This document shows positions 1-37,502 of a DNA stretch of 37,502 nucleotides, piece by piece (positions within the stretch are counted from its first letter, which is position 1; the number at the start of each line of letters is the position of its first letter). Below the pieces are notes generated by a model, which made no database searches, was not told where the DNA came from, and worked only from the letters and a program-made list of their open reading frames with translations. This stretch comes from Lachnospiraceae bacterium (GTDB lineage Bacteria > Bacillota > Clostridia > Lachnospirales > Lachnospiraceae). Both the position numbers and the translations under genes were made by a program. The stretch is from the NCBI GenBank assembly GCA_017482485.1, contig JAFUMV010000111.1:1-37502 (forward strand). The letters run 5' to 3'.

Positions 1-72
1 ATAAAATTTCTTCGTAATAGTCCGTGAAAATATTTTGTAAGATATTCATAAGACTATTATACGGGAAAAAGA

Positions 73-117
73 AGCAAAAAGAAACCCCACCCCTCAAGAT
101 TGAGGGGCAGGGGAGTT
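73..117 (-). terminator. Intrinsic terminator after glmS
   Basis: On the minus strand a GC-rich hairpin (outer CCCC/GGGG at 85-88 and 110-113, inner CCCCTCAA/TTGAGGGG at 90-97 and 100-107) is followed by a T-rich run (TTTCTTTTT). It lies about 25 bases beyond the glmS stop codon. A second small hairpin (AATAGGC-GAA-GCCTATT, 119-135) sits between the stop and the main terminator; on the plus strand that one is followed by six Ts and could stop plus-strand transcripts. I see nothing recognisable in bases 1-72. Confidence 0.85.
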
Positions 118-137
118 GAATAGGCGAAGCCTATTTT

Positions 138-1964
138 TTATTCCACAGTCACGGATTTTGCCAGGTTTCTCGGTTTATCCACATCCAAGCCTCTGCCCAG
201 AGATACATAGTAGGAAAACAGCTGCAGCGGGATGATGGCAAGAGAGCCCATGAATGGATTTTCCGTTTCCGGCACATAGAGGACATAATCGGCACAATTT
301 TCCATGTCCTTGTGTTTCAGCGTAGTCAGTGCCATGACAAAGGCACCGCGGGTTTTCACCTCGACGATATTGCTGACTGTCTTGGGATAGAGAATGTCCT
401 GGGTAGCGATGGCCACAACCAGAGTGCCTTCCTCCATCAGCGAGATCGTGCCGTGTTTTAATTCGCCGGCTGCATAGGCTTCTGAGTGAATATAGGAAAT
501 TTCCTTCAATTTCAGGGAGCCTTCCAGAGAAATGGCATAGTCAATGCCTCTGCCCATGAAGAAAATATGCTCTGTTGCCAGATAGTGGTTTGCGAAGAAC
601 TGTATTTTTTCCTTCTGGGACAGCAGGGTTTCAATCTGATCAGGCAGCAGCTTCAGCGCATCCAGCAGTTTGGCAAACTGTTCCGGTGAGATAGTGCCCC
701 GAATCCGGGCAAATTTCATGGCCAGCATATAGAAGACAGCCAGCTGGCAGCTGTAGGCCTTTGTGGTTGCAACGGAGATTTCCGGTCCTGCCCAGGTGTA
801 GAGAACCGAATCAGCCTCTCTTGCGATGGAACTTCCTACCACGTTGACGATAGCCAGCACCTTGCTTTTGTGCTTTTTGGCATCCCGCAGGGCCGCCAGT
901 GAATCAGCGGTTTCTCCGGACTGACTGACGATGATTACCAGCGAGTCAGGGGTGTAAATGGGATTGCGGTAGCGGAATTCACTGGCAAGATCGGTTTCGG
1001 TGGGAATTCTTGCCAGGCTTTCCAGCACATATTTGCCGGTGACACCTGTGTGATAGGCGGAACCGCAGGCCACGATGGAAATATGTTTCAGATTTCTGAT
1101 TTCTTCTTCACTGAGGCCAAGTTCGCCCAGATCGATATCGTTGTTGCTGATGCGGGGAGAGATGGTATCCCGGACAGCTTTAGGCTGTTCATGAATTTCC
1201 TTGAGCATGAAATGCTCATAGCCCCCTTTTTCCGCAGCGTGGATATCCCAGTCGATGGTAACGGGCTGCTTTTCGATGGATTCGCCGTCGATGTTGAAGA
1301 AACGGGTGTGCTCGTTGGAAAGACAGGCAATTTCTTCATTTTCCATATAGTAAACATTTCTTGTATAATGCAGGATGGCGGGGACATCGGAAGCGATGAA
1401 TTTGCCGTCATCGCTGACGCCCACGATCAGCGGACTGTCCTTACGGGCAGCATAGATATGGTGCGGATGATCCAGAAACATGATGCCCAGCGCGTAAGAG
1501 CCCTCTACGCGGTGCATGACCTTTTCGATGGCATCCACAGGATCGCCATGATAATATTCGGTGAGCATATGGGCAAGCACCTCCGTGTCTGTTTCAGAGG
1601 CGAAATGATAGCCTTTCTTTTCCAGACGCTGTTTTAATTTCCCATAGTTTTCAATAATCCCGTTGTGAACGACCGCAATGGTATTTTCTTCGTTCATATG
1701 CGGATGCGCATTGGTATCGGAAGGGCAGCCATGAGTTGCCCAGCGGGTATGCCCCACACCGCAAAAACCGGGCATGGATGCGCCATGATGCGTCATCTCA
1801 TCCAGTACCCGCAGCCGTCCCATGGCCTTTTCCATATGTATTTTTTCACCGTCAAAAACGGCCACGCCGGCTGAATCATATCCCCGATACTCCAGTTTTG
1901 CCAGTCCATCCAGAATGATAGGAGCTGCCTGCTGTTTTCCGATATATCCTGCAATACCGCACAT
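138..1964 (-). CDS. glmS: Glutamine--fructose-6-phosphate aminotransferase (isomerizing)
   Basis: Makes glucosamine-6-phosphate from fructose-6-phosphate using the amide of glutamine, the first committed step to UDP-GlcNAc and peptidoglycan; cytoplasmic. The protein is 608 aa, the normal family length. It starts Met-Cys-Gly-Ile, so Cys2 is the N-terminal amidotransferase nucleophile. The class II glutaminase domain covers about residues 1-230 (HTRWATHG and HNGIIENY motifs), followed by two SIS sugar-isomerase domains (about 290-420 and 460-590, with SQSGETADS and a C-terminal PRNLAKSVTVE). The start has an AGGAGG ribosome binding site a few bases upstream. It is the last gene of the leftward group, with its own promoter and attenuator leader carrying the AAAGGC hexaloop seen before amt, glnN and pyrG. 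It ends in TAA. I see no glmS ribozyme; control here appears to be attenuation. Confidence 0.97.
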   Translation of the reverse strand: MCGIAGYIGKQQAAPIILDGLAKLEYRGYDSAGVAVFDGEKIHMEKAMGRLRVLDEMTHHGASMPGFCGVGHTRWATHGCPSDTNAHPHMNEENTIAVVHNGIIENYGKLKQRLEKKGYHFASETDTEVLAHMLTEYYHGDPVDAIEKVMHRVEGSYALGIMFLDHPHHIYAARKDSPLIVGVSDDGKFIASDVPAILHYTRNVYYMENEEIACLSNEHTRFFNIDGESIEKQPVTIDWDIHAAEKGGYEHFMLKEIHEQPKAVRDTISPRISNNDIDLGELGLSEEEIRNLKHISIVACGSAYHTGVTGKYVLESLARIPTETDLASEFRYRNPIYTPDSLVIIVSQSGETADSLAALRDAKKHKSKVLAIVNVVGSSIAREADSVLYTWAGPEISVATTKAYSCQLAVFYMLAMKFARIRGTISPEQFAKLLDALKLLPDQIETLLSQKEKIQFFANHYLATEHIFFMGRGIDYAISLEGSLKLKEISYIHSEAYAAGELKHGTISLMEEGTLVVAIATQDILYPKTVSNIVEVKTRGAFVMALTTLKHKDMENCADYVLYVPETENPFMGSLAIIPLQLFSYYVSLGRGLDVDKPRNLAKSVTVE

Positions 1965-1993
1965 AAATTGTTCCTCCTGTTTAAAAAGTACAT

Positions 1994-2045
1994 AAAAAAG
2001 GGCGCAATTACCGAAAGAATTCCCCCGATAAAGCGCCTTTGCTTT
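1994..2045 (-). promoter_or_regulatory. ANTAR-type P2 hairpin overlapping an attenuator, glmS leader
   Basis: Reading the minus strand, AAAGC-AAAGGC-GCTTT (2045 down to 2030) forms a 5-bp stem with a hexaloop having A at position 1 and G at position 4, the loop signature known for ANTAR-binding RNAs. The loop and 3' arm are also the 5' arm of a terminator: AAAGGCGC (2040-2033) pairs with GCGCC(C)TTT (2005-1997), with an inner helix between, then a run of Ts. The two folds are mutually exclusive. A convincing first hairpin (P1) is not obvious. The only A1/G4 candidate, TTCT-AAGGGT-AGAA at 2086-2073, overlaps the predicted promoter. Confidence 0.72.
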
Positions 2046-2085
2046 TTACATTATATTCAGTTTGAAAATGTTTTCTACCCTTAGA

Positions 2086-2113
2086 AGTATACACGAATCT
2101 GTCTGAAAGTCAA
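2086..2113 (-). promoter_or_regulatory. Sigma-A promoter for glmS
   Basis: On the minus strand TTGACT (2113-2108), a 16-base spacer and TATACT (2091-2086). The expected start near 2079 gives a leader of about 110 nt that contains the attenuator. Confidence 0.7.
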
Positions 2114-2156
2114 GAAGTTACTGTGAACTGTAGTAGTAGCACCGGTAAACAGCAAT

Positions 2157-2196
2157 AAAAAACCCCGTACCGCAAAGCCTCATGGGGTACGGGGAT
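2157..2196 (-). terminator. Intrinsic terminator after amt
   Basis: On the minus strand CCCCGTACC and GGTACGGGG (plus-strand positions 2163-2171 and 2186-2194) form a 9-bp stem followed by TTTTTT. It lies just past the amt stop at 2221 and separates amt from the glmS promoter. Confidence 0.88.
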
Positions 2197-2220
2197 ATTT
2201 GTTATGCCTGCGCGTTATCT

Positions 2221-3969
2221 TTATTCCACATCCTGCAGTGCTGCGAAGCCTTCTTCGCCGGTACGAACTTTTACGACCTGACTTACGTTGTATACGAAGA
2301 TCTTGCCATCGCCGATATGACCGGTGTAAAGCGTCTTCTTAGCTGCTTCAATCACATCTGCAACCGGAATCTTGCTGACAACAACTTCAATCTTAACCTT
2401 CGGAAGCAGAGTAGCATCGACTTCAACACCACGATACATGCTGCCTGCGCCTTTCTGGATACCACAGCCCATAACCTGTGTTACGGTCATGCCGGTTACA
2501 CCCAGATCGTTCATGGCTTTCTTGATCTTTTCGTAGCGGGACAGCTTTGCGATAATGACTACTTTGTAAATGCCGGTATCTGCAGCAGCAGGTGCCTGTG
2601 CAACTTTGACTGCAGCTGCCTTCTGCACTTCGGAAGCTTTCTCGTAATCGGAAGTTCCCAGATCTGTGTTTTCGTTTACATCCATTGTCATGGTGTTGGA
2701 AATATCCATGATGGAGAAGCCTGCATATGCGGAAGTAAGACCGTGCTCACAGGAATCCAGACCAACGATTTCTTCATCTTCAGAAACGCGAAGTCCAACA
2801 GTTGCCTTAATGATTAAGAAGCCGATTGTGATGGTAATGGCAGTCCATGTGATAACTGTGATAAAGCCAAGAAGCTGCAGACCAAGCTGTGTAAATCCGC
2901 CGCCGTAGAATAGACCAACAACGGTGTCGTTGCCGGGAGCAGTTGTGGTTGCAAACAGACCAACTGCGATGGTGCCCCAGATACCGTTGAAGAAGTGAAC
3001 GGCAACCGCACCAACCGGATCGTCAACATGTAATACATAATCCAAAAACCATACGCCGAATACGACTAAAAGACCGGCTACAATACCGATGATGGAAGCG
3101 CCCAGGGCATCCACCACATCACAGCCTGCTGTAACAGCTACCAGACCTGCCAAAGAAGCATTTAAGCACATGGAAACATCGGGCTTACCGTACTTGATCC
3201 AGGTAAAAATCATACAGGATACCGTTGCGAGGGAGGGAGCAATCGTTGTGGTAAGGAATACGGAAGCCAGCTGATCTACGCTCGTGCAGGCTGCACCGTT
3301 GAAACCGTACCAGCCAAACCACAGAATGAATACACCAAGGCATCCGATCGGCAGGTTGTGACCGGGGAATGCGTTTACTTTTACAACTTTGCCGTTTTTG
3401 TCTTTTTCAAACTTGCCGATACGTCCGCCCAGCATCTTTGCACCGATCAGTGCGCTGGTACCGCCTACCATGTGAATGGCACAGGAACCTGCAAAATCAT
3501 GGAAGCCAAGCTGTGCAAGCCAGCCGCCGCCCCAGATCCAGTGTGCTTCAATGGGGTAGATCAAAGCGGAAATAATTGCGGAATAAATACAATAGGATAA
3601 AAACTTTGTTCTTTCTGCCATGGCACCGGATACGATGGTCGCGGTGGTTGCGCAGAATACCAGGTTAAATACGAAACTGGAAAAATCAAAGTTTTCATAT
3701 GCTGTGAAGATATCAAGACCGGGTTTGCCGATAAAACCGAACATATCCTCACCAAGCAGCAGGCCGAAGCCGATCAGGATGAACACTACTGTACCGATAC
3801 AGAAGTCCATCAGGTTCTTCATCAGGATGTTGCCTGCGTTTTTTGCTCTGGTGAAACCTGTCTCCACCATTGCGAAACCTGCCTGCATCCAGAATACCAA
3901 TGCAGCACCAATCAAAAACCAGACACTGAATACTTCACCGGTTACGGCACTTAAAATTTCTTCTGTCAT
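2221..3969 (-). CDS. amt: Ammonium transporter with fused C-terminal PII domain
   Basis: Membrane ammonium channel of the Amt/AmtB family (residues about 10-400, around eleven membrane segments) joined to a complete PII (GlnB/GlnK) signal domain (about 467-575). The conserved twin-histidine pore residues correspond to His166 (in AGSCAIHMVGG) and His325 (in GAVAVHFFNG). The PII part shows GMTVTQVMGCG, YRGVEVD, LPKVKIEVV and TGHIGDGKIFV. An Ala/Val-rich linker (about 430-466) connects the two. In the T-loop, Tyr512 matches E. coli Tyr46, but the uridylylation site Tyr51 is Val517, so classical GlnD control is not expected. Usually the PII partner is a separate gene next to amtB; here the fusion guarantees one PII per channel subunit. 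The gene lies between purF and glmS with its own attenuator leader. Start chosen at ATG 3969 with GGAGG upstream. Length 582 aa. Confidence 0.95.
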   Translation of the reverse strand: MTEEILSAVTGEVFSVWFLIGAALVFWMQAGFAMVETGFTRAKNAGNILMKNLMDFCIGTVVFILIGFGLLLGEDMFGFIGKPGLDIFTAYENFDFSSFVFNLVFCATTATIVSGAMAERTKFLSYCIYSAIISALIYPIEAHWIWGGGWLAQLGFHDFAGSCAIHMVGGTSALIGAKMLGGRIGKFEKDKNGKVVKVNAFPGHNLPIGCLGVFILWFGWYGFNGAACTSVDQLASVFLTTTIAPSLATVSCMIFTWIKYGKPDVSMCLNASLAGLVAVTAGCDVVDALGASIIGIVAGLLVVFGVWFLDYVLHVDDPVGAVAVHFFNGIWGTIAVGLFATTTAPGNDTVVGLFYGGGFTQLGLQLLGFITVITWTAITITIGFLIIKATVGLRVSEDEEIVGLDSCEHGLTSAYAGFSIMDISNTMTMDVNENTDLGTSDYEKASEVQKAAAVKVAQAPAAADTGIYKVVIIAKLSRYEKIKKAMNDLGVTGMTVTQVMGCGIQKGAGSMYRGVEVDATLLPKVKIEVVVSKIPVADVIEAAKKTLYTGHIGDGKIFVYNVSQVVKVRTGEEGFAALQDVE

Positions 3970-4055
3970 AATTTTTTCCTCCTCATATTACTTTTTTATA
4001 GCCACAGGCTGTTATGTAAGTGGGGGTGCCTGAATGCTAACGGAATTGCTTTTTT

Positions 4056-4117
4056 GAAAATACAAAGGCGCGTCTTTTCTCAATCAGGGGGGAGAGAAAA
4101 GAACGCGCCTTTGCGTT
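4056..4117 (-). promoter_or_regulatory. ANTAR-type P2 hairpin overlapping an attenuator, amt leader
   Basis: On the minus strand AACGC-AAAGGC-GCGTT (4117 down to 4102) is a 5-bp stem with the AAAGGC hexaloop. Its loop and 3' arm belong to the terminator stem CAAAGGCGCG/CGCGCCTTTG (4113-4104 with 4072-4063), extended inward by a TCTTTTCT/AGAAAAGA helix and followed by a T-rich stretch (4063-4056). A possible P1 just upstream (TACTG/CAGTA arms, 4149 to 4129) has a seven-base loop starting AATG, with A1 and G4 kept, but it is imperfect. Confidence 0.72.
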
Positions 4118-4153
4118 TTCAGATATACTGCGTAACCATTACAGTAAAGGGGT

Positions 4154-4200
4154 GCGAACCGACCTTTTGAAACTTTGCAGGGGTTTTGAAGTCGGTCCGC
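4154..4200 (-). promoter_or_regulatory. Stable hairpin in the purF-amt gap
   Basis: GCGAACCGAC (4154-4163) and GTCGGTCCGC (4191-4200) pair over 10 bp with one G-U on the minus strand. The loop is 27 bases with weak internal pairing. No T-run follows on either strand, so it is not a standard terminator. It may stabilise the 3' end of purF or shape the amt leader. I found no convincing promoter for amt alone, so amt may be read from glnN-purF. Confidence 0.5.
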
Positions 4201-4268
4201 AAAGGGTGAGTAAAAAGGATAAACGGTTTTACTCTATTTAAAGAATGCCTGACAACCAAAGGGGAGAG

Positions 4269-5657
4269 TTATACAGGGTAGTGGTTGTCAAAACACGCTT
4301 TACAAAGTGGTAGGTCCCCGGTCATCTGTTTTAAATCTTCCAGTTTCATATAACCGAGGGAATCTGCGCCAATTTGTGCACAGATCTGTTTGGCTGTGTG
4401 GGAAGAGGCAATCAGCTGGTCGTTACTGGGAACATCGGTTCCGTAATAACACGGGTATAAAAAAGGAGGGGAGCTGATGCGTACGTGGACTTCCTTTGCT
4501 CCGGCTTTCCTGAGCATGCTGATGAGGTTTGCGATTGTGGTTCCGCGAACAATGGAGTCATCGATCAGGACGAGCCTTTTTCCTTTTACAACGCTTTCCA
4601 GGACGCTCAGCTTTAAATGGACAGCTGATTCACGCTCCCTTTGGGTGGGTTTGATGAAAGTCCTTCCCACATAACTGTTTTTATGAAATGCAAGGGCAAA
4701 CGGCAGGCCTGCAGCCTGTGCATATCCCATTGCAGCTGCCAGACCGGAGTCAGGAACTCCGGTGACAAGATCCGCTTCCACCGGATAAGAGTTTGCAAGT
4801 GCCCATCCGGCACGGATTCTTGCGTCATATATGTTGATTTTGTCCATCCTGGAATCCAGTCGGGCAAAATAGATGTATTCAAAAATACAGTGTGCATGCT
4901 TTTCCTGGGTCAGTCGGTAATCGGAATGAATGCCGTTTTTATCAATGGTGATGATTTCTCCCGGATTGATATCGCGGACAAATTCCGCATCCACAGCGGT
5001 GAGTGCACAGCTTTCTGAAGCGAGTATGTAGCTGTCATTGCGTTTCCCCAGGCAGAGCGGTTTTAATCCAAAGGGATCACGGACGCCGATCAGTTTTCTG
5101 GGACTCATGACGACGAGGGCGTAACCGCCTTTTATTTTACCGGCTGTTTCAAAAATCGCATCCTCCACACATTTTACATGAGGACGTTCCCTTGCGATAC
5201 AGTAGGCAATGACTTCGGAATCCGTAGTGGTATGAAATATCGCTCCGTTTTCTTCCATCTGCGCTCTGATTTCATCCGCATTGGTGATATTGCCGTTATG
5301 GGCCAATGCCAGTGTACCTTTTAAATAGTTCAAAACCAGAGGCTGTGCATTTTCGGGGATGCTTGCTCCTGTTGTGGAATAGCGGACATGACCGATGCCG
5401 ATATTGCCGTGCAGCAAACTTAAGGTGTCAGGGTGAAAAACCTCACTTACAAGTCCCATGGCTTTGTGAGAAGAAACATTCCCTCTGGGACCGAAGGTAT
5501 CACACACTGCGATGCCGGCTGCTTCCTGACCTCTGTGCTGCAATGCACACAAACCATAATATATGGAAGGAGCAGCGGCGCTGCCGTCGGGATTAAAAAT
5601 CCCGAACACGCCGCATGCCTCTTTTAGTTTATCATTTTCCAGTGCTTGTATGGACAT
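4269..5657 (-). CDS. purF: Amidophosphoribosyltransferase
   Basis: Catalyses the first committed step of purine synthesis, PRPP plus glutamine to phosphoribosylamine. The 462-aa protein begins with a 14-residue propeptide ending before Cys15 (EACGVFGIF), the nucleophile exposed by processing in the Bacillus-type enzyme. The glutaminase domain runs to about 230 (QHRGQEAAGIA, HNGNITN); the phosphoribosyltransferase domain shows the PRPP loop VLIDDSIVRGTT and the DSGLAAAMGYA region. Cysteines near the C-terminus (KQICAQIG and LCKACF) fit the Fe-S ligands of Bacillus PurF. It lies 56 bp behind glnN, so it is almost certainly co-transcribed and shares that gene's attenuator. Its location away from other pur genes and beside glutamine genes suggests grouping by glutamine use rather than by pathway. 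Start ATG at 5657; a GGAAGG-like ribosome site lies upstream. Confidence 0.96.
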   Translation of the reverse strand: MSIQALENDKLKEACGVFGIFNPDGSAAAPSIYYGLCALQHRGQEAAGIAVCDTFGPRGNVSSHKAMGLVSEVFHPDTLSLLHGNIGIGHVRYSTTGASIPENAQPLVLNYLKGTLALAHNGNITNADEIRAQMEENGAIFHTTTDSEVIAYCIARERPHVKCVEDAIFETAGKIKGGYALVVMSPRKLIGVRDPFGLKPLCLGKRNDSYILASESCALTAVDAEFVRDINPGEIITIDKNGIHSDYRLTQEKHAHCIFEYIYFARLDSRMDKINIYDARIRAGWALANSYPVEADLVTGVPDSGLAAAMGYAQAAGLPFALAFHKNSYVGRTFIKPTQRERESAVHLKLSVLESVVKGKRLVLIDDSIVRGTTIANLISMLRKAGAKEVHVRISSPPFLYPCYYGTDVPSNDQLIASSHTAKQICAQIGADSLGYMKLEDLKQMTGDLPLCKACFDNHYPV

Positions 5658-5713
5658 GATGTCTTTTCCTTCCTGATAAAGAGAATGCTGAGCATAATCA
5701 GCAGGAACCGCTT

Positions 5714-7810
5714 TTATACGGAGAAGAGCAGTGTCTCATAGTTCGGATAAGGAAGGATGCTGTCAGGCAGATATACCTCTGCGGCATCAGCTACGCTGCG
5801 GATGGCATCCATGTCAGCCAGAACTGTTTCATGATAGAATTTTGCAGCTTCAAGCATGTTGTCCAGACCTTCTGCTGTCTTTGTATCAGCTTCCAGCTTT
5901 TCTTCAGCTTCATAGAGCGCTTCATAGTAACCTGCAAGCTTTGTGAGCAGCTTGGTTTCTGCAACGCAGGGAAGATCAGCAACAGCCTTTTTGCCGGAAA
6001 TGGAGCAGGTAACTTCATCTGTGTACTCCATCAGAGCGGGTAAAAATTCGCGGCGGATCATATCCTGCAGAGTCTTTGCTTCGATGTGAAGTGTCTTGCA
6101 GTAGTTCTCCAGCAGAATTTCATATCTGGAGAAGATTTCGCCTTCTGTAAAGATCTTATGGCTGGTGAACAGCTTGACATTTTTTTCAGCAATAAAGCTG
6201 GGCAGTGCTTCGGGCGTGGACTTTAAGTTGTAAAGACCGCGTTTTTCGGCTTCCTCAACCCACTCATCCGTGTAGCCGTTGCCGTTGAAGATGATCTTCT
6301 TGTGCTTTAAGATAGCGCGTTTTACAAGAGCGTGAACCGCTTCATCCATCTTGTCAGCAGGGGTATCTTTCAGTTCATCATAGAACTGGCTAAGGGCCTC
6401 TGCCACTGCGGTATTAAGTACGATATTGGGACCGGCAACGGAAATGGAGGAACCCAGCATACGGAATTCAAATTTATTGCCCGTAAAAGCAAAAGGTGAG
6501 GTACGGTTTCTGTCGGTATTATCCTTAAAGAAATGAGGAAGTACGGCTGCTCCGGTTTCCATCTGCACTTTCTGATGCTTTCCGAAGAAAGTATCGTTTT
6601 CGATGGAATCTAAAACTGCTGTCAGTTCATCGCCCAGGAAAATGGATACGATTGCCGGAGGTGCTTCGTTCGCGCCAAGTCTGTGATCGTTGCCTGCGCT
6701 TGCTACGGAAACACGCATCAGATCTGCATATTCATCAACTGCCTTGATGACAGCCATCAAAAATACCAGAAACTGAATATTCTCAGCAGGAGTGCGGCCG
6801 GGATCCAGAAGGTTTACGCCGGTGTTTGTAACCATGGACCAGTTGTTGTGTTTGCCGGAACCGTTGATGCCATCGAAAGGTTTTTCGTGAAGCAGGCAAA
6901 CCAGTCCGTGTTTGTCAGCAACTTTTTTCATGATTTCCATGGTCAGCTGGTTGTGATCAACCGCGATGTTTGCAGTATCGAAAATGGGTGCCAGCTCATG
7001 CTGGGAAGGAGCCACTTCGTTATGTTTGGTTTTGGCAGGAATGCCCAACTTCCAGAGCTCTTCATCCAGATCATGCATGAAAGCTGCTACGCGGGGCTTT
7101 AAAGCGCCGAAGTAATGATCTTCCATTTCCTGACCCTTGGGAGGCATTGCACCCAGCAGCGTTCTGCCGGTAAAGATCAGGTCTTTTCTCTGTTCGTAAA
7201 GATCCTTATTGATCAGGAAATATTCCTGTTCGGGTCCGATTGTGGTGGAAACACCGGTCACATCGGTCTGGCCCAGCAGATTCAGGATTCTGGTAGCTGC
7301 TTTATTCAAGGCCTCCATGGAACGAAGCAGAGGAGTTTTCTTATCCAGCGCTTCGCCGCTGTAGGAGCAGAAAGCGGTGGGAATATATAAGGTTCCATCC
7401 TTGATGAATGCGGGAGAGGTAGGATCCCATGCTGTATAGCCTCTTGCCTCAAAGGTTGCTCTTAAGCCGCCGGAGGGAAAGCTGGAAGCATCGGGTTCGC
7501 CCTTTACCAGTTCCTTGCCGGAGAAATCCATGATAATCTGGCCATCGCCGATGGGGCTGATGAAGCTGTCATGCTTTTCTGCGGTGAAACCTGTCATGGG
7601 CTGGAACCAGTGGGTGAAATGTGTTGCACCGTTTTCAACAGCCCACTCCTTCATCGCAACTGCAACGGAGTTTGCAACGTCCAGTTCCAGGTGAGTACCG
7701 TTTTCGATGGTTTTCTTTAATGCCTTATAAATGTCTTTCGGAAGCTTGTCGCGCATCACCTTATCGTTGAATACGAGACTGCCGTAGAGTTCGGGAATAC
7801 TTTTTGCCAT
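5714..7810 (-). CDS. glnN: Glutamine synthetase type III
   Basis: ATP-dependent synthesis of glutamine from glutamate and ammonium. The 698-aa length is that of the GSIII class, much longer than GSI (about 440-470 aa). Class features visible are [14 protein letters not shown] (about 316-329), [28 protein letters not shown] and [10 protein letters not shown], all in the catalytic region, plus a helical C-terminal tail after about 600. It is first in a leftward unit with purF. Its start ([14 protein letters not shown]) has an AGGAG site. The window also encodes a GSI (glnA at 16174), so this organism has two unrelated-class glutamine synthetases in one regulated cluster. The leader contains a promoter-proximal ANTAR-type hairpin/terminator and a second folded segment. 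Confidence 0.97.
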
Positions 7811-7834
7811 AACTTTTTCTCCTTTCGATTTTCA

Positions 7835-7909
7835 TGTCCGGTTCGCCGGCCTACCCTGTTGTCGGTGCCAGATATCAGATCAAGGATCTGCCTGGCTCGC
7901 AGCCGGACA
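7835..7909 (-). promoter_or_regulatory. Folded leader segment between the attenuator and glnN
   Basis: TGTCCGG (7835-7841) and CCGGACA (7903-7909) are perfect complements that can close a branched fold. Inside are a hairpin GCCAG...CTGGC (7867-7871 with 7892-7896) topped by AGATC-AAG-GATCT (7877-7889), and a CCGG-CGAA-CCGG-type stem near the closing helix. It lies downstream of the terminator in the glnN transcript. I do not recognise a known riboswitch class. Confidence 0.5.
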
Positions 7910-7952
7910 AACAATGGATGTTACGCTTGGCGCATCATCTCTTTGTTAAAAC

Positions 7953-7995
7953 GAAAAAGGCGCCCTGGAATCATCTTCCAAAGCGCCTTTGCTTT
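7953..7995 (-). promoter_or_regulatory. ANTAR-type P2 hairpin overlapping an attenuator, glnN leader
   Basis: On the minus strand AAAGC-AAAGGC-GCTTT (7995 down to 7980) is identical to the glmS element. Its loop and 3' arm form the terminator stem AAAGGCGC/GCGCCTTT (7990-7983 with 7963-7956), extended inward by TGGAA-GATGA-TTCCA and followed by TTTTTCG. The predicted transcription start is only a few bases upstream of this hairpin, leaving no room for a P1 hairpin in RNA from that promoter. Confidence 0.75.
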
Positions 7996-8004
7996 ATGCA
8001 TCGT

Positions 8005-8033
8005 AGGATACACGTCAAAAAGAAAAATGTCAA
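8005..8033 (-). promoter_or_regulatory. Sigma-A promoter for glnN-purF
   Basis: Minus strand TTGACA (8033-8028), 17-base spacer, TATCCT (8010-8005). The start is expected near 7998, about three bases before the P2 hairpin. Confidence 0.75.
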
Positions 8034-8051
8034 GAGGTTTTTAAAAAAAAT

Positions 8052-8073
8052 ATTGTACTGATTTTTGTACAAT
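8052..8073. promoter_or_regulatory. Inverted repeat between divergent glnN and pyrG promoters
   Basis: ATTGTAC (8052-8058) and GTACAAT (8067-8073) are perfect arms separated by eight bases. The site lies upstream of both -35 boxes (8028-8033 leftward, 8112-8117 rightward), the position expected for a shared operator. No regulator can be assigned from sequence. Confidence 0.45.
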
Positions 8074-8111
8074 GCAATAGTATGCCTTTCATGGGAAAAT
8101 AAAAAAAAGAC

Positions 8112-8140
8112 TTTACAAATGAAAATAAATAGTTTAAACT
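8112..8140 (+). promoter_or_regulatory. Sigma-A promoter for the pyrG-gltBD operon
   Basis: TTTACA (8112-8117), 17-base spacer, TAAACT (8135-8140). The expected start near 8147 leaves about 20 nt before the paired hairpins. Confidence 0.7.
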
Positions 8141-8166
8141 ATACCGCATGAAAAAATGATTTGTTT

Positions 8167-8236
8167 TTTGAATAGCGTTGAATTGACAAAGGCGTCAAAG
8201 TACCTGTGAATACAGGTTTCTTTGACGCCTTTTTTA
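8167..8236 (+). promoter_or_regulatory. ANTAR P1-P2 tandem hairpins and attenuator, pyrG leader
   Basis: P2 is TTGAC-AAAGGC-GTCAA (8183-8198): five perfect pairs and the same AAAGGC hexaloop. Directly upstream TTTGA-ATAGCG-TTGAA (8167-8182) can form P1, with two wobble pairs and again A1 and G4 in a six-base loop. P2 overlaps the terminator 5' arm AAAGGCGTCAAAG (8188-8200), which pairs with CTTTGACGCCTTT (8220-8232); an inner CCTGT/ACAGG stem and a T-run to 8236 complete it. This is the best match to the known two-hairpin ANTAR target in the window. Beyond it, at 8240-8275, two more small stems precede the ribosome site. Confidence 0.78.
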
Positions 8237-8317
8237 TACGATAGGAAAGTCCTCCGGACTTCCCATCGCGTAAAACGCGCACTATTTTCACTTTGCAGGG
8301 AACATAAGGAGGAGAGT

Positions 8318-9952
8318 ATGGCAGTAAAATACGTCTTTGTTACAGGCGGCGTAGTGTCCGGCCTGGGAAAAGGAATCACCGCAGCATCGTTGGGCCGTTT
8401 GCTCAAAGCCAGAGGCTATCATGTGACGATGCAGAAGTTTGATCCTTATATCAATGTAGATCCCGGTACGATGAACCCCATACAGCACGGCGAAGTGTTC
8501 GTGACGGATGACGGTACCGAAACGGACCTGGATCTGGGACATTACGAGCGCTTTATCGATGAAAGTCTCGACTTCAATTCAAATGTGACTACCGGTAAGA
8601 TTTACTGGTCTATACTGAATAAGGAGCGCCACGGTGACTACGGCGGCGGTACGGTACAGGTCATCCCTCATATTACCAACGAAATTAAATCCCGTTTTTA
8701 TAAAGAAAAATCGCCGGATGAAATGACAATTTCCATCATTGAGGTGGGCGGCACGGTAGGGGATATCGAAAGTCAGCCGTTTCTGGAAGCCATCCGTCAG
8801 TTTCAGGCGGAAAAAGGAAGAGAAAATGCGATCCTGATTCAGGTGACGCTGATTCCTTACCTGAAAGCTTCCGGTGAAATGAAGACAAAGCCCACTCAGA
8901 TGAGCGTGAAATCCTTACAGAGCATGGGAATCTGGCCCGACATTTTGGTATGTCGTTCCGATTATCCGGTGGACGATAAGATGAAAGAAAAAATTGCACT
9001 GTTTTGTAATGTGAAAAAAGAGCATGTGCTGCAGAATCTGGATGCTCCTTCTTTGTATGAAGTGCCCCTGATGCTGGAAGAAGAGCACCTGGCGCAGGCT
9101 GTTTGTGAATGCCTTCATATTCCCTGTCCGAAACCGGATTTGAGTGACTGGATGGAAATGGTGGACAACCTTCATCATTCCACAAAAACAATTACCATCG
9201 GTCTGGTGGGAAAATATGTGGCGCTCCATGATGCTTATTTAAGCGTTGCAGAAGCGTTAAGACACGGCGGCATTGCCAATCGGACACAGGTGAACATCCG
9301 CTGGATCGATGCGGAGGAATTGATTCCGGAAAATCTGGAAGAATATTTACATGATGTGGACGGTATTTTGGTCCCCGGCGGATTTGGACAGAGAGGTACA
9401 GAAGGAAAGATTCTGGCGATCAGTTATGCCAGAAAGCATAAAATTCCGTTTTTGGGACTGTGCCTGGGCATGCAGCTGGCCATTGTGGAATTTGCCAGAA
9501 ACGTGGCGGGCCTTCCCAAGGCTGCCAGCATAGAACTGGAACCTGATACGCCCGATCCGGTGATTGCGCTGATGCCGGAACAAAACGGTGTGGAAAATCT
9601 GGGCGGTACCTTAAGGCTGGGGGCTTATCCCTGTATAATTAAGGAAGAAAGTCTTGCATATGATTTATATGGAACTGCTCAGATTTCAGAAAGACACAGA
9701 CATCGGTATGAAGTAAACAATGATTATCGAGATATTTTGGAGAAAAACGGCATGGTGCTTTCCGGACTTTCACCGGATGGCCGAATCGTAGAAATGATCG
9801 AGTTAAAAGACCATCCTTTCTTTATCGCCACACAGGCCCATCCGGAATTCAAATCCAGACCAAATCTCGCTCATCCTTTGTTTAAGGGACTGATTAAAGC
9901 CGCAGTCGCGTACGAGGATGCCAGACAGGTCGCTGATCGAAATGTCGTGTAA
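8318..9952 (+). CDS. pyrG: CTP synthase
   Basis: Converts UTP to CTP with glutamine as amino donor. The 544-aa protein has an N-terminal synthetase domain ([18 protein letters not shown]-loop near residues 8-24; [11 protein letters not shown]) to about 270 and a C-terminal class I glutaminase (PGGFGQRG, then GLCLGMQLA with the catalytic Cys, and a late His-Pro-Glu in [10 protein letters not shown]). I chose ATG 8318 because AGGAGGAGAG lies at ideal distance and the protein then begins [11 protein letters not shown] like its family; an upstream in-frame extension is not family-like. It heads a rightward operon with gltB 23 bp downstream. Leader attenuation in Bacillus pyrG uses CTP-driven slippage at a G-run; this leader has a different architecture, the ANTAR-type hairpins. 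Confidence 0.97.
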
Positions 9953-9975
9953 GACGGCAGGAAAAGAGGAAAGAT

Positions 9976-12900
9976 ATGAGCCAGACACAAATGCAGCAAA
10001 TGAAAGAACAGGGACTTTACAGCCCCACTTTTGAACATGACAACTGCGGTATCGGTGCCGTAGTGAATATAAAAGGAAAAAAGAGCCATCAGATCGTGGC
10101 CGATGCACTCAAAATCGTGGAAAATCTGGAGCACCGCGCCGGCAAGGATGCGGAAGGAAAAACCGGTGACGGTGTTGGTATTCTGACCCAGATTTCCCAT
10201 TGTTTTTTCAAAAAGGTGTGTGCCCAGAGCGGGATTTTGATCGGAGAAGAAAGAGAATACGGTATCGGTATGTTTTTCTTCCCGCAAAATGAGTTAAAAC
10301 GCAGCCAGGCCAAAAAGATGTTTGAAATCATCGTGGAAAAAGAAGGCATGGAATTTTTGGGATGGAGAGATGTGCCTACAGCGCCTCAGGTTCTTGGCCA
10401 TAAAGCCAGAGAGTGTATGCCTGTGATCTGTCAGGGCTTTGTGAAAAAGCCTGAATCCGTGGAAAAAGGTCTGGATTTTGACCGCAAGCTCTATGTGGTT
10501 CGTCGGGTATTTGAACAGAGCAATGACAACACCTATGTGCCCTCTCTTTCCAGCAGAACAATTGTATATAAAGGTATGTTTTTGGTGGATCAGCTGCGCA
10601 CTTTCTTTTTGGACCTGCAGGATGCTGATTACGATTCCGCAATCGCCATTGTGCACTCCCGTTTTTCCACCAACACAAATCCCAGCTGGGAGCGCGCTCA
10701 TCCGAACCGTTTCATCGTGCATAACGGCGAAATTAACACCATCAAGGGCAATGCGGATAAGATGCTGGCCCGGGAAGAAACCATGTCCGCAACAAAGCTG
10801 TCCGCAGACGATATGACAAAGGTGCTGCCCGTGGTGAACACCAATGGATCTGACTCTGCCATGCTGGATAACACGCTGGAATTTCTGGTGATGAGCGGCA
10901 TGGAACTGCCTCTGGCGGTAATGATCACCATTCCGGAGCCCTGGGCGCACAACGATACCATCTCCCAGGAAGGACGCGATTTTTATCAGTATTACGCAAC
11001 CATGATGGAACCCTGGGACGGCCCTGCCTCCATTCTGTTTTCCGACGGCGATCTGATGGGGGCTGTGCTGGACAGAAACGGTCTGCGTCCTTCCCGCTAC
11101 TATATCATGGATGATGACAGGCTGATTCTTTCCTCTGAAGTAGGGGTGCTGGATTTGCCTGCGGATCACATTTTGAAAAAGGAACGTCTTCATCCCGGAA
11201 AAATGCTGCTTGTCAATACCGTAAAAGGCTGCGTGCTTTCCGATGAAGAAATCAAAGAATCTTATGCGGACAAAGAGCCCTACGGCGAGTGGCTGGATTC
11301 CAACCTGGTGGAACTGGGCGACCTGAAAATCCCCAACGAAAAGATTCCTTCTTTTACAAAAGAGCAGCGTGCCCGTCAGCAGAAAGCTTTCGGCTATGCG
11401 TATGAAGAATACAGAAACTCCATCTATACCATGGCATTAAACGGCACCGAACAGATCGGCGCCATGGGCGTGGATACGCCGATTGCGGTATTGTCCAAGG
11501 AATATCAGCCGCTGTTTTATTACTTCAAACAGCTGTTTGCACAGGTAACCAATCCGCCGATCGATGCGGTTCGTGAAAAAATCGTAACTTCCACCACCGT
11601 ATATGTGGGTAAGAACGGTAATCTCCTGGAAGAAAGACCTGAAAACTGTCAGGTATTAAAAATCAACAATCCGATCCTCACCGATCTGGATCTGTTAAAA
11701 ATCAAAACCATGAAAAAGCCCGGTTTCAAGGTGGCTGTGGTGCCGATTATTTTCTACAAGAGCACACCTATGGAGAGAGTGCTGGACCATCTGTTTGTGG
11801 AAGTTGACAAGGCCTACAGAGACGGTGCCAATATCCTGGTGCTTTCCGACAGAGGGGTGGATGAAAATCACGTTGCAATCCCTTCCCTGCTGGCAGTTTC
11901 CGCAGTGCATAAGCACCTGGTACAGACGAAAAAATGTACCGCCCTTTCCATCATTCTGGAATCCGGCGAACCCCGTGAAGTGCACCATTTTGCTGCGCTT
12001 CTGGGATATGGCGCCAGCGCGGTGAATCCTTATCTGGCCCATTCTACCATCGCAGAACTGGTGGAGGACGGTCTTTTGAACAAAGACTATTATGCCGCAG
12101 TGGAAGACTATGACCATGCCATTTTGCAGGGCATTGTAAAAATTGCTTCCAAGATGGGGATTTCCACCATTCAGTCTTATCAGGGCAGCAAAATCTTTGA
12201 GGCAATCGGCATTTCCAAAGAAGTGATTGATCAATACTTCCCCGGCACGGTCAGCCGGGTGGGGGGCATTACCTTAAAGGACATCGCAGCACAGACAGAT
12301 GCCCAGCATTCCAGGGCTTTTGATCCGCTGGGCTTGGCCACCGATCTGACCCTGTCCTCCTTTGGCCGTCACAAAATGCGCAGTCAGGGTGAGGAACACC
12401 GATACAATCCGCAGACCATTCACCTTCTGCAGCAGGCAACAAGAGAGGGCGATTACGAAAAATTCAAAGAGTATACGAAGCTCATTGACGGAGAAAATAC
12501 AGGTTATTTAAGAAGCCTGATGGATTTTAACTATCCGGAAGAAGGGGTGGCGCTTGATGAAGTGGAAAGCGTGGAATCCATTGTAAAACGCTTCAAAACC
12601 GGCGCTATGTCCTATGGTTCCATTTCCGAAGAAGCCCATGAGGCCCTGGCGATTGCCATGAATCACCTTCACGGCAAGTCCAACAGCGGTGAAGGCGGTG
12701 AAAGCGATGAACGTCTGGAATCGGCGGGCACAGACCATGACAGAAGCTCCGCCATCAAGCAGGTGGCGAGCGGACGTTTCGGCGTGACCAGCCGCTATCT
12801 GGTGAGCGCAAAGGAAATTCAGATCAAAATGGCACAGGGCGCAAAGCCCGGAGAAGGCGGACATCTGCCCGCGAAAAAGGTATACCCCTGGATCGCCAAA

Positions 12901-14541
12901 ACCCGTCACTCCACACCCGGCGTGAGCCTGATTTCCCCTCCACCGCATCATGATATCTATTCCATCGAAGATCTGGCACAGCTGATCTACGATTTGAAAA
13001 ATGCAAATAAATATGCACGTATTTCCGTGAAACTGGTTTCGGAAGCCGGTGTGGGCACCGTCGCTGCCGGCGTGGCAAAGGCGGGCGCACAGGTGGTACT
13101 GATTTCCGGCTATGACGGCGGGACCGGCGCAGCGCCTTTAAGCTCCATCCACAATGCAGGGCTTCCCTGGGAGCTTGGACTTGCGGAAACCCATCAGACA
13201 CTGCTGGCAAACGGCTTAAGAAATCGCGTCATGATCGAGACAGACGGTAAGCTCATGAGCGGCCGTGATGTGGCGATTGCTGCACTTTTGGGCGCGGAAG
13301 AATTTGGATTTGCCACTGCTCCCCTGGTAACCTTAGGCTGTGTGATGATGCGTGTCTGCAACCTGGATACCTGCCCCATGGGCATTGCAACCCAGAATCC
13401 GGAGCTGAGAAAGCGCTTTATCGGTAAGCCCGAATATGTGGAAAACTTCATGATTTTCATCGCGAAACAGCTTCGGGAATATATGGCAAAACTGGGTGTG
13501 CGCACTGTGGATGAAATGGTTGGCCGCACGGATCTGTTAAAGAAAAAAGAAGGTCTGACCGGACGGGATGCTAAGGTGGATTTGAGCCGCATTTTAACCG
13601 GTGCGCCTGTGGCGGACAGAAAATTAAGCGTCTTTGATCCTGCAAGCGTATATGACTTTAAACTGGAAACCACAAAAGATGAAGCGGTTCTTTTAAAGAA
13701 AAAGGATTTGCAGAATGCCATTGCAAACGGTACCAAGAAAGAATTCAGCGTGAAACTGACCAATATCGACAGAACCTTCGGAACCCTGCTTGGTGCAGAG
13801 ATCACCAGAAAGCATCCGGAAGGTCTGCCGACAGACACCATCAGGATTAACTGCGAGGGTGCCGGCGGACAGAGCTTCGGCGCATTTTTGCCCAAAGGAC
13901 TGACACTTTCTCTGTGCGGCGATTCCAACGATTACTTTGGCAAAGGCTTATCCGGCGGCAAGCTGGTGGTTTATGCGCCTGAAAATGCAAAATTTGTGCC
14001 TCATGAAAACATTATTATCGGCAACGTTGCACTCTATGGTGCGACAAGCGGCGAAGCTTATATTGCAGGTGTGGCAGGCGAACGTTTCTGCGTGAGAAAC
14101 TCCGGCGCCACCGCAGTGGTGGAAGGTGTCGGCGAGCATGGCTGTGAATACATGACCGGCGGCCGTGCAGTCGTTTTAGGTCCTACAGGAAAGAACTTCG
14201 CAGCCGGCATGAGCGGAGGCGTGGCCTATGTGCTGGATGAGAAAAACTGCCTGTACCGCAACCTGAACAAGGAAATGGTACTGATGGAAAAGGTGGAAAC
14301 CAAGTTCGATCAGGAAGAATTAAGGAGCATGATCGAAGCCCATGTGGCAAATACAGGCTCTGTAAAAGGTAAGGAAGTGCTGGAAAATTTCAAAGAATAT
14401 CTGCCGAAGTTTAAAAAGATTATTCCCGGGGATTATAAGAAACTGATGCAGCTGTCTTCTCAGTTTGAAGAACAGGGCATGAGCAGAGAAGAAGCGCAGA
14501 TTGAAGCATTTTATGCGAGCACAGCCGGAGGGAAAGAGTAA
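9976..14541 (+). CDS. gltB: Glutamate synthase large subunit (GOGAT alpha)
   Basis: Transfers the glutamine amide to 2-oxoglutarate, giving two glutamates. Length 1521 aa, normal for the alpha chain. A 23-residue propeptide precedes the nucleophile Cys24 (DNCGIGAVV). Order: glutaminase domain (about 24-420, with HSRFSTNTNPSW and HNGEINT), central domain, FMN/synthase domain (about 790-1180, GEGGESDERL, KPGEGGHLPAKKV, GYDGGTGAAPL) and the 3Fe-4S cysteine cluster (CNLDTCPMGIA, about 1130-1142), then the right-handed beta-helix domain with Gly-rich repeats (about 1230-1480). The gene follows pyrG by 23 bp and its stop overlaps the gltD start (TAATG), implying translational coupling. Confidence 0.97.
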   Translation: MSQTQMQQMKEQGLYSPTFEHDNCGIGAVVNIKGKKSHQIVADALKIVENLEHRAGKDAEGKTGDGVGILTQISHCFFKKVCAQSGILIGEEREYGIGMFFFPQNELKRSQAKKMFEIIVEKEGMEFLGWRDVPTAPQVLGHKARECMPVICQGFVKKPESVEKGLDFDRKLYVVRRVFEQSNDNTYVPSLSSRTIVYKGMFLVDQLRTFFLDLQDADYDSAIAIVHSRFSTNTNPSWERAHPNRFIVHNGEINTIKGNADKMLAREETMSATKLSADDMTKVLPVVNTNGSDSAMLDNTLEFLVMSGMELPLAVMITIPEPWAHNDTISQEGRDFYQYYATMMEPWDGPASILFSDGDLMGAVLDRNGLRPSRYYIMDDDRLILSSEVGVLDLPADHILKKERLHPGKMLLVNTVKGCVLSDEEIKESYADKEPYGEWLDSNLVELGDLKIPNEKIPSFTKEQRARQQKAFGYAYEEYRNSIYTMALNGTEQIGAMGVDTPIAVLSKEYQPLFYYFKQLFAQVTNPPIDAVREKIVTSTTVYVGKNGNLLEERPENCQVLKINNPILTDLDLLKIKTMKKPGFKVAVVPIIFYKSTPMERVLDHLFVEVDKAYRDGANILVLSDRGVDENHVAIPSLLAVSAVHKHLVQTKKCTALSIILESGEPREVHHFAALLGYGASAVNPYLAHSTIAELVEDGLLNKDYYAAVEDYDHAILQGIVKIASKMGISTIQSYQGSKIFEAIGISKEVIDQYFPGTVSRVGGITLKDIAAQTDAQHSRAFDPLGLATDLTLSSFGRHKMRSQGEEHRYNPQTIHLLQQATREGDYEKFKEYTKLIDGENTGYLRSLMDFNYPEEGVALDEVESVESIVKRFKTGAMSYGSISEEAHEALAIAMNHLHGKSNSGEGGESDERLESAGTDHDRSSAIKQVASGRFGVTSRYLVSAKEIQIKMAQGAKPGEGGHLPAKKVYPWIAKTRHSTPGVSLISPPPHHDIYSIEDLAQLIYDLKNANKYARISVKLVSEAGVGTVAAGVAKAGAQVVLISGYDGGTGAAPLSSIHNAGLPWELGLAETHQTLLANGLRNRVMIETDGKLMSGRDVAIAALLGAEEFGFATAPLVTLGCVMMRVCNLDTCPMGIATQNPELRKRFIGKPEYVENFMIFIAKQLREYMAKLGVRTVDEMVGRTDLLKKKEGLTGRDAKVDLSRILTGAPVADRKLSVFDPASVYDFKLETTKDEAVLLKKKDLQNAIANGTKKEFSVKLTNIDRTFGTLLGAEITRKHPEGLPTDTIRINCEGAGGQSFGAFLPKGLTLSLCGDSNDYFGKGLSGGKLVVYAPENAKFVPHENIIIGNVALYGATSGEAYIAGVAGERFCVRNSGATAVVEGVGEHGCEYMTGGRAVVLGPTGKNFAAGMSGGVAYVLDEKNCLYRNLNKEMVLMEKVETKFDQEELRSMIEAHVANTGSVKGKEVLENFKEYLPKFKKIIPGDYKKLMQLSSQFEEQGMSREEAQIEAFYASTAGGKE

Positions 14542-16025
14542 TGGGAAAACCGACAGGATTTTTAGAATATGAACGTCAGTGCGGCCCTGTTGTGGCACCT
14601 GCTGACAGAATCAGAGATTTTAAGGAATTTCATAAAGAACTGCCCCTGGAAGAGCAGCGACTTCAGGGGGCGCGCTGCATGGAATGCGGCGTGCCCTTCT
14701 GCCAGGCGGGCGTGATGATTGCCGGCATGGCTTCCGGATGTCCCCTTCATAATCTGGTTCCGGAAATCAATGATCTGGTGTATCACGGAAACTGGGAGCA
14801 GGCATATGTGCGTCTGTCAAAGACTCACTGCTTCCCGGAATTTACGTCCAGAGTCTGTCCGGCTCTGTGTGAGGCAGCCTGCACCTGCGGCCTGCATTCC
14901 GCACCGGTGAGCACAAAGGAAAATGAGAGGGCAGTCATTGAATATGCTTATGCCAACGGTCTGGTGAAGGCGGATGCGCCCAAAGTCCGCACCGGTAAAA
15001 AAGTTGCAGTCATCGGAAGCGGTCCCGCAGGACTGGCAGCGGCACAGCAGCTGAATCGCCGGGGACACAGCGTGACCGTCTATGAAAGAAGCGACAGACC
15101 GGGCGGCCTGCTTCGTTACGGCATTCCCAATATGAAGCTGGAAAAAAGCGTTATTGACAGAAGAATCAAACTGATGGAGGAATCCGGCATCAAATTTGTC
15201 TGCAATGTAAATGTAGGAAAGGATATCACCGGAAAAGAACTGTTAAAACAGTATGACCGTGTTGTTCTGGCCTGCGGCGCTTCCAATCCCAGAGATATCA
15301 AAGTGCCCGGAAGAGAAGCAAAAGGTATTCGTTTTGCGGTGGATTTTTTATCGGAAGTGACAAAAACGCTTCTGGACAGCGATTTTACAAAGATTCCCTA
15401 TGAACTGGCAAAGGGCAAAAATGTGCTGGTCATCGGCGGCGGTGATACCGGCAATGACTGTGTGGGCACGGCGATTCGTCTTGGGGCAGCCAGTGTAACT
15501 CAGCTGGAAATGATGCCCAAACCGCCGGAATGCAGAGCACAGAGCAATCCCTGGCCCGAATGGCCCAAGGTGTTAAAAACCGATTACGGCCAGGAAGAGG
15601 CCATCGATCAGTTTGGCCATGATCCCCGCATTTATCAGACAACTGTGACGGAATTTAAGAAGAACAAAGACGGCAATGTGTGTGCAGCCAAAATCGTGAG
15701 CCTGACCCCCAAAAAGGATGAAAAGACCGGAAGAATGAATATGGTGCCGGTGGAAGGTACCGAAAAGGAAATTCCTGTCGATCTGGTGCTGATTGCAGCG
15801 GGATTTCTCGGATCAGAGGTTTACGTGCCGGACAGTTTTGGTGTAAAATGTAATGGCAGAACCAACGTGGACACAAAAAGCGGTGAATATCAGACAAGCG
15901 CAGAGCGCGTTTTTACCGCCGGCGACATGCACAGAGGGCAGTCCCTTGTGGTCTGGGCCATTGCGGAAGGCAGAGCGGCTGCAAAAGCGGTGGATGAATC
16001 CCTGATGGGCTACTCCGAACTGTAA
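14541..16025 (+). CDS. gltD: Glutamate synthase small subunit (GOGAT beta)
   Basis: NAD(P)H-dependent FAD/Fe-S partner that feeds electrons to GltB. The 494-aa chain starts with a ferredoxin-like cysteine region (Cys46, 49, 54, 67 in CMECGVPFCQ and GCPLHN; Cys106, 110, 114, 116 in CPALCEAACTC), then a FAD-binding motif GSGPAGLAAAQQL (about 157-169), a second dinucleotide fold GGGDTGNDCVGTAIRLGA (about 304-321), and a C-terminal FAD segment ending TAGDMHRGQSLVVWAI. It overlaps the gltB stop by one base. A 148-bp gap follows before glnA; it contains no clear promoter or terminator, so read-through into glnA is possible. Confidence 0.97.
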   Translation: MGKPTGFLEYERQCGPVVAPADRIRDFKEFHKELPLEEQRLQGARCMECGVPFCQAGVMIAGMASGCPLHNLVPEINDLVYHGNWEQAYVRLSKTHCFPEFTSRVCPALCEAACTCGLHSAPVSTKENERAVIEYAYANGLVKADAPKVRTGKKVAVIGSGPAGLAAAQQLNRRGHSVTVYERSDRPGGLLRYGIPNMKLEKSVIDRRIKLMEESGIKFVCNVNVGKDITGKELLKQYDRVVLACGASNPRDIKVPGREAKGIRFAVDFLSEVTKTLLDSDFTKIPYELAKGKNVLVIGGGDTGNDCVGTAIRLGAASVTQLEMMPKPPECRAQSNPWPEWPKVLKTDYGQEEAIDQFGHDPRIYQTTVTEFKKNKDGNVCAAKIVSLTPKKDEKTGRMNMVPVEGTEKEIPVDLVLIAAGFLGSEVYVPDSFGVKCNGRTNVDTKSGEYQTSAERVFTAGDMHRGQSLVVWAIAEGRAAAKAVDESLMGYSEL

Positions 16026-16173
16026 TGCATGCACTGCAGCGGTTCTGAGCCGTTGTCTGGCAATAAGAAAAGAAAAAGGAGGCAGGCTGTCTTTTTGGGC
16101 TGACCTTCGCATAAAATGATGCGGAGGAAAGCAAAGAGCGATGGTCCTGCCTTATTCCGAGGGAGAGTTATTC

Positions 16174-17499
16174 ATGAGAACAAAAGCTGAAATTTTAAAT
16201 CTGGTGGAAGAGGAAGATGTGGAATTTATCCGCCTGCAGTTTACGGATATGTTCGGCACATTGAAAAATGTGGCAGTCACAGCAAGCCAGCTGGAACAGG
16301 TGATCAACAAAAAATATGTATTTGACGGTTCCTCCATGTATGGAAACCTGCGCAGGGGCGAAGAAGATATGTTTTTATGTCCCGATCTGGACACCTTTGT
16401 GATTCTGCCATGGCGGCCTCAGCAGGGAAAGGTTGCCAGACTGTTATGCGATGTATGCAGAGCCGACGGCACTCCACTTGCTGTTAGTTCCCGCGAAATT
16501 TTAAGAAAAACGGTGAAAAAGGCGGATGATCTGGGATATACATTTTATGTGGATCCGGAATGCGAATTCTTTTTATTTCATACAGATGAAAATGGGATTC
16601 CCACGACCGTGACCCATGATGAAGCGGGATACATGGACAACAGCCCGCTGTATCTGGGAGAGAATGCCAGAAGAGAGATTGTGCTGACGCTGGAAGAGAT
16701 GGGATTTGAAATCGAATCATCTCATCACGAAGGTGCACCGGCACAGCATGAGATTGATTTTGTTTATGCAGAGGCGATGGAAACCGCCGATAAGATCGTT
16801 ACCTTTAAAAATGCGGTGCGCTCCACCGCAAAGAGATTCGGACTGCACGCTACCTTTATGCCCAAGCCCAGAGCCGGTGCGGCAGGTTCCGGTATGCATC
16901 TGAACATCTCTCTTTTTAAAGACGGAAAAAATCTGTTTTCTGATCCCGAAAGTCCGGATGGATTAAGCCAGGAAGCAAAATGGTTTATGGGCGGCGTGAT
17001 GGCACATGCAAGAGCGATGTGCGCTGTGACAAACCCCCTTGTCAACTCCTACAAGAGATTAAATTCCGGCTTTGAAGCGCCCAGAGATATCATCTGGACC
17101 ACGAGAAATCAGAATACGCTGATTCGTGTGCCCGTTCTTCGGCAGGAGGATACAAGAATCGAACTGCGTTTCCCGGATCCTGCCTCCAATCCTTATCTGA
17201 CGCTGACAGTATGCCTTGCGGCAGGACTGGACGGCATTGAGAGAAAAATTGATCCCGGTGCAGAAGCGGCATTCCGCTTTGAAGAGCGCACACAGGAGGA
17301 AAAGACACTGGCGGGCATTGCACATCTGCCGGAAACCCTCTATGAAGCCGTTTCTATCATGGAACAGGATTCCTTTATGAAAAATGTGCTCGGAGGAGAT
17401 TTCGTGCAGCTTTATACCAATGCAAAAAAAGCGGAGTGGAACGAGTACATGTCCCAGGTTTCTGAATGGGAAGTTGAGAAATATCTGTATCGCACCTGA
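16174..17499 (+). CDS. glnA: Glutamine synthetase type I
   Basis: ATP-dependent glutamine synthesis, GSI class, 441 aa from ATG 16174. That start is preferred because GGGAG lies just upstream and the protein begins MRTKAEILNLVEEEDV, like GSI-alpha enzymes; an earlier ATG would add 11 unlike residues. Motifs: FDGSSMYG, DPECEFFLF (metal ligands), SSHHEGAPAQHEIDF, GSGMHLNISLF, NPLVNSYKRLNSGFEAP and ELRFPDPASNPYL. The length and lack of the adenylylation-loop insertion point to the GSI-alpha (Bacillus/Clostridium) type. It is followed 14 bp later by the ANTAR gene. Upstream, CGCAT-AAAATG-ATGCG (16108-16123) is a hexaloop hairpin without the required G at position 4. Confidence 0.95.
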   Translation: MRTKAEILNLVEEEDVEFIRLQFTDMFGTLKNVAVTASQLEQVINKKYVFDGSSMYGNLRRGEEDMFLCPDLDTFVILPWRPQQGKVARLLCDVCRADGTPLAVSSREILRKTVKKADDLGYTFYVDPECEFFLFHTDENGIPTTVTHDEAGYMDNSPLYLGENARREIVLTLEEMGFEIESSHHEGAPAQHEIDFVYAEAMETADKIVTFKNAVRSTAKRFGLHATFMPKPRAGAAGSGMHLNISLFKDGKNLFSDPESPDGLSQEAKWFMGGVMAHARAMCAVTNPLVNSYKRLNSGFEAPRDIIWTTRNQNTLIRVPVLRQEDTRIELRFPDPASNPYLTLTVCLAAGLDGIERKIDPGAEAAFRFEERTQEEKTLAGIAHLPETLYEAVSIMEQDSFMKNVLGGDFVQLYTNAKKAEWNEYMSQVSEWEVEKYLYRT

Positions 17500-17513
17500 A
17501 TTGGGGGGCTTAT

Positions 17514-18062
17514 ATGAGCAGCATAATAGTTGTTTTGCCAAAGATGGAAGATGCAAAACAGATCCGCAGCATTTTGAGCCGGCGCGGATTGGATACTGCT
17601 GCACTCTGTACGACGGCCTCCGGCGTTCTTTCAAAAGTCCACCAGCTGGACAGCGGTGTGGTGATCTGCAGCTACAGGCTGCCGGATATGCACTATACCC
17701 AGCTGGCACAATATCTGCCCGATTATTTTGAAATGCTTTTGCTTTCTTCTGCCGCTGAGGTGGGAAACTGTCCCCGGGGCATGATCGCCCTGACTTATCC
17801 GATCAAACCTCATGATCTGGTGAGCACGGTGGAGATGATGCTTGCGCAGCTGGAGCGGCGTCTGAAAAAGAAAAAGACGATGCCCAAAAAGCGGACAGAG
17901 CAGGAGCAGAACTATATCAATAATGCGAAGTGGGTGTTGATGGAAAGAAACCATATGTCCGAAGAGGAGGCATTTCGCTATATTCAAAAATGCAGCATGG
18001 ATTCCGGCACAAATATGGTAGAGACGGCACAGATGATCCTGCTGTTGATCTATGAAGGCTGA
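17514..18062 (+). CDS. ANTAR-domain RNA-binding antiterminator with degenerate receiver
   Basis: Predicted transcription antiterminator of the AmiR/NasR/EutV type, 182 aa. Residues 1-115 resemble a response-regulator receiver, but the phosphoacceptor position is Ser53 (VVICSYRLPDM), the N-terminal acidic pair is replaced by Leu-Pro (IVVLPKMEDA), and only the conserved Lys98 (YPIKPHDL) remains. A basic linker (about 114-127) leads to the ANTAR domain (about 130-178): NNAKWVLMERNHMSEEEAFRYIQK and a final hydrophobic helix. ANTAR domains bind tandem hairpins with A1/G4 hexaloops; four leaders in this window carry such loops. The gene sits 14 bp after glnA, so it is itself in the regulon. The degenerate receiver suggests that the input is a ligand or protein contact, possibly the PII domain of the Amt fusion. 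That last link is inference. Confidence 0.92.
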   Translation: MSSIIVVLPKMEDAKQIRSILSRRGLDTAALCTTASGVLSKVHQLDSGVVICSYRLPDMHYTQLAQYLPDYFEMLLLSSAAEVGNCPRGMIALTYPIKPHDLVSTVEMMLAQLERRLKKKKTMPKKRTEQEQNYINNAKWVLMERNHMSEEEAFRYIQKCSMDSGTNMVETAQMILLLIYEG

Positions 18063-18180
18063 CGACAACTGCAGTGATGTAGGGCGCAGGAGTCCGTCAT
18101 TTCGCGGTATGAATTTACATGATGCAGGGCAGTTTTAATGGTCAGCACAGCATACTTTATCAGGAAAGGCAGAATAAAAA

Positions 18181-19395
18181 ATGTTTACAATTAATGATAA
18201 TTACTTAAAGTTACAGGGCAGCTATCTTTTTTCCAACATTGCCAAAAAAGTGGCAGCCTATAAAGAAGAAAATCCCCAGGCAAACATCATTCGCCTTGGG
18301 ATCGGTGACGTGACCCAGCCTCTGGCACCTGTGATCATCGAAGCATTGCATAAAGCGGTGGACGAGATGGGAACCCCGGAAGGCTTTCATGGTTATGGGC
18401 CCGAGCAGGGGTATGAATTTTTGCGCAGCGCCATTGCGAAAAATGATTATCAGGCAAGAGGCTGTCAGATCGACGCGGATGAAATTTTTGTTTCCGACGG
18501 CGCGAAATGCGATGTGGGAAATATTCAGGAGATTTTCGGCATCGACAATAAGGTGGCGGTTTGTGATCCGGTTTATCCCGTTTATGTGGATACCAACGTG
18601 ATGGCCGGCAGAGCGGGCAGCTTTGATCAGGCTATCGGCGGTTTTAATCAGCTCATTTACATGCCCTGTACGGAAGAAAATGGCTTTGCGCCCGAGCTTC
18701 CGAATGAAGTGCCGGACATGATTTATCTGTGCTTTCCCAATAACCCTACCGGCGCTGCCATTACAAAGGATGCGCTGCAGGCCTGGGTGGATTACGCCAA
18801 TAAAAACGGCTCCGTGATTTTATACGATGCCGCTTATGAAGCATACATTTCCGAACCCGGCATTCCCCACAGCATCTATGAATGCGAAGGAGCAAGAACC
18901 TGCGCCATCGAAATGCACAGCTTTTCCAAAAATGCAGGATTTACCGGACTGCGTCTGGGGTACACCGTCATTCCGAAGGAACTGGTATGCAATGGCGTCA
19001 GCCTTCACAGCCTCTGGAACAGAAGACACGGCACAAAGTATAACGGCGCTCCCTACATCGTACAGCGCGCCGGAGAAGCGGTTTATTCCGAAGAAGGCAA
19101 AAAGCAGCTGCAGGCGCAGGTTGCCTACTACATGGAAAATGCCCGCCTGATCCGGGAAGGATTAGCAGATGCCGGTTTTACTGCTTACGGTGGTGTTAAC
19201 GCTCCCTATATCTGGTTAAAAACGCCGGATGGCCTGACCTCCTGGGAATTCTTTGACAAACTCCTGCACGAAGTACAGGTGGTCGGCACCCCCGGCTCCG
19301 GCTTTGGCGCCAGCGGAGAAGGATTCTTCCGTCTGACCGCTTTCGGCACGAAGGAAAGCACGATTGAGGCGCTTGCGCGGATTCGGAGACTGTAA
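18181..19395 (+). CDS. dapL: LL-diaminopimelate aminotransferase
   Basis: PLP enzyme converting tetrahydrodipicolinate directly to LL-diaminopimelate with glutamate as donor, a one-step route to lysine and cell-wall DAP. The 404-aa fold-type I aminotransferase shows [42 protein letters not shown] and the PLP-lysine region [16 protein letters not shown]. These phrases are specific for DapL rather than generic aspartate aminotransferases. It lies 118 bp behind the ANTAR gene with a GGAAAGG ribosome site. No terminator is seen between, so it may belong to the same long transcript, which would make sense for a glutamate-using enzyme. Confidence 0.94.
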
Positions 19396-19451
19396 GAAAA
19401 TTCTTTGGGCGATGCATAATGGCTGAAGTGCCTGGCACAGCGCATATGTGC

Positions 19452-19538
19452 ATGAAGCTGCGGCGTACTGCGGATGAAGCCGTGCGCGCTGCGGATGAAG
19501 CCATGGCGCGCTGCGGATGAAGCTGCGGTGTACTGCGC
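19452..19538. repeat. Short GC-rich tandem repeats downstream of dapL
   Basis: CTGCGGATGAAGC occurs three times (19468-19480, 19489-19501, 19511-19523), at 21- and 22-base spacing. The block is bordered by two near-identical copies of ATGAAGCTGCGG(C/T)GTACTGCG (19452-19472 and 19518-19538, one difference). Both reading frames on either strand are open for part of it, but nothing resembles a gene start with a ribosome site. Confidence 0.7.
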
Positions 19539-19597
19539 ATGCAATTGGAAGCGCCCGGAGGTGCACTGTATTGCGCATGGTAATAGGGCACCCCATG

Positions 19598-19753
19598 GGG
19601 TATATAGCTTGAAAAAAGCTTGAAATACCCTGTTTGATGCGAAAAAAATGCTGATTTATGAGAACAGAGGGTATATAGATTCAAAAGTAGCTTGAGTACC
19701 CCGCAAAATAGTACAGAGCGGGGTATTGTGATAGTATTTGAACCTATATACCC
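19598..19753. repeat. Two-hairpin palindromic element with GGGTATATAG ends
   Basis: GGGTATATAG appears at 19598-19607 (GGGTATATAG) and 19669-19678, and its complement CTATATACCC at 19744-19753. The second and third copies close a long imperfect hairpin with further nested arms TTCAAA/TTTGAA (19680-19685, 19737-19742) and TACCCCGC/GCGGGGTA (19697-19704, 19718-19725). The first copy makes its own hairpin GGGTAT/ATACCC (19598-19603, 19625-19630) around AGCTT/AAGCT. It could be a small miniature element or a structured RNA. There is no coding signal. The rest of 19754-19890 shows nothing recognisable. Confidence 0.6.
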
Positions 19754-19890
19754 TTTTGGTTTACATAAAAATAGAAAAAGGGGAAGTTTTGGGGTTTTTC
19801 GGGAGAAAAATACCAAATATGCCCTTGGTACCTAAGTTCACTCGCCATATCAGACCAAGTTTGCATGGCTGAACTAATCTCATACTGTTA

Positions 19891-19910
19891 AAGTTATGGA
19901 AACATAACTT
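19891..19910. promoter_or_regulatory. Palindromic operator candidate before the 20012 operon
   Basis: Perfect 8-bp arms AAGTTATG and CATAACTT separated by GAAA. It contains the T-N11-A spacing typical of LysR sites and ends ten bases upstream of the -35 box, a usual position for a LysR activator. A LysR gene (21025) lies in the operon. Confidence 0.6.
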
Positions 19911-19919
19911 GATATATAT

Positions 19920-19948
19920 TTTACAAAGAATGTAAAACACGCTATGAT
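19920..19948 (+). promoter_or_regulatory. Sigma-A promoter of the 20012-23426 operon
   Basis: TTTACA (19920-19925), 17-base spacer, TATGAT (19943-19948); start expected near 19955. Confidence 0.7.
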
Positions 19949-19994
19949 ATCCTCAGAGGAAACGAAAATTTTCGCCCTCTAAGGATATTTTTTT
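19947..19994 (+). terminator. Intrinsic terminator overlapping the promoter
   Basis: ATATCCT (19947-19953), AGAGG (19955-19959) and CGAA form a stem with TTCG, CCTCT (19976-19980) and AGGATAT (19982-19988), followed by seven Ts. The outer arm lies in the -10/start region, so only read-through RNA from upstream (dapL side) contains the full stem. RNA started at 19955 lacks the outer seven pairs. Confidence 0.7.
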
Positions 19995-20011
19995 CAAAAA
20001 AGGAGGCTCAT

Positions 20012-20965
20012 ATGAAACCTAAGGTGGCATTTCCGTTCTGCCATCACAGCACGCTGGTTTGTCAGGAAGCTAAACAGATGCTGATCGATGCAGGATTTGA
20101 GCTGGTCTGCAACGATACGGGAGAGAAGCTGAGCGCAGAAGCGCAGAAAGCCATGCTCAGCGATGTCTTCGGCATTGTGGCCGGAACCGAAAACTATGAC
20201 GCGGACATGGTCGCCGCGGCGAAAGAATGTAAGGTCATCATCCGCTTCGGCGTGGGACTGGACAATTTTGATCTGGACGCCATGCGCAGCGCCGGCATTC
20301 AGGTGGGCGTGATTGAAAATCACAACGCGGTGGCGGAATTTGCCCTCACCCTGATTTTGGGCATGTTAAAAAACCTCCCCCGCTATGACAGCGCCGTAAG
20401 AAATGGGTGCTGGTCCCGTTTTCCGGCCTGTGAGTTAAGTCATAAGACGGTGGGAATTGTGGGATTTGGAAGAATCGGCATGCGTCTTGCAGAGCTTTTG
20501 TCCGGATTTGATACAGAGCTTTTGGTATACGATCCATTTGTGAACAGGGAGCGGTGCAGGCAGTTGGGAGCAAAGGCGGTGAGTATGGATGAACTGCTTG
20601 CTTCCAGTGATATTGTCTCCCTGCACTTGCCCGCAACACCCGAAACGAGGCATATGATCAATGAAGAAACCATAGGAAAGATGAAGGATGGTGCATATCT
20701 GGTGAATACCTCCCGGGGCAGCCTGGTGGATGAGGCAGCGCTTTTAGATGCGCTGCGGAACAGGAAGCTTTCCGGTGCAGCGCTGGATGTCTATGAGGCA
20801 GAACCTGTAAAGGAAGACAATCCGTTGTTTGGCCAGGAAAATACGGTGCTGGCGCCGCATGTTTCCGCACTTACTTTCGAGACAAACTATAACGCCGGAA
20901 TCATCAGCGCTCAGTCCATCATTCGGGTGCTGAACGGTCAGGAACCGCTTCACCCGGTCAAATGA
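20012..20965 (+). CDS. D-isomer-specific 2-hydroxyacid dehydrogenase (PGDH-like)
   Basis: NAD-dependent oxidation or reduction of a 2-hydroxy/2-oxo acid, 317 aa. Substrate-binding halves flank the Rossmann fold; GIVGFGRIGMRLAELL (148-163) is the dinucleotide site with Asp174 (YDPF) favouring NAD. Catalytic residues are visible as Arg235 (NTSRGSLVD), Glu264 (DVYEAEP) and His283 (APHVSA). It resembles 3-phosphoglycerate dehydrogenase without the ACT/regulatory domain, but the operon partners (LysR, DapA-family aldolase, P-loop kinase) suggest a dedicated catabolic role rather than serine synthesis. The ribosome site is AAAGGAGG. It is first in the operon behind a promoter and palindrome. Substrate not assignable. 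Confidence 0.88.
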   Translation: MKPKVAFPFCHHSTLVCQEAKQMLIDAGFELVCNDTGEKLSAEAQKAMLSDVFGIVAGTENYDADMVAAAKECKVIIRFGVGLDNFDLDAMRSAGIQVGVIENHNAVAEFALTLILGMLKNLPRYDSAVRNGCWSRFPACELSHKTVGIVGFGRIGMRLAELLSGFDTELLVYDPFVNRERCRQLGAKAVSMDELLASSDIVSLHLPATPETRHMINEETIGKMKDGAYLVNTSRGSLVDEAALLDALRNRKLSGAALDVYEAEPVKEDNPLFGQENTVLAPHVSALTFETNYNAGIISAQSIIRVLNGQEPLHPVK

Positions 20966-21011
20966 GAAACGGTCAAATGAAGAACGGGCAGATGAAAAAT
21001 GGTTAGATAGG
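20956..21011 (+). repeat. 15-bp tandem repeat spanning a stop codon
   Basis: Units GGTCAAATGAGAAAC (20956), GGTCAAATGAAGAAC (20971), GGGCAGATGAAAAAT (20986) and the degenerate GGTTAGATAGG (21001). The first unit includes the last codons and TGA of the dehydrogenase, and each following unit repeats an in-frame stop. This looks like repeated slippage or duplication of the gene end. Confidence 0.75.
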
Positions 21012-21024
21012 AGAGAAAGCGTTT

Positions 21025-21900
21025 ATGGAATTACTTCAGCTGCGCTATTTTCAGACGGTAGCGAAATTGGGAAGCATCACCGGTGCAGCAAATTTTTACA
21101 GGATTCCTCAGTCCTCCATGTCCCAGACCATACAGCGTCTGGAACGGGAGCTGGGTGATGCAAAGCTGTTTGACCGCAGAAACGGAAGAGTTTTTTTAAA
21201 TGACCAGGGAAAATTGTTTCTGGAGTATGTGAACCGCATTCTGGAAGACTTAGACAGCGGCGTTCGGGTGGTGATGGGCGCTGAAACGGAAATAGCGGGC
21301 CCTTTAAGGCTTAAAGTGATGGAAAATCATCGGCTGGTGCTGACGTGCATCCCCCATTTTCTGGAACTTTACCCGAATGTACAGTTTTCCATTTCCCATG
21401 GTTATTGTGAAGAGCGCGATGCCTGCTATGATCTGTGCATTTCCTCCCATACCGAATTTCGCCAGCTGACAGCTTATGTGCCTCTCCTGAAGGAAAATCT
21501 GATTCTGGCGGTACATGAGGAGCATCCGCTGGCAGTGCGGGAGACTGTGAGTGTTTCAGATCTGCGGGGGCAGAAGCTGATCGCCACACCGGAGCAGTCG
21601 GTGCTGCACAAAATCATTGTATCCCGCTGTCAACAGCAGGGATTTACGCCGCAGATTCCGATCATCTGTGATGACCCTTATTTCATCCGAAAATATGTCA
21701 GTGAAAATCTGGGGGCAGCGGTGGCGCCGGAGATATCCTGGAAAGGGCGTTTTCGGAAAAACACCCGACTGATTCCCTTCGCGGAAAAGGATATGGAGAT
21801 TTCTTCCTATATTTTATGGAATAAAAACCGGCATCTGCCGCTGGCAGCTGTGAAGTTTCAGGAGTATCTGCTCAAAGAGGCCGACAAACTAAAAAAATAA
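21025..21900 (+). CDS. LysR-family transcriptional regulator
   Basis: DNA-binding regulator of 291 aa. The N-terminal winged HTH (about 1-60) has MELLQLRYFQTVAKLGS, AAANFYRIPQSSMSQTI and LERELGDAKLFDRRNGR; residues about 90-290 form the periplasmic-binding-like effector domain. It lies inside the operon between the dehydrogenase and the aldolase, in the same direction, which is unusual for LysR genes that are more often divergent. The palindrome at 19891-19910 is a plausible target for autoregulation. The ligand is unknown and probably an intermediate of the neighbouring pathway. Confidence 0.92.
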   Translation: MELLQLRYFQTVAKLGSITGAANFYRIPQSSMSQTIQRLERELGDAKLFDRRNGRVFLNDQGKLFLEYVNRILEDLDSGVRVVMGAETEIAGPLRLKVMENHRLVLTCIPHFLELYPNVQFSISHGYCEERDACYDLCISSHTEFRQLTAYVPLLKENLILAVHEEHPLAVRETVSVSDLRGQKLIATPEQSVLHKIIVSRCQQQGFTPQIPIICDDPYFIRKYVSENLGAAVAPEISWKGRFRKNTRLIPFAEKDMEISSYILWNKNRHLPLAAVKFQEYLLKEADKLKK

Positions 21901-21923
21901 TTCAGACAGGAGACAGTGAAAAG

Positions 21924-22817
21924 ATGAGAAAACTGAAAGGGATCGTTTGCGCCAACATTACACCCATGGATGCGTCCGGTGCAGTGGACTTTGAATCTTT
22001 AAAGAGGCTGATAAACCACATGGCGGACACCGGCATTCATGCGGTTTATCCCTGCGGTACAAACGGTGAAGGGATACTGCTTTCCATGCAGGAACATCAT
22101 GGGGTCACAGATGTGGTGGTGGAAGCGAATGCGGGACGTATGGCGGCTTACATTCAGTGTGCGTGCACGGGCTGGGAAGATACCATGGAAAATGTCAGCT
22201 ACGCCTGCAAAAGCGGTGCAGACGGTGTGGGTGTCATGACCCCGATTTTTTATAAAATCGACGATGAGGCGATGGTGGAATATTATCGGCAGGTTTGCCG
22301 CACGGCGGGCGATAAGCCGGTATATCTGTATAACATCGCGTCTCATACAAATAATGACATCAGTGTAAAGGCCTTTGCACAGATTGTGGATGAAAATCCA
22401 AATGTGATGGGTATGAAATATTCCAATAAGGATATTCAGCGAATTCAGGACTATATGCGCACGCCAAAAACCAGAAAACCGGACGTGCTGATCGGCGCCG
22501 ATAGCTATATTTTAAGTGCGCTGGCAGCGGGCTGTGCCGGGGAAGTCTCAGGACCGGCCTGTGTGTTCCCGAAGTGGTATGTGGGAGCCTATGAAAGCTT
22601 CATGGCGGGAGATATGGAAAAAGCGCTGGAATATCAGAATAAAGTGGTGGCGGTGACCAGAACCTTAAAAGCCGTTCCGGCCATTCCGGGCATCAAAGCG
22701 ATGTTAAAGCTGCAGGGCGTGATTGCCCATGATACCTGCCGTCGGCCGTTTCGAACGCTGCGGGCAGAGGAATACAAAGTGCTGGATGCAGTGCTTAACA
22801 CCTATGCAAAGGATTGA
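21924..22817 (+). CDS. DapA/NanA-family aldolase or synthase
   Basis: Class I Schiff-base lyase/synthase of the dihydrodipicolinate synthase / N-acetylneuraminate lyase superfamily, 297 aa, (beta/alpha)8 barrel. Family marks are GTNGEG (45-50), Tyr136 in YLYNIAS and the Schiff-base Lys165 in GMKYSN. It uses pyruvate or releases it. Neighbours are a 2-hydroxyacid dehydrogenase and a kinase, not lysine genes, so I consider a role in breaking down a 2-keto-3-deoxy acid or related compound more likely than DapA. This is inference; the substrate cannot be read from sequence. The ribosome site is AGGAG and the kinase start follows six bases after its stop. Confidence 0.88.
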   Translation: MRKLKGIVCANITPMDASGAVDFESLKRLINHMADTGIHAVYPCGTNGEGILLSMQEHHGVTDVVVEANAGRMAAYIQCACTGWEDTMENVSYACKSGADGVGVMTPIFYKIDDEAMVEYYRQVCRTAGDKPVYLYNIASHTNNDISVKAFAQIVDENPNVMGMKYSNKDIQRIQDYMRTPKTRKPDVLIGADSYILSALAAGCAGEVSGPACVFPKWYVGAYESFMAGDMEKALEYQNKVVAVTRTLKAVPAIPGIKAMLKLQGVIAHDTCRRPFRTLRAEEYKVLDAVLNTYAKD

Positions 22818-22823
22818 TGCGTT

Positions 22824-23426
22824 ATGGCAGTGATTGTTTTAACGGGAATGCCGGCAACCGGCAAATCCACGATTTGTAAATATCTGACAGAAAGCTTTGG
22901 ATATCCCGTGGTGGAAAAGGATGCTATCAAAGAGCGGCTTTTTGATACCATAGGATTTCAAAGTTATCCGGAAAAGCGGCGTTTGGACCATGCCGCAAAT
23001 GCGATTGTCCTTCACATGACAGAGCAGCTGCTCAGGGCCGGCCAGTCCGTCATCATAGACAATAATTTTGACGATATCAGCCAAAAAGCCTTCCGGGAAC
23101 TGACCGGCCGTTATCAGATGACCTGCATGACCGTATTTTTAAAAGGGAATCCGGATGTGCTCTATGAGCGTTATGTGAAAAGAGACAAGGCCCATGCCCG
23201 GCATCTGGGGCATATTCTTCAGGAGCACTATCCGCCTCGGGAAGGGGACTGCCTGGATTATGCCATGACGAGGGCGGAATTTGAGGATAAATTCTTAAAA
23301 AGAGGCATGGATCATTTTTTCTGTCCAGGAGGCAGGATCGAAGTTGATACATCGGATTTTGAAAAAGTGAATCCTGCCAGGGTCGTCGAACAGATTCAGG
23401 AATATTTCGCACTTCTAAGCGGCTGA
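22824..23426 (+). CDS. P-loop kinase of the AAA_33 / zeta-like type
   Basis: Small ATP-binding protein, 200 aa, with Walker A GMPATGKST (8-16), a DNNFDD segment around residue 73 that may be the Walker B/acidic site, and a basic lid region (KRDKAHARHLGH). Such proteins phosphorylate small molecules or nucleotides, and some act as sugar kinases. It is last in the operon, six bases after the aldolase stop, so it probably acts on the same compound. No partner antitoxin is visible, so a toxin role is unlikely. Function unknown. Confidence 0.75.
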   Translation: MAVIVLTGMPATGKSTICKYLTESFGYPVVEKDAIKERLFDTIGFQSYPEKRRLDHAANAIVLHMTEQLLRAGQSVIIDNNFDDISQKAFRELTGRYQMTCMTVFLKGNPDVLYERYVKRDKAHARHLGHILQEHYPPREGDCLDYAMTRAEFEDKFLKRGMDHFFCPGGRIEVDTSDFEKVNPARVVEQIQEYFALLSG

Positions 23427-23537
23427 TAAACAGGTTAGATAACATTTGGGAGTGACTTCCGATTTGCTTACCGGACAGCTATTCGGAATGCGTTCTGCAT
23501 TTCGAATCTAAGTGGAAGATCTTTATTCATTTAAGAA

Positions 23538-23570
23538 CATCGGATGACACTTGGCAGATGTCATCTGATG
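23538..23570. other. Hairpin in the 23427-23701 gap
   Basis: CATCGGATGACA (23538-23549) and TGTCATCTGATG (23559-23570) pair over 12 bp with one wobble; no T-run follows. The rest of the gap has stops in all plus-strand frames; a short open stretch just before 23670 (reading FYDSASEQRTMRERK) may be a remnant of the missing front of the next gene. Confidence 0.5.
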
Positions 23571-23701
23571 TCTATCAGGCCCTGATCGGGCACATTTATC
23601 AATTTTACGATTCAGCATCCGAGCAGAGGACGATGCGGGAGCGCAAGCAACAAAGAACAGGTATGTTGAATGTCTGAAAAAAAGGGGAAAGGAGGATATG
23701 T

Positions 23702-24373
23702 TTGAATAGTACCTGCAATACCGGAAAGGAACGATTTGCGGAAAACAAAGAGAAAAATACAGAAGCGATTTATCACGCAGAGGATCCTGCCAGCAAGTAT
23801 GCGGCATTTCATTTTGGAAAGGAAATAACGAAGAAATGCGGAATTGAAGGTGAAATTGAGGTCGTCACTTCCACTGAGAATGTTGGAATTGAGGTGAGGC
23901 AGTCGTTTGAAGATTTTAATTATCGGATGGAAAATGGAAAACTGGCAGATTTAATGTTCACGCCGCTGATGAGCGGAGAAATGCCGCAGAAAGAACGCGT
24001 GATGGAAAGTCTGAAGCTGTTGAACAGAGAGTATGCATCCGTGACATCAGAGGACAGAAAGCGGATGCAGGCTGTTTTGTATGTTTTTTCGAGCAAGTTT
24101 TTGACAACTGATGAAATGAAAGAAGTAAAGGAGGCATTTTCTATGAATCCATTGGGACAGATGATTTTTGACGATGGCGTACAGAGCGGTCTGGCACGGG
24201 GAAGAGCGGAAGGAAAAGCGGAGAGTGTCCTGTTCATCCTGCAGAATGTAGGCGATGTTACGAAGGAACTTTCCGAAAAAATCGGAAAGGAGCAGGACGA
24301 TGCCGTGCTGAGCAGATGGCTGATGCTGGCGGCCAGGGCAGAGAACGTCAGAGCGTTTGAAGAAGCGATGTGA
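23702..24373 (+). pseudogene. Fragment resembling the C-terminal part of Rpn-family proteins
   Basis: A 223-aa frame opening at a TTG. A perfect AAAGGAGG site is followed by ATG at 23698, but that frame stops after three codons, so translation would need the TTG four bases on. The middle (LTTDEMKEVKEAF) and end (GLARGRAEGKAESVLFILQ, then EEAM) resemble the variable C-terminal half of Rpn/PD-(D/E)XK proteins common in Lachnospiraceae. The nuclease domain expected in front is absent. I read it as a decayed copy, though expression from TTG is possible. Family assignment is from memory of the C-terminal pattern and is moderate. Confidence 0.5.
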
Positions 24374-24381
24374 AAAAATAC

Positions 24382-24410
24382 TTGACAACGCTTCAACGTG
24401 CTAATATAAT
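24382..24410 (+). promoter_or_regulatory. Consensus sigma-A promoter for the oxidoreductase operon
   Basis: TTGACA (24382-24387), 17 bases, TATAAT (24405-24410): a perfect consensus promoter, about 420 bp before the first gene. Start expected near 24416. Confidence 0.88.
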
Positions 24411-24415
24411 AAAAG

Positions 24416-24732
24416 CAATTCGGCAGGAAAGGCCGATCAATAAAATCGAATATTACATCAAATATGTAACGGTTTGGCTCTGTATGGCTGAACTGTTACT
24501 CAAATACGATGACGGAGACGAGTACATCAATTTGAAATGTCACAGAGAGCCGCATAAGCTGAGAAGCGGTACGAGTAGAATTTTTGGAATATCCCTCCCA
24601 AGTAGCAGCACGAAAGCGAGAGCAAGTAGATGCTGACGGGATCCTCCCGTAACAGAGGACGCATATGTTGGTATGTCGTAAATGGAACCTGAGGAATGAA
24701 GCTTCTGCCGTTTACGGTAGAAGCTTTTTTGA
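24416..24732 (+). ncRNA. T-box leader with antiterminator and terminator
   Basis: Stem I features: GACGAGTA on the 5' side, AGAGAGCCGC with a returning GCGG, then GGAAT followed by the likely specifier ATC (24591-24593) and AAGTAGC closing. A small stem ACGGGA/TCCCGT follows (24636-24650). The T-box bulge TGGAACC (24683-24689) is framed by CGTAAA (24677-24682) and TTTACG (24711-24716), which make the antiterminator. The competing terminator is AAGCTTCTGCCG-TTTA-CGGTAGAAGCTT (24699-24726) with a T-run to 24730. The specifier by position is isoleucine, but the A after TGG predicts a tRNA with U73, which tRNA-Ile lacks, so amino-acid specificity stays open. Confidence 0.78.
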
Positions 24733-24825
24733 TACTTTTTCATAGGAAAAAATATCCGGCAGCCGACTATGTATAGCACATAATCGACTGTCGTTTTTAT
24801 TTACAGAAGTTTAAGGAGGACAAAC

Positions 24826-25398
24826 ATGAAAGATACAGTGGAAATCAGATGGCACGGACGGGGCGGACAGGGTGCGAAAACAGCGGCACTTCTTCTGGCG
24901 GATGTTGCTTTTAAGACAGGTAAATATGTGCAGGGATTTCCGGAATACGGTCCGGAACGCATGGGTGCGCCGATTACGGCGTATAACCGGATCAGCAAAA
25001 ACCCCATCACCGTTCATTCAAATATCTATGAGCCTGACTATGTGGTGGTTGTGGATGATGGCCTTTTAGACTGTACTGACGTGACCGCCGGACTGAAAAA
25101 AGGCGGTGCGGTGATCGTGAACACCCAGCGCAGCAAATCGGAAATCGAGGCAAAGCTGCCTAACTGGAACGGCAAAGTCATCACTGTCAACGCCAGAGAG
25201 ATTTCCGAGGACGCGTTGGGCAAATATTTCCCCAATTCCCCCATGCTGGCGGCTGCTGTTGCGATTTCCGGCGTGATGGCGCCGGAAGTTTTCTTAAAAG
25301 AGATGCAGGCTTCCTTTGAACACAAATTTGCAAAGAAACCCGAAGTGGTGGCCGGCAATATGAAGGCGCTTAAGATGACCTTAAAGGCGATCGCATAA
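24826..25398 (+). CDS. 2-oxoacid:ferredoxin oxidoreductase, gamma subunit
   Basis: Gamma chain of a four-subunit pyruvate/2-oxoisovalerate-type oxidoreductase (POR/VOR), which oxidises a 2-oxoacid to acyl-CoA with ferredoxin reduction, or runs in reverse in anaerobes. The 190-aa sequence has the family start WHGRGGQGAKTAA and GFPEYGPERMGAPI. The start has TAAGGAGG at good distance. It is first of four subunits in the order gamma-delta-alpha-beta and follows the T-box. The T-box points to a link with amino-acid supply, so a branched-chain 2-oxoacid enzyme is attractive, but subunit sequences alone do not settle the substrate. Confidence 0.92.
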   Translation: MKDTVEIRWHGRGGQGAKTAALLLADVAFKTGKYVQGFPEYGPERMGAPITAYNRISKNPITVHSNIYEPDYVVVVDDGLLDCTDVTAGLKKGGAVIVNTQRSKSEIEAKLPNWNGKVITVNAREISEDALGKYFPNSPMLAAAVAISGVMAPEVFLKEMQASFEHKFAKKPEVVAGNMKALKMTLKAIA

Positions 25399-25523
25399 AG
25401 AGGAGCGGGCACAAGCCGCAGAGAAATGCTGCTATGTGGGCACATCGTGCAGGACAGCAGTCTGCATGCCTGTCGCGTGCGCAGCAAATGTCCATCAACA
25501 AAAAGAAAGGCAAATGACAAATC

Positions 25524-25820
25524 ATGAAAAGTACAGATATCAACGAAAGAAGTCCCTGGCAGGACATCACGGAAGGCAACCAGATTTATGAGCCTGCCAC
25601 TTCCAGAAATTTCTGCACCGGAGAATGGAGGACTTCCACCCCTGTTTTTATAGAAGAAAAATGCAAACAGTGTCTTTTATGCGCACCGGTGTGTCCGGAT
25701 TCATCCATTCCGGTCTGTGAAGGCAAAAGAGGCGAATTTGATTATGATCACTGCAAGGGCTGCGGCATTTGTGCCAAGGTATGTCCCTTTGGTGCGATCG
25801 AAATGAAGGAGGGAAAATAA
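25524..25820 (+). CDS. 2-oxoacid:ferredoxin oxidoreductase, delta subunit (2x[4Fe-4S])
   Basis: Ferredoxin-like electron-transfer subunit, 98 aa. Two cluster motifs: CKQCLLCAPVCP (about 50-61) and CKGCGICAKVCP (about 77-88). It passes electrons from the TPP site to external ferredoxin. It stands 125 bp after the gamma gene; that gap has no clear signal except a ribosome site. Its stop (TAA) directly abuts the alpha gene ATG at 25821. Confidence 0.93.
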   Translation: MKSTDINERSPWQDITEGNQIYEPATSRNFCTGEWRTSTPVFIEEKCKQCLLCAPVCPDSSIPVCEGKRGEFDYDHCKGCGICAKVCPFGAIEMKEGK

Positions 25821-27029
25821 ATGGCGATCAGAGAACGTTTATCCGGCAACGAAGCAGTTGCATATGCAATTAAGCAGATCAATCCGGATGTAATGCCCGC
25901 ATTTCCCATCACACCCTCCACGGAAATTCCGCAGTATGTGGCAAACTACATCGCAAACGGTGAAATTGACACGGAATTTATTCATGTGGAAAGCGAACAT
26001 TCCGCAATGAGCGCGGCCATTGGAGCCTGTGCGGCAGGGGCAAGAACCGTGACCGCCACATCCTCCTGCGGTATGGCGCTGATGTGGGAGGAGCTGTATG
26101 TGGCGGCTTCCGACAGACTGCCTGTAGTGCTTGCACTGGTAAACCGGGCGCTGACCGGACCTATCAACATCAATGCCGATCACTCCGACAGCATGGGTGC
26201 CAGAGATGCAGGCTGGATTCAGATTTACGCGGAATCCAATCAGGAGGTCTACGACAACTTTTTACAAGCTTATCCTATTGCAGAGCATAAGGACGTGCAT
26301 CTGCCGGTGATGATCTGCCAGGACGGTTTCATCACCAGCCATGGCGTGGAAAACATCATGCTGGTGGAAGACGATAAGGCGAAGGCTTTCGTTGGCGAAT
26401 ATTGTCCGGAGCATTATCTGTTAAATGCAAAAGAGCCCATGGCGGTGGGCCCTTATGCGGTGTCCAACTACTATATGGAAACCAAGCGCGCTCAGCGTCA
26501 GGCCATGCTGAATGCAAAGCGCGTGATTCTGGATGTGGCAAAAAAATACGAGGAAATGACCGGCAGAAAATACGGCTTCTTTGAGGAATATCGCATGGAA
26601 GACGCTGAATATGCCGTTGTGATCATTGGTTCTGCGGCAGGTACCTGCAAGGCAGCAGTGGACCATATCAGAGAAACGACAGGCAAAAAAGTGGGTCTTG
26701 TGAAAATCCGTGTGTTCCGTCCTTTCCCGGAAGAAGAATTGGCCAAAGTCCTGAAAAATCTCAAAGCTGCTGCGGTGCTGGATCGCAGCGAAATGTTTTC
26801 TGCCACCAGCGGCCCTCTGGGCGCAGAAGTTCGGGCCGCCCTTTACAGCGCAAAGGCTGAAATAGAACTTGTAAATTATTTCTATGGTCTTGGCGGAAGA
26901 GATATCACAGTGGGTGATTTTGAAAAGATTTTTGACAATCTGGAAGAGATCGCACAGACCCACGAAATCAGAGACATGTATGCCTATATCGGCTTAAGAG
27001 AAGGAGATTGCCATGGAAACAGCTTATAA
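25821..27029 (+). CDS. 2-oxoacid:ferredoxin oxidoreductase, alpha subunit
   Basis: Large catalytic subunit, 402 aa. It shows LSGNEAVAYAIKQ near the N-terminus, FPITPSTEIP, VESEHSAMSAAIGA and NRALTGPININADHSDSMGARD, all typical of PorA/VorB chains that form the TPP-binding interface with beta. The second half has the transketolase C-like fold (VKIRVFRPFPEEEL). GGAGG precedes the ATG, inside the end of the delta gene. Its end overlaps the beta start by 17 bases, so beta is translationally coupled. Confidence 0.94.
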   Translation: MAIRERLSGNEAVAYAIKQINPDVMPAFPITPSTEIPQYVANYIANGEIDTEFIHVESEHSAMSAAIGACAAGARTVTATSSCGMALMWEELYVAASDRLPVVLALVNRALTGPININADHSDSMGARDAGWIQIYAESNQEVYDNFLQAYPIAEHKDVHLPVMICQDGFITSHGVENIMLVEDDKAKAFVGEYCPEHYLLNAKEPMAVGPYAVSNYYMETKRAQRQAMLNAKRVILDVAKKYEEMTGRKYGFFEEYRMEDAEYAVVIIGSAAGTCKAAVDHIRETTGKKVGLVKIRVFRPFPEEELAKVLKNLKAAAVLDRSEMFSATSGPLGAEVRAALYSAKAEIELVNYFYGLGGRDITVGDFEKIFDNLEEIAQTHEIRDMYAYIGLREGDCHGNSL

Positions 27030-27948
27030 TTTCAAAGAAGTCATGAGCAGACCGGAGCGTCTGGCACCCGGCCACAGAATGTGTGCGGGCTGCGGCGGTG
27101 CCGTGACCGTGCGCAACGTCCTGCGCGCTTTAAACCCGGAAGATAAGGCAGTGGTGGGGAATGCAACAGGATGCCTGGAGGTGTCTACTTTTATGTATCC
27201 CTATACCGCTTATCAGGACAGCTATATTCACAACGCTTTTGAAAATGCGGGAGCAACCCTGTCCGGCGTGGAAACGGCTTATCGTGTTTTAAAGAAAAAG
27301 GGAAAACTGACTGACGACTATAAATTCATCACCTTCGGCGGGGACGGCGGCACTTATGATATCGGCTTTCAGTCTCTGTCCGGCGCCATGGAACGAGGAC
27401 ATGACATGGTCTATGTTTGCTACGACAATGGCGCTTACATGAATACCGGCACCCAGAGAAGCTCCGCAACGCCTCAGTTTGCGGACACCACCACCACACC
27501 TGCGGGCAAGGTCTCTGACGGTAAAGTGCAGATCAGAAAGGACCTGGCAGCTATTATGGCAGAGCATCACATTCCCTATGTGGCCCAGACTACCTTTACA
27601 AACAATTTCAAGGATCTGCACACTAAGGCCAAAAAGGCCATTTATACCCCTGGCGCAGCATTTTTAAATGTGATGTCTCCCTGTCCCAGAGGCTGGGGAT
27701 ATGATCCGTCCGACCTGATGACCATCTGCAGACTGGCGGTGGACACCTGCTACTGGCCGCTGTTTGAAATCATTGACGGCAAATGGGTGCTCAGCTATGA
27801 ACCGAAAAACAAGCTGCCCATCGAAGAGTTTCTTCGGATGCAGAAGCGTTTCAAGCATCTGTTCAAACCCGGAAAAGAAAACCTGATCGCACAGTTCCAG
27901 GCAGAAGTGGACAGAAGATGGGACGAACTGAAGAAAAAGTGTGAATGA
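27013..27948 (+). CDS. 2-oxoacid:ferredoxin oxidoreductase, beta subunit
   Basis: TPP-binding subunit, 311 aa. HRMCAGCGG (about 22-30) contributes cluster-ligand cysteines. The TPP/Mg motif is GGDGGTYDIGFQSLSGAMERG to CYDNGAYMNTG (split: GGDGGTYDIG near 113, NGAYMNTG near 143). SPCPRGWGYDP (about 222) is typical of PorB. It ends TGA, two bases before the operon terminator hairpin. POR versus VOR cannot be decided here; the T-box suggests an amino-acid-linked 2-oxoacid. Confidence 0.94.
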   Translation: METAYNFKEVMSRPERLAPGHRMCAGCGGAVTVRNVLRALNPEDKAVVGNATGCLEVSTFMYPYTAYQDSYIHNAFENAGATLSGVETAYRVLKKKGKLTDDYKFITFGGDGGTYDIGFQSLSGAMERGHDMVYVCYDNGAYMNTGTQRSSATPQFADTTTTPAGKVSDGKVQIRKDLAAIMAEHHIPYVAQTTFTNNFKDLHTKAKKAIYTPGAAFLNVMSPCPRGWGYDPSDLMTICRLAVDTCYWPLFEIIDGKWVLSYEPKNKLPIEEFLRMQKRFKHLFKPGKENLIAQFQAEVDRRWDELKKKCE

Positions 27949-27950
27949 AG

Positions 27951-27985
27951 CAAGAAAAAAGATCGCATAGCGATCTTTTTTCTTG
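27951..27985. terminator. Perfect 16-bp terminator hairpin between convergent units
   Basis: Arms 27951-27966 and 27970-27985 are exact complements (CAAGAAAAAAGATCGC and its reverse complement) around ATA. The A- and T-rich halves make it work on both strands. It lies directly after the beta subunit stop. Confidence 0.85.
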
Positions 27986-28097
27986 CGCTACTTTGCGATT
28001 CGCGTGCGAATTGCAAAGGTTCCCGTGCGCTACTTTGCGATTCGCGTGCGAATTGCAAAGGTTCCCGTGCGCTACTTTGCGATTCGCACGCGAATTG
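27985..28097. repeat. 42-bp tandem palindromic repeat, 2.7 copies
   Basis: Identical units start at 27985 and 28027; a third, partial and altered, starts at 28069. Each unit contains CTTTGCGATTCGC and GCGAATTGCAAAG, which pair over 13 bp (one G-U) around a two-base loop. The linker is GTTCCCGTGCGCTA. As the period is a multiple of three, all frames stay open, giving repetitive reading frames on both strands that I do not regard as genes. Confidence 0.85.
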
Positions 28098-28115
28098 TAT
28101 CTGCTTTGCAATTTA

Positions 28116-29498
28116 TCATTGCCGCTGTGTTTCCGGTGCCGTCTTAATATCATCTACCTGCATCCATTTTCCCTTTTTATAGTAAATGATAAAAAGAAGG
28201 GATGTGACAGTCCAGGTCAGCGGGTAGGAAAAAGCCACGGTGGAAACCTCGTTTCTCATCGGAACGGCAACGAAAATCCAGATGATACGCAGCACGCAGA
28301 CACCGAAACATGTCATAAGCATGGGAATGAGAGCGTTTCCGCAGCCCCGGCAGGTGCCGGAGAGAATTTCAATACAGACATAGGTGACATAGGCGGGGGC
28401 GATGGTGCGCATCATGCCCACACAGATGTTGATGACGTTCTGATCTTGGGTAAATAAAAGCAGGATCACATCCCCCCAGGTCAGAACCACAAAGCTTAAA
28501 AATACGCTGGTGGCAGCGGCCATGGAGATACAGATGCGGACGCTCTTTTTTACCCGGTCTATCTTACCGGCCCCATAGTTTTGACCGGAGAAGGTGGTGA
28601 TGGAAGTGCCGTAAGCGCCCATGATCATCCAGAAAATGCTGTCTATTTTCCCGTATGCGGTCCAGGCGGCCACCGTATCCGTGCCGAAGGAGTTGATGGA
28701 GGATTGGATTAACAGGTTGGAAATGGAATACATGGCGGACTGCAGTCCGGCTGGAAATCCTATGCGCAAAATGTTGACAAGAAACGTTTTGTGAAATTGG
28801 ATTTTTTTGATTTCCAGCTTAAACGTTTCTTTTGTGCGCAGCAGGGTGATGACTGTCATCAGGGCGGAAATGGTCTGGGATATAATGGTGGCAACGGCAA
28901 CGCCGGCCACTCCCATCTGTAAGACCACAACAAAGATCAGATCCAGCACGATATTGATAAAACAGGAGGCGATCAGAAAATACAGCGGTCGTTTGGAATC
29001 GCCCACAGCCCGCAGAATGCCGGAACCCATGTTATAAATCATGGACGGAATAATGCCCAGAAAATAAATGCGCATATAAACCACAGAAAGCTCCAGAATG
29101 TCTGAAGGAGTGCCCATTGCGGTGAGGGCAAAGCGAGCAATCGTGATGCCGATGACCATCATGATGGCGCCGCCTGTAATTGCCAGAGCAATGGCGGTGT
29201 GGACAGAATTGCTGACTTTTTTTACATCTCCGGCCCCGAAATGCTGGGAGATGATGACGGTGGCACCGGAAGAAAGGCCCACGAAAAAGCCTACCAGCAG
29301 GTTGATGATGGTGGCAGCGGGACCGCCCACGGAAGCCAGCGCTTCCTTGCCCACAAAATTGCCCACAATGACCGCGTCTGTGGTATTGTAAAGCTGTTGA
29401 AAAAAGGTTCCGAATAAGATCGGAAAGAAGAAAAATAAAAGCTGTTTCCAGATAACACCTTCGGTGATCTGATTGGCAGCAGCAGATTTTTTTATCAT
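28116..29498 (-). CDS. MATE-family multidrug exporter
   Basis: Cation-coupled exporter of the MATE family (NorM/DinF superfamily), 460 aa with about 12 membrane helices in two repeated halves. The N-terminus reads ITEGVIWKQLLFFFFPILFG and FFQQLYNTTDAVIVGNFVG, a strong MATE signature; the second half repeats it with FWMIMGAYGTSITTFSGQNYGAG. The start is ATG 29498 with GGGAGGGG upstream. The end runs close to the 42-bp repeats. A promoter (29642-29670) lies upstream on its strand. Substrate unknown. Confidence 0.92.
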   Translation of the reverse strand: MIKKSAAANQITEGVIWKQLLFFFFPILFGTFFQQLYNTTDAVIVGNFVGKEALASVGGPAATIINLLVGFFVGLSSGATVIISQHFGAGDVKKVSNSVHTAIALAITGGAIMMVIGITIARFALTAMGTPSDILELSVVYMRIYFLGIIPSMIYNMGSGILRAVGDSKRPLYFLIASCFINIVLDLIFVVVLQMGVAGVAVATIISQTISALMTVITLLRTKETFKLEIKKIQFHKTFLVNILRIGFPAGLQSAMYSISNLLIQSSINSFGTDTVAAWTAYGKIDSIFWMIMGAYGTSITTFSGQNYGAGKIDRVKKSVRICISMAAATSVFLSFVVLTWGDVILLLFTQDQNVINICVGMMRTIAPAYVTYVCIEILSGTCRGCGNALIPMLMTCFGVCVLRIIWIFVAVPMRNEVSTVAFSYPLTWTVTSLLFIIYYKKGKWMQVDDIKTAPETQRQ

Positions 29499-29641
29499 GA
29501 CGGATTCTCCCCTCCCAAAGCGGCGTTACCGTTCATCGGGCATTTGGCCACTCATGTCATCAGTGAACAGGAATCAGACAGCGTCAGTGTCTGTCCATAT
29601 TGCAGGCAGTTCATTGGCGCTGACAATGCCGGGCTGCTACA

Positions 29642-29670
29642 ATTATATAGAGAATAGTGTCGAAAAACAA
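29642..29670 (-). promoter_or_regulatory. Sigma-A promoter for the MATE gene
   Basis: Minus strand TTGTTT (29670-29665), 17-base spacer, TATAAT (29647-29642). It is divergent from the antiporter promoter at 29682; the -35 boxes are only 11 bases apart. The rest of the 29499-29641 leader shows no clear structure. Confidence 0.7.
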
Positions 29671-29681
29671 GAGAAACAACA

Positions 29682-29721
29682 TTGACAGATATGATTTTTT
29701 TTGCTAACGTCTTCTTAGCAA
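29682..29721 (+). promoter_or_regulatory. Promoter and inverted repeat before the antiporter
   Basis: TTGACA (29682-29687), 17 bases, TAACGT (29705-29710). An inverted repeat TTGCTAA/TTAGCAA (29701-29707, 29715-29721) overlaps the -10 and start, a position where a repressor would block initiation. Downstream, GTCTGC/GCAGAC (29731-29736 and 29765-29770) may form a stem in the leader. Confidence 0.55.
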
Positions 29722-29809
29722 TTTCTTAACGTCTGCCTGCGGATGACGATACTTTCTTCTGCATGCAGACGATGGTAATTTTCAAAGGATTTACAGGAGG
29801 AGAACTTTT

Positions 29810-30751
29810 ATGATTACAGCAGTTTTGCTATTTGCGGTCGGCCTTATGCTGATCATGCTGGGCGGGGACCGTCTGGTGGATGCGGCAGTGGCGATTGCAA
29901 AGAAGCTGGGAATTCCCCAGATCGTGGTGGGAGCGACCATTGTAAGCCTTGGCACGACGCTTCCCGAGGTTTTGGTTTCCACTACAGCGGCATTCGATGG
30001 TTCAGCGGCGATTGCAGCCGGCAATGCATTCGGTTCCATCATCTGCAACACTGCACTGATTGCAGGTCTTACCCAGACCATTCGCCCTTCCAAAAAGGTG
30101 GAATTTGCTTCCATCGCCTGGAGAAGCGCATTTTTCTTCATCACCCTGATCATCATGAATATGATCGGATATATGACCGGCAGCTTTGGACAGCCTGTGG
30201 GCATCTGCCTGCTTCTGGCGTTTTGCCTTTACGCGTTTTTGAGCATTAAGCTTTCCGCGGGAGAGGCTGACGAAGAGGAAGAAAAGGAAGATGTGAGCAG
30301 CATTTCCATTCCCAAACAGCTGCTGATGCTGGTAGTGTGTGCAGCCCTTCTCTATGTGGGAGCAAACCTGCTGGTGGATAACGGCATTTTGATCGCTCAG
30401 GCTTTAGGAGTTCCGGAACGCGTCATCGCTGTCACCTTCATCGCGCTGGGCACATCTTTGCCTGAGCTTGTGACTTCCATCATGTCTTTGGTGAAAGGCT
30501 ATGGAAATGTGGGACTTGGAAATGTCATTGGTGCCAACCTTTTAAATCTGCTGCTGGTAATCGGTATTCCTTCTGCGGTTGCAGGCATCCCGCTGGAAAA
30601 CGGAACCGTGACGGTGGACATGCCCCTGGCGTGCGGCGTGATGCTGGTGCTTCTGGCACCGATCATGATCAGAAAGAAGTCCTCCCGGGTGCAGGGCGTG
30701 CTTCTGCTGGGTATCTATGCTGTATATTGTGTGGCTTCTTTTATCGGATAA
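29810..30751 (+). CDS. Calcium/sodium (CaCA-family) antiporter
   Basis: Inner-membrane cation/H+ or Na+ antiporter, 313 aa with about ten membrane helices in two inverted halves. The two alpha repeats are clear: SLGTTLPEVLVST with Glu53 and ALGTSLPELVTS with Glu219, each followed by an asparagine motif (GNAFGSIICN at 71-80, GNVIGANLLN at 237-246). A strongly acidic loop (about 150-161, ADEEEEKED) separates the halves, where Ca2+-dependent regulation occurs in relatives. It is the YrbG-like short form. The ribosome site is AGGAGGAG. Convergent with the LysR gene at 30792. Confidence 0.92.
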   Translation: MITAVLLFAVGLMLIMLGGDRLVDAAVAIAKKLGIPQIVVGATIVSLGTTLPEVLVSTTAAFDGSAAIAAGNAFGSIICNTALIAGLTQTIRPSKKVEFASIAWRSAFFFITLIIMNMIGYMTGSFGQPVGICLLLAFCLYAFLSIKLSAGEADEEEEKEDVSSISIPKQLLMLVVCAALLYVGANLLVDNGILIAQALGVPERVIAVTFIALGTSLPELVTSIMSLVKGYGNVGLGNVIGANLLNLLLVIGIPSAVAGIPLENGTVTVDMPLACGVMLVLLAPIMIRKKSSRVQGVLLLGIYAVYCVASFIG

Positions 30752-30753
30752 AG

Positions 30754-30785
30754 AAAACCCCTGTGGATTGATTCACGGGGGTTTT
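30754..30785. terminator. Bidirectional terminator between antiporter and LysR gene
   Basis: AAAACCCCTGTG (30754-30765) and CACGGGGGTTTT (30774-30785) form 12 pairs with one G-U around GATTGATT. It serves both convergent genes. Confidence 0.85.
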
Positions 30786-30791
30786 GCTGCA

Positions 30792-31706
30792 TTATCTCTG
30801 CCTTTTTTTAATAAATTCCACAAATGCCGCTGCGCCTTCTGAGAGCTGCGCATTTTCCGGATAGCACAGGGAAATCTGTGTGGAAATTCCGGGTTCAATG
30901 GGAAGAAAGGCCAGTGCATCGTCGGTATTGTGGGTTCGTCTGTGGGCTACCTGGCGATCGGTAAGCAGCGCTGTGCATCCGTTTTTTAATACCATATCAA
31001 AAATGCTGCCCACATAATGGGAGTCATAGACCACGTTGGGAATGAAACCGGCATTTTGACAGGCGCTGTAGCAGAGGTTGAACAGGATGGAGTTTTTCTT
31101 GAAAAAGCAGAGCTTTTCCGAGACCAGATCTGCAAAGGTGACTGTTTCGTGCAATGCCAGCGGATTGCTGTGTTCCACCACAGCCAGCATATGATCCGTC
31201 AAAAAGGGGATGCGAACCAGAGAATCCTTATCTGGCGGCAGTTTTCCGGACGCATCCAGCGGTTCCCGCAGAAAGGCCAGCTCACATTTTTGAGATAAAA
31301 GCATCTGTCTGGAATATTGGCTGTCATTTTCCCGGACATGTATGTTATACTCGGAAAAAGCGGCCTGATAGTCCGTGATGAGATCCGTGATGCCATACAG
31401 CTTCATGGGGGATACGCTTCCAAGAGTCACCAGCCCCAGATTATGATTTTGCTGCTGCAAAAGTGCCGTGGTGTAATCCGCCTGGATACTGTTGATGGAC
31501 CGGGCGTAGGGCAGCAGGGTCTGGCCGAACTCCGTCAGCGTCACCTTTCGGGTGGTGCGGTCGAACAGGGGAACACCCAGTTCCGCCTCCATGGCCTTGA
31601 TATGTTTGGAAAGAGTGGACTGGTTGATGAACAGCCGCTCCGAAGCTTCCCAGTAATTTCTGGTTTCTGCCAGAATGACAAATTCTTTAAAATAGTTCAG
31701 ATTCAT
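30792..31706 (-). CDS. LysR-family transcriptional regulator
   Basis: 304-aa regulator. The HTH region covers MNLNYFKEFVILAETRN, ASERLFINQSTLSKHI and LGVPLFDRTTRKVTLT; the remaining two thirds form the effector-binding domain. It is divergent from the ABC exporter genes, with an 11-bp inverted repeat (31758-31795) in the shared region, the usual LysR arrangement, so control of the exporter is plausible. Ligand unknown. Confidence 0.93.
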   Translation of the reverse strand: MNLNYFKEFVILAETRNYWEASERLFINQSTLSKHIKAMEAELGVPLFDRTTRKVTLTEFGQTLLPYARSINSIQADYTTALLQQQNHNLGLVTLGSVSPMKLYGITDLITDYQAAFSEYNIHVRENDSQYSRQMLLSQKCELAFLREPLDASGKLPPDKDSLVRIPFLTDHMLAVVEHSNPLALHETVTFADLVSEKLCFFKKNSILFNLCYSACQNAGFIPNVVYDSHYVGSIFDMVLKNGCTALLTDRQVAHRRTHNTDDALAFLPIEPGISTQISLCYPENAQLSEGAAAFVEFIKKRQR

Positions 31707-31757
31707 CTGATTTCCTCTGCAATGTTTTCCCTGTTTCGTTTTTACAGTGAAACAATT

Positions 31758-31795
31758 AATTCCATTTCTGACTTAATGATGGATGAAATGGAATT
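31758..31795. promoter_or_regulatory. Inverted repeat in the LysR / ABC exporter divergent region
   Basis: AATTCCATTTC (31758-31768) and GAAATGGAATT (31785-31795) are perfect arms 16 bases apart. The right arm touches the -35 box of the rightward promoter candidate. Probable LysR site. Confidence 0.55.
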
Positions 31796-31822
31796 GTTTG
31801 TCAACCCTTTATTTCCTAAAAT
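31794..31822 (+). promoter_or_regulatory. Promoter candidate for the ABC exporter transcript
   Basis: TTGTTT (31794-31799), 17-base spacer, TAAAAT (31817-31822), giving a leader of about 350 nt before the first ABC gene. Confidence 0.5.
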
Positions 31823-31828
31823 TTCTTT

Positions 31829-32165
31829 ATAGAAGGTAACAGTTCGGCCGGTTACAGTCTACTGGTGATGTGCACATCACCAGTGAACTATTACAAAATT
31901 GTCCCTCACGCCCGGAAAAAGACAGGAAACGGTCAATCCTTCTCGGTAATGGGCGTAAGCGAAAAAAATGCAGTACCACGCCCGGAATTTGGGGATTTTG
32001 TGGGCGTCAGATATCAGTTTTTCTGCCTACACCCATTTCAGGTGATTTACACCGGATTTTTTCGCTGATTTTGGGCATGGAGAATAACTTTTTTTTCTCT
32101 GCGCCCATACTGCTATGCAGGGGAGGATATACCTGCATGGATGAACTGTAATATCGCGTATAGCA
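31829..32165 (+). ncRNA. Structured leader of the ABC exporter operon, unassigned
   Basis: No plausible gene lies here. Folding elements: a perfect 24-bp palindrome (31861-31884, arms ACTGGTGATGTG); CACGCCCGGAA twice (31907-31917, 31977-31987), each followed by a GGGCGT partner (31951-31956, 32002-32007); AGCGAAAAAA (31958-31967) pairing with TTTTTTCGCT (32057-32066) around the second unit; GGTG-ATTTA-CACC (32041-32053); and TGGGC...GCCCA with inner GGAGAA/TTCTCT (32072-32107). TGCAGG/CCTGCA (32116-32139) enclose a GGAGG. It matches no riboswitch I know. Confidence 0.5.
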
Positions 32166-32180
32166 AAGGATGAAGCGGAA

Positions 32181-33941
32181 ATGAAATTTATTTTTTCCTA
32201 TGTAAAACCGTATACAAAAATGGTGCTGATCGCGCTCATCATCAAATTTCTGGGAACCTTCGGGGAGCTGATGATTCCGTATCTTCTGGAATACATGATC
32301 GATGATGTGGTGCCGATGCAGGCGCTGGAAAAGGTGCTTTTCTGGGGCGCTGTCATGATCGGGCTGGCGTGTCTGGTGCGTTTTTTGAATATCACGGCGA
32401 ACCGGATGGCGGTAAAGTCTGCAAAGCTGAGCATCTATGAGATTCGGCGGGATCTGTTCTGGAAGTCCATCAATTTGAGCGGCAGTCAGATCGATGAATT
32501 CGGTCTGCCGTCTCTGACCTCCAGAATGACCTCCGATTCTTATAATCTGCAGGATTTTATCAAGTCCATGCAGACCATGGGGGTTCGCGCGCCCATCATG
32601 CTGTTTGGCGGCATTGCCATCACGCTGACCATGGACCCGGGGCTGGCCTCCATTCTGTGCATCATGGCGCCGATCATGATCGTGGTCATCGTCTGCATTT
32701 CCAGAAAGGGCATTCCTTTATATGAAAAGGTGCAGAGCTGCGTGGACGATATCGTGCGCGTCATGCGGGAAAACATCACGGGCATCCGGGTGGTGAAGGC
32801 GCTGTCCAAGGAAGATTATGAAAAACGTCGTTTTGCTCAGGCGAATGAACAGATGACCCGGAAGGATATCAAAGCCAGCATGATGATGTCTCTTCCGGGC
32901 CCCATCATGACGCTGTTTTTAAACTGCGGTCTGGTGCTGGTCGTGGTGATCGGCGCAAACCGGGTCAATTCCGGCATCACACAGCCCGGCGTGATTTTAG
33001 CGTTTCTGACCTATTTCAACATGATTTTGATGGGCGTCATGGGCTTAAACCGTATTTTTATGATGATTTCCAAGGCCAATGCTTCCGCAAAGAGAATCGC
33101 ATCGGTGGTACTTTCGGAGGACGATCTGGTGAGGATTCCCGAGAGCGAGGCGGCCGCCACTGACAGAGATGAATATATTATTTTTGACCATGTGAATTTC
33201 AGTTATGGGGCGGACAGTCAGACCGTGGACAGCAGTGCTTTTACCGAGGGCGGCCGCAAAAAGTGCTTAAGCGATATTGATTTTTCCATGAAAAAAGGCG
33301 GATAGCTGGGCATCATCGGCGCTACCGGCTGCGGCAAGACCACCATCATTAACCTGCTGATGCGTTTTTATGATGCGGATTCGGGGCATGTGTTCGTGGA
33401 CGGTAAGGATGTCCGCACCTACGATAAGGATGAGCTACACCGGATGTTCGGCGTGGTGTTCCAAAATGATGTGATTTTTGCGGACACTTTAAAAGAAAAT
33501 ATTGTCTTCGGCCGGGATGTGGATGGAGACAGCCTCGTGACGGCGGCAGAAGATGCCAGGGCACGGGATTTCATCGAAGCCTATGAGGATACTTATGAGC
33601 ATGAAGCGGCCATTCACGGCGCCAATTTAAGCGGCGGCCAGCGGCAGCGCGTCCTGATTGCCAGAGCCCTGGCAGCCCATCCCCAGATTCTGATTCTGGA
33701 CGATTCCTCCAGCGCGCTGGACTACAAGACCGACGCGATGCTGCGAAAAGCGATTGCACAGCATCATGCGGATACCACCATGATTGTGGTGGCTCAGAGA
33801 ATCAGTTCCATCATGAATCTGGATGACATCATCGTGCTGGAAGAGGGAAATATCATCGGACACGGAACCCATGAGGAGCTGATGAACAGCTGCCAGATGT
33901 ATCGGGAGATTTACAGGACACAGATGGGGGAGATGAAGTGA
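32181..33941 (+). pseudogene. ABC exporter subunit 1 interrupted by an in-frame TAG
   Basis: One 587-codon frame encodes a full half-transporter (six membrane helices to about 310, then the ATPase), except for TAG at 33303-33305 (codon 375), four codons before Walker A GATGCGKTT (380-388). Downstream motifs are intact and in frame: Q-loop FQND (Gln428), signature LSGGQ (483-487), Walker B LILDD (Asp508 replaces the catalytic Glu) and VVAQRIS (Gln539 replaces the switch His). These changes are normal for the degenerate-site partner of heterodimeric exporters (TM287/288, BmrC types), so apart from the TAG the gene looks under selection. The stop may be a recent nonsense mutation (CAG to TAG would be Gln), a sequencing error or a read-through codon. 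Stop-limited product: 374 aa of membrane domain without ATPase. The second subunit begins two bases after its end. Confidence 0.88.
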
Positions 33942-33942
33942 T

Positions 33943-35712
33943 ATGGCACCAATAAATTCCGTACAGAGAAAACCCAAGGATACCAAGGGCGCATTTTTAA
34001 GACTTCTGTCTTATGTGGGCGCATATAAATTTGTGATTTTCGGTGTGGTCTGCCTGTGTTTTTGCAGCAATGTCCTGGCGCTTTTGGGGCCGGACTTTGC
34101 GGGAAAGGCGATCAATGAGGCTGCTGCGGGCGCAGGAAAAGTCAATTTTAACAATGTATATTATTACGCGAAACGGATGCTTCTGTGCTATGTGTGTTCC
34201 TCGGTGATCTCCATTTCCACAAGCATGCTCATGATGCATGTCAGCAAATGGATCGCCCGGAAGATGAGAAAAGATGTTTTTGAAAAGCTGATGCGCCTGC
34301 CGGTGGGATTTTTTGACCGGAATCAGGCCGGAGACATCATCAGCAGAGTTTCCTATGATATTGAAGTGGTCAGCAGCTGTCTGGCCACCGACATCGTTCA
34401 GATTTTAAACAGTCTGGTGACGGTCATCGGTTCTTTGATCATGATGATTCTGATCTCCCCGCTCCTTGCGGTGGTGATGGTGTTTACGGTTCCCACGGCG
34501 ATCATCTATACCACGAAGATTCGTAAGATCACAAGACCGAAGTTTTCTCTGCGCTCTAAAAATTACGGCATCATGAACGGTTTCGTGGAGGAAATGTTTT
34601 CCGGGCAGAAGACGATCATTGCTTATGCCTATGAAAACCGGGTGCAGGAAAATTTTGATAAGGTCAATCAGAATGCCGCCGATGCCTATTACGACGCGGA
34701 CTATTACGGCATGACCATGGGACCCACTGTGGGAATGATCAACAATCTGGGCTTAAGCCTGATCGCCGTGTTCGGCTCCGTATTATACATGCTGAAAATG
34801 ATTTCTCTGGGACAGATTTCTTCCTTTGTTTTGTATTCCAGAAAATTCTCCGGACCGATCAATGAAATCGCCAACATCATCAACGAACTGTATTCTGCCC
34901 TGTCCGCAGCAGAGCGCGTGTTTGCGCTGCTGGATGAAACGGAGGAGATAGGGGACGTGGAAAATGCCCAGGTGCTCACCGATGTACAGGGGCATGTGAA
35001 GCTGGAGGATGTGAACTTCGGTTATGAAAAAGGAAAAACCATCATCCACAAGCTGAATCTGGATGCCCAGGCGGGAAAGCTGGTGGCGATCGTGGGTCCC
35101 ACAGGTGCCGGAAAGACCACCATCATCAATCTGCTGATGCGCTTTTATGACGTGGATGCGGGACAAATTTTAGTGGACGGACAGGAAATCCGCAGCTGCA
35201 CCAGAGAAAGCCTGCGCAGCGCCTATGCCATGGTGCTGCAGGACACCTGGGTATTTCGCGGTACCATTTTTGAAAACATCGCCTACGGCAAGGAAGGGGC
35301 GACCATGGAAGAGGTTGTAGCGGCGGCGAAAGCGGCCCACATCCACCCCTTCATCGAGCGCCTGCCGGAAGGCTATCAGACCGTCATCAGCGAGGACGGC
35401 GGCAACATTTCCAAAGGACAGAAACAGCTTCTGACCATCGCCAGAACCATGCTTTACGATGCAAAAATGCTGATTCTGGACGAGGCTACCTCCAACGTGG
35501 ACACCAGCACCGAGCGGCATATTCAGAAGGCCATGCGGGAGCTGATGACAGACAAGACCTGCTTTGTCATCGCTCACCGCCTGTCCACCATCCAGCATGC
35601 GGATCATATTCTGGTGATCGATCACGGCGATGTGGTGGAGCAGGGCACTCATGAAAGCCTGATGGAGAAAAAGGGATTTTACTATAAGCTTTACGCGGCG
35701 CAGTTTGAGTGA
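33943..35712 (+). CDS. ABC exporter subunit 2 (ATP-binding/permease)
   Basis: 589-aa half-transporter of the ABCB/MsbA-like type: membrane domain about 20-320, then Walker A GPTGAGKTT (385-393), Q-loop Gln433 (LQDTWVF), signature ISKGQ (489-493, unlike the usual LSGGQ), Walker B LILDEATS with catalytic Glu514 and switch His545 (IAHRLST). With subunit 1 it would give one competent ATP site (its own Walker motifs plus the partner's LSGGQ) and one degenerate site. It starts two bases after subunit 1 and clearly forms a pair with it. Likely a drug/lipid exporter; substrate unknown. Confidence 0.94.
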   Translation: MAPINSVQRKPKDTKGAFLRLLSYVGAYKFVIFGVVCLCFCSNVLALLGPDFAGKAINEAAAGAGKVNFNNVYYYAKRMLLCYVCSSVISISTSMLMMHVSKWIARKMRKDVFEKLMRLPVGFFDRNQAGDIISRVSYDIEVVSSCLATDIVQILNSLVTVIGSLIMMILISPLLAVVMVFTVPTAIIYTTKIRKITRPKFSLRSKNYGIMNGFVEEMFSGQKTIIAYAYENRVQENFDKVNQNAADAYYDADYYGMTMGPTVGMINNLGLSLIAVFGSVLYMLKMISLGQISSFVLYSRKFSGPINEIANIINELYSALSAAERVFALLDETEEIGDVENAQVLTDVQGHVKLEDVNFGYEKGKTIIHKLNLDAQAGKLVAIVGPTGAGKTTIINLLMRFYDVDAGQILVDGQEIRSCTRESLRSAYAMVLQDTWVFRGTIFENIAYGKEGATMEEVVAAAKAAHIHPFIERLPEGYQTVISEDGGNISKGQKQLLTIARTMLYDAKMLILDEATSNVDTSTERHIQKAMRELMTDKTCFVIAHRLSTIQHADHILVIDHGDVVEQGTHESLMEKKGFYYKLYAAQFE

Positions 35713-35835
35713 CCGTTTGGCCTGCTTGTTCGGTTAACCCGACAAAAATGCGGGAAAAATGGGGCCTTTTCGGGGGATTTCTACCATAAAATTCTGGATA
35801 GGCCCTACCCGCAGGTTCGAAAGCGGGGGCTGTTT

Positions 35836-35857
35836 CCTTCGTTCATAGTAACGAAGG
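35836..35857. other. Hairpins in the gap after the ABC genes
   Basis: CCTTCGTT (35836-35843) and AACGAAGG (35850-35857) form a perfect 8-bp stem. Just before it CCCGC/GCGGG (about 35808-35827) makes another. Neither has a proper T-run, though A/T-rich sequence follows. I see no gene in 35713-35890. Confidence 0.5.
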
Positions 35858-35891
35858 CTGAACCGTTATAAAAATAATTATTAAAAAAAGA

Positions 35892-35920
35892 TTGATTTCT
35901 TTGTATACATATGTTATATT
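35892..35920 (+). promoter_or_regulatory. Sigma-A promoter for eno
   Basis: TTGATT (35892-35897), 17 bases, TATATT (35915-35920); start expected near 35927. Confidence 0.75.
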
Positions 35921-35926
35921 CTTGAT

Positions 35927-36038
35927 AGTTAGTTAAGACTAACTTAAAGCGAATCATGTGAAGCCCTTTCATTATCGTAGTTGCTGAATACGATTCAATG
36001 AGGATGTCCCAAAGGGGGATATATCCTGCGGGACATCC
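35927..36038 (+). promoter_or_regulatory. Hairpin-rich 5' leader of eno
   Basis: Three stems: AGTTAGT-TAAG-ACTAACT at the predicted 5' end (35927-35944); ATCGTA/TACGAT (around 35974-35994); and GGATGTCCC/GGGACATCC (36002-36010, 36030-36038) with an inner GGATATATCC palindrome. No terminator T-run, so mRNA stability or translational control is more likely than attenuation. AAAGGAG follows at 36059. Confidence 0.55.
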
Positions 36039-36071
36039 GAACAGGGAAATCAGGCTATAAAGGAGAAATGA

Positions 36072-37370
<1,299 letters not shown>

Positions 37371-37392
37371 TTAATTAGAGAAGATAGAAACA

Positions 37393-37441
37393 AAAGGTAA
37401 TCAGGCTGACAACTGGAGTTGGAAGCATGATTGCCTTTTTT
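37393..37441 (+). terminator. Intrinsic terminator after eno
   Basis: AAAGGTAATCA (37393-37403) pairs with TGATTGCCTTT (37428-37438) over 11 bp with one G-U, an inner CAAC-TGGA-GTTG stem and a run of six Ts. The remaining bases to 37502 show no feature. Confidence 0.85.
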
Positions 37442-37502
37442 GGGAACAAAACAAAAATTACTGCTCACTCCGTTTAAAGTCACCAGTCAACAGTAAAAAA
37501 CA

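Follow-up and report, generated by a model that had tools for sequence, protein, structure and literature searches.

A putative single-hexaloop ANTAR antiterminator regulon for the glutamine economy of a Lachnospiraceae bacterium

In a Lachnospiraceae contig, four leaders within a cluster of glutamine-related genes carry a short hairpin with the same six-base loop, which raises the question of what reads these hairpins and to what effect. The window, the whole stretch of 37,502 nucleotides that was analysed, contains the following genes, whose names were borne out by Pfam and NCBIfam profiles:

138..1964, minus strand: glmS (TIGR01135)
2221..3969, minus strand: amt, an ammonium transporter-P-II domain fusion (PF00909 + PF00543)
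4269..5657, minus strand: purF (TIGR01134), 56 nt after glnN
5714..7810, minus strand: glnN, type III glutamine synthetase (PF12437)
8318..9952, plus strand: pyrG, CTP synthase (TIGR00337)
9976..14541, plus strand: gltB, glutamate synthase large subunit (NF008730)
14541..16025, plus strand: gltD, glutamate synthase small subunit (TIGR01317)
16141..17499, plus strand: glnA, type I glutamine synthetase (TIGR00653); the start may be 16174
17514..18062, plus strand: ANTAR protein gene, 182 aa (PF03861)

The ANTAR gene ends a run that begins with pyrG, with gltB, gltD and the type I glnA between them. Inspection of the window leaders revealed no element of purF's own, and this gene probably rides on the glnN leader. 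The hairpins described in an earlier note made from the letters alone, each with a 5-bp stem and the loop AAAGGC, were found in the glmS, amt, glnN and pyrG leaders together with their terminators:

2030..2045, minus strand: glmS leader hexaloop hairpin AAAGC[AAAGGC]GCTTT, putative antiterminator (model match E 0.002, itself a seed)
1992..2040, minus strand: glmS leader intrinsic terminator with U-tract, having the hexaloop and 3' arm in common with the hairpin
4102..4117, minus strand: amt leader hexaloop hairpin AACGC[AAAGGC]GCGTT
4057..4113, minus strand: amt leader terminator-like hairpin with a weak U-tract (-31.6 kcal/mol)
7980..7995, minus strand: glnN leader hexaloop hairpin AAAGC[AAAGGC]GCTTT, at the predicted RNA 5' end
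7950..7990, minus strand: glnN leader terminator with U-tract (-23.9 kcal/mol)
8183..8198, plus strand: pyrG leader hexaloop hairpin TTGAC[AAAGGC]GTCAA
8188..8238, plus strand: pyrG leader terminator with U-tract (-28.7 kcal/mol)

All four hairpins have a C:G closing pair, and the glnN stem is extended by a sixth pair, a wobble. As the note had also proposed, the loops have A1 and G4 throughout, and loop plus 3' arm form the 5' arm of an intrinsic terminator in each of the four leaders, the U-tract being weakest at amt. Folding energies are -19 to -32 kcal/mol for the terminators and -2.9 to -4.5 kcal/mol for the hairpins (in the glmS leader, -19.3 kcal/mol versus -2.9 for the hairpin alone). 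A glmS ribozyme or other Rfam leader was rejected, as no Rfam family reached its gathering score within the window and only sub-threshold matches were seen near the leaders.

Such hairpins could in principle be chance, AAAGGC being merely the base of strong A-tract terminators. The bare hexamer is indeed frequent, and many terminators in the genome begin with it; it occurs 43 times in the window against 30.5 expected, a number reached by 1 of 100 shuffles. The enrichment is only mild because AAAGGC pairs with GCCTTT at the terminator foot, and the signal is the 5-bp stem surrounding the hexamer. A detector run on both strands of the 37.5 kb, calling for at least four Watson-Crick pairs around any A..G.. 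hexaloop that overlaps a terminator, returned exactly the four leaders, whereas dinucleotide shuffling, done 20 times, yielded 0.3 on average and never more than 2. The pattern AARGGC...GCCTTTT occurs at 51 places in the genome; stem lengths were read for 30 of these (the pyrG leader is among the other 21), and 28 have stems of 0-3 bp. The two with longer stems are the glnN leader and the G-U-rich L034, the latter lacking C:G closing. With the stems also covarying across genera, chance is refuted for the hairpin set overall and retains a negligible probability, although a single leader such as that of glmS could still be chance.

The covariance-model search of related genomes that the earlier note had suggested found the element to be widespread, with stems that vary compatibly in the best 95 leaders of the same family; 87 of these 95 precede glutamine, glutamate, ammonium or amino-acid genes. 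In the source genome the model has four matches, every one of them a seed located inside the window, with no further element at E up to 1 among the portion of the candidates that was scored. The note had read compensatory change among the four leaders as strong evidence for a protein-read hairpin; four leaders that are not homologous say little about this by themselves, and it is covariation in relatives that now speaks for such a hairpin. Among 25 seeds, 40 cells were changed on both sides versus 13.5 in shuffles, with a score of 0.80 versus 0.285. In a stem-blind set, for which leaders were picked by loop motif and terminator with the stem disregarded, at least three of the four outer pairs form in 35/37; with the four window hairpins added, the score was 0.54 against 0.28 shuffled, a value reached by 0/500. 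Pair-count and pair-type measures were unexceptional, being matched by 231/500 and 105/500 shuffles for the seeds and by 409/500 and 20/500 for the stem-blind set, in which the outermost pair is broken in 17 of 36 distinct rows. Across the 95 family leaders, the loop has A1 in 89, G at position 1 in 6 and G4 in all, and the closing pair is always C:G; the 95/95 for closing pair and G4 is partly built in, because the model seeds have both.

Conservation in close relatives held only in part: the glmS hairpin is kept in G002 (L114) but not in G011 or G009. The amt hairpin is identical in G009 (L020) and takes the form of 3 bp around AAAGGT in G011 (L016), while stem and loop at pyrG vary compatibly among congeners. 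The single clustered circuit of the earlier note likewise describes the source genome, with all of its model matches in the window, and the tight island recurs intact in two other congeneric genomes; beyond those genomes, the matches are spread over many contigs.

Promoter-like sites allow the position of the hairpin in the transcript to be estimated:

2086..2113, minus strand: glmS promoter-like TTGACT-16-TATACT, 40 nt upstream of the stem (consensus only)
2050-2077, minus strand: second glmS promoter candidate TAGAAA-16-TATAAT, 4 nt upstream of the hairpin (consensus only)
8005..8033, minus strand: glnN promoter-like TTGACA-17-TATCCT, 9 nt upstream of the hairpin
8112..8140, plus strand: pyrG promoter-like TTTACA-17-TAAACT, 42 nt upstream of the hairpin

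Start sites are predictions from promoter consensus, and positions 1960-8320 hold 8 promoter-like sites versus 8.4 in shuffles. Only glnN among the window leaders has a clear promoter at 5'-terminal spacing; in the congeneric glnN leaders compared, the hairpin and the 9-nt spacing to the -10 box are unchanged. Congeners have an identical or similar site at pyrG, and amt has a weak candidate only. Among the best 95 family leaders, a promoter-like site scoring at least 9/12 is present in 74 (13.7 in shuffles), and in 56 this site is 5-12 nt upstream of the stem (2.7 in shuffles), so that the transcript would begin with the lone hairpin.

What sets these leaders apart from published systems is the single hexaloop in each, a point that the earlier note did not raise. 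Published ANTAR antiterminators require two: the eut leaders of Enterococcus faecalis are described as requiring both P1 and P2, joined by a linker of 5-12 nt, and deletion of P1 as ablating induction (PMC3369931, PMC8934654). The EutV structure paper (PMC8934654) reduces the minimal EutV binding site to one hexaloop, still holds P1 essential for antitermination on the moving polymerase's clock, and closes by asking for more bioinformatic and experimental work on single hexaloops. The hairpins found here resemble P2 of the eut leaders, where an ANTAR protein antiterminates, in their A1 and G4 hexaloop, conserved closing pairs and terminator overlap, but stand alone and, in many leaders, at the predicted 5' terminus of the RNA. 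They likewise agree with the NasR SELEX consensus and the Klebsiella nasF leader, a C:G-closed hexaloop with A1 and G4; NasR, however, has a nitrate-sensing NIT domain and takes two hairpins for full affinity, about 1 uM versus about 12 uM for one (PMC7496416).

Could the leaders nevertheless be ordinary dual-hexaloop attenuators, the second hexaloop being degenerate or farther upstream? Candidates exist at pyrG (TTTGA[ATAGCG]TTGAA, adjoining the hairpin) and at glmS (TTCT[AAGGGT]AGAA, 42 nt upstream), yet neither has C:G closing, the amt and glnN leaders have none, and pyrG congeners lack an A..G.. hexaloop with a stem of at least 4 at that site. A C:G-closed upstream hexaloop, found in none of the four window leaders, occurs in 4 of the 95 family leaders (L159, L160, L173 and L210; 1.4 in shuffles) and in one, L289, among 26 class-wide leaders, and genome G063 has two hexaloops. 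Disregarding the closing rule, upstream hexaloops in the family leaders are not more frequent than shuffling yields (23 versus 18.2, maximum 28), and in 56/95 the predicted start is too close to the hairpin for one to fit. We therefore regard a hidden second hexaloop as unlikely. The targets themselves have precedent, since ANTAR RNAs were already predicted for P-II, ammonium transporters and glutamine and glutamate synthesis in Desulfotomaculum and others (PMC3369931). Those predictions came from a dual-hairpin model, unlike the single-hexaloop leaders here, which such search models would tend to miss; 'amidotransferase' and 'CTP synth' are absent from the main text of that paper.

The single ANTAR gene of the source genome encodes an N-terminal receiver-like part, a basic linker and a C-terminal ANTAR domain (65.1 bits, cut-off 27.3). 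Its nearest solved relative by sequence is EutV (6wsh/6ww6, E 2e-8). At the position that we take, from the Dxx(M/L)P pattern, to be the phospho-acceptor, none of 28 aligned proteins has Asp, but Gly, Ser, Ala or Thr instead, and the Response_reg profile does not match the protein at E up to 1e-5. A phosphorylated response regulator of the EutV type was rejected on the absence of this Asp in 28/28, and the basic linker is a further difference from EutV. AmiR and NasT are ANTAR regulators that answer to a partner protein and not to phosphorylation of their own, with targets and partners other than those here and with dual-hexaloop leaders. As no phosphorylation site is recognisable, signalling would probably depend on a partner in direct contact with the protein, most likely the P-II domain or the neighbouring glutamine synthetase.

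That this protein is the likely reader, as the earlier note held, finds sequence-based support in its single copy, in its co-occurrence with the element and in the fit of loop and closing pair to the rules measured for EutV and NasR. With family and class membership judged from gene content, the element is present within the family in 93/136 ANTAR genomes and 1/14 ANTAR-less genomes, or 84/125 and 1/14 without the 11 seed genomes (p = 2e-5, relatedness ignored); in the class, the counts are 22/81 and 1/66 (p = 6e-6, relatedness ignored, source genome in the sample). For glnN leaders chosen independently of the model they are 23/30 and 2/15 (p = 8e-5, relatedness ignored; chance 3.4% per leader). 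Among the 29 top-scoring family loci read, 27 have the ANTAR gene directly behind glnA, an arrangement shared by the ANTAR gene of NitR in Clostridium acetobutylicum.

The reader might still be another RNA-binding protein or a small molecule, with ANTAR a mere neighbour. Two ANTAR-less genomes, G109 and G063, keep a hairpin before glnN, position 1 of the loop can be G, and genomes lacking ANTAR may be distinct in other respects too, 12/15 being without a pyrG match. One such genome (G104) has a single weak model match, and in G194 the element is present and ANTAR was not found, while its congener G266 has both. Conversely, the model match is absent from 43 of 136 ANTAR genomes, and the element from before the best glnN in 7/30. 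The congener G003 lacks ANTAR, model matches and a pyrG match, and its glnN is only 53%, so the whole island may be missing, which makes it weak evidence. Against the co-occurrence in family and class, the gene order, the loop and closing pair and the absence of Rfam matches, we consider another reader improbable.

We thus favour, at a probability of roughly 0.77, a regulon of the glutamine economy controlled through ANTAR antiterminators that have one hexaloop, often at the 5' end of the RNA. Hairpin, terminator overlap, covariation, promoter-like spacing, P1 absence, co-occurrence and targets are read from the sequence; binding, direction of control, start sites, operon extent and signal we infer. 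Each leader would act as a transcription attenuator, with the product of the ANTAR gene at 17514 as its reader. The polymerase would first make the short C:G-closed hairpin with loop AANGGC, which in many cases would form the first 16-20 nt of the RNA; in the default state, the far more stable terminator would capture loop and 3' arm, and transcription would end within about 50 nt. Active ANTAR protein would keep the hairpin closed, block the terminator and let the operon be read. One hexaloop appears sufficient, the EutV-type recruiting P1 being absent from nearly all leaders examined. Sequence does not reveal direction, and binding might instead promote termination or block the translation start; since loop and 3' arm are common to the terminator in all four window leaders, a closed hairpin should oppose termination, and we hold the reverse direction to be very improbable. 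The circuit would comprise glmS, the amt-P-II fusion, glnN-purF and pyrG-gltB-gltD-glnA-ANTAR, and the ANTAR protein, encoded within the last unit, would activate its own operon.

With some reserve, we lean towards a broader reading in which single-hexaloop antiterminators at the transcript start are Clostridia-wide, the recruiting hairpin is dispensable and a non-phosphorylated ANTAR reader has a basic linker in place of the first hairpin. Glutamine supply and spending would then be under one RNA switch, acting on its own operon as well and spanning synthetases, GOGAT, ammonium uptake and the purine, pyrimidine, CTP, asparagine and amino-sugar amidotransferases. The leaders provide many natural candidate single-hexaloop attenuators of recurrent geometry, amenable to a simple in vitro test, and hint at how supply of and demand for glutamine may be balanced in a large group of Clostridia.

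The earlier note had placed a hairpin with a five-base-pair stem and the loop AAAGGC in each of four leaders, and all four were confirmed at these positions, each with a C:G closing pair. The last line below gives the gene of the ANTAR protein, their proposed reader.

2030-2045, minus strand, hairpin of the glmS leader
4102-4117, minus strand, hairpin of the amt leader
7980-7995, minus strand, hairpin of the glnN leader
8183-8198, plus strand, hairpin of the pyrG leader
17514-18062, plus strand, gene of the ANTAR protein

The further claim that the loop and 3′ arm double as the start of an intrinsic terminator was borne out in all four leaders. The bare hexamer was discarded as a signal, being only mildly enriched in the window (43 occurrences against 30.5 expected). 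A detector blind to AAAGGC, which accepted any A..G.. hexaloop on at least four Watson-Crick pairs overlapping a terminator, was run over both strands of the 37.5 kb and returned exactly the four leaders, compared to 0.3 per shuffled window; the combination of hairpin and terminator is therefore not a product of chance. Since the terminators (−19.3, −31.6, −23.9 and −28.7 kcal/mol for glmS, amt, glnN and pyrG) are far more stable than the hairpins alone (−2.9, −4.5, −2.9 and −3.3 kcal/mol), termination should be the default state. A search of the window with Rfam gave no match at gathering score, and sub-threshold matches only at permissive E-values. At gathering score glmS (138-1964) has neither a glmS ribozyme nor another Rfam leader, that place being taken by an attenuator of the ANTAR type.

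The leaders stand before glmS, before an amt-P-II fusion gene, before glnN followed by purF, and before pyrG followed by gltB, gltD, glnA and the ANTAR gene; glnN encodes a type III glutamine synthetase and glnA one of type I. The genome (3.48 Mb, ~90% complete) holds the ANTAR domain in one copy. The covariance model R1, of which all four window leaders are seeds, matched the genome four times at E up to 1, always within the window, with 150 of 701 candidates scored. In the fusion (2221-3969), an ammonium transporter (residues 16-412) and a P-II protein (residues 469-572) form a single protein. About 500 nt separate the leader element, a hexaloop hairpin overlapping a terminator, from amt in loci L183, L184 and L192, and the 112-residue open reading frame filling this gap in L183 and L192 resembles P-II. 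Elsewhere in the window, the long gap between a dapL-like gene and the next gene contains an imperfect 34-nt direct repeat that occurs three times, together with a pair of 18-nt repeats (19447-19545 and 19598-19686).

Covariation was assessed in 25 seed leaders, where 40 cells were changed on both sides of the stem compared to 13.5 in shuffles, and the covariation score was 0.80, against 0.285 in shuffles and a maximum of 0.277 in slid controls. Because many of these seeds had been picked for possessing a stem, a second, stem-blind set was taken, made up of glnN and glnA leaders picked by loop motif and terminator only. At least three of the four outer pairs were present in 35 of its 37 elements, and together with the four window hairpins it scored 0.54 against 0.28, a value reached in none of 500 shuffles. 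Unexceptional results were obtained for the count of pairs with a double change (231 of 500 shuffles for the seeds, 409 of 500 for the stem-blind set) and for the count of pair types (105 and 20 of 500, respectively), and 17 of the 36 distinct rows of the stem-blind set lack the outermost pair. The terminator core does not include the 5′ arm, so that the covariation speaks for the small hairpin as such. R1 includes structure and was built from seeds that have the closing pair and G4 in common, and its matches lean towards both.

Within the genus, an ANTAR orthologue was found in 12 of 13 genomes and model matches likewise in 12 of 13, with 150 of 342-912 candidates scored per genome, so that absences are soft. 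The sole genome without both, G003, gave no pyrG match and a glnN match of only 53%, and the whole island may therefore be missing there. Two further genomes of the genus that were read (loci L016 and L020) have the island in one piece. The congeneric glnN leaders that were read have an identical hairpin at a constant gap of 9 nt after the −10 box. The pyrG hairpins vary on both arms and at loop positions 3, 5 and 6, keep G4, and have G at loop position 1 in one congener (L020). The glmS hairpin is retained in G002 and not in G011 or G009.

Across the family, sampled as 150 genomes with one per genus, ANTAR was present in 136, and of the 29 top-scoring loci that were read, 27 have its gene immediately 3′ of glnA. 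Model matches at E up to 0.1 occurred in 93 of the 136 ANTAR genomes compared to one of the 14 others (p = 1e-5), that one at E 0.097, and in 84 of 125 compared to one of 14 when the 11 seed genomes were removed; at both family and class level ~37-38 out of hundreds of candidates were scored per genome, absences are accordingly soft, and the co-occurrence figures are uncorrected for relatedness. Searched with a profile of 28 ANTAR proteins, the 14 ANTAR-less genomes and G003 showed no match spanning the ANTAR domain; weak partial matches were obtained in six of the 14 plus G003 (best E 2.5e-4). Leaders that the model had not chosen gave a similar picture: an element precedes the best glnN in 23 of 30 ANTAR genomes, taken in roughly even steps through the list before their glnN leaders were seen, and in two of 15 without ANTAR, with a chance rate of 3.4% per leader. 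These two, G109 and G063, are either true counter-examples or relics. The glnN leader of G063 (L233) has a dual hexaloop and reads GGCGC[AATGGC]GTGCC, then AACGC[AAAGGG]GCGTT with a terminator, and no ANTAR protein was found in that genome. As a marker for the ANTAR-less genomes pyrG proved poor (three of 15 matched) and was replaced by glnN. The window CTP synthase is unmatched in 12 of the 15 at E up to 1e-30, a surprising result for a gene that is as a rule universal. Divergence, gaps or the first look of the search could account for it, and these genomes may for that reason differ beyond ANTAR. In the class, matches at E up to 0.01 were found in 22 of 81 ANTAR genomes, the window's included, compared to one of 66 others. 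The exception is G194, whose congener G266 has both element and ANTAR; the gene behind the element in each (L286 and L296) resembles that of a glutamine amidotransferase. The ANTAR gene of G266 lies ~6.6 kb further downstream on the same strand.

Targets were assigned for the best 95 of the family model matches, excluding the window's own; five are seeds, and 29 came from returned loci, 60 from fetched places and six from an earlier reading. The downstream gene was the best same-strand tblastn match or, failing that, the first long open reading frame, in some cases checked by Pfam or NCBIfam. Names rest on N-terminal likeness to a tested protein for L164, L167 and L181 (asnB), L173 (ABC), L216 (Lrp), L092 on the minus strand (carA) and L165 (PPDK-like), and, for P-II in L183, L184 and L192, on likeness or assumed position. 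The leaders precede glnN (30), glnA (13), gltB (9), amt (8), pyrG (7), asnB (4), glnK-amt (3), purF (3, one behind an inserted frame), carA, dapL, glnQ-type ABC transporters, Lrp, a PPDK-like protein and contig ends (2 each), and gdhA, argD, an amino-acid-binding protein, an amino-acid permease, a possible tgt and an unidentified gene (1 each). In 87 of the 95 the gene that follows encodes an enzyme, a transporter or a P-II protein belonging to glutamine, glutamate, ammonium or amino-acid metabolism; the total is 89 when the two Lrp regulators are added. Since asnB, purF, carA, pyrG, gltB and glmS encode glutamine amidotransferases, the circuit covers the spending of glutamine as well as its supply.

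Several loci deserve separate description. Loop position 1 is G, not A, in six of the 95 leaders, a deviation from the targets of EutV and NasR, for which A1 is important. The frame inserted between the L136 element and purF resembles an IS200/IS605 transposase. In L155, L165 and L280 the same element precedes a large PPDK_N-domain protein, the three having similar N-termini and Pfam having been applied to L155 only. The proteins downstream of L209 (family) and L297 (class) are similar and share ...NxLLARYGVKFGIYK... near the N-terminus; NCBIfam assigned no family to that of L209. A tandem pair of elements precedes one glnN in L242, L245 and L248. L269 (G082:C1:3155725-3156927) is a type III glutamine synthetase frame with six in-frame TGA codons and an upstream element, either a pseudogene or a case of TGA recoding.

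According to three papers, EutV and NasR targets carry paired hexaloops (PMC3369931, PMC7496416, PMC8934654), whereas the leaders described here have one. In the eut leader, deletion of the upstream hexaloop P1 ablates induction and a short linker is required (PMC3369931, PMC8934654). Candidates for P1 upstream of pyrG and glmS were rejected, as both lack C:G closing and that of pyrG was also not found in congeners. In the 70 nt upstream, four of the 95 leaders carry a C:G-closed A..G.. hexaloop on three or more pairs, compared to 1.4 in shuffles, and six of 95 have a second hexaloop downstream, compared to 2.9 (shuffle maximum 7). Judged by sequence, a minority (L159, L160, L173, L210) may be dual-hexaloop. 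For the group as a whole we favour, at roughly three chances in four, a single-hexaloop and often 5′-terminal ANTAR antiterminator regulon. Upstream, 74 of 95 leaders have a sigma-70-type site scoring 9/12 or better (13.7 in shuffles), and in 56 of 95 the distance from the end of the −10 box to the stem is 5-12 nt (2.7 in shuffles). Transcription usually starts 6-8 nt after the −10 box, and this spacing then predicts a hairpin at or near the RNA 5′ end. Of the 26 leaders read class-wide, 13 have a site scoring 9/12 or better at 5-12 nt spacing, and one has a C:G-closed upstream hexaloop. In the window, the glnN leader is of the 5′-terminal type by its promoter-like site, pyrG has a longer lead-in of 42 nt, that of glmS could be either 40 or 4 nt, and amt lacks a good promoter.

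EutV is the nearest solved relative of the ANTAR protein by sequence. At what we take, by motif, to be the phospho-acceptor position, 28 family proteins have Gly, Ser, Ala or Thr, and none has Asp. The segment preceding their ANTAR domain averages 8.8 Lys/Arg per ~21 residues, compared to four in a 21-residue stretch of EutV taken from the alignment. A signal would reach the ANTAR protein from a partner, with glutamine synthetase or P-II as the best candidates, and the basic linker might, speculatively, compensate for the absent first hairpin.

A prediction of 2012 already had ANTAR control extend to P-II, ammonium transporters and genes of glutamine and glutamate synthesis (PMC3369931). Among open-licence PMC papers, we found none that deals with ANTAR control in Lachnospiraceae or describes single-hexaloop attenuators; the comparison was made against PMC8934654, PMC7496416, PMC8164766 and PMC3369931, whose supplements could list individual single-loop cases. 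As far as this literature shows, two features are new: that leaders across a large group have, as a rule, a single and often 5′-terminal hexaloop, and that ANTAR control extends to the enzymes that spend glutamine.
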